NCBI RefSeq assembly: GCF_035046485.1
Contig: NC_085137.1
Location: 256,454,733-256,518,732, forward strand
Direction of reading: 5' to 3'
DNA: 64,000 nucleotides
DNA from: Aedes albopictus
Lineage: Eukaryota; Arthropoda; Insecta; Diptera; Culicidae
The notes beneath the pieces were generated by a model. That model did no database searches. It worked only from the letters and a program-made list of their open reading frames with translations, and had not been told where the DNA came from. Positions within the stretch are counted from its first letter, which is position 1; every line of letters begins with the position of its first letter. The position numbers and the translations under genes were made by a program. Below, one piece after another: positions 1 through 64,000 of this stretch.

Positions 1-1180
1 CCAGCAAGGCCGGTTCTAGGACCGGTTCGGTGAAGATAGGCCGAGCGGCCGAGGAACAATAGTTCCGTATTCGTTACACGCGGCACGTTGGTTAGCAACA
101 TAGGTCGATTAGAGGGCGTCCAATCCTGACTCATAGTGCGGTCCTCAACAATGGCCGCCAATGAAGCGTGTGTAGGTCGGGCTACCACACAGATCTCCGA
201 AGGCGGTGGGAGAGTATCCTAGACGAGCCTAGACGGGCAGGAACGAGCCGGGGTGGTCATAGCCCGGGGGACGTGACTTCAACCAAGCCTGGACGTGGCC
301 AGCGGATGCCGTATACCAGGGGTCAAAATGAGCCTCTGAACCGATTCGGTCTCCTGATAACTCAGACGACCAAGTAGCACTTCAGCAATTGTCGGCACGA
401 ATCCAAATTGCAGCCACTACGGGTGATCTGCACTCTCGAACTCGGAGCACAATAACGTGTCTTTTGGCGGTCTTGTTCGATGGATAGCCAAAAATCAACT
501 ACCCGCCGCTTTGCAATCGCGTCGTCATCCCACTCCAATTTTCCTTTGCTTCTTTTGCTTCCGCCCCCGATATTGACCAACTTCATGCCACTCGATTACA
601 CCATCAGACGCAAAGATGGTAAGTCGATATGAAGGAGTTTGAAACGACCGTTTCTAAACTTACACTAATTTTCCTACCAGTCTACATATCCATTTTTGAA
701 AATACATACAATGTTACTTGTTAGTAACAACGTGTATCTCTGTGCCATTCGATAGCACCGCTTTGGATCGGCCGAATAGATTCGTCGGCTCAGACTCAGG
801 ATGGAAGCTCGCTTCCAATTCGAGCATAGTCCATCTTTACTGCATGGTTGGCCTGATTTTGTTGCGTGCCGTGCCTCATTCGTACAGGGTGGGCTATCAT
901 GCTGCTCCTGGACAGCTTCCAGATGGTCGTTGGATATCTCAGAGATTGCCGGGTTCCCTAGACTAGATGAGTCGTAGAAGTCCTCTGAGATGGAATTCAC
1001 GTGATTCCGATAATTGAGGCTTCCAAAAACTTGACATTCTCTCGACTGCGGCTCGGTTAGTAACTGAGTGTGAGTAGGTATCACAATGTGATTTGCTGGC
1101 GTCACACTGGACAAATTGAAGCACTCTTCCTGAGCGGACTCTGTATTGTTGACGGTCGTTGCAATGTGATGTGACGGTTT
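1..1180. other. Unassigned intergenic sequence
   Basis: No convincing gene, RNA or repeat boundary was recognised. The open frames are short, overlap on both strands and lack recognisable motifs. The mixed, fairly GC-balanced text resembles decayed LTR-retrotransposon sequence, but I could not align it to a domain. Confidence 0.4.
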
Positions 1181-1570
1181 CACGTTTGACTTGTCAGAGT
1201 GCTCCCTTTGAGCAGGCTTTATTCACTACCTGCTTTGGAAGCTTACCATAGCAAGGCGATCACTTTCGCTGAGATGGTACTTACCAGCCAAGCTCGCAGA
1301 TAACTGCTCTATCCTCAGCAGCGCTTCGATATGCATCCGGTTGAAGTCCATCTGCAGCACATCCTACTCCTCGAACTCCGATGTCGAGATGTGATTCAAG
1401 ATCTCCTGGTGAAGGTTGCCGTACTCCTGGTAGTACATGCCTAGCTTCTTCCAGTATACCCGCGGGAGCGATGATCTCATCTACGACGGGTGGTGGTGGT
1501 TCATCTCCGCCAGGTTTCTGATGATGTACCGGATCTTCTTCGTGATTTGTTCACGGAGTTAGATGAGTAG
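1180..1570 (-). pseudogene. Decayed LTR-retrotransposon gag fragment (BEL/Pao-like)
   Basis: Read on the minus strand, the segment gives a glutamate- and leucine-rich stretch (around EYGNLHQEILNHIS, then a stop, then MDFNRMHIEALLRI). This resembles the helical N-terminal gag region of BEL/Pao elements, where a short coiled region precedes the DUF1759 domain. The frame is interrupted by stops. Sequence to about 2,350 may belong to the same remnant. The call rests on general similarity only. A non-element origin is possible. Confidence 0.3.
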
Positions 1571-2399
1571 CTGTGTCTCATGTATGACGGGTTTCTCAAA
1601 TTCAGGTGTGCAGTGTTTTTTTCTCGGAAGCTTCACCCGCTTCGGGTACAGTTCACTTCGACGGTTGGTGGTTGGTCGACAAGCCCTCTTTTCGGTGTAC
1701 ACGCAAGAATTCACCGACGGTGCCGATATACTTTGAACGACGGAAAGCCTCGACTTGTTGACCAGGGAAACGATTTGTTAGGGCCGAAATCAGGATCTCA
1801 GAAATCGGCGGAAATCTTCTCGTTGATGTCTTTGCTGGCTGCAAAGATGCCACCATTGATGATCGTCATGCTCTGACCGGCAAGATTCCTTGGCCAGCAG
1901 GACGCTTGACTGCGACCGAGCGACTCTTCGATACGCTGGTATCCTCACCGGCGGCATGGATGTCACTGTTGAACTCCACGGCTGGTCGCCTCGATGAACA
2001 GCAAGACGCATTGATGGTGAACCGAGGATTACAGGGCGGTTCCACTCGACAGGTACGGTATCCGATTCGAAAGATGTAAATGTTGAGGTGCCGCAGTGCC
2101 TCAACAGGTAATTCTCGGATTCCTGGCGGGATAGTGTCTCGCAAGACTTCGGTTACCAGGAACTCTCCGTTGATCCGGTTCGAAAGACCAAATGTTGAGG
2201 CTCAGTAGTGTCTCAAACAGGTAGCGGTGGACTTCTCCGATATTCCAGGAGGAAAAATGTCTCGCAAGATGCCACGGAACACAGGATTCCGGCTCCAACA
2301 AATGTTTGGGGCTCCACAGTTCCTCAAACGGGGATTTTTCATACACAGAGAAAAAACACGGGTTTGTACTTTTCGCGAAGCTCTTTATTACATCCGCTT

Positions 2400-2870
2400 C
2401 GCGTTGCTAGCGGAATTTCAGGAATTTTTTTCTGGTGCATTCTAGAAATTATGGTTTCTGGGGTGTTTCAGGAAGTCTCAGGGGTGTCAAGAGGGCTTCC
2501 AGGGTAGTTTCGGGAGTGTTAAAGGGGGGGCTAAGGATGTTACAGCGGGCTCAGGGAGTTACCAGAGGCTCCAAGACTGTTTCCAAAAGTTTTAGTAGAT
2601 TTCAGAGAATTTTTGGAGCACTTCAGAGGATCTCAGGAGGTTCCATGGTCTCTCAAGGGGCTCTAGTTGGTTTTCATGGATGTTTCAGGCGTATTCCAGA
2701 GGGGTTCTGGGAATTTTAGGGGATTCCTAGGATTTCATCCTAGTGCGTTTCAGGGATGTCCAGAAAGTCTCACGGGGGGTAGTTGCATTTTAAGGGCCGC
2801 TCTAGAGCATTCAGAACGTTTTAGGAACTTTCAAGGACTTCAGGAGCGGGAAACAAACCCCCACCCACAA
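2400..2870. repeat. Degenerate TTTCAGGGG / GGAATTTTAGG short-period repeat
   Basis: Loosely repeated short words around TTTCAGGG and TTCCAGGG recur every 10-25 bp with no fixed period. The same texture recurs at 17,830-17,890 and 25,205-25,440. Overlapping open frames here are by-products of the low complexity. Confidence 0.5.
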
Positions 2871-5220
2871 CATGGTGTAATAAGAAGTTTGGTGGCCCTA
2901 ACCACACGGCTAGAAGGCTCCACATGTTGGGAATCTTGGTGATGCAAATTAACCTTGGTACAGCAAAGCTCGTAGAGCATCAATTCATGTCTCAAAGTTC
3001 TCTAAATTACAGTACGTCCTATAAACAATCTTTAAGTAACTCAGCAGCATTAATAACAATAACGTCATTGTTGCATATTTAAGCCTCTACAATTGGACGA
3101 TGAGAGCACTTCAGCCAAATGCCACCGAAACCTTGGAATCTTCACCAACAAACAACGATTCATTATGATTCAAAGTTTGGACAAACAAGGTGCCAAAAAC
3201 ACCGTGAGGCCTCAAATACCGTGTTCCTCAAACCATAAAATCTTTCGGCTGTTTGTGATGGAAGTGCAGCACCTACGCGCAGCATACCTACAATGGTCTC
3301 CCTCTCTTATTGTGAAGGGGCCGATGGGGGGCACCAGAGCATAAAGCACCCTTCACTGCGATCACTGACTGACTGTTACGCGAGCATATCTCATCTCGCA
3401 GGCCTTCACTATGGACTATGTCAACTGGATGGAGGCGATCGGCCGCCGGAGTGTCGTCGTCCGATGATGAAAGGCTTCTTTTTTATAAATTTGCTTGTTA
3501 TTGTTACCCTGGCAGTCACATCGATGAGAGCCCGCTGGTGGCCATTTTCGGACTTAATACCAGCCAACCAGCATTGGCACATGGTGCGGTGCGGTGGTGT
3601 AGTGGCATCTCTCGATCTGCGTTTCCCATGGTGGCATCATATCGCCCGATTTGGTCGATTGTGAATGGGAGGCAATGCCAAAAGCAGAAAACCGTACACA
3701 TGTTGTAAAGGTCCCAATAATATTTTGAGCCCCGCTCCTCGGTCTGACAGTCTCCCTGCGATGTGGAGTTCATTCCATTCTACAGGAATGAGCAGAAAGC
3801 GCGGAGAGACGTTCGGAATCGATGCCAACAGTTAGGCTGTCAAGTGTTAATCAAATTTACGAACTTGGGGTCCCCCGTCAGCGAACATGTGGGAAACGGA
3901 GACGTGTGATTGTTGGAGGGAACCTGTTGCTGAATGTTTCGAATGGGTCGTTCCATGATGTGGAACAGCCAATACTGTGGAATAAAATGTAGAATTTGCA
4001 CAGTCATTATCAGACGTGTAATCCACGCGCTTTTACAAGCATCTTATGGTGTGGATTTGGGTTGTAGTCCAATCCGCTGACCTCTTCCACACATATCTTC
4101 GGACGGCTCAGTGTACCATATTCTGGGTAGACGCAGGAATGGAATAAATCTGGAAGTGGATTTTGAGGTCACCGCAGACTGTCCACAAGCATCGCGAACT
4201 TCCTCTATTACCGGGCTGGACCGCAGCAGTGGTCACCCATCGGATAGATGTACATTAGGCGCCACTAATTGATTTAATTTATAGCTGGCGGGGCCAGAGA
4301 AAGATGTTCGGTTTCCGTCCACTACCTGCAGACACCGGCGGCTGTAAACGCCTCAGAAAGCCCATATCAACCAATTGCTCTACGGCTTAATTACAACCAG
4401 ATCACTTTCTATTGCGCGCACGCGAAACCTGAATTGGCACGACCCGCCCTGCTGCTGTTGGTTGGTGACTAGTGCACATTGATGGCACTGGAAGTGTTAT
4501 ATTTCACTCGTGCCGGCAGCCAGCCCCGAGAATCTAGTTTACGCAATCTGCTCGGAGCCGTGGTGACATCTTCACAGTCCCTCTCGCGTTGTTCGTTACA
4601 CGGGGATGGGTTTATCTTAAAGACATTTCCCCCGGTTTTCAGGCCGAGCCATTAGAAGCGGAGAGAAACTGTGTCACTACGGTCGGCCGTGCATTGATTT
4701 CCAATTACCGATGCAAATGTATGTCTTCATTTCCTTATAGGGTCTCTGCAGAGTATGCAGATGTTGAATGGATGTTTTAGACACGTTCGACATGCAAATC
4801 AACTCCGGCAGATGCATCATATTTACTGTAATTGGAGGTGATTCGTTATGCTTCGTGTTGCGACATTGTATCAATTTCTTGAGGTATGAATTTATGTATG
4901 ATTGTCAGAGCCGTAGCGTGGTCCCACGGCGCCCTTGGCAAGCATCCAGATTGGCGCCCCACGACAATTAGACATTATTATTTTGCTAAATTTGTTTATT
5001 CAAAGTTATGTGTACGTTTTCGAAGTTTTCAAAGAGTACGAACAGATTTTGCATTTCAAGAATCATACTTAGACCAGCACAATAGTTAGAAATGACATTT
5101 CAAATTCTTAAAATGTATGATGCATTTCTAAAGGAAATCTTAGTTTTTTTTTATTTTATTTTTAAAAATACTGAATTGAATTGGCTTCTTTAGCGGTGTT
5201 GAGATAATTCCATATTCAAA
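2870..5220. other. Unassigned sequence
   Basis: No gene or full repeat was recognised over 2.3 kb. A possible element terminus lies at 4,903-4,965 (listed separately). Confidence 0.4.
4903..4965 (+). repeat. Possible DNA-transposon terminus (hAT-like tip)
   Basis: The tip CAGAGCCGTAGCGTGG followed by a GGCGCCCTTGGC block recurs in inverted orientation at 15,300-15,366. CAG-GCGTAG-like ends are common in hAT-type elements, but no 8-bp duplication was found. The intervening 10 kb is clearly composite, so these are probably two separate remnants. Confidence 0.3.
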
Positions 5221-5271
5221 ATGTGCATGCAAAACTGAGCCGAAATCCAAAGTTTTGGTGCCCGGGAACCT

Positions 5272-6670
5272 ATCCAGCTTTTTACGCTGTTGTGAGGGGT
5301 GATTCATTTTTGACAAATCTTGCCGACAGCCCTTGCAGCATCACAGTTGCCGAAAATTTCAGTTCACTGCTTCACATTTGTCAAAAATTTGCACCGGATG
5401 TTACCATTGTTACCAGCACAACAAACACAATGCTGCGTTCGTATAAATGGTTGCAGGATTGGAGAAACTGCCTGAAGATTCCCGGAAGAGATTTGTTGGG
5501 GAAATCCCCGGGGATCTCGTAGAGTAGACCCCGGAAAAAATGCAAGAGGTTTTAACTGCTCTTCATGGAGATTTCTTTGGGAGCTCAGGGAGTTACTTAT
5601 TGGGATTCCTACAGAGATGCTAAATTATTGCAGGATTTCTTGTTTCATAAAAAGTGGGAAACGGGGAAACATTGTCAGCGGGTTCTCGGAAAGACCTACT
5701 TCAGAATTCCCCAAAAGAAACTGCTGGAAGTTTCTAGGAAGGAAATGGTGAATGCAGTGAGAATTTAAAATTCCTTCAGGAGTTCGCTTTGGAGATTCCT
5801 CCAGGAATTATCTCCGGAGACTCCTTCATAAATTGCCACCGAGGATTGCTCTGGGAATTTCCTTCGAGGATCGCTCCAGGAATTCCAATCGAGACGCCAA
5901 GAATTCCCACTGATTATTGCACCAGGTAGACTAACCGGGGATTGCTACAGAAAACTCCACCGGAATCCCACGACGGGACTTCCTTGTGCAATCAGCAGTG
6001 GGCATTCTTGAAGTAATCTTATACGGACACCAACACAACCCACAACCCGGTGAAGAGGAGCTTCACATGGAAACTGAAGGAAAATCCAGGTTTTGTAAGG
6101 GAACCTGGTCAAACGGGAAGCGAGGGTGTTCCAGATTCGCAAAGTGATTCCGGCGGACATATCGTCCGAAAACTCCGAGGAAGAAATGAAGGTGCTCCGA
6201 GTCCGCATAGTAGAACTCCGGTTGGTTAAGCCACTCCACGAGGGCCAAAGGTGGGCCACGAGTAGGACATAGTTAGGGCTGTACGGACGATAAGCACAGG
6301 CATCTCGTAATAAAAACCGTCAATCGCAATCCATTGTTTTCCCTCCTCTTGTGAAACCTCGGCGGGAAGAATAAACGCTGAGTGTGCTGGAGCTGGTAGA
6401 CCTTGGGAATGCGCGGACGTAACAAAGGATAGTTACATTTCCTCGGTGTCTACAGTTAAAGGTGGTGGGCAGCGATCACAAGTCTAAAAAGAAATAATTT
6501 TAAGTTCATAACAAATGTTACCAATGTTATTACTAGTTATTATGGTGAAAATTTTTGACATTTCGGGAGCAATGAACTGAAATTTTCGACTACTGTGTTG
6601 CTGCATGGGCTGTCGGCAAGATTTGTCAAAAAAGAATCACCCCTCATCAAGCGTAAAAAGCTGGATTTAA
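5272..6670. repeat. Inverted-repeat pair, ~165-bp arms
   Basis: The left arm (about 5,272-5,435) and right arm (about 6,495-6,670) are reverse complements with mismatches. Both contain CCAGCTTTTTACGCT, a GAGGGGTGATTC block and a GACAAATCTTGCCGACAGCC block. About 1.05 kb separates them. The pair could be one element with long inverted ends or two insertions of a repeat. The interior has no coding capacity. Confidence 0.55.
5765..5935. repeat. Degenerate GGAATTCC-type satellite remnant
   Basis: Words such as CTCCAGGAATT, CTCCGGAGA and CTCCAGGAATTCC recur irregularly. The motif matches the 12-bp unit of the large array at 46.9-53.4 kb, in decayed form. Confidence 0.5.
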
Positions 6671-6734
6671 AAATCACTTTGAAGTTTGTATGGGAGCGAT
6701 TTGTCGAATCACCCCTCGTCGCATTTTGTACTGG

Positions 6735-6900
6735 GCGGAGCTGTCAAGCAGTTCACGGTGTGTCTGGTGGACAACATTAATTTTAAAAAAATCGGTATCG
6801 CTAAGACACCCACCAAACGAAAGCTAAGGGTCCCCCTTTCATGTGAGACTTAAAGGAGAAAGTTCTATCTGCGGGTCTAGAACAATTTTTTTTTTGAAAA
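6735..6900 (+). repeat. Dispersed repeat, copy 1 (inverted relative to 9,635-9,785)
   Basis: The text from CACGGTGTGTCTGG through AATCGGTATCGCTAA to GTCTAGAACAATTTTTTT is a close reverse complement of 9,635-9,785, so a repeat family is present in both orientations 2.9 kb apart. No terminal duplications were identified. Confidence 0.6.
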
Positions 6901-7378
6901 AAGTTTTATATTTTTTCATTTTTTTCGAAGAACACATTTATGACAAAACACTGTTTTTCCATTGCAAGCATGATTTTCCGACGATATATTTTTATATTAT
7001 GTTTATTATTCTTCACATAAAAGCACAATAGTACCATGTGAATGGGAAATCCAGGCGATGACAGTTTTGTGTTTATGGACAGTGTGGTGAAAGTACTAGA
7101 ACATTGAGTATAAAATCGAGTGATATGCAGTTCCTTTGATTTCCAATCTAGATTCCAATAATGTGTTTGCATCCTATGACAGATGCATATACGTCTTTAG
7201 GGTCTCGTATTTGACTGGCACCAGCAGGTCACCAATCGACCACCTTTACAGCATATACCGTCATTTGGTTCTTCAGATTTGTGCTCTTGAAATTTCGGGG
7301 TGTGACTTCGTCATATATGCTCCTAAAACAGCTTCTCAACTTCAATGCGCGTCTGGTACTCAAGACACATGTTTTCTT

Positions 7379-7775
7379 TCGTCTTCTTCTTCTTCTTCTT
7401 CTTCTTCTTCTTCTTCTTCTTCTTCTTCTTCTTCTTCTTCTTCTTGGCGAAACGTCCCTACAGGGACAACGCATGCTTCTTAGCTTGTTCTATGAGCACT
7501 GTAGGAGATGTAATAAGAATAAATGAAATTGTTTGATTTGTTTGAAATTTTCTTATTTTATCTCCTACAAGCACTTTCACAGTTTTTAACTAAAAACTTC
7601 TTTTGCCAATTACTTTTGTGTGACTTGCTCGAAAATACTACATGCTCATTTAAGTCAAGGAAATTTCCTTCACGAAAAGGCCCTGGACTGACCGGGAATC
7701 GAACCCGTCATCCTCAGCATGGTTGTGCTGGGTACTCACGCCTTTGCAGATGTGGCTTTATGGACACTTTTCGTT
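7379..7775 (-). mobile_element. tRNA-derived SINE with (AAG)n tail
   Basis: On the minus strand a tRNA-like head at about 7,770-7,680 carries a B-box match (GGTTCGATTCC, about 7,700). It runs through a non-tRNA body and ends in CCCTGTAGGGACG, then CGCCAAG, then an AAG microsatellite (7,382-7,445 on +, about 21 TTC units). RNA polymerase III boxes followed by a simple-repeat tail define a SINE. The body includes a ~25-bp inverted repeat (7,495-7,575). Target duplications were not identified. The polyserine and polyleucine frames across the tail are artefacts. Confidence 0.7.
7382..7445. repeat. (TTC)n microsatellite, ~21 units
   Basis: Perfect TTC/GAA trinucleotide run that forms the tail of the adjacent minus-strand SINE. 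Confidence 0.95.
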
Positions 7776-8504
7776 ATCAAAAACAAATCATCGGTGAACA
7801 AAATCGGTTTACTGTTCAGGTCACTCGTTGACGCCGGTTTCTATCTGGATGGTAGTTCATGAATATTTGAGAGCTTCATCTGATCTGCCTGATCTCTGGG
7901 TTTAACCCGCAAATATTCAGCAACCGCAGCAACTTTTTGAGAAGTCTGAATGATGTTCAACCTGTTTCAATGTACTTCAGCTTCAGTGCAAACAAGCTGC
8001 TTGCCTTTGATCATTTTCTTGTAGCATCTAGAACACAACCGCAACGAGAAATTTCTTTCTGCGTCATCGGTAGTAGCGCTAGATCTGCCACGTTTGCCCA
8101 TTATGAGAAGTAGTAGTTCTTGCAGAACTACATATTTCACAAATAAGGGCCGCAACTCCATGTAGAAGGTTTCAAATAATATGTAAGCTCATAGAGAGTA
8201 AATCTAATGGGTATATTCGCCACCATTGAATGGGATAAATTTAAAAGAGCAAGTCCGAACTTTTTTGTGGGGTAGTACTAACTGCTATCTCTGATATCTT
8301 TCAGAAAAAAAGTTTTCATAATATCAACAACCTGCAAGTAGAAACAAGAACAAGTTATGACATTTTCAATCCGTTATGATTAATATGTATGTGCTCAGAC
8401 ATATGTACTTTAATGTAAAACATGTATATATGTCAATAAAGCTGTAGAAATGAATGAAAAGTTGCTAACTCGTCTATTATGCCATGATGCTAGCAGAAGA
8501 TGTG

Positions 8505-8695
8505 GAGCGGACCTGGTGTGATGGTTAGAACACTTGACTATCACGCCGAGGACCTGGGATCGAGTCCCACTCCCGACAAACTCGCAAAATGTGAGTTCTT
8601 CCTTCGGAAGGGAAGTGAAGCGTGGGTCCCGAGATGAACTAGCCAAGGGCTAAAAATCTCGTTAATACAGATTAAAAAAATAGCAAAAAAAAAAA
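8505..8695 (+). mobile_element. tRNA-derived SINE (Feilai-like)
   Basis: An A-box-like stretch (TGATGGTTAGAACAC, about 8,518) and a B box (GGATCGAGTCCCAC, about 8,558) lie at tRNA spacing. A non-tRNA body follows, ending in GGGCTAAAAATCTCGTTAAT and an A-rich tail. This 3' end resembles the Aedes Feilai SINE family as I know it; the family name is inference. A truncated relative of the 3' end occurs at 41,548-41,608. Confidence 0.75.
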
Positions 8696-8699
8696 CAAA

Positions 8700-9540
8700 C
8701 TATTGATAACCGACAGATTAGCACATTGTTCTTACTACATATACCGTTAGACATGTAGCATTAATTATTCTGTCAGTTGAGTAAGGCTACCTGTTCACAA
8801 AGGTATACTGTTACCAATATTTTTTACTGAACAAATCTAAAACAGTAAACATCAACTGCTTTCGATGATAATTGTGGCGAAAAAACATTTCTTCAAACAC
8901 AAAACGTACTCTTTGGTTTGGTTTTCCTCGTCACTTAGGGGGTTCTTGTCGTAGTTGTTTCTTTAAAAGTAAGGAGCTATACCTAACTGCAATAACTGCA
9001 GGAGCTATACCTAACTGCAATTAACTAAAAATGTTTAAGTCTTAGGTACCATAAAGGTGCACAAATTGAACAAATACCGGCATGTGATAATTCTAACCGA
9101 ACCACGGCATACAAGGATATAAGACATATCATCACATTGATAAAATTGATGTGGAGTTCTAGATCGTTTTATTCATGCTTTTGAACGATTTAAATTGCAT
9201 CATCAAGAAACTTTAAGTTTTCCGAAATGGATTACCTTCCAAATGTTGTGCCCCGTTATCCGAGCTACTTTGATGTATGTTCAATTTTTGTTGACATTAC
9301 TCGGCCTACTTTGATCGTTAAACTCTTAAATCATAAGACACTGTCAATAAAAAATAAGAAAATTGCAGCCGCAATAACTACTTCCACATGTATAAAAGGC
9401 GAAGTTTATTTGTATACGTGTATGCCCAGATACTGCTGAAATTCTATTCAACTGCCTTAAATATTTTTTTTTTGCACTTTATGTTTAAGCAATATTTTGT
9501 AAGGAAAATTTTTAATTTTTGATTTGACCCGTTTACTCTT
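8700..9540. other. AT-rich unassigned sequence with a small tandem duplication
   Basis: No gene was recognised. A direct duplication of about 25 bp (AGGAGCTATACCTAACTGCA) lies at 8,971-9,025. Confidence 0.5.
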
Positions 9541-9634
9541 TTAAAAGGACACGTTACTAATGGGCGACCTCATACAAGCCCATTTGGCTACACTCAAGGT
9601 TGAAAAAAGAAAAAACACAAGCCTCAATGATAAT

Positions 9635-9785
9635 AATATTTGAAAAAAAAATTGTTCTAGACCTGCCGATAGAACTTTCTTCTTTTAGGCTCAAATGAAA
9701 GAGGGGACCTACAGCTTTCGTTTGGTGGGTGTTTTAGCGATACCGATTTTTTTTAAATAATTTTGTTCTACCAGACACACCGTGA
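9635..9785 (-). repeat. Dispersed repeat, copy 2 (inverted relative to 6,735-6,900)
   Basis: Reverse complement of the 6.7-kb copy, sharing the GTTCTAGACC, TCGTTTGGTGGGTG and AGCGATACCGATTTTTTT blocks. Confidence 0.6.
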
Positions 9786-10079
9786 GTTGGCCAGCTGTCA
9801 AAAGGTGATTTCGAAAAATCTCTTCGAACGCGATTTTAGGTACCAAAATGAAGTTCTAAAAATCTGAAAAAAATCATGGTGGTTCAGAAAAAGGTGCTCT
9901 TTTGTATAAAATCAAAAAATCAATACATTTTTCTTAATTTAAAAACCCAATTTCAGGAGCATTCAGAAATCCTCAAACGTTATTACTATTTTTTGGCTAT
10001 AGCTTCAACTGGTTTTACCAGAATTTCCTAATAACTTCACCACAAGTTTCTTCTGAAGTTCAATATTTCTTAGAAAATT

Positions 10080-11035
10080 TTCAGAAATCATTAGACAAAA
10101 ATGAATATGAAGTATGTAATACCAGGAGAAATTCCTGAAGGATGAGTTTTTGTTGAAATCTCTGGAAGAATTTTTGCTGGATTCATTGAATGAAATTATG
10201 AAAGAGATTGCGGAGGAATTCCTGCATTTATCCGCATGAATAAATGATTAAAATTTTCAAGAAATTTAAGTAAGCATTCTAAATGGAATTTAAGGAGTAT
10301 TTTTTTGCAGGAATTCATGGAGCAATTCGTAAAGAAATGCCTGATATGCTAATGCCCGTAATAGTTTGTAGAGGACCATTAGAAGAGTTAAAAAAACTTG
10401 GCAGAATATTTGAAGGAATCTCTGAAAAAGTTTCTTAAGGAATTTTTGGAGGAATTTCTGAAGAAATCTATGAATGGCATTCAGAAGAAAGCTTTGGAGA
10501 AATTTTGGATGAAGTCAATTGCAGATTTTCTAACGGAAAACCTGTAGAAATTTCTGAATTATTCCAAATTTATAATTTTATGGAGGAATTTATGAAGACA
10601 TTCATGAAAAGTTTTCTAGTGAAATTCTAGCAGAAATTTATGGATCAATCCCTAGTAAGCATGATACAGTTTCATATAAGATTTTATTTCAAAAATTCCT
10701 AGAAGAATTTCTGAAATAATTCATTCTCAGAGGGACTTCTGAAGGAATCCCTGAAGTGATTTCTAATGGAATCTCTACAGAATTTTTCATAGGAATCCAT
10801 GGAGGAATTACTAAAGAAATCTATTGAAGGGTTATTTAGTAATCCTTATACACATTTTTTGCAGGAATCCATTGAAGGAAATTATTAAATATCCATGTAT
10901 AAATGTCGAGAGGAATCCTTTGACTGATTCCTGAATAAATCCCTAGATAACTTCCTGAAAACCTCCCTGAAGGCATTTCTAAAGAGATTCTTCGATAATT
11001 TTCAGTAAGAATCTCCAGAAGAATTCTTTATTTGC
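10080..11035. repeat. Decayed 12-bp satellite (GAATTTCTGAAGGAATTC-type), left part
   Basis: Words such as GGAATTTCTGAAG, GAGGAATT and GAATCCCTGAAG recur throughout at roughly 12-bp intervals with heavy divergence. The same texture resumes at 14,770, directly after the 11,038-14,765 element, so one old array appears to have been split by that insertion. Confidence 0.6.
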
Positions 11036-11162
11036 TTTTTGCCTTTCTCGTACACTAAGTGTACTGGAAAGGCTATATGTTCACTCCAAAACTGACTTTT
11101 TGATAGAAGCCCCGGAGGGTCGAGTCATATATACCAATCAACTCAGCTCGACGAATTGAGGT

Positions 11163-11235
11163 GATGTCTGTGTGTGTGTATGTGTGTGTGTGTGTATGTG
11201 TGTGCGTGTGTGTGTGTGTATGTGTGAGTGTGTAC
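11163..11235. repeat. (TG)n-rich microsatellite internal to the element
   Basis: A TGTG run interrupted by TATG and TGCG units. An equivalent CA/TA-rich run sits at the corresponding position of the inverted copy (43,385-43,445), so the microsatellite appears to be part of the family's structure. Confidence 0.85.
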
Positions 11236-11399
11236 AAAAAAACTCACATCACTTTTTGGCAGTAAACCTCAACCGATTTCAATGACCGACGGTTCATTCG
11301 ACGCGGAATCTGGTCCCATTGTTTCCTATTGAAAATGGTTCGGATCGGTCCAGCCGTTTCGGAGATATGGCCATTTAGGTGTTCCGGAATGGTACCCCA

Positions 11400-12800
11400 A
11401 GAAGGGACCAGATATGAAAATGCATCAAACCCATGCATGCGGCACATCAAATCACGGCATTTTTGATTACCTGATGAGCGGTAAGCAGGAAAATAGTCTC
11501 AGACCATATCTGAACCGGTAATGTTCCGGAACCGGTACCGGGTGTCCCGCCGGAAGTGGCCAAATATACAAGTGAACCAAACCCATGCATGCGACACATC
11601 AAAGTACGGCATTTTCGATAACCTGATGAGTGGTAAGCAGGAAAATAGTCTCAGACCTATCTGAACCGGTAGTGTTCTGGAACCGGTTCTAGGCGTCCCA
11701 CTGGAAGTGGCCAAAAATACAATTGAACCAAGCGCATGCATGCGACACATCAAACCACGGCATTTTAGATAACCTGATGAGCGGTAAGCAGGAAAATTGT
11801 GGGCTTCGTGGCCGTGCGGCTAGCGGCGTCAGTCGTCTAGGCGTTTCGTAAGCCTCGGAGTGCGGGTTCGATTCCCGCTCCAGTCGGGGAAAACTTTTCG
11901 TCGAACGGAAAATTCTCCATTGGGCCACTGGGTGTTATGTGTGTTGTCCGTTGTCTCGTGTATGTAATGTTCAGTCTGTGCAGCCTCTGGCTGAAGACGG
12001 TGTAGTGTCTTTTAAAATAGTTTCAAACCATATTTGAACCGGTAGTGTTCCGGAACCGGTTCTAGGCGTTCCGCTGGAAGTGGCCAAATATACAATTGAA
12101 CCAAACCCATGCATGCGACACATCAAACCACGGCATTTTCGATGACCTGATGGACAATGAGCAGGAAAATCATCTCAGACCATATCTGAACCAGTAGTGT
12201 TCCGGAACCGGTTCCGGGGTTCCCGCAGAAGTGGCCAAATCTGAAAGAAAAACACATACCCGTACATGCGTCACATCAAATAGCGGCTTTTTGGATAACC
12301 TAATGAACAGCCAGCAATTGTTTCGGAATCGGTTTTGAGTGGCCGGAAGAGGCCAAATGTAAAAGTAAATCAAATCCAGGCATGTGACACATCAAACCGT
12401 GACTTTTGCGATAACCTGATGAACAGTTAGCAAAAAAATAGCCTTAGATCACACTAGAGACAACTGGTAGTATTCCGGAATTGGTTCCGAGAGTCCCGTC
12501 AAAATTGTCAAACCCTGCATGTGACACCTTCAATTTGCAGCGTTTTTGGTTAACCGATGAACAGTTAACAAGACAATAGTGTCAGACCATATTTGGTTCA
12601 GCCGGCAGTTATTGGGAATTAGATCCGGGTAGTAAAATGTAAAATTTAACCAAACCCATGGATGCGGTACATCAAACCACGACTTATCGACAACCTGATG
12701 GAAAAATAGGGTCAGACCAAATTAGATTCCCGGTAGTGTTGCGGGTTCGGCTGTGGCTTCGAAAAAGGTTAAAAGTAAAAGTGAAACAAACCCTTACATT
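11400..12800 (+). repeat. Tandem array, ~152-bp monomer (first part)
   Basis: Monomers share AACCGGTAGTGTTCCGGAAC, AAGTGGCCAAATATAC, CCAAACCCATGCATGCGAC and CCTGATGAGCGGTAAGCAGG. The CTGATGA word falls at 11,471, 11,623, 11,774 and 12,147, then about 12,299. Spacing is 151-153 bp once the inserted SINE at 11,798-12,013 is removed. Later monomers are more diverged. The array resumes after the hairpin element at 13,551-13,870. Confidence 0.85.
11798..12013 (+). mobile_element. tRNA-derived SINE inserted in the 152-bp array
   Basis: A 216-bp insertion flanked by an AAAAT duplication (11,793-11,797 and 12,014-12,018). It has a tRNA-like head with a B box (GGTTCGATTCC, about 11,866) and ends GACGGTGTAGTGTCTTTT. 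Removing the insert and one duplication restores exactly 152-bp monomer spacing, which supports the boundaries. A 5'-truncated relative is at 33,275-33,390. Confidence 0.85.
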
Positions 12801-13550
12801 AAGGTGGCCCACACTTATATGATCAACAAAAATTTCGAAAAATGACAAGTCTTACCTCCTCAATCAGATGTTTTGGACTCCCAGAAGCTACATTCAAATT
12901 TTGAGCGAAATCAATGAAGCCTAAGGGGGCGCTCAAAACGCTTGAAGTTTGTATGGGAAAACTTGGCCAAATGTATGCAGAAATTTTATGTTTTCGAGTT
13001 TTGCCGCTTGGTGGCGCTGTAAGCGTTCAATAATCAAACCATTTGATATTATTGTAGGTGACCATATGCCAAAGAACTTTGTCCAAGACCGCAAAGTTTT
13101 AAAACGTCTGTGAAAAAAGTTATACCCTAGGTAAAGTGAGGATAAACTTTATTGTTGTTTTTCCAATACATGTAAAAGAATAATATCAATAATGAAATCT
13201 CTATATTTGCTTCACGTTGCCTAGGGTATAACTTTTTTCACAGCCATCGGATCACTACGCGGCCTTCGACAAAGTTCTTTGGCATATAGTCACCTACAAT
13301 AATACAAAAGGGTTTATTTATTGAACGCTTACAGCGCCACCTAGCGGCAAAATTAGAAAACATAAAATTTCTGCATACATTTTGCCAAGTTTTCCCATAC
13401 AAACTTCAAGCGTTTTGAGCGCCCCCTTAAGCTCAACCGATATTGCTCAAATTTTGAACGTAGCTTCTGGGAGACCAAAATAACTGATTTAGGAGGTAAG
13501 ACTTGTCATTTTTCGAAATTTTTGTTGATCATATAAGTGTGGGCCACCCT
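12801..13550. mobile_element. Foldback (palindromic) element, ~340-bp arms
   Basis: The left arm (12,801-13,140) and right arm (13,211-13,550) are near-perfect reverse complements around a ~70-bp loop. The outer tip is GGTGGCCCACACTTATATGA and the arms meet near CTAGG-TATAACTTTTTTCACAG. The arms share GGCGCTGTAAGCGTTCAATA and TTGAAGTTTGTATGGGAAAA blocks. There is no coding capacity. The element interrupts the 152-bp array. Transcription would give a long double-stranded hairpin. Confidence 0.85.
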
Positions 13551-13870
13551 ACCATACATGCGATATATCAAATCGCGGTGATTGGGTAATGGTGAAGAAT
13601 TACCAATAAAATAATCTCAGACCATAATTGGGACAACCGGTAGTGTCATGGAATCAGATCCGGGTATCCCACCGGAAATTGCCAAATATAAAAATGAACC
13701 AAACCCACACACATCAGATCGCAGATTTTTTGATAATCCAATAAACGATTAACAAGAAAATAACCTCAGATCACATAAGACTAGCTGTTGTGTAGCAGAA
13801 CAAATGTTCATGTGAAAAATCAAATCGTGGCCTTGTTTAATGGCCTGATAAACGTTAGGCATGAACAACA
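13551..13870 (+). repeat. Tandem array, ~152-bp monomer (continuation)
   Basis: Diverged monomers with CAGACCATAATTGGGACAAC, ACCAAACCCA and CCTGATAAACG words continue the array interrupted by the hairpin element. Confidence 0.65.
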
Positions 13871-14769
13871 GTGACGAATAGGTCTAAGTTCTCATATATG
13901 AAAGAGAATAAAATATAGACAAAACTAAAGCGATCTCATCAAATCGCACCATTTCAGATTCCTAAGGTGTAAATTTATAGCAGGATGGGTCAACGTTGAA
14001 TGGAAAAATAAGTATTTGATCGTGTCAACCCTGAACAGAAAATGGCGGCTGTTTAAAGGAATTTTGAGCTCTAAAACTATGTAAAATAAGTGTATTTGGT
14101 ATGGGAAATATGTTCGGAGTCCACCAGAGTATCCAAGATAGCGATCCAAAATCCAAGATAATGGCCCAGTATTCAAGTTAGCGCCTTTTTTTTAGAATTT
14201 TGAATTCTTGCATTATGGGCATATGTTGTATGGAAACATGTCCAGAATTCAAAATTTGTAATCAGAAAACCTAAGCTGTGCGCTGTTTCACAAGGTCTGC
14301 AATATGACTATAATTTGAATGGGGAAGAATTCCGGTCTTCGTCCAGAACTGGTACCAAAAAATCATAAACGACATGCCAAAATTCAATACGGCGATTATT
14401 TTATGTAATTTTAGGTACAGAGTCCCAACATCCAAGATAGTATCTCAATGTTCAAGATGGCGGTTAGTTAAGTTGGGGTAGATATCCGGAGTCAAAAAAT
14501 GACGACCGGAAAATCTAAAATGACGTTCCAAAATTTTGCGGCTTCATGACACTTGTTTGGTTTGAATTTTGGATCGTTGTCTTAAATTTTCTGAATATTG
14601 GATGTTATGCTAATATAAAATGTATCCATATTGAGTTGATTTAGCAAGCAGTTTTCATTCTGTATTTACGTCAATGTCATCAACATGTCGCTTGAGTTTT
14701 GTTGAAAGGATATTTAAAAGCACGAGAAAGGCACCATCACCGCTAGGTGGATTAATTCGGGTTTTTTAA

Positions 14770-15060
14770 ATAATTTTTAATATAAGATTTTGAGAGAATT
14801 GCTGGAGAAATTCTTTGAAATGTTTTTAAAGAAATTTCTTGAGAAAATTCTGAAATAGTTTTTGAAAGATTTGCTTAATGAAGCCCAGCAAAAAATCCGA
14901 AGAAATACCTGGTGAAATTTATGAAGAAATTCCCGAAATATTTTATTTGTTTGATGGGAATGAACAGCGTCGTCTGAATATTTTTCATTTAAAATACTTG
15001 TTAAAAACACTCTAAAATATGTCAATAAATAAGTTTCCAGTAATTTTCAGAGAAAAACTT
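14770..15060. repeat. Decayed 12-bp satellite, right part
   Basis: GAGAGAATTGCTGGAGAAAT and AAGAAATTTCTTGAGAAAAT type words mirror the decayed array at 10,080-11,035. Confidence 0.55.
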
Positions 15061-15299
15061 TCACTAGAATTTTGAAAACTTATTGATTTTGCTTGCTCGT
15101 TAAAAAACAACTAAAATAACTTCCAAAGTAAAAAAACAAGCTAAATTCCCAGGTAACATCATGATAAATAATCTAGCGAACGAATTTTTGAGAATAACGT
15201 AATGTAAAAAACACTCGATCAATCTTAGATATTTTGAAGTCTTGGTAACATACAAGAAAACAATAGCATCATAATATTCCTTCTAGCCTTTTACCTTTT

Positions 15300-15366
15300 C
15301 GGCGCCCCTTAGAGGCTGGCGCCCTTGGCGGGGGCCAACCTGGCCAACCCCACGCTACGGCTCTGA
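15300..15366 (-). repeat. Possible hAT-like element terminus
   Basis: On the minus strand the segment begins CAGAGCCGTAGCGTGG and continues with a GCCAAGGGCGCC block, matching the plus-strand remnant at 4,903-4,965. No duplication or internal gene was seen. Confidence 0.3.
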
Positions 15367-15423
15367 TGATTGTACGAGGAACACTCCTACGATTTGATAC
15401 AATAAATTTGTTCGTTCACTAAC

Positions 15424-17830
15424 TCATTTACTCATGCATCCTGAGCACCCCTGGGAATACAAATAAAGGGTTAACGTTAAAAACCTCCATCCAGGGCGGC
15501 TGCTCGCTTTGGCCTTGACTTGGGCCCAGGTCAGTTTCTTATCGACTTCCTTGATATCCTTGTTGAGGTTTCGTCGCCATGAGCCGCCCATGGGTCGGCC
15601 TCTGTGGCGATGTCCTGCTGGATTTCCATTAACGTTCTTTTGATATCGGTTTCTGATCTCATCATCGATGGAGCTCAGTACTCGAGGTCCAATTGGGAGA
15701 CCACCACCAGCCAACACAAAGCCTTATATGATGTTGAATAGAATGCTGAAGTGGAGGCCATATGCGTACCTGCTTCCATTTAACCGCGTGTAAAGTGTGC
15801 GTATATCGCCTCCACTTTTGCATCCTATTCATCATCATATGCGATGGTGTGTTGACTGGGCAGGTACGAATCATAACCGAACACCGGTTGATGAAAAGCT
15901 GTTGCTTCAATGCGATTTCTGCTGACACGCACTACGTTTCAGTACCGTACAACAGATTGAAAATTCGAATTTTGGTGCGTTGATCTGATCTGATCGAATC
16001 TCTATAACAATATCGTAAACTCGCAAACGTAGGTAGCTCTAGCCTTCTTGATCCGTGCTTCTCTGTCGATCTGACGCGATCTGGCTTCCAAGATATTGAA
16101 AGTTTTCGACCTTCTCCACTACTTGCCCAGCTACTGTAAAGTTGAAGAGGTTATCCGTGTTGACATCCTACGATTTGGTCTTGATGACGTTGATTGTTAG
16201 ACTCGCCGTACAGGAGCGTTCAGCCAAGTCGTTGAGCTTACTCCTGCATGTCAAAGCGCCACCGTTGGGCTAGTAAAGGAACATCATCGGCCAAATCGAA
16301 GTCGTTCAGATGCTCCAAAGTGATGGGCTGCCAAAGAAGCCTACGATTCGGTGCACGGTCAATCGGTCCCACCATGGTCTCGTCGAGAAACAGTAGCGGT
16401 GATAGTATACATTCTTGCCTCACACCAGCACCTACCCGGATGGGGTCGGACGAAGCTCCGTTATGCATGTAAAACCTCGTACTGCGCTTCGATGAGATTG
16501 ACTATTTTATCCGGAACTTCTTTGCGTCTCAGGGCGTTCCGCAGATTTTCGTTTTTTTTAGACGATCGAAAGCGTTTCGTAGTCAATGAATACCACGGAA
16601 TGTGTTAACCTGCTCCAGGTTAACATTGAAAAGAATACACAGTAACATGATGGCACATCAGTTGTCGTACACAGTCAGGTCCTCCTTCTTGGGAACCTTC
16701 ACTAAGACGCCCTGCATCCTCTCTGCCGGAAAAATCGAGGTGTCCCAGATATTGCTGAATAGTTGATGCATTATTTGCGCGGACGACATGGGGTCAGCTT
16801 TGAGCATCTCTGCCGATATGCGATCGACTTCAGGGGGCTTTTTAGAACTTCATGCTTCGGATGGTTGTTTCAATCTTTTGCAGTGATGGTGCCTCAGACT
16901 TGACGCAGATGATGCGCCGTACCCAAGGCGGTTCGTGGTGAAATTTGAAGAAGTTGGTCGAGGTGCTCAAACTTTAGCTGGTCAGTTGGGTCGGTGAGTT
17001 TCACTGGTATACTCGGATTCGTCCAGCTCCAGTCAGGCGTCGTGGAATATCGTAGAAGAGGCGGATATCGCCAATTGTGGCGGCTTTTTCCCCTTCTTGC
17101 GCCAGGGAGTCCATCTACGCTCGCTTGTCTCGTCTGCGGTACCGTTTGACTTCCTTTGCTAGAACCGAATATCGTTAACGGGACTCGTATTTAGATGCTT
17201 TGATTATTGCTCGCTATAAATATCGCGGTTGTTGCTTTTCTGCACTACCGCTAGGTTTCATCAGAGATCCATTCTTTTCACTGAGTGCGCAGCTTACCCA
17301 GGTTATTTTCGCTGATTTCAATAAAGGCATTCTTAATGTGACTTTCTGGAACATCCATTGCTCGGGTTCCATCGATACCTTTGCAGCTGAATCTTCTAGT
17401 CAACGTTTGTTGAATAGTCGTCCGAATCTTTTCTCCTGCCTTGGATCCGAGCAATGTGTAGCCAGACCTCGTCGATTAGAAAATGATGATATTGCGAATT
17501 CCGGATAGCAAGAAGGTTCCGTCTCCATTTTGGGCTGATTCAGATATGGTAGATTTGGTTTTCAATATGTCCATCACGAGAGACCCACGTGATTCCATGT
17601 ACTGAACGATGGAGAAAAACCGAGCCCCCCAATCACTAGGTTGTTGTTGCCACAAAACTCTGCAAAACTCTTCTCCAAGATGTGAGACTAGATCGCTCAT
17701 GGTCCGTGTTGTCGGAACCGATCTTCATGTTTCAGATCCTGATGTCTTGTGGAACTTCATCCACGATGGCATCCAGGTCACTGTAGGAATTCTCATTGTC
17801 TTGTAGCTCGGCAGAATCGGTCAGTGATGG
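15424..17830 (-). pseudogene. LINE ORF2 remnant: endonuclease, reverse transcriptase and C-terminus
   Basis: Read right to left on the minus strand, domains occur in LINE order but in several frames with stops. First come endonuclease pieces (KIGSDNTDHERS near 17,700; TWVSRDGHIENQI near 17,590). Next is a linker with LTDPTDQLK (about 16,990). RT pieces follow (GVRQECILSPLLF near 16,410; DFDLADDVPLLAQR near 16,290, with a diverged ADD box). The last part has INRC, then WKQV, and finally GRPMGGSWRRNLNKDIKEV and LTWAQVKAKA (15,630-15,480). This C-terminus is typical of the common insect endonuclease-RT LINE type; the clade (RTE-like or other) is uncertain. It is non-functional. Confidence 0.75.
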
Positions 17831-18420
17831 CTTGAAGGAGTTTCAGGAGGGGATGGGTTTCAGAGGCGTTTTCGGGGGTTTTGGAGGGTCTTAGATCAGA
17901 ATTGTCATTCAAATAACTAGCTGGGCAGGAAACACGAAAAACCCTGCAAAATTCCGAAAGACTAAAACATTATTGAATGTCGGGTCAAACTCGGGTCAAT
18001 TTTTATCGTATGTTGGGTCATTGTTGGATCAACATCGAACAACTGTTGGTGGTTAAAATAAAAACAGGTGAATGATAGGTTGATGTCGGGTTTGACGTCA
18101 TCAACGGTTGCCAAGATGGTTGCCTATCTCAATTTCAGCTGGAAATGACGATGGATACTGACACTTTTCAGCACTGCATGGAAGGGGGAGGTGTATTTAG
18201 GGGGCCTATCTCAACATTACCCCCCCCCCCACATCGCCTTAACACCACTCACTACTCTTTCCCGTAAACCAACCTTATACCCAATCTTAAGTACTCCGAC
18301 TGATCTGAACACAATCAAATTCCATTTAGGTAACCTTACCTAAATGGAGGGACCTAAATAGATTTTACCTAAATGGATCCTACCTAAATGGAGGTTTAAG
18401 TGTATTTTAATTCCTCAATC
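17830..18420. other. Unassigned sequence with minor repeats
   Basis: Contains TTTCAGGAGGGG-like low-complexity text (17,830-17,890), a poly-C run near 18,223-18,233, and a short tandem of TACCTAAATGGA words at 18,325-18,400. No gene was recognised. Confidence 0.5.
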
Positions 18421-18519
18421 AAGCTGAAGTCAGAAGGACAACTGTGCTCAGGCTGCACTATAAGCTAAGCACACAACTCTTAGCTGGTGGGTCGCAGAAG
18501 CCTGGCTGTATATCTTACC

Positions 18520-19640
18520 TGGGTTTGTAGAAGTTTGGATCAGTCAGATAGATGCCTTTTGGTAACCTCCAAATGAAAAAAATATCAACTCTTGCTGACG
18601 GAATGTTGCTCGTTACGGTAGACACTACCGCACATTCTACACACGCTCAATAATCGGTGACTCGGGGTCGGAAATTCACTAAAACTGTCTCCTGGACCGT
18701 GCTCTTGATGTCATTGATACGCTTGATTGGAACATTGGTGCGTTGTCTGCGACCTGCTAGTTGATTAGCCAAATGAGTAGAGAAGAGATTTACTTGTTAG
18801 CCACTATCCAGAAGAAGACGACATCGGTGTTGTTGGCCTTTCTTACCAGAAAACGTTGACAACTGCGGTTTGCAGGAAAACGGCCTTTGAAGGATTGGCG
18901 TTATTGCTCTCCGATTTTTCCTTTGTATGGACATGACTGCTCGATGATCTTGAACTTTGACCAGTTGGCGTAAGATCCATCGAAGGTAGGCATATCGGAT
19001 CCATCAATGGTTGCTGTTGGACAATCACTCATGGTTGTGGGAGATAAGTTCTAGTAGAATTCACGTCGTATGCACGCATCAGCTCGTCAATGGTCGTCCA
19101 GATCTGGTGGTAGCGGTCCTGAAAGGTGATGTAGAACTCCTGGTTCTCGGAAGGCCTTATCGGGGATGTTGTAAATTACCTTGCTATGTATATCGCTAAA
19201 CTCAGCGTAGGCATCATCGGCGTTCTTCATGTATGTCCTCAACTGTACCAGGCTGACTTGGTTGTGGGTGATGTCAAGCGCCTGTTGCACTCGTATCAGC
19301 TTCAGAACCATCTGGCTTCGTTGGCGGGAAAGCGACAACACCCAAGCAAGTCACTGTGACTTACTACGCAACCCTTACATTCGCTGCCGTGGCTGTTTTG
19401 TAACCATGTGTGTTGCTTGGGCAGCTCTTTAAGTGTTGTAGCATCAACGGTCAGTCTCCAAACTGTTGTTAGACTTCGGAATGCTGCTTCCTGTTCACAC
19501 AATTTGGCATGCTCAGCTGTTGCGATAGCAGCCGATCGCGTCTGCGGTGTGCGATCCTGGAGCATGTTTGCCTTTGTGTGTAGGCACCACGCAGACGTGT
19601 CGGTTAATCGGTTGGCAATTTCTCCTGGTGACACACGTTC
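18520..19640 (-). pseudogene. BEL/Pao gag-protease remnant
   Basis: On the minus strand a gag helix region (MLSLSRQRSQMVLKLIRVQQ, then LVQLRTYMKNADDAYAEFSD, 19,341-19,150) is followed by AVFLQTAVVNV (18,870). A frame-shifted RCRLLLDSG aspartic-protease box then appears near 18,815, followed by RLPKGIYLTDPNFY near 18,550. The order gag, protease and the ADPxFY-like motif is that of BEL/Pao polyproteins. Frameshifts, stops and an 81-bp insertion (19,341-19,421) show decay. Sequence up to about 19,860 may be more of the same gag. Confidence 0.65.
19341..19421. mobile_element. Mini palindromic insertion in BEL gag
   Basis: 81 bp bounded by perfect 9-bp inverted ends CCCAAGCAA and TTGCTTGGG. It interrupts the gag-like reading on the minus strand. 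Its interior (CACTGTGACTTACT, GCTGCCGTGGCTGTT) matches the palindrome at 20,145-20,275, indicating one short MITE family. Confidence 0.55.
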
Positions 19641-20144
19641 TGGACTAGAACCGTGTAAGGCTCAGCAAAACACATCTCGATGTTCGTACAGCACATAAGT
19701 GTCGGACCTCGACACGTTCTGGCTAGAACCACGCAAACCACCTTCCTGCAGCAGTATTGTGGGCGGCGTCTACGTACTGCCAGGTTCCATGCTGCAGTAT
19801 TACCGCCCACATTCTTGAGTTCTTTACCTCCATAACACTTGGTACTCCTAGTCGAATCATTCTTTCCGTCAACTCCGTTCCACGTACTGGATGATGCTCA
19901 CGGCTGCGTCGTTACTATACTCTAGCAGTCCTCTAGAGGGGCCACATCGAGCGCATACTCGTCTGAAAACACTTCCTCGAGAATGTGTGCGTATGCTAGG
20001 GCGACCTCCGTTTGCTGTTGTTGCTCTATCAATAGTTGGGTGCAGAGGCAGGTTCTCATTCATTTCGGAAAATTGTGTCATAAGTTATTCAGTTGTTCTA
20101 GGTTGTACCACGGTATTTGCCGGTTCCGCTTGTCACAATAAAGT

Positions 20145-20275
20145 CACGGCAGCGTAGGTTTTGGTTGCGCAGAGGCAGAAGTCACTGTGATTTACTTCTA
20201 GCAAATAACTAATTATTTACTAGAAGTTAGTAAATAAGAGTCACTATCTGCGTAACCAAAACCTGCGCTGCCGTG
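20145..20275. mobile_element. Palindromic MITE
   Basis: Left-arm text CACGGCAGCGTAGGTTTTGG and TCACTGTGATTTACTTCTAG is mirrored on the right by ACTAGAAGTTAGTAAATAAG and CCAAAACCTGCGCTGCCGTG, around an AT-rich centre. It shares the GCTGCCGTGGCTGTT block with the 81-bp insertion at 19,341. Confidence 0.7.
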
Positions 20276-20304
20276 GCTGTTCCGTGACATGTCTGTTGCT
20301 TAGA

Positions 20305-21580
20305 TGAGAATGCTAAAAACGATACAAATGGTAAGCACATTTATGGTAAAAGTATGTTCAACTGAATTTCTTCATCATTTCCCGTTTACCCAAACATGTC
20401 AACAACCGTTCAAACGCATTCAGTTCGTCAATGTGCGGAGCATAATGAAACTTTCCACATTCATTATCCGCCGAGCACACATACATTTATTAGACAAAAG
20501 TGGCACCTTCACACACGTGACGGTATTCGAAAACTTCCGTTCCAGTTTTAGAAATTAAACCATAGCTCGCGACAAAACCCATTCATTTCGCTCATGATGA
20601 AGGTGTTTCGACGTCGACGGCGCGTTGCGATCGTCGTAGCACGTGCCACCTTCACGCCTTATGCATGGGATGGGCTGCTAGGCATCTAAGCGCTTTTTTT
20701 GCATCCTACTCTATAGTTAATGCGAAACCGACGGCGCGCGGCGCTTCATGTGCGGAAAACCTGGCCGCGCTGTTCTGGGGTAAATGGTCCAACTGTCGTC
20801 AGCGCGTTTACGGTGCAGAGACATGTTAATGAAACCCAAGTATGTAAATTAATTCTGCTCCGAATAGTTTGAATATGTACTCAATTGTAAAGGTTCGGAG
20901 TTTGTCTATATCCATTCTTTCGGGCTGGCTGTCTGTCAAACATGTACAATTTACACGGACAAATAATGTGCAATGGAACAGTTGAAATTGTTTGGAGCCC
21001 ATTTGCAGTTTCGCAGTCAGTGCCAGCCAGCAGAGCCTTGTGTCTTGTGTGTTGTTCAGCGGAACAGCAGAAATGTCAAATGCCACAATTTATTTGTGTC
21101 AAATGGGTATGTGATTTTAATTTGCTGATGCATTGTTTGCGATTCAGGTTATGCTGATTGCTGGCAAAATGCAATACACCGTAATTTCATAGGTTCTGCA
21201 GCGTTTCGGTGGCTGCAAGACAACTGAGACCGAGTCACATTACTCTGCTGGGAGACTTGTGAGTGATTGTTCTGAGGGGGGCAAAACTTGAATGGCTCGA
21301 AGCGTCTAATGAATGATTGAGGTGTTATGCCGGTTATCTATAAGTACACAGCCGAGCCGTTAATAAACACCTTGGTGGGTCTATAAATAGATGCCCGTTC
21401 GAGAACGAGTACATCAAGGCGCGGACAGTTAACCTAGTCGGAATGATGAATATTAAAAAGCTCACATTGAATAAAACTGTAACCTGATTTTTAGCTGCAC
21501 TACTAGAATGGGTCATATTTCTTGCGATATTGCTCTGGAAAGAGGTTAAACGATCAGTAAAATACGGCCAACTACAATCC
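20305..21580. other. Unassigned intergenic sequence
   Basis: No supported gene or repeat. The GC-rich stretch at 20,590-20,830 has CGTCGACGGCGCG-like words but no open frame of note. Confidence 0.45.
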
Positions 21581-21585
21581 ACCAC

Positions 21586-21780
21586 ATGCTGGCCACTTTG
21601 AACGTAGGTACGATGGGATACGATCCAGACCTCATTCCGGAGCGTATAAATTCTGTGATTTATGGAACAGCTAAGCATTCGATCTTATTCGCGGCGGGAT
21701 GTATCACCTTCAACCCAGCGGGAGTGGAGTTGCTCGTGAAAGAGTTTAATCTAAAAGCATTCATAAATGATGCAACATAA
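21586..21780 (+). other. Small open frame abutting the ACTT array
   Basis: 64 codons ending TAA at 21,778-21,780. The composition is protein-like (GYDPDLIPERINSV, then FNPAGVELLVKEFN), unlike neighbouring low-complexity frames. I do not recognise a family. It could be a terminal exon remnant, part of an old element or chance. The stop codon directly precedes the tetranucleotide array. Confidence 0.25.
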
Positions 21781-25150
<3,370 letters not shown>

Positions 25151-25204
25151 ATAATTTACTTATTTCAGCTTCAGAGGCACGCGCTTGTAATATTGTTTCC
25201 TTGA

Positions 25205-25440
25205 ATATTGAAATCTTAATGGATTTCAAAGTTGCATTGCTAGGATATTTAAAGTGGGGGGTCTGTAGGGTTTCAGAGGGCCTTCAAAGGGAGTTTCAGA
25301 AAAAAGTGCATTTTTTTGGGGTTTATGAGAGTCTCAGGTGCGTTACAAAGGGTCCGAAGGGGTTACAGGGGTTTTCAGGGGATTTTCCGTTGCACTTCAG
25401 ATAATTTCAAAGGATTTTCAGCGGGTTTCGGAGGCGTATT
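25205..25440. repeat. Degenerate TTTCAGGGG short-period repeat
   Basis: Low-complexity words (TTTCAGAGGG, TTACAGGGGTTTTCAGGGG) with the same texture as 2,400-2,870. Confidence 0.5.
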
Positions 25441-25545
25441 GTAGGATTCTGGAGAGTCTCAGCTATAGCTATAGCTCCTATAGCTCTTTACCACAGCGGG
25501 TTAAGAACAAAAGAACATCCGGAAGATTCTGGTTTCTGAAGTCAG

Positions 25546-25980
25546 TCAGTCACTAAATAAGTGTTTACCGATTACTCGGAAACGCAGTCTCGTTAAAACT
25601 AGACAGTTACATATCAAATGATACGATGTTCCATAGTTGGATTCACAGCTATCACATAAAAATAAATCAGCTTGCTGAATATTCGTCATGTGATAGCTAA
25701 GTCGGCAGTGGCTAATCAATGCTTTGACCAGCATGCTGCCATTTTGCTTAGACTGCTTTTTTAGGTATCTCGCCGCCCCCAGAGGTAGCTCAGTACAATA
25801 CAATTATTTTCTTTGACAACATGAATCCAAACTATTCCAGTATTGTTTTTGCTAAGTGGCAGCCCAGGTATCAATCTGAAGCTTTACCCAACACTTCCAT
25901 ACCGGAAGTCATGTGTTGCTCTAATGCTTGCTAACTCAATCAGCTATTTCCAGTGCTGGAAGAATAGCCAGGTACCCATA
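25546..25980 (-). pseudogene. LINE ORF2 C-terminal remnant with RNase H (LOA/I-like)
   Basis: On the minus strand an RNase H piece (NAVHLLWVPGYSSSTGN, near 25,960-25,910) is followed, after frame damage, by a terminal region at 25,803-25,546. That region contains MLVKALISHCRLSYHM, a LCDSCE cysteine pair and a TSYHLICNC segment, ending at a stop. An RNase H domain followed by a CCHC-like terminal finger is typical of LOA/I-type LINEs. The 5' part is absent, consistent with 5' truncation. It abuts the R1-type remnant at 25,985. Confidence 0.65.
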
Positions 25981-25984
25981 GAAG

Positions 25985-27172
25985 GTGAACAGCGTTCGCT
26001 AAATTCATCTCCTCAATTTGAGCCAGAGGAAGGAACGGCAAATCAGGCCCCAGCCAGGCGGAAAGCTGGGAAGGATGTGCCAGAAAAGGGTGACCCTTCC
26101 CGGAGGATGAGAACAAGGGATTGCGACCGTTGATAGGCCCTAAGCAACCACAGAGTACAAGGGGGAGGACCCTCCCCCTTGGACAAAGGTCGAAGCGGTG
26201 CTCTCACGTGCGTGTGATGCGACCATGCCTAGGCGAGTCCACCATAGAAATGGGAGGTAACCAGCTCACTGGTGGACCGACGCGATTGCGGACTTGCGCC
26301 GCGCCTGCTTACGAGCTAGGCGGCGGATGCAGCGAACACGATCAGAGGAAGAGCGAAACGAACGGGTGGTGTTCACCGCTGCAAAAGCCGTGCTTAAGAC
26401 TGAGATAAGAGCAAGCAAAAAGGCCTGCTTTGAGGGTCTCTGTCAGGGTGCCAATACGAAACCGTGGGGTGACGCCTACAGGATCGTTATGGTCAAGACG
26501 AGAGGTGTGATGGCTCCTACAGAGCAATCTCCAGAGATGTTGGAGGACTTTTTCCGCGTCATGATCCTAGTCCTTGGCCTCCTTTCGTAGGACAGCCAGG
26601 GACTGGGGCTGGCGATGAGGAGAGGGTCACCGATGTGGAACTTGCGGGGATAGCTAAGTCCCTTAGCGTAGGTAAGGCCCTAGGTCCGGACGGAGTTCCG
26701 AACCTGGCCTTAATATTGTCAGATTTCTTGAAACGTAAACACCGCACGGTCGTTAAAATGTTTCAAAAAGAGGCTTTGCACAAAAGTTCACGCGTTCTAT
26801 CATTTTCAAAAGGAACAGCCGCACCGCAGGAAAGGCCGCAATGTTATTCCCCATAAGGATGAAGTAAACAGGGAGTGAAAACTGCGGCTGTACCTTTCGG
26901 AAGCGATAGGCCGCGTGTACTTTTGTGCAAATCCCTCAATAGTAGCTATTGCAGAGGCTCCCGAGATGTTCAGGTCTGCTATGCAGAAATGCCTGGACGA
27001 GGGAGTTTTCCCAGAAGCTTGGTAGAGACAGAGCCTGGTACTATTGCCAAAGACGGGGAAACCACCCGGACACCCGTCGGTATATAGACCAATATGCTTG
27101 ATTGACACGGCGGGGAAGGTGCTCGAAAAGATCATGAATAGAATAGAATGTTGAGGTCCGCCGAGGGCGACA
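25985..27172 (+). pseudogene. R1-clade LINE: ORF1 remnant and pre-RT part of ORF2
   Basis: An ORF1-like proline- and lysine-rich tail (QAPARRKAGKDVPEKGDPSR, about 26,045-26,105) resembles the minus-strand copy at 32,740-32,900. The sequence then jumps to ORF2 between endonuclease and RT: LRRACLRARRRMQRTRSEEE (26,290-26,350), KPWGDAYRIVMVKTRGVMAP (26,460-26,520) and GKALGPDGVPNLAL (26,670-26,712). The endonuclease is missing, so an internal deletion of over 1 kb is inferred. Several frames are used. The pieces lead directly into the RT frame at 27,173. Confidence 0.7.
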
Positions 27173-28297
27173 ATGGTCTTTCGAGGCTTCCAGAAGGGGA
27201 GGTCCACCGTAGACGCTATCTTGTCGGTTACAAAAACCGCCGAGAAAGCACTCGAGCCTAAGAGGAGGGGAATTTGCTTTTGCGCGGTAGTGACTCTGGA
27301 TGTAAGGAATGCGTTTAATAGCGCCAGCTGGTCTGCTATTGCCGATGCGCTCTTGCGTCTGGGGATACCGGGGTACCTGTACAAGATTCTCGGAAGTTAC
27401 TTTCAGAATCGTGTACTAGTCTACGACACGGAGGTGGGTCGGAAGTGCTTTCACATAACCTCAGGAGTCCCGCAAGGTTTCATCCTGGGTCCGGTGTTAT
27501 GGAATGTCATGTACGACGAGGTGTTGAGGTTAGAGTACCCAGTGGGACTGGAGATTGTCGGATTTGCCGACGACATTACGCTCGAAGTCTACGGTGAAAC
27601 GATCGAGGAGGTGAAGTTGACTACCGACCACTCGATCAAGGTTGTGGAGGCGTGGATGCGATCCAGGAAACTGAAGCTGGCTCACCACAAGACAGAGGTG
27701 ACGGTTGTTAACAACCGAAAGTCGGAGCAGCAGACGCAGATCAGTGTAGGAGAGTGCACTATCCTGTCAAAGCGCTCCGTCAAACACTTGGGCGTGATGA
27801 TCGACGATAAGCTTACCTTCGGTAGTCACGTCGATTATGCCTGTAAAAGAGCCTCCACAGCTATTGCGGCCTCTATGGTCAAATGGCAGCGCGCGTGGGA
27901 CAGTTCCACCAAAGGAAGGTGGACCCATAGGTTCATACCGAGGGTAGATAGTTGGATTAATAGGCGCCATGGGGAAGTTACATTTTACCTGACACAGGTC
28001 CTTACAGGTCATGGTTGCTTCCGACAGTATCTACACTGTTTCAGGCATGCGGATTCTCCCGAATGCCCAGTGTGCAATGGTTTAGAGGAAACGGCGGAAC
28101 ACGTTTTGTTCGTGTGCCCGCGTTTTCGCACAATGCGTGACCGCATGCTTGCCACATGCGGGGAGGACACAAACCCGGACAACTTGGTCCAGAGGATGTG
28201 TAGGGATGAGTTTGGCTGGAACGCCGTTTCAACGGCTATCACTCATATCGTCTGGGAGCTACAGAGGAGGTGGCGCGTGGACTCGGAGAATGGCTAG
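27173..28297 (+). pseudogene. R1-clade LINE reverse transcriptase, internally deleted
   Basis: 374-codon open frame. It begins inside RT (FQKGRSTVDAI, residues 6-16) and continues with TLDVRNAFNSASW (about 43-55), then SGVPQGFILGPVLWN and the catalytic GFADDITLEV (FADD at 131-134). KHLGVMIDDKLTF follows, and the C-terminal zinc finger is C298-x2-C301-x8-H310-x4-C315. Near residue 234 the text passes straight from CKRASTAIAA to SMVKWQR. Relatives have roughly 110-130 residues there, so an in-frame deletion is inferred. The open frame survives, but the protein lacks its N-terminus and much of the post-RT region. The ATG used here is internal to RT and is not the original start. Confidence 0.8.
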
Positions 28298-28980
28298 TCC
28301 AGATGCAGTACAAGAGGTGATCCAGGGGTTCTGAGTCGGCTTCATAGGTCATACCGGTGCCCTGCAGTCGAGATCGACCCTAACAGCGATTAAGTGGCCA
28401 CGGAGAGGAAGTCCCGGTAGCGGTGCTGTCGTGGCGTCGAGTCTACTGGGTTGGATCTGAGCCCGCGGTTGGAAAGGGGTCCCCGGCAAGGGTCGGGGCA
28501 GGTGGAGACCTTGCTGTCAGCAACCTTCGGGTGCAGCTGATAGGGCCTGAAGGGTAGTGATACCCTTGCCTTCAGCAGGTCAGATCGGGTTGCACGTGGG
28601 CATCAGTTCTTGATGTCTGCAAAGCAGTTGGGCGCGGGCGGGGTTGACCCTGCCAGCCTTCCAAGGACAAAGGGAGTGGTGAGGACCACTCGGGAAACTG
28701 GCTAAGCGCCAGCATGTTATCGTGATGGACTCTCCAGAGCGAGTCATCGATGTTCGTTGCTGCTAGGCTACGCAGCTAACCTTGAGGGTGCGATGTACAC
28801 TAGCCCCTCTCTGAAGCAATACCTTCTTGGTGGTTCCGGAGAGACGTAGGGCTTGGCGACCATAGGAATGGTTTAGTGGGTACGAGGAGAGAGTAGTCCT
28901 GGCTTTTACTTTTGTTATAGAAGACGGCCTCAGACCTACACTACCCTAACCTTCCTGTTAGGGTGTCAGCTAAAAAGATG
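28298..28980 (+). other. Probable 3' untranslated region of the R1-clade copy
   Basis: GC-rich noncoding text follows the RT stop and changes abruptly to AT-rich host-like DNA after GTGTCAGCTAAAAAGATG near 28,980. It is assigned by position and composition only. Confidence 0.45.
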
Positions 28981-29104
28981 AAAAAATCCAAATTTCCCCG
29001 ATGAAATATTTTAAAAGTTTCCGCATATGATAGTATAGCATGAATTCTGATATTGTGTGGAAAGAAACCCGATGTACATTCAATTTTTATAATCTGCTAG
29101 TTCA

Positions 29105-29620
29105 GACATAGCGTGCGCTGAAGATTGGGATACGGGCAAGCAATATGGCCTGTTTTGAGAGTCTCTGTCAGAGAGCCAGTGCGAATCCGTGGGGTGATGC
29201 CTTCAGGATCGTGATGGCTAAGACGAGAGGTGTAATGACTCCTACAGAGCAATCTCATGAGATGTTGAAGGGGATCATCGAGGGGCTTCTTCCACGCCAT
29301 GATCCTAGTTCTTGGCCTCCTTTCGTAGGAAAGCCGTGGGGCTGGTGATCAGGAAAGGGTAACCGATGTGGGTGAACCTTATGGGGATAACAACGTCTCG
29401 TAGCGTAAGTAAGACCCCAGGTTCTGACGGAGCTCCGAACCTGACCTTAAAAGGAGCTATTGCAGAAGCTCCCAAGATGTTCAGGTCTGCTACGCAGAAA
29501 TGTCTGGACGAGGAAGTTTTCCCAGAGGTTTGGAAGCGGCAGAGCCTGGTTATATTGTCGAAGGCAGAGATAAACCACCAGGAGACCTGTCGGTATATAG
29601 ACCGTGAATATCAGAGGTGT
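29105..29620 (+). pseudogene. R1-clade LINE fragment, pre-RT segment
   Basis: Contains MACFESLCQRASANPWGDAF (29,145-29,204), PTEQSHEMLKGIIEGLLPRH, PSSWPPFVGKPWG and MFRSATQKCLDEEVFPEVW (about 29,477-29,533). This is the same region as 26,400-27,030 with different damage. Both ends stop abruptly in AT-rich DNA. Confidence 0.7.
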
Positions 29621-29639
29621 GCTTAGCATATATTATGGA

Positions 29640-30060
29640 ATCAAATTGTTCTATTAAAAATAATTTGCGCAATGTAGAATAAAATTAAAAAATATGGTAT
29701 TGATTACAATTATTGTATTATATAGTTCTCTAACATCCAGATCTGATCTACTGTTTAATACTCCTTAAGGCAACTGCTCTGAACCAACCAATTAAAATTA
29801 TTGTTTTCGTGGTACATGTCTCTAGTCTCTACAATACGAATGCACGAATCTCTCCTTCAAACAATTAAAAGATAAATAAATAAAAAAGTGACATTCATAA
29901 AACACGTATCCAACCATCAGTCATAAAAGGTTTTATTGCCGCATCCAGTCAACCAATTGCACTGCGCACAGAGCATACCCATTTCGCTCTCGGGCCTTCG
30001 GTGCACTGCACTGCACCGAGCTGCGCGGCGGCAAGTGAAATTTACGACAATGCTAATTAT
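29640..30060. other. AT-rich unassigned sequence
   Basis: No feature recognised. The polypyrimidine stretch at 30,058-30,090 could serve the downstream candidate exon. Confidence 0.45.
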
Positions 30061-30099
30061 TTCCTTTTTCTTCTGCTCTCTTTCCCCCGGCAACGGCAG

Positions 30100-30180
30100 G
30101 CGACGAGAAAGGTGTCAAAACGCGGATATTTATTCGTGGCACCCGACTGGGACTTCAGCAATCCGCTCTACAGAACAAAG
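30100..30180 (+). CDS. Candidate isolated 81-bp coding exon, phase 0-0
   Basis: The segment is preceded by a strong polypyrimidine tract and an acceptor (CAACGGCAG at 30,091-30,099). It is followed by a near-consensus donor (AAAG|GTAAGTCC at 30,181). The exon is exactly 27 codons and open in the frame that starts on its first base, with a protein-like sequence ([20 protein letters not shown]). It is GC-richer than its surroundings. I do not recognise the protein. Internal symmetric exons in very long introns are normal in mosquito genes, so a host gene may span this region on the plus strand. Chance splice signals remain possible. Confidence 0.4.
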
Positions 30181-30753
30181 GTAAGTCCCGATCCTCGGTG
30201 AAGTGGTAAGATGGGAGACCGTGAAGGGGGGGCTCTATTTTCTGCTAAACGGCGGCGCAGACTTCATTTGCATTTTGTGCAGTTTCACATTTTATGCCAC
30301 CCTCTGCGGTTACACGGCGACGGCGACGGCTCTACGGTGGACAGATTTCATTTCTTTCGGTTATGAATGTTGTCTATGGTAAAAGTGCGTCACGTTCAAT
30401 TGGATGTAATTCTGTTTTCTTCTGTGTGCTTAATATTTTTACCAAACCACTTTATATCGAAGTTTTAATAGTTTTGTTTAGATGTGAGGGAAAGTGAAAC
30501 AACGAGGAGAGAAAAGAATACGTAGTAGAAGCAAGAAATAAGATAGAAGATGAAACATACATGATAAAAAGAAATACAAGATGTAAGATAGATATTACAA
30601 AAGAGAAAAATAGAACATACACAACCAAATGTACAAAACAAAAACCATGCTAGAAATAAAAAGTAGAAGACAGAAGATAATAGATAGTAGATAAAAATTT
30701 AATCTATACAAAAGTACTATATAATGATGTACTGAAAGAAGAATAAAACTTAC

Positions 30754-30970
30754 CTGCAAATGACCAAAGGATTTCGTGAACACTCTCCACAACAACGACC
30801 AACGTACCTACTTTTAGCACCGCCTGCGCTATGAAACCGACGCGTCACGTTTGGCCGGTGCATTCGGTGGGGCCTATTCTGCATTTTACTCCAGGCAGAT
30901 TCCAGAACCGGATCCATCACTGACGAATCGACTCCAGGGCGCCACCTCCAAGTTCGACTCTGCACCTTCA
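30754..30970 (-). other. Candidate exon with strong donor, minus strand
   Basis: On the minus strand an open stretch ends CATTTGCAG|GTAAGTTTTA, a near-perfect donor at about 30,753. Base composition is more balanced than the AT-rich downstream intron-like DNA (30,490-30,750). An acceptor-like GGTGCAG lies near 30,964. No product recognised; it could be a noncoding first exon or chance. Confidence 0.25.
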
Positions 30971-30999
30971 GCTGTGCAGCCGACCCAACACAGATTTGA

Positions 31000-31890
31000 T
31001 AGCTGTTGGTTGCACAAGTCGCTAGGCTGAGGCGACAGGATTTATGGGCTTACCGCGTTCTGTTTGTTTACCACTTTCAGCTGTTGGTTGGTTCGTTGGA
31101 CAGGCCCTGGAGGGGACTTGAGGTGCAAATTGAATCATTAGCAGAAATGCACCGGGCGCACTGATTTATTCACGGTGCGATCCATTCTATTGTGGCAGTG
31201 AGCTTTCTACGTAAGATTTGTGTAGGTAGACTGATAATCTTAGGGATTCTTTTATGGGCGATGACAGGGGAAGCTCTTATCTAGATAAGACCGATGAATG
31301 ACGAAATTTTAGCTCAACAGTTATTGATAGATGGTTTGCAGTGGTACTGACAAAGGCGGTACGCTAAATTTATCAATACCCTGAGTGTTTGCGTATTTTG
31401 CATTTTCATTTATTACCGCTGCTACCACTTTAAATAACGCTTCTTCAAATTTGATTTCTTCACAGTGATATACCACCTGGTACTCCACACTTTCTTATCC
31501 CATTTTTTTGAACACTTGAGCACATCTCTCGCTAGTTTCATAAATCTTTCACAACACTTTTCCAAAAACCCTACGGTTATTAGATACCTTACCTTACTAG
31601 CCAGACTAAGGCCAATGTGTCCTTCTTCAGCTATAGGCAAGACTCGTCTCCATGCGGCTCGATCCACTGCTGTGTATCGTTTATCGTCCCAACTTGCTCG
31701 TTGCGCGCAACTTCGTCTGGTACGGATCGGACTGCTCTCGATAACCAGTTTCCCGGGTGGCCTCATCACTCCCTAAGTCCTTGGAAGGTGAGCAGGGTCA
31801 ACCACCACACCTACGTCCAACTGTTCTGCAAGTATCATGAACTGATATTGCGTGCACTGCGATTTGACCTCTTGAAGGCTAAGGGCCTAT
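31000..31890. other. Unassigned sequence
   Basis: Overlapping open frames of about 100 codons exist on both strands at 31,422-31,776. Neither shows a recognisable domain. The right part may be LINE debris linked to the neighbouring R1 remnant. Confidence 0.35.
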
Positions 31891-34030
31891 CATCTAGAAC
31901 CTTTGAACTCAACTTCTCGTGTTACCTGAAATTCCACCGAATCCAAGATGAAACCTTGCAGGACTCCTGAGGTCTTGTGAAAGCACTTCCGACCCACCTC
32001 TGTGTCGTAAACAAGTACTCGATTGTAGAAGTAAATTCCGCTAGTGTTGTTCACGGATTTCCTGGTACAGATCAGACAAATGGGTGGACTCGTGCCGCCT
32101 TGTGCCTTATGGCCTGCGGCGCCGTATCTCCTGCACAATTTCTCCTGTCAGGGTCTTTGCAGTCCCTTGACTTGAGCCCTGGTTCCTGATACCTCCGGGG
32201 GCTCATGAAAGGTAAGATAGTATACTGACAAGACCACCTTAATCTTCCCTACTTTTACGGACTTGTTTACGTTCGCAAAGGGTAGCTGTATCAAGGTTAC
32301 CTAACCTGTGTCGCTGTCGGACCCTAACGAGCTCTTCCGCTTTGCAGTGACCTCGTCTAGGTTGTTTGCCTTCAGAGTTACCTCTGCTGTAAGAGCTCTC
32401 ACCTCGACCCCTTCGCCACGAACCTCTTCCACCAGACTTTTGTAGGCTGCGCCCTTGCGTTCCTTGTTGCGCTTTAGCTCTAGGATCATTCCACACGTAA
32501 GCGTACGTCAAATACTACGTACTTCGGCTCCCAGATTCACGAGCTTAACGTCGCTTTGCATCGTCCTCAAGACGTCCGAGTACTTCAACTGTTCAGTCTT
32601 GATGACGAGCGCGACGCCTTTCACGTACTTGGCACCAGCTCCTCTATGCCTTCTTGATTTGACGTCCCTTATCTCATCGACTTACGGGTTTTTCGTCCAA
32701 GTGGATCCTCTCCTTGGGTCGCCCTACTCAGTGGTTCCTAAGGGCCTAACAACGGTTGTAACCCACTGTTCCGTTCCATCCGGGACGGACCAGCCTTTTC
32801 AGGCGCTCCCTTCCCAGCTTTCGGGAACTCCTGGCTGGGGTCCGACTTGTCGGCATTACTACCGACCTCCGGGGTTAGCATCAACTTAGTCTTGTAGGCA
32901 CCGCTAGACAGCTCCTCACCTGACGGCTGCCTCGCTCGCTTCTGCGAGTGCTTATCCAAAGCAGTCGCATCCGCCACATCTTTTGGGCTTCCTGCGAAAG
33001 CAAATGCCTCCGTCTGGGTAGACTTCATAACTAAAGCTTTCGTCGGTTCTGCCACTGCAATGGTCTTCTAGAGTTTCTCGTGGTCTTACTTGGCATCGTC
33101 CATCAACTTATGAAGTTGCAAAAGGGCTGTTTTCAGGTCCTTGCTTATGTTGGACATCGTGGATACAAAGACAATGATCTTGCCAAACTGCTGCTCAGCC
33201 TCCTATCGTGGATACAAAGTCAATGATCTTGCCAAACTGTTGCTCAGCCTCCTATATTGCAGATAGCCCCGTGAAAACGGAAAATTCTCCATTGGGCCAC
33301 TGGTTGGTATGCGTGTCGTCCGTTGTCTAAAGTAAGTGCTTGTTCAGTTTGTACAACCTCTGGTTGAAGAAGGTGTAGTGTCTTTCTTTTAACGGAGACA
33401 TAGCCAATCCACTTCTTGCGAAGTCTCAGGAGTTGCACGGGAAAGGAGGTTCACCACGCCAGAGCCCTGCATTAACGCGGTAAGGAACGAAATACTGTGG
33501 GGGGTGCCCAGGTACCCCACAGGCTCCATTAAAGACCGAGCATCTTTTTCGTCCCCTCAATCACTCATTCCTCGTTTGACACATTGAATTGAGGTTAACA
33601 GTCCTATTCTTAGCCGGTGACTCCACGACTGACTCGCGAGCGGCGGGGTTCGTCAGGTCCCGGGACTGTAATCCCTGCTGCTCCAGGGGCTACCGTCTTA
33701 AATACAGCTGAACGTTAGGTAGCGTTCGAACAGACGCTCGAGGCGCACCTTATCAATCAGGCTGAAAGTCAGAAGGACAACAGTGCTCAGTCCGCACTAC
33801 CAGCAAAGCACGCCACTTCCAGTTGGGGGTCATTGTCATCGACAGACGACGGGTCCGTGGAAGCTTGTAAGGACCAGAGCTGTGGTTAGACCTGATACTC
33901 TTTTGGAGGATTTTCCTTATGGTGAAATCTGGTTCGTTGTCAGCTAGCCATCGAAGAACTTGGCTTGACAGCTTCCCTTAAACCCACTGGTTTCAGGTAA
34001 TAGACAATACTCGTAAGCTCCCAGGTCCTA
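31890..34030 (-). pseudogene. R1-clade LINE remnant: 5' region, ORF1 and a piece of RT
   Basis: Minus strand. 33,400-34,030 reads like the GC-rich 5' region of this family. ORF1 N-terminal text lies at 33,055-32,738 (KSDPSQEFPKAGKGAPEKAG, which matches the plus copy near 26,060). A charged, probably coiled region follows in another frame (32,511-32,239). At 32,138-31,890 a damaged zinc knuckle (YGAAGHKAQ, then PPICLIC) runs almost directly into RT text (YNRVLVYDTEVGRKCFH, SGVLQGFIL). That RT text matches residues 79-103 of the plus-strand RT. Everything between ORF1 and mid-RT is missing. A SINE fragment lies at 33,275-33,390. Confidence 0.65.
33275..33390 (+). mobile_element. 5'-truncated SINE fragment
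   Basis: Shares CGGAAAATTCTCCATTGGGC, the CCGTTGTCT block and the GGTGTAGTGTCTTT end with the intact SINE at 11,798-12,013, but lacks the tRNA-like head. It sits within the 5' region of the R1-type remnant. Confidence 0.65.
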
Positions 34031-34389
34031 ACTTGTCACTTAGTCTGACTGAATTTAGTTTAACCCATATCCGCCCAGCGTCCTATTTATAAGACAGATG
34101 CCTCGAACGCCAAGCGTCCTATAAATAGGACAGTCCTTTTGATGTGAATATCTCCAGAATTATGCAAAATTTTAGAATACTTTCTTCAGAGAAGATGTTC
34201 TCCACACCCATACCTTGCTCATAGTGGACAATATAGTTTGTGACTGGTTCACTAGGTGGCGTAAACGATGCTGTAAAGAATGCATATTGTCACGATCTGT
34301 GAGCTTCATTTCCAATGCGAAAAAAAAAATCCCTGGAATCTTGACTATGGTTAATAATTTACAGTTCATTTCTTCGGCAGAGTTGTTAA

Positions 34390-34500
34390 TCAATACATAC
34401 AAAAGTCGATGTATGTATGATTGTATGTTTATATGCTTGTATGTTTGTCTATTTGTATGTTTATATGTCTGTATGTATGTATGTATATATGTATGCCGGA
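34390..34500. repeat. TATG-rich imperfect microsatellite
   Basis: Alternating GTATGTTTATATG, CTGTATGT and ATGTATGT units of variable length. Histidine/tyrosine- and cysteine-rich open frames here are by-products. Confidence 0.8.
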
Positions 34501-34599
34501 ACATAGGCATAACTCTGGGCTACGTCAAGAAATTTCAATCAAATTTGGTATACACATTCCTTAGGATGTAGAGGTGGTAGCAGGGATATTGAAATTCAA

Positions 34600-35235
34600 G
34601 ATGGCGGCTTAGATTCCAAGATGGCTGTCAAAACTCCAGAATATATTTTTTTAACGGCAATGCTGCTTGCAATGCAATATGGGTATCTATCGATCGGGCT
34701 TCACAAGTAGAACTCAAAAATGAATATCCGACGCCATTTTGAAATCCAAGATGGCGGACCATATCCAATATGGCGGCCATGGAATGGTAGTTTGATCTAT
34801 AATACCATGCAATGTGGGTATCTATCGATCGGGCTTGATGAGTAGAAGTCAAAAATCGATATTTGACCCCATTTCGGAATCAAAGATGGCGGACCATATC
34901 CAAGATGGCGGCCATGGAATGGTAGTTTGAGCTACGATACCGTGCAATATGGGTATCTATCGATCGGGCATAATGAGTAGATGTAAAAAATCGATATTTA
35001 ACGCCATTTTGAAATTCAAGATGGCGGACCATATCCAAGATGGCGGCCACGGAATGGTAGTTTGAGCTATGATACTATGCAGTATGGGTATCTATCGATC
35101 GGGCTTCACAAGTAGAACTCAAAAATGAATATCCGACGCCATTTTGAAATCCAAGATGGTGGCCACGGAATGGTAGTTTTAGCTATAATATCATGCAATA
35201 TGGGTATCTACCGATCGGGCTTTATGAGACACAGG
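34600..35235. repeat. Tandem array, ~135-bp monomer
   Basis: Monomers share CAAGATGGCGGACCATATCC, GGAATGGTAGTTTGAGCTA and GGGTATCTATCGATCGGGC. The GGGTATCTA word falls at about 34,681, 34,815, 34,951, 35,086 and 35,202, giving steps of 134-136 bp then a shorter last unit. Confidence 0.9.
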
Positions 35236-35239
35236 GTAG

Positions 35240-35560
35240 AGGGTCATGGTAGATGGTAGGGTAGCGGGTAGGATAAAGGGTGGAGCAGACGGTCGGGTAG
35301 AGGGTTTGGGTGAAGGATAGAGTAGAGGAAGTGAAGTAGAAGGTTAGGGTAGAGGATAGAGTGGAGAATAGGTAGGGAGAAGGGTAGAATAGAGAGTAGG
35401 TTTGAGGGTAGCAAAATGTTAGGGTAGAGAGTAGGGTAGACGGTACGATTAGGTACCGTAGGGTTGTAGGATATGATAGAGCGTAGGATAGACGGTTGAA
35501 ATAGAGGGCAAAGAAGACAGTAAGGTAGAGGCTAGAGAGTAGTGTGAAGAATTGAGATGA
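35240..35560. repeat. GGGTAGA-type minisatellite
   Basis: Irregular run of GGGTAGAGGGT, GGTAGGGTAG and AGGATAGAG words on the plus strand, with almost no cytosine. Confidence 0.75.
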
Positions 35561-35579
35561 GATTAGATGAGCTGAGGTT

Positions 35580-36360
35580 CTTTTTTAAGATGCCTTCAGG
35601 AATTCTTTTCAGGATTTCTTCAGGCATTCTTTTCGAGAATCTTCCCAGGTTTATTCCCGGGATTCCTTCAGATATTGCTTCTGAGATTGCTGTATGAATT
35701 GCTCCGGAGTTCTCTTCAGGGATTTTTGCAGGGATTGCTTTGGAAAATGCTGAAAGGATTCTGTTAGTTATTCTTCTCTGAATTCTTTCAGGGATTTGTG
35801 CTGGAATTCCTTCAAAGATTCCTTCCAGGATTCATGCTGTTATTCCTTAAAAGATTCACCCCGAAAAAAAATATAAAAAATATATGTTTTTTCCGAGATT
35901 GTTTTCAGGCAATCCTAGAGCATAGAGACATCTTCTATGGTTCTTGCAGGAAAGCCTGCTCAGCTTCTGGCCGGCATGCCTGTCATGATCTCTCTAAGGA
36001 TTCCATCAGGTATTCTTTACGGGATTCCTTCAGGAATAACTTCAGGGATTTCTGCCAGAATTGCTTTGGGAAATCATGAAAGGATTCTTTCAGAAATTTT
36101 ACCCAGCATTCTTTCATTTTTTAGTATACTTAGTATACTTAGTATACTTTAGTATACTGTCGAAACATATTCAGAGAATCCTAATGGAATTCTTTCTATG
36201 AGACGGGATCCTCGCTCGGGATTTATACAGCAATTCCTCCCGGGATTTCTTCTGTGACTTTTTCAGGGATTCCCACCAAGCTTTCAGTTGAGATTCCCTC
36301 AGAACTCTACCAGATATGCCTCTCAGAATTCCTTCTGTAAATCCTCCCGGGATTCCTTCG
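35580..36360. repeat. Decayed GGGATTCCTTCAGG-type satellite
   Basis: TTCAGGGATT, GGGATTCCTTCAGG and TTCCTCCCGGGATT words recur with heavy divergence. This resembles the 12-bp satellite family seen elsewhere. A short AGTATACTT tandem lies at 36,122-36,158. Confidence 0.6.
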
Positions 36361-36364
36361 CGGA

Positions 36365-37260
36365 TTTCATATTATCTTTTCGATGTAACTTTGATAGTGC
36401 CCAGAATAACACCATAAAACCCACATATTGTTCACGAATAAGCAATCATGGAGTAGTACACACATAAGTGGAAAAGCCGTGTCGGGTATACCTGGTTGAA
36501 ATTTTATATCAAAACATGGAATGATGATGAACCTGGGCGTGTTAGTGGAATACCTGTAAATATGAGACACCGAAAACGACCTTATAGTTGAGGTCGAAAT
36601 ACGTATCTGTCAAAGGATACAAATTAAATGGAACAGTACGATTTTCTATGAAAAACTTTTGAAAAGTTTACGTATGGTGAGTACGTAAAGAGAGTTTGTG
36701 GGGTGCTGAAGGAACAACTCAATTACTTTATTAGAAATCATTATCTGTGTAAAACCTAACTTCTACAGCATTTTAACGTTTGCTTATGCCACACATTGTG
36801 AGCTCTCTTTGTTTGATTTGTTAAAAAAATGAGAAATGTTGAACACTGCAGTCGAAATTACATGAAATTACAAGAATCATGCATTGCATACTTTTAGGCG
36901 TTTATCGGGTTATATTTCTGTACCAATTTATAAGTCATTTTTATATTCTTTTTGAGTGGTTATCATCTTTCTCACTTGTTTAGAGCTGTATTGTATCTAT
37001 ACGGCTCAAAATATAACAATAGCGTAGAAGTTGGGCTGAAATAGAACTCGAGAAAATTATCAGACATTGAGGACCTACAATGAAGAATTTTTTTGGAACT
37101 ATACCATAGACTTCCATTTTTTTCATCAAATCATGCTTATTTTAATGGAACTTGACCTTTGATAACAAATTCATTTGGAGATTAAAATTGTGAGACACCT
37201 TGGGCGTTAACGGGTTAAATTGAGCGATACAATCGGTTGGTTCACCACCAATGAACTTCT
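36365..37260. other. Unassigned sequence
   Basis: AT-rich, with no supported gene or repeat. Confidence 0.45.
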
Positions 37261-38200
37261 TGGTTTAAGTGGATGCATCTCTTCAAAAGCTCAAGTGCAA
37301 TTGTCCACACTTCACACGTCCAATTACACCAACCGGCACTAATTTGTCATATCATTAGTACAAATCAACCACCAAATTGCAGTTATGCAACGTCCCCCTC
37401 CAAACATCATTTACTTTTCCGACCAACACCGCAGTGTCACACTCCTGCAGTCCAATTTCGCTTTTCCAGCTAATTTAGCAGAAAGTGACAGTGGTGGCCG
37501 CAAAAGACTTTGGCTAATTTACGCCTGGCTCACGACTGCTCCAATCACCATCATCATCATCATCATCAGAGGCCTAAGGCCGCAGTCGTCTAGTAAGTGG
37601 CAGCAGCCACTTTGGAATTATGGTGACATAACAAGCTCACTTCATTTTCGCTCAACCGTAACCCGGCGCAAACAGCGCGCAGTATAAGTTAACCAAAACA
37701 ACTACCACGACGAAGACAGCAAGAAACAACATAGTTCGTGACAAGTGAAAACTGCGCTGCCACCGTCGTCGTCCTCGACGTCTCGTCTCGTCGTTGCTCG
37801 GCAGGAGTGGTAAACTTGAAAAATTATGCTCCCCTTCCTCGTGCGGACGCGGCAGGTCTTTGGCTTCTGCGGAATGTCGTCGTCCGTCGTGCGTCGTCGT
37901 CGTCGTTGGTTGAAACACAGGTTTTCGAGTGTCAGCTAGCAGCCGTCGTGCACCCAGCGTTCGACGACACTCAAGCCACTAATTAGCTGCCATGACAATG
38001 CCTCTTTTGTTTAATGTTTACTTGTAGTTTCAGTGTTGTCTTTTTTTCGCCGAATGTTTTAGGCTAATTTGCGGTCAAGAGATGCGGGTTGATGTAATGT
38101 ACGGCTTGTACTTACTTGTTCACGCTTTTGAGAGCAGTGCTACAATGCGCACCCGTCTAATTGCTGCTAGGGTCATCGAGGGTCATTTTGGAGGAATTTT
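37260..38200. other. GC-richer unassigned region with a short (CAT)n run
   Basis: A perfect trinucleotide run of ATC/CAT units lies at 37,547-37,568. The stretch 37,640-37,990 is rich in CGTCGTCGTC words and has open frames on both strands without recognisable domains. Composition would fit an untranslated exon or promoter region, but nothing decides this. Confidence 0.35.
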
Positions 38201-38394
38201 TTTTTTTCGATGTTAAACTTAAACAGAGGTCTTCATTCGGCTTGACTACTGGACTAGACAAGCAAGGTATTGAGAGCATAATTTCTTGAGTCTGGCAAAA
38301 AAACCTGTCAGATCTCACACATCCAAAAGGAACATTTTCGTGGTAGTATTAACGGCTGTTACGTCTGCATTCACCTCTCCGTAATGCTACTTCG

Positions 38395-41000
38395 ATCAAG
38401 TAGGATTTAATATGTTGGTTAACGCGAGATTTGCCACAGGACGACGTAGAATTTCTGAACTTGTCAACACATCCACCGGCTTGAAATGACCTTCTTATCC
38501 CGGATTAATTTTCACTACCTTACCTTTAAACCATAGATTCCGAGTCGCCTCTCCAACAATGAACACTATGCCCCCTCCCTCCTAAACTAAATCTTTTCGA
38601 GCCACTTCGTTGGTCGAGTCAAGTCCAGAAGGTATTGTGCCCATAACTGATCCAGGATAACGCGACACTAGATCCAGCCGGTCCAAGGTAATTCTTCATC
38701 TGTTATGGGAACTTTCTTCGGCTGCATGATTCAATTACTGAAAAGATTAAAATGGTGTGGCGTCAAAGCCTCCCGATTCAATGTTCCCAGTGGGGCGTTT
38801 GTCCAAGGCTTAGAGTTGGCCATTGCTGCTTCACAAAGTATCGTCATAAAAACTCTCACAGATGGCGCAGGACCGTGGACTCAACCGCTGGCCGTCCTAA
38901 CTGGTTTGACCATCCTTTCCTAGGCTTCGACTATGTGCGGGAAGGATGGTGGGATGGAGTTCCAACTGATATTAGTATTCGTGAAAATCTTCGCCCATTC
39001 TTGGTTCGTACCCGCTACATGGCCAGGCAACTCCCGATTGGCACTGACAAAATCTGTCCCGTAGACGCAGTAGAGTTGCGATGGTGCGCAGCGGTGAGCG
39101 ATGAAACGACAATGCGTGACGCTGGTAACACGTGTACGTGGAGGGAGTGCCAACCAACTCTTCACATAACCATTTTGGGCCCAAATAATCGTTGTCGACT
39201 AATGAGAATGGACGCACGAACCGAGTGACACGTACTTCCAGTAGAGGAATCATCCTGGGTACTACAGGAAGCCCTCTGTTTACTGTGTACCAGTAGTGAC
39301 ACTCGTTTTCAAGTTTACGGGAAAATGTGATAGCGCTGTCGAATTTCATTGACCACAGTTCATGCAGAATCACCAGTCGAGTTTCAACGGACAATGTCCG
39401 TCTAATTCTTTATGTTTCCGCAGGATGGTTAACTCTTCGGCGAAGGCCTCGGCTTAAGCATGCCACCACTAAACTGCTAGTTAGTCCCGGTGTCGATCAG
39501 TGATCGAATATACTACACATGTTATCGTACGGAGTATTCGTTCCTCTTTGGAGAACCGGTAGCACTCGATGCGCAGCTTTATTATTTTACTCGATGCACA
39601 ACTATTACGAACATGTACATGAACTACAATTCCGTGCTGGCTAATGGTATCTACCCGAGCAAAGTCCAACAACAAAATTACAGCTAATCGAAAACATGAT
39701 TTGTTTTCAGCAACAAATTGATATCACATTTTGATATCATTTTATCTTTACTTAATTTGATTTCAAATTTTGTTTTCGGTTTGCTGTCATTTTTAATTAA
39801 TGTAAACATTTAGTGTTACAATAGTTTTTAAATCTTTTGGTAAACTATGTAAAGTAATTCTAGGGATATAACATTAGTGCAATTATATTATTTCATTTGT
39901 AATTTGATATCGATCAAAAAACTTCACATTTAACGATTATTCATTTTTCTTACGCTGATAACAAAGATAGTTATCAATTTGCTATCATCGATAGCAGGAA
40001 TTGTTTTCAATTTGCTGTCACAGGAACATTTTTCTGCTCTCATTTTTGATGTTTTAACCGTTAAAACGACCAAAACGACAACAACCTGAGTTATAAAAAT
40101 TTGCAATATCATAACATCAAAATTAGTTTTCAATTTGATATCAGACTTTGCTCGGGTAGCCACCCATCTCTGGGCTAGACGAGAAAGTCCGGTTCTATGA
40201 GCTATCGATTGTCCGCATGAAAAGCAGGGCCTATCCTCCATTTGGTGGCTTCATCCGCAACGTTGAGTTTCTACCATTCTGCGATTTACACACAGCGTGT
40301 AAAATCCGCAGCGGATTGGGCAATTCGGCTTCCTATAAACACTGCTTGGAGATCCAATCGAGCTCTCCACAGATCTTCAATTGTCACCTTACCGTGAACG
40401 AGCAGGTTTAAAGCTCACCCGAGCGGGTCGAACATGTTCAAAACAAATTTCAGGATATCTCGCTTTGACCTTGCAAGAACTCTAACACTCGGGGTCGTCC
40501 GACAACTTTACATAACACTCAAACACATCTTCATCCCGTAACCACGCAATCCCTAGAACTAGAGCGCAATCCATCTGCCTTTCTTAGTCGGCGTTGAATT
40601 CCTTAGTTGAGATCTTCTCCAATAGAATGCCATACCTTTTTTAATACGGCCGCCAGTTTCGTAGCAATCCAGCCTCTGCCTGAACCTTTCGTACCTCTGA
40701 CTTCAGGATTACCATGTTCTGGTCTTTATCTTTTTCTTATTTCTGGCCAGCCGAGAACGTTCGGAATCAGCCGTAGTTTAACGTCCGCCTATTTCTGATA
40801 CTAAGCCTATATACGGATGGTCAGGGAGCCATCTACACACATACGCACACACCTGACACCCTACATATCAAACCCACCATCACATGGGTCAGGGCGTACG
40901 ATTTACTTCCTATCCGATTGACGCCGTGATCAGGTAATGCTGGTCTCAAAACTATCGCAGGTGTTGGCTAGGATTGAGCACCACAGAAATATGTTCTACT
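38395..41000 (-). pseudogene. BEL/Pao pol remnant (RT/RNase H to C-terminus)
   Basis: Minus strand, several frames. From 40,570 to 40,170 VLGIAWLRDEDVF resembles the post-RT region. After a MITE (39,651-40,159) come integrase pieces: GLPVVPRM, VRPFSLVDNDYLGP (39,280-39,200), and frame-shifted YGTDFVSANREL and FTNTNISWNSIPPS (39,070-38,960). The tail has EALTPHHF (about 38,770), RNLWFKGKVVKINPG (about 38,530) and TSSEILRRPVANLAL (about 38,450). These follow the order of a BEL/Pao polyprotein. Many stops and shifts are present. It is clearly older than the element at 44.8-59.8 kb. Confidence 0.75.
39651..40159. mobile_element. MITE with CTACCCGAGCAAAGTC ends
   Basis: Perfect 16-bp inverted ends CTACCCGAGCAAAGTC (39,651-39,666) and its complement (40,144-40,159) bound 509 bp. 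The interior is rich in TTTGATATC and TTTGCTATC words and has no coding capacity. It lies inside the BEL/Pao remnant. No clear target duplication was seen. A related tip occurs at 42,873-43,196. Confidence 0.85.
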
Positions 41001-41104
41001 CCGAAATAGTCAACAAAGTTGTTTTCTATCACCGCCGCCGACGCTTCTAGATGTGCTTTCTTCACGTGTTTGTGTTGTTTATAAAGTTCGCCGAGCAGAG
41101 CGAA

Positions 41105-41368
41105 GAAATCAGGCCAAACATGTCTAAAGGTCCTATCTGCAGAAGAGAGGCTTTCTTTGGTTTCTCTCTCTTTCGTTAATATCTCAGCTGTTAATTTGTA
41201 TTTTGATTGCCTCCTTGCATTGAACGATGGTCAAAACAATCGTCTTTCGATTTTTACTGCAAAAATAGTAGAAAAGTATACCATAACATTGCAATAATTG
41301 AAAGAGAAAGTAAACAAAGAGACTCTCAAATGCAGATAGGAACTATTGAAATGTTCGGCCTGAAATCG
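41105..41368. mobile_element. Palindromic MITE, ~75-bp arms
   Basis: The left arm (AAATCAGGCCAAACATGTCT, then CCTATCTGCAGA) and the right arm (CAGATAGGAACTATTGAAAT, then GTTCGGCCTGAAATC) are imperfect reverse complements around an AT-rich centre. It contains no gene. Confidence 0.75.
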
Positions 41369-41547
41369 TGCCGGAGGTCGCCAGATCCATAACAAAAACC
41401 CAGATTAATCCACCTAGTGGTGATGGTGCCTTTCTCGTCGAACATGTACTAATGATCTTTCCTTGGTTGGGAGATACGACTGGGATGATTTTGCTTCAAA
41501 ATGTTGGCTTTGCTGTCTTATGGGGGAATCGAAAACACTAGTTTATG

Positions 41548-41608
41548 TTATTATTATTATTAATAGCTTTATTAAGGAGATTTTCAGCCCGCGGCTGGTT
41601 CATCTCCA
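41548..41608 (-). mobile_element. 5'-truncated SINE/LINE tail with 11-bp target duplication
   Basis: A 61-bp insertion flanked by ACTAGTTTATG at 41,537-41,547 and 41,609-41,619. On the minus strand it ends GGGCTGAAAATCTCCTTAAT and an (AAT)n tail, matching the 3' end of the SINE at 8,505-8,695. Confidence 0.85.
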
Positions 41609-42872
41609 ACTAGTTTATGATTTTTTCTGACGTTTCGGTCCTAATGGGCGTAGCGTGGCTCAAAATGCCACATGTCAAAAAGTTCGTTGGGCCCCCTTCT
41701 TATTTCGTTCTATATGACAAAACGATGCTCAGGTCAAATTTTCAGCTCAATCCGTTAACATTTGGGCGGTGTTAAACTCATTTGAAGTTTGTATGGAAGT
41801 CTAAATGGGAAAACATCGTTTCTTTGCATTTTCTCGTGAGGGGCACTATATTTTCATGAATCACATAACCGTTTATAAAGCACTATAGCCTGATAAACCG
41901 AATCCGGAACACTACCGGTAGTTTTAAATGCGGTCTGAGCCAATTTTCTTGCTAATCGTTTTTCGGGTTATCGAAAAAGTCACAATGTGATGTATGGCAT
42001 GCATGGGTTAGGATCACTTTTTCATTTGGCCACATCTAACGGGACACCCGGAACTGATTCAGGGACAGTATCGATTATCCCTTATATGGCTTTATACTAC
42101 TTTCTAGCTAACTGTTCATCAGATTCCCTAAAAAGCCATGAATTGATGCGTCTAACGGATGGGTTTGGATCATTTTTGCATTTAACCACTTCTGGCGTAA
42201 CAACTGAATCGGTTTTGGAACACTACCGATATTGTCTAACGTGGTCTGAGCCTATTTTCTTGCTAACCGTTCATCAACCCTGACACCCTAGATCGGTTCC
42301 GGAACACTATCGGTAGTATTTAAAAAGATCTTAGATGTGGTCTGAGCCTATTTACTTGCTAATCGTTCATCACGTTTTTTTTTAAAAGCCGCTGTTTTAT
42401 GTGCCGGGTTTGGTTCTCTTTTACATTTGACCATATCTGGCGGGACATCTGGAACCGGTTCCGGAACACTATCGGTTGTTCCAAATATGGTCTGAAACTA
42501 TTTTCTTGCTAAACGTTTATCAGGTTGCCTAAAGAACCGCGATTTTATGCGTCGCATCTAAGGATTTGGTTAACTTTTATACTTGGCTATTTCTGGCGGG
42601 ACATCTGGAACCGGTTCTGTAACACTACTGGTTCAAATATGGTCTGAGAATGTTTTCCTGTCAACTGTTCATCAGGTTATCGAAAAAGGCGCTGTTTGAT
42701 ATGCCGCATGAATGGGTTTAGTTCACTTTCAAATTTGGCCACTTCCGGTGGGACACCCGGAACCGGTTCCGGAACACTAGCGGTTCAGTTATGGTCTGAG
42801 ACTATTTTCCTGCTTACCGTTCATCAGGTTATCGAAAATGTCGCGGTTTGATGTGTCGAATGCATGGGTTTG

Positions 42873-43196
42873 TACCCGGGCAGAGGTCAAGTACTGACGA
42901 TCAAAACGTGCTATTGGTATGATTGATATAAGAGGTAAAAGTGCTGAACATAATAACAAAAAAATGTTCCTAGAACGTCTGACCAAAGTTTGCTATTTGA
43001 AGATCAACTAAATAGCTCGCTGCTATTGGTTAACTCTCAAAAGAGCTAAATTGGTTATGATGATGTTGGTCGAGGAGTAAATTGTAGCTATTATTTCCAG
43101 TACGTTTACCTCTTATATCAAATAAATCAATATGTATCACTTTTTGATCTCCATATAAAAATATGCTTTTATTGAGTTTTTTCTTCTGCTCGGGTA
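42873..43196. mobile_element. MITE with TACCCGRGCAGA ends
   Basis: The ends TACCCGGGCAGA (42,873) and TCTGCTCGGGTA (to 43,196) are near-perfect inverted repeats bounding 324 bp of AT-rich noncoding DNA. The tip matches the MITE at 39,651-40,159, suggesting a shared transposase. It interrupts a monomer of the inverted element. Confidence 0.75.
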
Positions 43197-43384
43197 GCGT
43201 TTTCATATCTGGCCCCTTCTTGGGGTACCGATCCGATCCGGAACACCTAAATGGCTATAATTCCGGAGCGGCTGGACCGATCTGAACCATTTTCAACAGA
43301 AAAAAATGCGACAATATTCCGCGTCGATTGACACCAAGAGAATTGAAATCGGATGATAGTTACTATCCAAACGTGAGGTGACAT

Positions 43385-43445
43385 TTTTGTATACATACAC
43401 ACATACACACGCACACACATACATACATACAAACACACACACAGA
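43385..43445. repeat. (CA)n/TACA microsatellite
   Basis: Imperfect CACA and TACATACA run at the position equivalent to the TG run of copy 1. Confidence 0.9.
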
Positions 43446-43499
43446 CGAGCGGGTGCGCGTAATCGCGGCGGTACCCAGTTGGATGAAAAAGCGCATGCC

Positions 43500-44848
43500 G
43501 CTCGTGAGTGACCCTTGAGCGGCTTCCTTTTGGCAGTGCTGAGGGTTCTAGAATATTCTATTCAGATTTATTGTTGAATATTCTGGGTGCTTTCCGAGGT
43601 GCTATAGAAGGCGCCCTTTTGTGTACTAGGAAACAGTTTAATGTGACACAGACACCACAGCTGACGGTCAAGAAGTATCCGTGAAAAGTGGGAATTATTT
43701 TGAGCTTCTAAAGGCTCGAACTAGTGTAAATAGTGTATAGCTTTCACGTGACCGCAACAAATCGAAGTGGAAAGTGAATAAGGCGCTCGATAAAAAGTAC
43801 ATCACTATGGAATTTCCGCGGAAATAAACTCGCTGTTTGATGCATTTGGAGTCTCTAACATTTGGTTCTTCGAGCCCTGTATTCCGTGACATGCCGAGAT
43901 CCTGCTTGCGAGATATTTTCTTGCCCAGAAACAAGAGGATCCAGGTTGAGGTACTGCGGTGCCTCAATAGACAGTCCCAGCCTAGTATTCGTTGCCACTG
44001 GTCTTCAGTGCCGTTCTTCTCCACATCCTCCTTCAGGTGCACCATTTGGCAGGTCTTCAGTTGGTTATCTGATAGCACTGCCTGTTTCGGTAGATCTACC
44101 CAGAACGCGTGAGATAGCTTCCTCCGATCACACTCCAATTGACTTTGAATCCAGGTTCTTTCTGGAAATCGATCAAGCTAGCTAAATGATTGCAAGATCT
44201 CGCTGTGTGAGGTGGCACTCATGTACAGTGCAAGATATTGATACCAATCTATATCAGCGTGACTCTTGCACGGTTCGGTTCGTATTCGTGGTAGCTGTGT
44301 TTATATGCACAAAAAGCTACGAAAATCGTTCAAGTGGTATAAAGAATGTAAAAATACTAATTTTTCATGAGCCGGGAAGAAATTTGGCGTGATTGAAATG
44401 AAATCAATCTAGAGTGCGTTGCTGCGATGTCTTCAATAGCTGTCAAACCACCACAGCTTGGCAAGACAAAGTTTGCCGGGACAGCTAGTATATGATACAA
44501 ATTAACCCTTCAGCGCGCGCCGATGTAAAAAGTACAACACTACCAAAAAAACCTCGCTCGTTGTATACAGTGCGAGCGCGGTGCAGTTTCAGCTGCTTGA
44601 TGGCGCGCGTCCTGGAAGGTTAAGGAAACTTTCAAAAGCATTCTACTCTCTCGCTTGTGACTTGGCTCGTAGCTTAGTGGGTGTCAATGTACGGATTATG
44701 GGCATCACACAGGGCAAATAGCAGGTTGTAGTCGTTCTGCGGTTGTCGCAACGTGAGTCACTTTGTACTTATCAGATGGATCCTCCTGGACAGACTCTGA
44801 CCTCTGTAGATAACTCGATGCTTAGCAGCGCTAATCGACAACACTGTT
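43500..44848. other. Unassigned sequence
   Basis: A 147-codon minus-strand open frame (44,138-43,695) has ordinary amino-acid composition (LPKQAVLSDNQLKTC) but no motif I recognise. It might be decayed retrotransposon gag. Near 44,505-44,620 is a TTAACCCTTCAGCGCGCG block, which resembles text at 62,850-62,940. Confidence 0.35.
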
Positions 44849-45252
44849 TGTTCGGGCTGCATCCTGACAGCTCGAAGAATTTTTTGAACGTGATTTATTA
44901 CCCGATTGCTGCGATGGATTTTGCAACGCATCGAGTCACAGCCGACGAGAGAGGGAGATGGATTCAACGCGCCCGACGCGCCAAGGGCGCGCCGTCGAGA
45001 AGAGGATTTGGCGCGCACGAAGCGCGCAGAGAGCAAGTTTTTCAGAATTGAATTGGCGTTCGTCGCGAACGGTTTATATACTCGATTTTTGTTAATTGCT
45101 AGTTAATTTAAATGTAGAGAAAAAGTGAATATAGTTTGTTAACCAAAGCTAAGTGCCTTTAAGTGAAGACCATTAAAATTCCTCCGAAATTCCCCGTGGT
45201 TCCGCTCCGTTAAGTTGTTCCGTCGTGGTCGATACAGTCCGCTAACCGTACA
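44849..45252 (+). repeat. 5' LTR of BEL/Pao element (404 bp)
   Basis: Starts TGTTCGGGCTGC and ends CGTACA. Contains a TATATA box-like word at 45,075-45,080 and an ATTAAA word at 45,172-45,177, plausible promoter and polyadenylation signals. A GC-rich segment lies near 44,970-45,040. The LTR appears identical to 59,402-59,805. Confidence 0.95.
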
Positions 45253-45257
45253 TGAAA

Positions 45258-45274
45258 TGGTCCTACCGAACCGG
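45258..45274 (+). promoter_or_regulatory. Candidate primer-binding site
   Basis: TGGTCCTACCGAACCGG lies 5 bp after the 5' LTR. It starts with TGG, which pairs with a tRNA CCA end. The first bases resemble those pairing with insect tRNA-Tyr, but I could not confirm the tRNA. Confidence 0.5.
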
Positions 45275-45642
45275 ATGTTCGATGGATTTTAAGTGAAGTG
45301 GAATTTCGGAAGAATTGGGGAAATTAAGAAGAACGGCCGAAGTGGAAATTTGAAGAAAAACGTGATCCGGCCGAGTGAGGAAATTGGTGCTACGCCACCG
45401 AAAAAATACGAGCTGAAGTGAAGTGAAGACGCCATCTTGGCAAGTGTGCATGTGCGAACAAGTCGCCGGCCCAATCAAGTGGTAAATGAGCGTGGAAAAC
45501 GCCATCTTGAAAAAGTGAAGTGGTTGCAGTGAAAAAGTGACCGGGAACACCCTTCCGCCCCAAGCACCGTGATTATAGACTTGGCTGTTTTCCGTGCTTG
45601 GTTCGGGCATAAGGCTCGAAATGTTCCGGTGATTCCCTGGCC

Positions 45643-45820
45643 ATGACGAAGCACAAGAGCAAGGATAAAGCTCCACCATCTGCAGCAGAAAACCAGCAAA
45701 CCCCCAGCGTGAAGAAGGATAAGAAGCAAACCAACCTAGAAGCAGCGATGGCGCAGGCGGAGCAGCTAAGCGTTCTCGTTCACCGTCGCGGGTTGGCAAA
45801 AGGTAAGCTCACGAGATTAT
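45643..45820 (+). pseudogene. BEL/Pao gag-pol, 5' stub before the insert
   Basis: The first 59 codons of the element's polyprotein start at the ATG 390 bp after the 5' LTR. The stub is lysine- and glutamine-rich (MTKHKSKDKAPPSAAENQ), as expected for a gag N-terminus. The frame is cut at the TAT target duplication (45,818-45,820), then reads 63 more codons into the insert before a stop at 46,009-46,011. 178 bases before the insert and 74 between the insert and the ATG at 54,334 total 252. The two parts are therefore in the same frame, with no stop between them outside the insert. Confidence 0.85.
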
Positions 45821-45846
45821 GGGGGCTATTTTATAACTCGAGTCGA
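45821..45846 (+). repeat. Left terminal inverted repeat (26 bp) of foldback element
   Basis: Exact reverse complement of 54,231-54,256. It starts with five G residues directly after the TAT duplication. Confidence 0.95.
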
Positions 45847-46029
45847 TTAATTCGGGTCGTCTGCTATCACTGTCGAGTCGAGCAGAAAAGCGATCACAGA
45901 AACCGACCAGCTCGACAGTCGACAGCAGAAGAGTGGTCGATTCGCGATTTTGACATATTACTGAGAGGAATTTTGTTTACACAAGCTTTTTACGAGCGGC
46001 CGCGTCGTTGAATGTTGGTGTCTGCGGCA

Positions 46030-46862
46030 AACATGTCCAGCTGGGTGATGCGTGTCTAGTAGTGGCATGTGGATCCGGCCAACCCAATCTGGTCCTGTAG
46101 CGGGCATCGAAATTACACCCGCGGGGACCTGGATCGTGAACATTTCGGCCAGGGCACCAAAACCAGGCATGCGAAGGCTCTGTCTACACGATTTTTTATA
46201 AGTATTCATCTTCTTGGTAACCGTAAAACGTCAAATGGCCTCCTTGGCCAACCATTGGTCAACCCATGGCCACCGGAATGTGCTCTACAAAAGCCTATTT
46301 CGAGGACGTTTTGGCCATACGGTCAAAACTAGAAATGCGACGGCTCTTTCTTCATGATTTTTCATATCGATCATTTCAGTAACCATGAAAAGGTCTAATG
46401 GTCTTCCTTATCAACTCGTGGCCCCTGAAATATACCCTGGAGGAACCTGTTCCGAGGACCTTTGGACCATGGTGCCAAATTTAGGCATGCGACGGCTCTA
46501 TCTTCATGCTTTTTTATATCCATCATCTTGATTACCGTAAAAAGGTTCAATGTCCTCCCTGGCCAATCGAAATGCGTCCTGAAGGTGCTTTTTTCGTGAA
46601 CGCCAAAACCAGGCATGCGACGGTCTATTTTCTTGATTATTTATATTAATTATCTTTTTTTCCTCCCCGCTGTTAGGGCAATCAAGCCACTACATATAAT
46701 AAGCTGAACTTTTGTGACATCCATCATCCATAAAAAGGACCAATGGCCAGGCGACTGTGGTCATCCCGTGGCCATAAGAATGTGACCTGGAGAAATCTGT
46801 TTCGAGGACGTTCAGGCCATGGAGCCAGAACTACGCATGTGACGGCTCTATTTTCATGAATT
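46030..46862 (+). repeat. ~130-225-bp tandem modules, left arm
   Basis: The GGCATGCGACGGCTCT-like word recurs near 46,167, 46,333, 46,482, 46,609 and 46,834. Between them are CATCATCTTG-TAACCGTAAAA, CCTCCTTGGCCAA, CCCATGGCCACCGGAATGTG and TTCGAGGACGTT blocks. Units vary in length and divergence. An inverted relative is at 53,545-53,840. Confidence 0.75.
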
Positions 46863-47119
46863 TTCCTCTCTGGTCCTCCAGAAATTCCGCCAGGAATTCC
46901 TCCGGAAATTCCTCCAGGAATTCCTCCGGAAATTCCTCCAGGAATTCCTCTAGAAATTCTTCGAGGAATTCCTCCAGGAATTCCTCCGGGAATTCCTACA
47001 GGAATTCCTCTAGTAGTTACTCCAGAAATTCCAGTAGGAAATCCTTCAGAATTTCTCCGAAAGTTCCTCTAAGAATTTCTCCAAAAATTCCTCTAGGAAT
47101 TTCTCCAGAAATTCCTCTA

Positions 47120-48790
47120 GGAATTTATCCAGAAATTCCTCTAGGAATTCGTTCAGAAATTCCTCTAGGAATTTGTTCAAAAATTCCTCTAGGAATTTGT
47201 TCAGAAATTCCTCTAGGATTTTTTTCCAGAAATTCCTCTAGGATTTTTTTCCAGAAATTCCTCTAGGATTTTTTTCCAGAAATTCCTCTAGGAATTTCTC
47301 CAGAAATTCCTCTAGGAATTTCTCCAGAAATTACTCTAGGAATTTCTCCAGAAATTCCTCTAGGAATTTCTCCAGAAATTCCTCTGGGAATTTCTCCAGA
47401 AATTCCTCTGGGAATTTCTCCAGAAATTCCTCTAGGAATTTCTCCAGAAATTCCTCCAGAAATTTCTCCAGAAATTCCTCTAGGAATTTCTTCAGAAATT
47501 CCTCTAGGAATTTCTCCAGAAATTCCTCTAGGAATTTCTCCAGAAATTCCTCTAGAAATTTAACCAGGAAACCCTCTAGAAATTTCTCTAGAAATTCCTC
47601 TAGGAATTTCCTCAGAAATTCCTTTAGGAATTTTCCCAGAAATTCCTCTAGGAATTGCTCCAGACATTCTTCTAGTCATTTCTCCAGAAATTCCTCTAGG
47701 AATTCCTCCAGAAATTCCTCTAGGAATTTGTTCAAAAATTCCTCTAGGAATTTGTTCAGAAATTCCTCTAGGATTTTTTTTCCAGAAATTCCTCTAGGAT
47801 TTTTTTCCAGAAATTCCTCTAGGATTTTTTTCCAGAAATTCCTCTAGGAATTTCTCCAGAAATTCCTCTAGGAATTTCTCCAGAAATTACTCTAGGAATT
47901 TCTCCAGAAATTCCTCTAGGAATTTCTCCAGAAATTCCTCTGGGAATTTCTCCAGAAATTCCTCTAGGAATTTCTCCAGAAATTCCTCCAGAAATTTCTC
48001 CAGAAATTCCTCTAGGAATTTCTTCAGAAATTCCTCTAGGAATTTCTCCAAAAATTCCTCTAGGAATTTCTCCAGAAATTCCTCTAGAAATTTAACCAGG
48101 AAACCCTCTAGAAATTTCTCTAGAAATTCCTCTAGGAATTTCCTCAGAAATTCCTTTAGGAATTTTCCCAGAAATTCCTCTAGGAATTGCTCCAGACATT
48201 CTTCTAGTCATTTCTCCAGAAATTCCTCTAGGAATTCGTTCAGAAATTCCTCTAGGAATTTGTTCAAAAATTCCTCTAGGAATTTGTTCAGAAATTCCTC
48301 TAGGATTTTTTTCCAGAAATTCCTCTAGGATTTTTTTCCAGAAATTCCTCTAGGATTTTTTTCCAGAAATTCCTCTAGGAATTTCTCCAGAAATTCCTCT
48401 AGGAATTTCTCCAGAAATTACTCTAGGAATTTCTCCAGAAATTCCTCTAGGAATTTCTCCAGAAATTCCTCTGGGAATTTCTCCAGAAATTCCTCCAGAA
48501 ATTTCTCCAGAAATTCCTCTAGGAATTTCTCCAGAAATTCCTCCAGAAATTTCTCCAGAAATTCCTCTAGGAATTTCTTCAGAAATTCCTCTAGGAATTT
48601 CTCCAGAAATTCCTCTAGGAATTTCTCCAGAAATTCCTCTAGAAATTTAACCAGGAAACCCTCTAGAAATTTCTCTAGAAATTCCTCTAGGAATTTCCTC
48701 AGAAATTCCTTTAGGAATTTTCCCAGAAATTCCTCTAGGAATTGCTCCAGACATTCTTCTAGTCATTTCTCCAGAAATTCCTCTAGGAAT
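47120..48790 (+). repeat. Higher-order repeat, three copies of ~532-555 bp
   Basis: A block with GGAATTTGTTCAAAAATTCC, repeated GGATTTTTTTCCAG, TTTAACCAGGAAACCCTCTA and CAGACATTCTTCTAGTCATT occurs three times. The last word starts at 47,661, 48,193 and 48,748. Confidence 0.85.
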
Positions 48791-50928
48791 TCCTCCAGAA
48801 ATTTCCTTCGGTATTTCTCCAGCAATATCTTTAGGAATTCCTGTATAATTCATCCGGAAATTTCGCTAGGAATTCCTCCGGAAATTCCTCCAGTAATTTG
48901 TCCACAAAATCCTCTAGGAATTCCTCCAGAATTCCTCAAGGAATTCCTCCACAAATTCATCTAGAGATTCCTCCAGATTTCTTCCAGAAATTCCTCCAGG
49001 AATTCCTACATAATTCTTCAAGGAATTCCTCCGTTAACTTCTCTAGGAATTCCTCCGAAAATTCCTCTAGAAATTCCTCTGGAAATTTCTCTGGAAACTT
49101 CTCTAGGAATTCCTCTGGAAATTTCTTTGGAAATTTCTCTAGGAATTCCTCCTGGAATATCTCTGGATATATCCCTAGGAATTCCTCCAGAGGAATATTC
49201 GGAAGAATTCCTAGAGGAATTTCTGGAGGAAATCTGGATGAAACCCTGGAGGAATTTTTGGAGAAATACCTTGAGGAATTCCTCCGGAAATTCCTGCAGC
49301 AATTCCTCCAGGAATTCATCCGGAAATTCCTCCGGAAATTCCTCCAGAAATTCCTCCAGAAACTCCTCCGGAAATTCTTCCGAGAATTCCTCTGGAAATT
49401 CGTTCAGGAAATGTTCCGGAAATTCCTCCAGGAATTCCTCCAGAAATTCCGCCGGAAATTCCTGCAGGAATTCCTCCGGAAATTCCTGCAGGAATTCCTC
49501 CAGCAATTCCTCCAGGAATTCCTCTAGAAATTCTTCAAGGAAATCCTCCTGAAATTCCTCTAGTAATTCCTCCAGAAATTCCAGTAGGAATTTCTCCAGA
49601 AATGTCTCTGGAAATTCCTACAGAAATTACTCTGGAAATTCCTCCAGAAATTCCACTAGGCAATTCTCCAGAAGTTCTTCTTGGAATTTGTCCGAAAATT
49701 CCTAGAGGAATTTCTAGAGAAATTCCAAGATGAATTTCTGGAGGAATTTCTAGAGGAATTTCTGAAGGAATTCCTGGAGGAATTTCTGGAGGAATTACTA
49801 AAGAAATTCCTAAAGGAATTCCAAGAGGAATTTCTGGAGAAATTTCCGGAGGAATTCCTGGACGAATACCTACAGGAAATCCTGGAGGAATTCTTCCGGC
49901 AATTCCTCTTGGAATTCCTCTGGCAATTCCTCTAGGAATTCCTCCAGCAATTCCTCTGGGAATTCCTCCAGCAATTCCTCTAGGAATTCCTCCAGGAATT
50001 CCTATAGGAATTTCTCTAGGAATTCCTCTAGGAATTCCTCTAGGAATTCTTCCAGGAATTCCTCTAGGAATTCTTCCAGGAATTCCTCTAGGAATTCCTT
50101 CTAGGAATTCCTTTAGAAATTCCTCCAGGAATTCCTCTAGGAATTCCTCTAGGAACTCCTCCGGAAATTCCTTCAGGATTTCCTCTAGGAATTCCTTCAG
50201 GAATTCCTCCGGAAATTCCTCCACAAATTCCTCTAGGAATTCCTTTAGGAATTCCTCTAGTAATTCCTCCAGAAATTCCTCAAGGAATTCCTCTAGAAAT
50301 TCTTCCAGAAATTCATCTTGGAATTTCTCTAGAAATTCCTCTAAGAATTTTCGGAGAAATTCCTAGAAGAATTTCTGGAGAAATGCCCAGAGGAATTTTT
50401 GGAGGAATTTAAATTATTGAAGGAATTTCTGGAGGAATTCCTTGAAGAATTTTAAGAGGAATTGCTGGAGGAATTCGTGGAGGAATTCCTGCAGAAATTT
50501 CCGTCGGAACTTCTGGAGGAATTCCTGGAGGAATTTCCAGAGGAATTCTCGGAAGAAATTCCGGAGGAATTTCTGGAGGAATTTCAGGAGGAATTTCAGG
50601 AGGAATTTCAGATGGAATTTCTGGAGAAATTCCCGGAGGAAGTGCTGCAGGAATTTCCAGAGGAATTCCTCAAGGTATTTCTCCACAAATTCCTTTAAGG
50701 GTTTCATCCAGAATTCCCCCAGAAATTCCTCTAGGAATTCTTAGGGGAATTCCTAGAGAAGTTTCCAGAGAAATTTCCAGAGGAATTTCTAGAGGAATAT
50801 TCGGAGGAATTCCTAGACAATTTAACGGAGGAATTTCTTGAGGAATGATGTTGGAATTCCTGGAGGAATTTCTGGAAGAATTCTGGAGGAATTTGGGAGG
50901 AATCTCTAGAAGAATTTGTGGAGGAATT

Positions 50929-51265
50929 CCTTGCGGAGTTCTGGAGGAATCTCTAGAGGAATTTGTGGATAAATTACTGGAGGAATTTCCGGAGGATTTC
51001 CTAGCGAAATTTCCGGAGGAATTCCTAGAGAAATTCCTGGTTAAATTTCTAGAGGAATTTTTGGAGAAGTTCCTAGAGGAATGTTTGGAGAAATTCCTTG
51101 CGGAGTTCTGGAGGAATTCCTAGAGGAATTTGTGGATAAATTACTGGAGGAATTTCCGGAGGAATTCCTAGCGAAATTTCCGGAGGAATTCCTAGAGAAA
51201 TTCATGGTTAAATTTCTAGAGGAATTTTTGGAGAAGTTCCTAGAGGAATGTTTGGAGAAATTCCT
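50929..51265 (-). repeat. Higher-order duplication, ~167-bp unit
   Basis: TTGCGGAGTTCTGGAGGAAT starts at 50,931 and again at 51,098. The following ~160 bp (AATTTGTGGATAAATTACTG, GGTTAAATTTCTAGAGG) are nearly the same. Confidence 0.8.
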
Positions 51266-53544
51266 AGAGGAATTTTTTGGAGAAATTCCTAGAGGAATTT
51301 CTGGGAATTCTTAGAGGAATTTCTGGGAAATTCGTAGAGGAATTTCTGGAGAAATTCCTTGAGGAATTCCTGGTGAAATTTCCAGAGGAATTTCTGGAGA
51401 AATTCGTAGAGGAATTTTTGGAGAAATTCCTAGAGGAATTTCTGGAGAAATTCCTAGAGGAATTTCTGGAGAAATTCCTAGAGGAGTTTCTGGAGAAATT
51501 CCTAGAGGAGTTTCTGGAGAAATTCCTAGAGGAGTTTCTGGAGAAATTCCTAGAAGAATTGCTTCAGAAATTTCTTGAGGAATTTCTGGATTGATTTTCA
51601 GATGAATTTCTGGGAAATTCTTAGATGAATTTCTGGAGAAATTCCTAGAGGAATTCTTAGAGGAATTTCTAGAGGAATTTCTGGAGAGGAAATTCTTAGA
51701 GAAATTTCTGGAGGAATGTAGGAGAATTTCCTAGAGGAATTTCTGGGGAAATTTCTTGAGGAATTTTTGGAGAAATTCTTAGAGGAATTTCTGGAGAAAT
51801 TTCTGAGGAAATTCCTAGAGGAATTTCTGAAGATTTTCCTAGAGGAATTTTTGGAGAAATTCCTAGAGGAATTCCTGGTTAAATTTCTAGAGGAACTACT
51901 GGGGAAATTCCTAGATGAATTTTTGAAGATATTCCTAGAGGAATTTCTGGGAAATTCTTAGGGGAATTTCTGGGAAATTCGTAGAGGAATTTCTAGTGGA
52001 ATTTCTGGAGAAATTTGTAGAGGAATTTCTGGAGGTATTCCTGGAAGAATTGCTAGTGGAATTCCTGGAGGAATTCCTAGAGATATTCTGGGGGAATTCC
52101 TAGAGGAATTTCTGGAGAAATTCCTAGAGGAATTTCTGGAGGAATTCCTAGATAATTTTCTGGAGGAATTCATAGAGGAATTGCTGGAGGAATTCCTAGA
52201 GGAATTGCTGGAGGAATTCCTAGAGGAATTCCTGGAGGAATTCCTAGAGGAACTCCTGGAGGAATTCCTAAAGGAATTCCTGGAGGAATTCCTAAAGGAA
52301 TTCCTGGAGGAATTCCTAAAGGAATTCTTGGAGGAATTCCTGGAGTGTAGAAATTCCCTGAGGATTGAGGAATTCCTGGAAAAATTTTCAGAGGGATTTC
52401 TGGGAAACTCTTAGACGAATTTCTGGAGAAACTCCAAGAGGAATTTCTAGTGAAATTTCTGGAGAAATTCGTAGAGGAATTTCTGGAGGTATTCCTGGAG
52501 GAATTGCTAGTGAAATTCCTGGAGGAATTCCTAGAGATATTCTGGGGGAATTCCTAGAGGAATTTCTGGAGGAATTCCTAGAGGAATTTCTGGAGGAATT
52601 CCTAGAAGATTTTCTGGAGGAATTCCTAGAGGAATTACTGGAGGAATTCCTAGAGGAATTGTTGGAGGAATTCCTAGAGGAATTGCTGGAGGAATTCCTA
52701 GAGGAATTCCTGGAGGAATTCCTGAAGGAATTCCTGGAAAAATTCCTGGAGTAATTCCTGTAGGAATTCTCAGAGGAATTCTTGTAGGAATTCCTGTAGG
52801 AATTACTGGAGGAATTCCTAGAGGAATTACTGGAGGAATTCCTAGAGGAATTTCTGGAGGAATTCCTGGAGGAATTTCTGGAGGAGTTTCTCGAGGAATT
52901 CCTAGAGAAGTTCCTGGAGGTATTCCTAAAGGAGTTCCTGGAGGAATTCCTAGAGGAATTTCTGGAGGAATTCCTGGAGGAATTTTTAGAGGAGTTTCTC
53001 GAGGAATTCCTAGAGAAGTTCCTGGAGGTATTCCTAGAGGAGTTTCTTGATTAATTCATAGAGGAGTTCCTTGAGGAATTCCTAGAGGAGTTCCTGGAGG
53101 TATTGTTAGAGGAGTTCCTTGAGGAATTCCTAGAGGAGTTCCTTGAGGATTTCCTAGAGAAGTTCCTTGAGGAATTCCTAGATGAGCTCCTGGAGGAATT
53201 CCTAGAGGAGTTCCTGAAGGAATTCCTAGAACAATTCCTAGAGGAACTTTTCAAGGAATTCCTTGAGGAATTTTCAGAGGAATTCTCAGAGGAATTGCCG
53301 GAGGAGTTCCTAGAGGAATTATGTAGGAATTCCTAGAGGAATATCTGGAGGAATTCCTAGAGAAATTTTTGGAGGAATTCTGGAGGAATCCCTAGTGGAA
53401 TTTCTGGAGGAATTCCTTAAGTATAATCGGTTCATTCCGACGCAATTTCTGGTTTCAGTTTCTTAGATGCCTGCAGTCGAAGAATCAGGTTTTGATCACC
53501 TAAACACAGGATAAACATAAAAAGATAGAAGATCTGACGCTATG

Positions 53545-53840
53545 GTCAAAGCGTTCTCGGAGCAGGCTCCTCCAGAGCATATTCCGGTGGCCACGGGTTC
53601 ACCAGGGTGGCCGTTGGTTCGCTAAGATGATGGATATGATGAATCATCAAGAAAGAGCCGCCGCATGCCTAGCTTTGGTGTCCTGACCAAGGCGGCCTTG
53701 ATTGAATGCCAAGGTTTCCGCGGGAGCCATTCCGACACTCGCGACAGGACCAGATCGGGTTGGTCGGTTCTACATGTCCACTACCAACCAAGCTACCAAA
53801 CACTCATAATCAGCTGGACATTTTTGCCTAATACACCAAT
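53545..53840 (-). repeat. Inverted module of the right arm
   Basis: Reverse complement of left-arm text: GAGCCGCCGCATGCC, GGTGGCCACGGGTTCACC, ATTCCGGTGGCC, GACAGGACCAGATCGGGTTG and CAGCTGGACAT correspond to blocks at 46,030-46,300. This is the main evidence that the arms are inverted copies beyond the 26-bp tips. Confidence 0.75.
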
Positions 53841-54230
53841 ATGCTATCTAGTACTGCAACCATAATTTAAAGCGTATGCCGTGTACTGAATACCCGACGC
53901 GATCGCTCGTGTATCTCTTTTTGGCGCGACTGATGGAGGGTTTAAAACGGATTCCAATGAATATTCTAGAGTAGTTTTACTAATAAAATGCAAAAAAAAA
54001 TCCCTACGCGCACAAAGCCATGCTGTTGGTAAAAATTCAAAATTTCACATCAATCTGTCTGATCGCTGTGCGCAGCAGGCACTGATTGCTGTGCGATGAC
54101 AGGTGGCCGACCGTTTTCATCGAGTCGTTTTAGTGAGTCGAGCATTCGTTGTGCTAGACTATTTCCTCGACATCCAGCGACTAACTCGTTTTGTATAATT
54201 CGACAACTATCGAGTCACATGAAATTACGG

Positions 54231-54256
54231 TCGACTCGAGTTATAAAATAGCCCCC
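54231..54256 (-). repeat. Right terminal inverted repeat (26 bp) of foldback element
   Basis: Exact complement of the left tip, followed by TAT (54,257-54,259) and resumption of the retrotransposon gag frame at 54,260. Confidence 0.95.
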
Positions 54257-54259
54257 TAT

Positions 54260-57200
54260 TCAATAACCTCCCTGACGATGATGAAGAAGCGCCACAGTTA
54301 AGTGAGGCACAGATCCGCCACTATGTTAAGAAAGTGGAGGCAGTGCAGAAGGAGTACACCGAGGTCCATGAACGAATCCTTGCGCTTGTTCCTGCCGATA
54401 GCAGAGACAGCCATGACCAACACTATGTGGAATTTGACGAGCTTCAGGATGAAATATCCGTGAAGCTGGAAGAGGAATTGGCCAGGTGTGCAAACACCAT
54501 GCCTACGTCAAGAGCTACCTTTGCCCCTGCTCAAGCTCCCATTCTTGTTCATCAACCCCTCAAAATCCCAATCCCCACTTTTGACGGCCGCTATGAAAGC
54601 TGGCCTAAATTTAAAGTTATGTTCAAGGACCTGGTGGATAAGAATCCCGAACCCCCAGCCGTCAAGCTTTACCACCTCGATAAGGCCTTGACGGGAAGTG
54701 CAGCTGGAATAATCGATGCCAAGACCATTAGTGAGGGGAACTACAACCATGCCTGGGAGATTCTTGAGGAACGGTATGAGAACAAAAGGCATGCCATCGA
54801 CAAGCACATTCATGGCTTGTTACACCTCAAGAAAATGTCCAAGGGAACCTACGACGAGCTAAGAAGTTTGCTGGATGAGTGCTCCAAACACGTCGAGAGC
54901 CTGAAGTTCTTGGAGCAGGAGTTCCTAGGAGTCTCGGAGCTGATTTTGGTACATGTGCTGGCAGCGGCCTTGGACAAAGAGATTCGACGACGCTGGGAGC
55001 ATACGGTTAAGCACGGTGAGCTTCCCACGTATGATGCAATGATGGAGTTCTTGAAGGAGGAGTGCTTCACCATGGAGAGGTGTGATGGTCCAACAACGAA
55101 GACAGCACCAGCTCAAGCGAAAGTTTCCACTGGAGCCATCAGATCAAGCCAGAAATCAGTTGCAGCAGTCACGACAGCCTCGGATCCGAAGTGCGACTTT
55201 TGTGGTAAGGGTCATCTCAACTTTGCTTGTCCGGAGTTCAAGGAGCTTTCCGTTCAGCAGCGGTTGGCCAAGGTCAAGGAGCGTAATGCGTGTTTCAACT
55301 GTCTGAAGCGCGGACATCGAGGTAGCAGCTGCCCGTCGGATAAGACTTGTAACCGATGCAAGCGTCGGCACCACAGTCTGCTGCATGCAGAGGAGAAACC
55401 GAAGCCAGCTGTCTCCGAAGATCCGCAGCCGAAGCCCGCCACCCAACCGTCGAAGAGTGAAGATCAGCCGAAGCCACCTGAAGAAGCCACGTCCGCCAGC
55501 TGCTGCAGTGAAAAGGTGTTACCCAACCAAGTGTTCCTCCTAACAGCAGTGGTGGATGTTATTGACAAAAACCACAAAACCCACCCCTGCCGAGTTTTAT
55601 TAGACAGTGCTTCGCAAGTAAATCTTATCTCCAAGCAAATGGTTGAGTCTTTGGGATTGAACACGAGTCCGTCTAGTGCCGTCGTTGCTGGGGTAAATGA
55701 CACCAAGAGCCACGTTTCAAGAAGCAGTGTTGTTCACATCCGGTCAAGGTATTCAGGATTCAGCGCCAACGTTAAGTGTTTGGTGTCTGAGAAGGTTACG
55801 TCGGATTTGCCGTCCTCGACCGTCAGTATTCGGGAATGGGAAATTCCACCTGGTGTCCAACTGGCTGACCCGCAGTTCTACCAATCGGGAAGGGTTGACT
55901 TGCTGCTAGGTAACCAGTTATTCTTGAAGCTTCTTATGTCTGGAGAGGTTCAACTGGCGGACAATCTTCCTTGTCTGCGCGAGACCCAATTGGGCTGGGT
56001 CGTAGGAGGTGTTTGCGGTGACGCGATGTATGGTTCCATAGTTCATTCGCACTCACTAACAATTGAGGAGTTGAATCGTACCGTCCAAAAGTTCTGGGAA
56101 GTTGAGGAGGTTTCGAGCGTGCCGGTGCCATCAGAGGCTGAAGAGTGCGAACAGCATTTTCAAGCTACCCATCGTCGTGATGAAACGGGACGATATGTTG
56201 TCCAGATGCCTTTGAAGGAAAATGCTGCCGAGTTAAGCGATTCCCGTTCGATGGCCCTCAAGCGGTTCTACATTCTGGAAAGGAGGTTCGCACAGGATCC
56301 AGATTTGAAGCAACAGTACGCGGAGTTCATGGCTGACTACGAGCGGCTTGGGCACTGTGAAGAGATTAAGGAGAGTGAAGATTCTGAAGGTGTTAAGTGG
56401 TACCTGCCTCACCACGCCGTCTTGCGTCCGTCGAATACTACGACCAAATGCCGAGTAGTATTTGATGCCTCGGCCAAGGTGAATGGACTTTCTTTGAATG
56501 ACGTAATGATGGTCGGGCCGTTGAACCAATGCGCTCTGGATGAAATTTGTCTTCGTTTTCGAATTCCCCGCTATGTCCTGACGACGGACGTGGCGAAGAT
56601 GTACCGTCAGGTGCTACTGGACAAGAGTCACCGGCGTCTGCAGAGAATATTCTTCAGGTTGGATTCGTCAAGTCCGCTCCGAGTGTTGGAGCTGAAGACC
56701 GTTACATACGGTACGGCGTCTGCGCCGTTCTTGGCAACAAGGGCGTTGCTGCAGTTGGCAAAGGATGACGGCCATAAGTTTCCATTGGCTGCAGAAATAG
56801 TAAAGGAATGCTTCTACGTGGATAATGCGCTTTTCGGGTTCAACGACATTAAGGATGCCCAAGAAGCGCAGTCGCAGTTGATCCAAATGTTGGAGGGAGG
56901 AGGATTCCATTTGCACAAGTGGGCCTCAAACTGCTCGGAACTGATGGACTCCATACCGGAAGCAGAACGCGAGGAGCTAGTCAGCTTTGAAGAAATGGAG
57001 GTCAACGACGTGATCAAAACACTTGGTCTGCTTTGGAACCCGTCTGCCGATGAATTGGTCTTCGTCGCCAAACCGCCTCCGGACATCGAGAACCCCACGA
57101 AGCGTCAAGTGCTGTCGTTGGTGGCAAGCATGTTCGATCCGCTGGGATTGGCTGCACCAGTGATCGTCGTCGGGAAGATGCTGATGAAGAAGATATGGTG

Positions 57201-59382
57201 TGAGAAGATCGATTGGGACGAAGAACTAAATGAAGAGTTGAAAAAGTGTTGGAACTACTTCCTAAAGTGTTTAAGTGATGTAAAGAAGATCCAGATTCCT
57301 CGTCAAGTGGTGGCGCCTACGGCTTCCGCTTTCGAAATCCATGGATTTGGAGATGCTTCTCTGGAAGCGTATGGAGCCTGCGTCTACATAAGATCGGTGG
57401 TTCCAGGAGAGCCCCATGTGGTGAAGATTTTGACTGCAAAGTCGAAGATAGTGCCAAAATCAGTGCTAACGATTCCACGCAAAGAACTCTTGGCAGCATT
57501 ACTGCTGCACCGTTTGGTGAAAAAGGTGATAGCCACATTGAAGATGCCGTTCCGGCAAGTGGTACTGTGGTCGGACAATCAAATTGTGCTTGCGTGGCTG
57601 AAGAAGAAACCCGAACAGTTAGAAGTGTTTGTAAGAAACAGAGTGTGTGAAATTACCTCTAACGGAAATGACTTTGAGTGGCGGTATGTGAATACTGCAG
57701 ACAATCCCGCTGACATTGTGTCCCGCGGCCGTTCCGCCGAAGAGCTAGCCAGTAGTGATCTTTGGTGGAATGGTCCAGCGTTCTTGAAAAGTGAAAACTA
57801 TGATATGGACACTCCGGCACCGTTGCCTGACGAAGACGTTCCTGAGCTCAAGCCTACTGTAGTCGCAAGCGCTATGGTGGAGCCTGAAGTGCTGCCTGTG
57901 TTCGAGAAGTTCGAGAGTTTCCGCAAGCTGCAGCGAGTGGTGGCCTACGTGCTGCGCTTCTGCTGGAACTGTAAAGAAAGCAAGGAGAAACGGGTGGTAT
58001 CAACATTTCCAACGATAACCGAGATGCAAGCTGCTATGAAGGTAATAGTACGGGTAGTGCAGCGTCAAGAATTTGCCCAGGAAATTGCCAAGATGAAGTC
58101 AGGTGAGTCTCCTAAAAATCTTAAGAGTTTGAACCCCTATTTCGACGATGGAGTCCTGCGTGTGGGTGGTCGTCTGCGCCACTCAACTTTGCCGTATCTC
58201 ACCAAACATCCATGGATTCTGCCTCACCGGAACGCCGTGGTTGAAAGTTACATCCGATGTGTCCACCGCGAAAATTTGCATATTGGACCTTCCGCATTAT
58301 TGGCAACTTTGCGCAGACAAGTTTGGATTTTGCACGGTCGCTCTGCGGTGCGCAAAGTTACTCGCAGCTGCGTTCGCTGCTTCAAGGTGAATCCGACTAC
58401 AGCTGACCAGCGCATGGGAGATCTTCCGTCAAGCCGTTGTGATCGAGCTCCCGCGTTCCAAAGGGTGGGATTGGACTTTGCCGGCCCTTTCTTCATTAAG
58501 CAAACTGGTAGGAAGGCTGCTCCGGTAAAAGGGTATGTTTGTGTTTTCGTCTGCATGGTGACCAAGGGGATCCACCTCGAGGCAGTTGAGAACTTGACGT
58601 CTGAAGCATTCATCGCGGCGCTGCACAGATTCGTGTCCCGTCGTGGCGTCCCGGAAGAGCTGTTTTCTGACAACGGGACCAATTTCGTGGGTGCCAAGAA
58701 GGAATTGCACGAGTTGTTCAACCTGTTTAAGGAGCAAGCAACAGAAAAGAAGATTTTTGAATTTTGTCAACCAAGGGAGATTCGTTGGAAGATGATTCCC
58801 CCAGGGGCACCTCATATGGGTGGCCTTTGGGAAGCAGGTGTAAAGAGCACAAAATCCGTCCTGAAGAAAACTTGCAACACCGCTTCTCTGAATATGATGG
58901 AGTTTTCGACGCTTCTCTGTCAAATCGAGGCCCTCCTGAATTCGCGGCCCCTTTACGCCCACTCGGAAGATGGCATGGATCCGGAACCCCTAACTCCGGG
59001 TCATTTTTGGGTTGATCGGCCATTGACCGCAATTCCGGAACCCACGTACGAGGAGGTACCAGTCAACAGGCTGTCCCGCTGGCAGTACGTGCAACTTCTA
59101 CGAGACAACTTTTGGAATCGTTGGTATCGTGAGTACCTGGTGGAACTTCAGGTACGAACAAAGTGGACCAGGAAGACTGCCAACGTTCAGCCTGGAATGG
59201 TGGTGATGATCAAAGAGGATAACTTACCGCCACAAGTCTGGAAGATTGGAGTCGTCGATAAGGTTTTTCCTGGAGCGGATGGCTTCACCCGGGTTGTCGA
59301 TCTCCGGACTCGATCCGGAATACTTCGGCGGCCAATTCACAAGCTGGCCCCGCTTCCAATCCTGGATAATTCTACAGCTTGA
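54260..59382 (+). CDS. BEL/Pao gag-pol polyprotein, main part
   Basis: Continuous frame; the first ATG after the insert is at 54,334 (1,682 codons, numbering from there). DUF1759 gag region about 76-215 (IPIPTFDGRYESWP). Zinc knuckles start at C287 and C320. Aspartic protease LLDSAS with D424. RT from about 700, first catalytic D752 (TTDVAKMYRQ) and the box YVDN at 828-831, where YVDD is usual. RNase H acidic residues D1007, E1051, D1081. Integrase H2C2 finger (H1311, H1316, C1346, C1349), then D1381, D1446 and E1500. C-terminal DUF5641-like region about 1,575 (SRWQYVQLLRDNFWNRW). The stop lies 19 bp before the 3' LTR. The domains are intact except for the N in the RT box and loss of the gag start to the insert. 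Confidence 0.92.
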
Positions 59383-59388
59383 TTCACC

Positions 59389-59401
59389 GCCGGGGGGTGG
59401 A
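59389..59401 (+). promoter_or_regulatory. Polypurine tract
   Basis: Purine-rich CGGGGGGTGGA text directly upstream of the 3' LTR, the usual plus-strand priming site. Confidence 0.7.
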
Positions 59402-59805
59402 TGTTCGGGCTGCATCCTGACAGCTCGAAGAATTTTTTGAACGTGATTTATTACCCGATTGCTGCGATGGATTTTGCAACGCATCGAGTCACAGCCGACG
59501 AGAGAGGGAGATGGATTCAACGCGCCCGACGCGCCAAGGGCGCGCCGTCGAGAAGAGGATTTGGCGCGCACGAAGCGCGCAGAGAGCAAGTTTTTCAGAA
59601 TTGAATTGGCGTTCGTCGCGAACGGTTTATATACTCGATTTTTGTTAATTGCTAGTTAATTTAAATGTAGAGAAAAAGTGAATATAGTTTGTTAACCAAA
59701 GCTAAGTGCCTTTAAGTGAAGACCATTAAAATTCCTCCGAAATTCCCCGTGGTTCCGCTCCGTTAAGTTGTTCCGTCGTGGTCGATACAGTCCGCTAACC
59801 GTACA
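59402..59805 (+). repeat. 3' LTR of BEL/Pao element (404 bp)
   Basis: Same length and, by eye, same sequence as the 5' LTR. Followed by CTGTT, the second copy of the target duplication. Confidence 0.95.
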
Positions 59806-59810
59806 CTGTT

Positions 59811-60840
59811 CAAATCATCCTGCACGTGAATGGTTCTCTCGCATTCGACGGTTCGTCCTTCGCTATCTCCAGGTTGATTGTAATGTACCTCCTTCCGTGA
59901 TACCTGTTCACGGAGGTGGATAATCCCTATGTCTCATTAATGTAGGGTTCGCACGCAGCACAAATAACTGGTCATCCTATTGATCAGAATAATGATTCGC
60001 TGGTGCCTATCACCTCACTGATCAGCGGAAGGCACTCTAGCGGAAAAGATTCTGCTTTTACGAATCTATCGTTGCTCAGTAAAAGTATGGAGGCGACAAC
60101 TCGTCAATGGGTAGGATCTGATCCATCATCGGTGTCTTTGCTGGCCTCAAAGATGGCAACGTGATGATAAGCTGTAGCGGATCTGCTTTCACTGATACCT
60201 TGGTACCATATTGCTCAGCAGAAGGCACCGAGAGTTTCGATAGTTCCTGTGACCGGCGGGATGTCTTGCCTGGTCTGTGGGAACCACTCAACCAATTATC
60301 TCCCGGATCAAAGGATCGCTTTGCTTGGGCCGGCGACTTCAGCGGGGCAGAGAATATTATTCTGGATGTCTTTGCCAGTGTCTAAAAACACACAATTGAT
60401 GTAGACTGTTCTCTGACAGGCTGAACGGTCGTTTCACCATGTACTGACGATCTATGTTTATTTGTTCTAGCCCCTCAGCAGCTTGCAGGCACGTTTTGAA
60501 TGTTCTACGAAAAGCGCGAGAGCCAAGGTTGGGAAACGATGGGCCTAGTACATATAGGTGTTCTTCGTTGTGATACTTCCACCTTTCAGTCAAAACAACA
60601 GATCAAATTCATTGATGAAGTATTCACCAAAACATCTTCAAGCAAGCCGATGAGCTGATCCGACTCCCAACCGACTCATGAAGAACAATAATAGTAAAAG
60701 GGAAAGGAACTCTCCTCAATAATAGAGGATCCCCAACTGGTAACCACCTCATTTTTTTGTCTGTTCTCCCAGCAAATCCACCACAAAGTAGGACCCACCT
60801 AGCCGTCACAATCCGAAGACTGACTGACTGTCAGTGCCGG
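59811..60840 (-). pseudogene. Older LTR-retrotransposon pol debris (BEL/Pao-like)
   Basis: On the minus strand, text near 60,590-60,400 (NEEHLYVLGPSFPNLGSR, RPFSLSENSLHQLCVF) resembles the segment before the integrase finger of BEL/Pao pol. Stops follow. The neighbouring frame at 60,291-60,076 has no clear domain. Similar unrecognised text flanks the other side of the young element (44,640-44,840), so that element probably landed in older retrotransposon sequence. Confidence 0.35.
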
Positions 60841-62084
60841 TGCAGAAGATTACGAAATTGATTACTGATTTGATTTCGATTTCATCTGGACCAGTCAGCC
60901 AACCGCTGGCTCTAGCACCACGCTCCACTCGCTGCCGCTGATGGTGATTATTACCCACTGACTGCCATTAGTGGGAGGAGAAGGAGGAGAACGTGTCGAT
61001 TTTCGTTCTTCTCCTCGGTTTTGTTCTCCTGTTATTACCACTTTTTTTTCTCGATTATACCGCGATTGCACTGCTTGCGAACAGGTCGCAAAGAAAATTA
61101 GACAATCAAATCAGTTGCGAGCTATAATTTTTCCTTTGAATCATTTCGCCGATTGGTTAACGATGAATCATCAATTTTGAATTCATCGACGTCGATCAGT
61201 ATAGGTGAGATCAATTTTATGGTTGGAATCTGGATTGGATTTAGATTGAGTTATTTTTTTTGTTTATGTTTCTCACAGATAACTGAAATCAATATGACAA
61301 CTCTTCTTCGCCTTATTTTTCTTCATCTCATTCATATTTTTGTTTTGTTTTATCTTATTTAGTGTTTTTGTGGCTCTACGTTTCAACTGGAACTTGAATT
61401 GTCTCTCTTCAACTTAGTGTTCGATGAGCACTTCCTTAGTTGTTCATTGATGAGCTTTCTGAATTCGAACCATGGAGTTATAAGTTATTTTAAATAGAAA
61501 AAAAAAACACTTTATTTGAATGCATAGTAATTGTATTAAATACGCCTCGAAACATTTTAATGATTGTTTTATTAACTCTACAAACTTATCTGTTTTAATG
61601 ATACCACTTGATTATTTTAATTACATAAAAGGTATCTAAGTACACACTGCCATAGTTCATTCACTTTTCACTCTATTCAACACATGTTGCCATAATTTCT
61701 ACTTTCGTCCAATCTGCTTCACAGTGAGTTGCATCGATCATTAGCCGCAGTCATTTACACGTTCCAATCCGGGCAGACTTCCCATTATCGACATTATTCC
61801 TTGTTTGTCATCTTTCTTATGAATATTCAGCAGGATCGAGACAGAGCTTTGTCTGCTTCGCAACAAGTTTCGCTTTGTCGTTGATCTGGAACAGATAGAG
61901 CTATCCTTTACTCGGATTAGAATTGAACGTTGTGTTTTCCAAGAACAATTTCCACATGTCTACACTTGGCATCGAACGCACTTTTGCACTTTCTTGTTTA
62001 CTTATGTGAAACGCTATAATTAGAAGCCATTTTCTATACTGGGAACACATCTGTGGATGAACGGTTGCCTCGGCGACGTGTTGC
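60840..62084. other. Intergenic or 3'-flanking sequence of the protease gene
   Basis: AT-rich with no supported gene. It would hold the 3' untranslated region of the minus-strand protease gene. AATAAA complements (TTTATT) occur near 61,511 and 61,567, but none is clearly placed. Confidence 0.45.
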
Positions 62085-63865
62085 CTAGTCAACCTCGTCG
62101 ACGGTTGCTTCGATCCAATCCTGGTAATCGGCGAGCTTGACGTAGATGCCAGGAATCATACCTCCGCACTGCTCTGGGCCCAAGCTGACAAGCCCCACTT
62201 GATACCAGCGAGCGCGAGAGGAAGAATCTGCTGATGCTTGGGCCATCATCAGTGGACCGCCGGAATCTCCACGACAGGAGTCCTTGCCGGGATCCCCTCC
62301 TACGCAGAGCTGTGATGGAGAGAGGTCTACACGAATTTGTTTGTAGATTTTTTCGCAAACTGACGCATTTCTCAGTGGAATTTCGATAGGTCGTTTTTGA
62401 CGGGACATTTGATCTAAAAGAAAAAAAAATACGATGCTTGAAGAGTTGTTCTAGAATACAGATTGATTGATTGATTATATGCTTATATATAGCTCCCCCA
62501 AACCGACGCGACTGTCGCCGGCGACAGCGATTTTTCACGTGAGTGAACATTGAAGCCGCGCATCGAATCTTCAAAAGCACATATTGAAAAAACCGAACAA
62601 CGCTTTGCGCTGAAAATTTGAACGGTTCATTACTCACTGGTGATTATTTATCTATAAAATTTTCAGCGTGATTGAATGTTTAATTTTTTTCCATTTGTGC
62701 TTTTGAAAATGCAAGGCTCGGCTCCGATGAATCTTCGCCTGCAAAATCGCTGTCGCGGTCAAAAATCGCGTTGGTTTGGGACAACCTTAACTCAGGTCAA
62801 ATATCTTCGCAATGGCACATGCCAATAAAAAAAATCCTTCTAGGTTAACCCTCAAGCGATCGCGCATTGTATTTTGTACAACACGTTGAAAAAATCTCGC
62901 TTTTTCAACTCAGCGTGAGAGTGATGTTGGCGGTGGTGGTGGTCATCCGCGCGACTGACGAAAGGTTAGCCAGGTCCTTTCAGGCATAGGACACAATAAT
63001 CGAAGGCTCCGTTTCGGATTAGGCCTTTAACTTGATTTATCTATATGGATAAAACCCTAAACCCAAGGGTTGCTTACCTGCTTCCGGAGGACCCTTGGAA
63101 AATATGGTAAACATTTGTCCTTCTATCAGTGAACTAAGTTGATCTTCTTCGCGGATCAAGCATATAGGCTGCACAAAATTGTCGAATTCTACTTTATCAG
63201 CCAGCTTCAATAGGGCAACATCATGATGCTTGTTCAGGTCAAACCGATTGTAGTTAGGGTAAACTATGATCCGAAGAATTTCGTAGTCCTTGTAGCTCAC
63301 ATCTCTTCTCACTCTAATACTGTACCTGAAAATAATGTTTTGATTGTTCTTATCTGATTTTCCTGTAAGCGGCAGCTACTCACGGTTTCAATATAAACTG
63401 CAAATCTACAATACAGTGTGCCACTGTTAGCGCGTATTGACTGCTGATCAATGAACCGGTGCATCTCTGGGAGAATGTTTTCTTCTTCACGCGATAAACG
63501 ATGCTCACGACCCACGGAAACGATCTGTGCTCCGAGTTACTCAAAGCTTGCCCACATTTCTCCGAATTTCGCCACCTAGGACAGCACACCAGAGGCGTAG
63601 AATCAGAGGCATGGTCGCACTCACTCCGTTGAAGTGCGTCACCAACGACCATAGCCTTCGACAAGATCCACTGGCAATTAGTCACCGGAACACATTTTCC
63701 TTGCAATCCGTCAATCGTCCGGCATGGGATATACGCACCTACGAAGAAACACGCAATCAATAAACTATTCCTTCCAGTACATTCCAACTATTCTCACACA
63801 CGCATCGATCCAACGAATCCGATAGTGCATATCAACCAAATATAGAACAAGCGACTTAAAGCCAT
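62085..63865 (-). CDS. CLIP-domain serine protease (CLIPB-like), four exons
   Basis: Exons on the minus strand: 63,865-63,802, 63,738-63,384, 63,325-63,078 and 62,413-62,085. All introns are GT-AG and phases agree, giving 331 residues. Residues 1-20 form a signal peptide (MALSRLFYIWLICTIGFVGS). The clip domain has six cysteines (27, 37, 43, 62, 73, 74). The protease domain has H129 (TVAHC), D175 (HHDVALL) and S273 (GKDSCRGDSGGP). D267 at the specificity pocket implies trypsin-like cleavage after Arg/Lys. Family members act in secreted immune or developmental cascades. Oddities: only ten residues separate C83-G84 from FPW, so the usual R-(I/V)VGG activation site is missing, and the conserved GWG is replaced by SKG (216-218). 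It may be a divergent non-activatable protein or an early pseudogene. Confidence 0.85.
62494..62785. mobile_element. Intronic MITE in the protease gene
   Basis: The inverted ends CCCAAACCGACGCG (62,497-62,510) and CGCGTTGGTTTGGG (62,767-62,780) continue with mirrored CGACAGCGATTTT and TTTTCAAAAGCACA blocks. It lies in intron 3 (62,414-63,077). No coding capacity; duplication not identified. Confidence 0.75.
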
Positions 63866-63897
63866 ACTCTTTCACCTCTGAACCGCGACTCGTCGGA

Positions 63898-63903
63898 AAC
63901 TGA
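63898..63903 (-). promoter_or_regulatory. Possible initiator (TCAGTT) of the protease gene
   Basis: An arthropod-type TCAGTT word lies 33 bp upstream of the ATG at 63,865. Another TCAGTG word occurs about 25 bp further upstream. No TATA box was seen. This is a weak call on a short motif. Confidence 0.25.
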
Positions 63904-64000
63904 ACTGTCTGGCTACCGTCAGCACTGAGATTCGTTCCTCGGTGCGCAGAGAGAAAGAGCGCTATTCAGCTGATAAGTCCTGCCTGAGGCGTCTTCTGAT

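Follow-up and report, generated by a model that had tools for sequence, protein, structure and literature searches.

The dispersal of satellite arrays across a genome is a long-standing problem, and the locus studied here, in a window of 64,000 nucleotides of the Aedes albopictus genome (NC_085137.1, positions 256,454,733 to 256,518,732), raises it in a concrete form: did the kilobase satellite in the window grow where it lies, or did it arrive inside a mobile element, as a preliminary description had claimed? In this study, we find that positions 45821-54256 form one unit of 8,436 bp, which is very probably a full-length, recently inserted copy of a large non-autonomous foldback-type TIR DNA transposon family, moved in trans. 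The features of the unit and of the retroelement that it interrupts are listed below, with window coordinates and strand.

44849..45252, + strand: 5' LTR of the interrupted BEL/Pao host, next to the host target-site duplication CTGTT at 44844-44848.
45818..45820, no strand: left copy of the target-site duplication TAT, a single TAT at five other host copies.
45821..45846, + strand: left terminal inverted repeat, 26 bp, a 26-mer found exactly 99 times in the genome.
45847..46011, + strand: left outer flanking domain, 165 bp, absent from the right end; left-right matches begin at left position 192, tip apart.
46012..46873, + strand: left array of diverged, irregular modules of ~165 bp, from self matches; module number varies among copies.
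46874..49180, + strand: 12/24-bp satellite in + orientation, from TRF periods and an orientation scan.
47169..48795, + strand: ~540-bp block present three times (markers at 47559, 48091 and 48646), 96.7-99.4% identical; the span is that of the stretches compared around the markers.
49181..50350, no strand: satellite core of mixed orientation, from the orientation scan.
50351..53414, - strand: 12/24-bp satellite in - orientation, an inverted match to the left satellite at 81% over 2.2 kb.
53530..53842, - strand: right modules, inverted relative to the left modules, from self comparison.
53843..54230, - strand: right outer flanking domain, absent from the left end, from the left-right comparison.
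54231..54256, - strand: right terminal inverted repeat, 26 bp, identical to the left tip.
54257..54259, no strand: right copy of the target-site duplication TAT, from the empty-site comparison.
59402..59805, + strand: 3' LTR of the interrupted BEL/Pao host, next to the host target-site duplication CTGTT at 59806-59810.

The perfect 26-bp inverted tips and the 3-bp TAT duplication first described for this unit are both present: the tips are identical over exactly 26 bp (26/26), the left one opening with GGGGG, and TAT stands on both sides. There is no third tip in the window, where only two matches occur at up to three mismatches (mean 0.00 in 100 shuffles). Inverted modules of ~165 bp had been described inside both tips; modules do lie in both arms and are inverted, but the array is irregular, with left-arm self matches of 69-80% of which the clearest has an offset of 166 bp and the others point to units of ~128-175 bp, and the set in the right arm is shorter. 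The arm consensuses (left 192-657 and right 415-876) match in inverted orientation at 70.6%, and the stretch between satellite and right modules (53415-53529) had no match in the self comparison of the unit. The satellite itself (46874-53414) has TRF periods of 12, 24 and 48 bp, and its neighbouring units in the window copy match at only 70-82%. Its orientation does change, as had been stated, but not once at the centre: it is + from 46.88 to 49.18 kb, runs -, +, -, + to ~50.35 kb and is - to 53.41 kb, with five switches, and the several switches between 49.18 and 50.35 kb rule out a single clean dyad. The outer satellite arms match each other at 81.0% over 2.2 kb when inverted and at 67-68% in direct orientation.

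The host into which the unit is inserted is a BEL/Pao retroelement with a Pao peptidase (PF05380) in its body, LTRs identical at 404/404 positions and an intact 5-bp duplication, CTGTT. A search with 120 bp of the left flank against the window's assembly (1.344 Gb, 1,494 contigs) returned seven places, namely the window, five others matching along the full flank and a seventh matching only part of it. At all five full-flank places (5/5) the two flanks are joined directly through one TAT, with 0-1 mismatch in the next 40 bases past the junction. These five places are the natural empty site of the window insertion, and since that site is present at every one of them, the sequence between the flanks came in as one unit; the search for empty sites that had been proposed thus bore out the central claim of the preliminary description, that of one transposable unit carrying a satellite. 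The insertion is recent, because the host LTRs differ at 0/404 sites and the host duplication is intact, and the array is older than the insertion, because those LTRs are identical yet neighbouring satellite units are only 70-82% alike; LTR identity could instead stem from conversion, which would undercut the age argument. A kilobase satellite array demonstrably arrived at the window site inside one transposon, and the value of this site lies in its five natural empty versions and in a host element so young that the array cannot have diverged within it.

Other genomic copies with the same tips, the lack of which had been named as fatal to the transposon reading, are numerous. The exact 26-bp tip occurs 99 times in the window's assembly (reversed control 0) and forms 34 convergent pairs of 5,015-20,573 bp, with a median of 7,797. 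With the first 200 bp of the unit, the best 40 of 140 candidate places match at 93-100%, and with the last 200 bp the best 40 of 85 candidate places match at 95-100%; pairing of the scored places gave at least 30 convergent pairs of 5.0-20.0 kb. An exact 17-bp tip occurs 109 times in the genome (reversed control 0) and adds, among the matches listed, two convergent pairs, a 9.8-kb one and a diverged 3.27-kb relative, L081, which also carries satellite (~68% alike). This pairing rests on 100 listed places of the 109, the other nine equalling in number the 26-bp tips outside the list. Among the 36 exact pairs listed, a count that covers exact 17-bp tips, no short derivatives were seen, the shortest pair being 3,267 bp and none lying under 3.2 kb. 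The first 16 tip bases followed by any base but C occur twice in the genome, versus once in the reversed control, and the window's assembly showed no second family sharing those 16 bases. Family copies are present on all three large contigs, and the 26-bp tip had no match in viral_contigs. Of the 39 other left-end places, 20 were fetched, which with the window copy makes 21 copies; a right tip lay within 10 kb in 13 of the 20 fetched. Divergence from the consensus is 0.7-3.7% for left arms (18 copies, without L017, L018 and L021) and 1.3-2.2% for right arms (11 copies, without L010, L022, L024 and seven open ones). One fetched copy, L020, is mostly foreign sequence; satellite is scarce beside its left arm, and its right end was not seen.

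Following the suggestion to look for TAT-like 3-bp duplications elsewhere, we found an exact 3-bp duplication in 29 of the 31 copies for which both flanks were read, whereas 100,000 shuffles of the right flanks produced 4.9 on average and never more than 15; alternative lengths of 2, 4 and 5 bp fit 3, 1 and 1 copies. Further copies (2/3) and L081 (1/1) bring the total to 32/35, and the three without an exact duplication are L024, in which the right tip has decayed, L047/L048 and L078/L080. With strands pooled, the 29 duplications are TAA (11), ATA (10), GTA (3), AAA (2), CTA, GAA and AAT (one each), so that A or T occupies the middle position in 29/29 and TWA accounts for only 11/29. The preferred target is palindromic and AT-rich, roughly AA-Y-TWA-R-TT.

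The satellite is laid out alike from copy to copy. Its outer left part is + in 21/21 copies, window included, and its outer right part is - in 13/13 copies tested at the right end, a count that leaves out L022 and seven copies not read to the end. Copy-specific 22-mers taken from satellite bins, in a stricter recount of an earlier order test, were in order beyond all 100 shuffles in 66/66 pairs (12 copies), with 86% in order in the median pair and 62% in the lowest. Because these words keep their order in every pair, the satellite moved with the element. Arm and satellite distances in 11 copies gave a Mantel rho of 0.31, which is not significant (612 of 5,000 permutations as high), and a detailed co-descent of array and arms is therefore unsupported. 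The element is a vehicle for spreading satellite DNA, as had been proposed, in that dozens of dispersed arrays sit inside it, and the family provides a set of replicate arrays whose arrival is known, so that the growth, loss and inversion of a satellite can be measured in them.

A rival view would have a small TIR element insert first and the satellite expand afterwards at each site, separately from copy to copy. In its favour, block tripling in the window copy attests to array growth within the element, and satellites align less well than arms, but the common order in 66/66 pairs, the identity of the host LTRs beside satellite units that match at only 70-82%, and the lack of a satellite-free founder among the 36 exact 17-bp tip pairs listed (none <3.2 kb) make such growth very improbable. 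The opposition first drawn, a transposable unit and not a satellite grown in place, thus stands as regards movement as a unit and needs amending in that the array also lengthens inside the element. An assembly artefact joining satellite between unrelated tips is scarcely credible, although kilobase satellites are hard to assemble and array length may be off by some units, because an exact 3-bp duplication together with exact empty sites is not what a mis-join would produce, and the same layout recurs in 21 copies on three large contigs.

As to how a transposon of this build moves, we infer a cut-and-paste mechanism of the TIR-element kind and assign no superfamily. A transposase supplied in trans would recognise the tips and move the whole unit, which would insert at AT-rich sites with a 3-bp stagger, satellite and modules travelling with it. 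Between moves, block duplication or deletion through unequal exchange or slippage would alter how many satellite blocks and modules there are, and the changed versions could move on. No excision of the element was seen.

Within the 15 of 36 listed tip pairs that were read whole, with a part of their ORFs scanned against Pfam, no transposase with the family tips was recognised, nor any Harbinger transposase between the tips, and no autonomous partner with the same tips was found among the copies read. ORFs of the foreign segments are retroelement-like or lack a Pfam match, except for a THAP piece in L020. Three such segments were rejected as a lost transposase: the L011 insert is flanked by identical direct repeats of 682 bp and so is LTR-like (its 880-aa ORF has no Pfam match), the ORFs of the L022 segment, which we take to be Penelope-like, carry RVT_1 and GIY-YIG, and the L021 segment holds a Pao peptidase piece. 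Sixteen other ORFs (in L012, L020, L021, L025, L043, L044 and L081) include 14 without a Pfam match, the two with one being the L021 Pao peptidase piece and the L020 THAP piece.

Membership of PIF/Harbinger, as a non-autonomous element, is possible, though we incline against it. Elements of that superfamily have a 3-bp TWA duplication, TIRs mostly <60 bp and usually A or G as first nucleotide, according to passages of PMC4482050, and the present family agrees in its 3-bp duplication with A or T in the middle (29/29), in its palindromic, AT-rich target and in a 26-bp tip that starts with G. However, TWA is the defining target in those passages and appears here in only 11/29 duplications, for which reason we do not file the family there, and no Harbinger transposase was seen with these tips in the 15/36 pairs read whole.

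A partner of the THAP-domain kind, like Galileo in the P superfamily, is unlikely. It is suggested by L020, in which a THAP domain (PF05485, E 1.1e-10) lies in a 174-aa ORF that directly adjoins the satellite and runs into it. However, that stretch has besides itself only one match in the genome, of 111 bp at 87%, at none of the listed tip pairs, and L020 has no right end in view, so that the THAP piece may be a relic of the partner or a chance neighbour. No transposase core was seen beside it in the L020 sequence read, and L020 sequence beyond the satellite had no match in the 20 other copies. Galileo is foldback-like and has long repeat-bearing arms as here, but its duplication is longer than 3 bp, those of P-type elements being 7-8 bp against 3 bp in this family.

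A Mutator-type foldback such as Muta1 of Ae. aegypti or Tetris of D. virilis has a similar architecture, from passages of PMC5225508 and PMC4079207. The duplications there are of 8-10 bp, against exactly 3 bp in 32/35 copies here, and we hold this assignment very doubtful. Helitrons, of the rolling-circle type, have neither TIR nor duplication and are ruled out by the presence of both; MITEs measure under about 600 bp, far below the shortest of the 36 exact tip pairs listed (3,267 bp); and ATon is set aside because it inserts at the dinucleotide AT, the duplication here being 3 bp. CACTA elements have a CACTA core in their tips (abstract of PMC1636069), and the tip here, which begins GGGGGCTATTTT, has none.

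It is rather unlikely, yet worth stating, that the satellite is a working part of the transposon, its opposed arms being needed for transposition or persistence. This reading draws on the lack of any pair <3.2 kb among the 36 listed exact 17-bp tip pairs, on the same starting orientation of the array in 21/21 copies and on the satellite in the diverged L081. If it were true, selection on the transposon would maintain the satellite, possibly via a putative THAP-type transposase binding the repeats, a relic of which transposase may persist in L020.

Repeat-built arms have been described before in foldback elements, and arrays are likewise carried by known TIR elements and Helitrons; this family combines satellite arms of kilobase length with a 3-bp duplication, and it numbers dozens of intact copies, one of them recently inserted at a site also found empty. 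The long inverted tandem-repeat arms typical of foldbacks are present (81% over 2.2 kb; 21/21 left +, 13/13 right -), and the closest known systems are Tetris, FB and Muta1. Drosophila FB elements have long inverted arms of short tandem repeats, as here, with a 9-bp duplication and other tips, in agreement with the earlier remark that FB has repeat-built arms but that tips and duplication length differ, the length here being 3 bp. FB elements are named as foldback in PMC4079207, whose passages place foldback elements mostly in the Mutator type, with exceptions, and which cites titles that give Galileo a THAP transposase and a foldback form. In the same passages, Tetris is a non-autonomous foldback of D. 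virilis built of an outer flanking domain, a ~220-bp tandem-repeat array, an inner domain and a middle, and resembles our unit in its repeat-array arms, varying repeat number and tie to satellite DNA. It was placed in Mutator and differs in duplications of 8-10 bp, in arms of up to 1.7 kb, in having only three structurally complete copies and in a satellite derived from its arm modules, whereas here a separate 12/24-bp kilobase satellite lies inside the copies (PMC4079207). Muta1 of Aedes aegypti is alike in being called a type-2 foldback, one with nine copies of a 12-bp subterminal repeat, and Ae. aegypti MULEs have many non-autonomous derivatives; Muta1 differs in its 8-9-bp duplication and 145-bp TIR, and the passages on it in PMC5225508 mention no kilobase satellite. 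The family thus joins a foldback design to a 3-bp duplication, unlike the 8-10-bp foldbacks Tetris and Muta1. The Xenopus elements Xstir, a MITE, and miDNA4 have tandem repeats inside a TIR element, as here, but both are MITEs, miDNA4 of Tc1/mariner type, with no opposed satellite arms in the passages of PMC12628747, which also describe central arrays, some in differing orientations, dispersed by Helitron/Helentron elements. ATon of Aedes aegypti is likewise a non-autonomous TIR element with no known autonomous partner, in passages of PMC3422177, but it inserts at an AT dinucleotide, is under 500 bp, and 'tandem repeat' is absent from that text. The family tip, in four short forms, had no match in paper texts of the open-licence literature, and no description of such a family was found among the titles and abstract beginnings listed from that literature, Repbase, Dfam and TEfam lying outside the search.

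The arrays move with the unit, and their length changes as well. The change takes place inside the element, because the ~540-bp block is tripled in the window copy; its marker occurs once in 10/20 other copies and is absent as an exact word from the remaining 10/20. Modules change too, with one deletion common to L019 and L025 and another common to L021 and L028, at different sites. This suggests that altered forms of the element moved again, although each common deletion could instead have arisen twice by exchange between the same modules.

The association of the tips with the satellite is old, because L081 (G000:C2:381477524-381480910), a diverged 3.27-kb relative, carries identical 17-bp tips together with a satellite about 68% alike. 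The target-site duplication of L081 is TAA. Elsewhere in the assembly, two 17-bp tips were found on the same strand at a distance of 111 bp (G000:C1:5139902-5140029).

In the L020 copy, the right end of which is not visible, an ORF with a THAP domain (locus positions 1777-2298, plus strand) lies directly at the satellite edge, and this ORF is a possible relic of the moving enzyme, the transposase presumed to act in trans on the element tips. The satellite of another copy, L011, contains an insert (positions 3288-7184 of the L011 element) flanked by identical 682-bp direct repeats.

Outside the element, the following features were identified in the window:

5768-5886, 10404-11025, 14787-14934 and 35686-35824, degenerate pieces resembling the element satellite, without element tips in the window
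11426-11797 and 42406-42872, a pair of arrays separated by 30 kb, each with repeat units of 151-152 bp
21781-25162, TACT tetranucleotide array (3.4 kb, 845 copies, 99% pure)
27155-28294, plus strand, reverse transcriptase ORF (RVT_1), presumably of non-LTR type
34672-35159, tandem array with 3.6 copies of a 135-bp repeat unit
62085-63787, minus strand, coding pieces of a CLIP-domain/trypsin-type serine protease

The four degenerate satellite-like pieces are perhaps remnants of older satellite or of other carriers. Judged by eye, the two arrays of 151-152-bp units appear to be reverse complements of each other.
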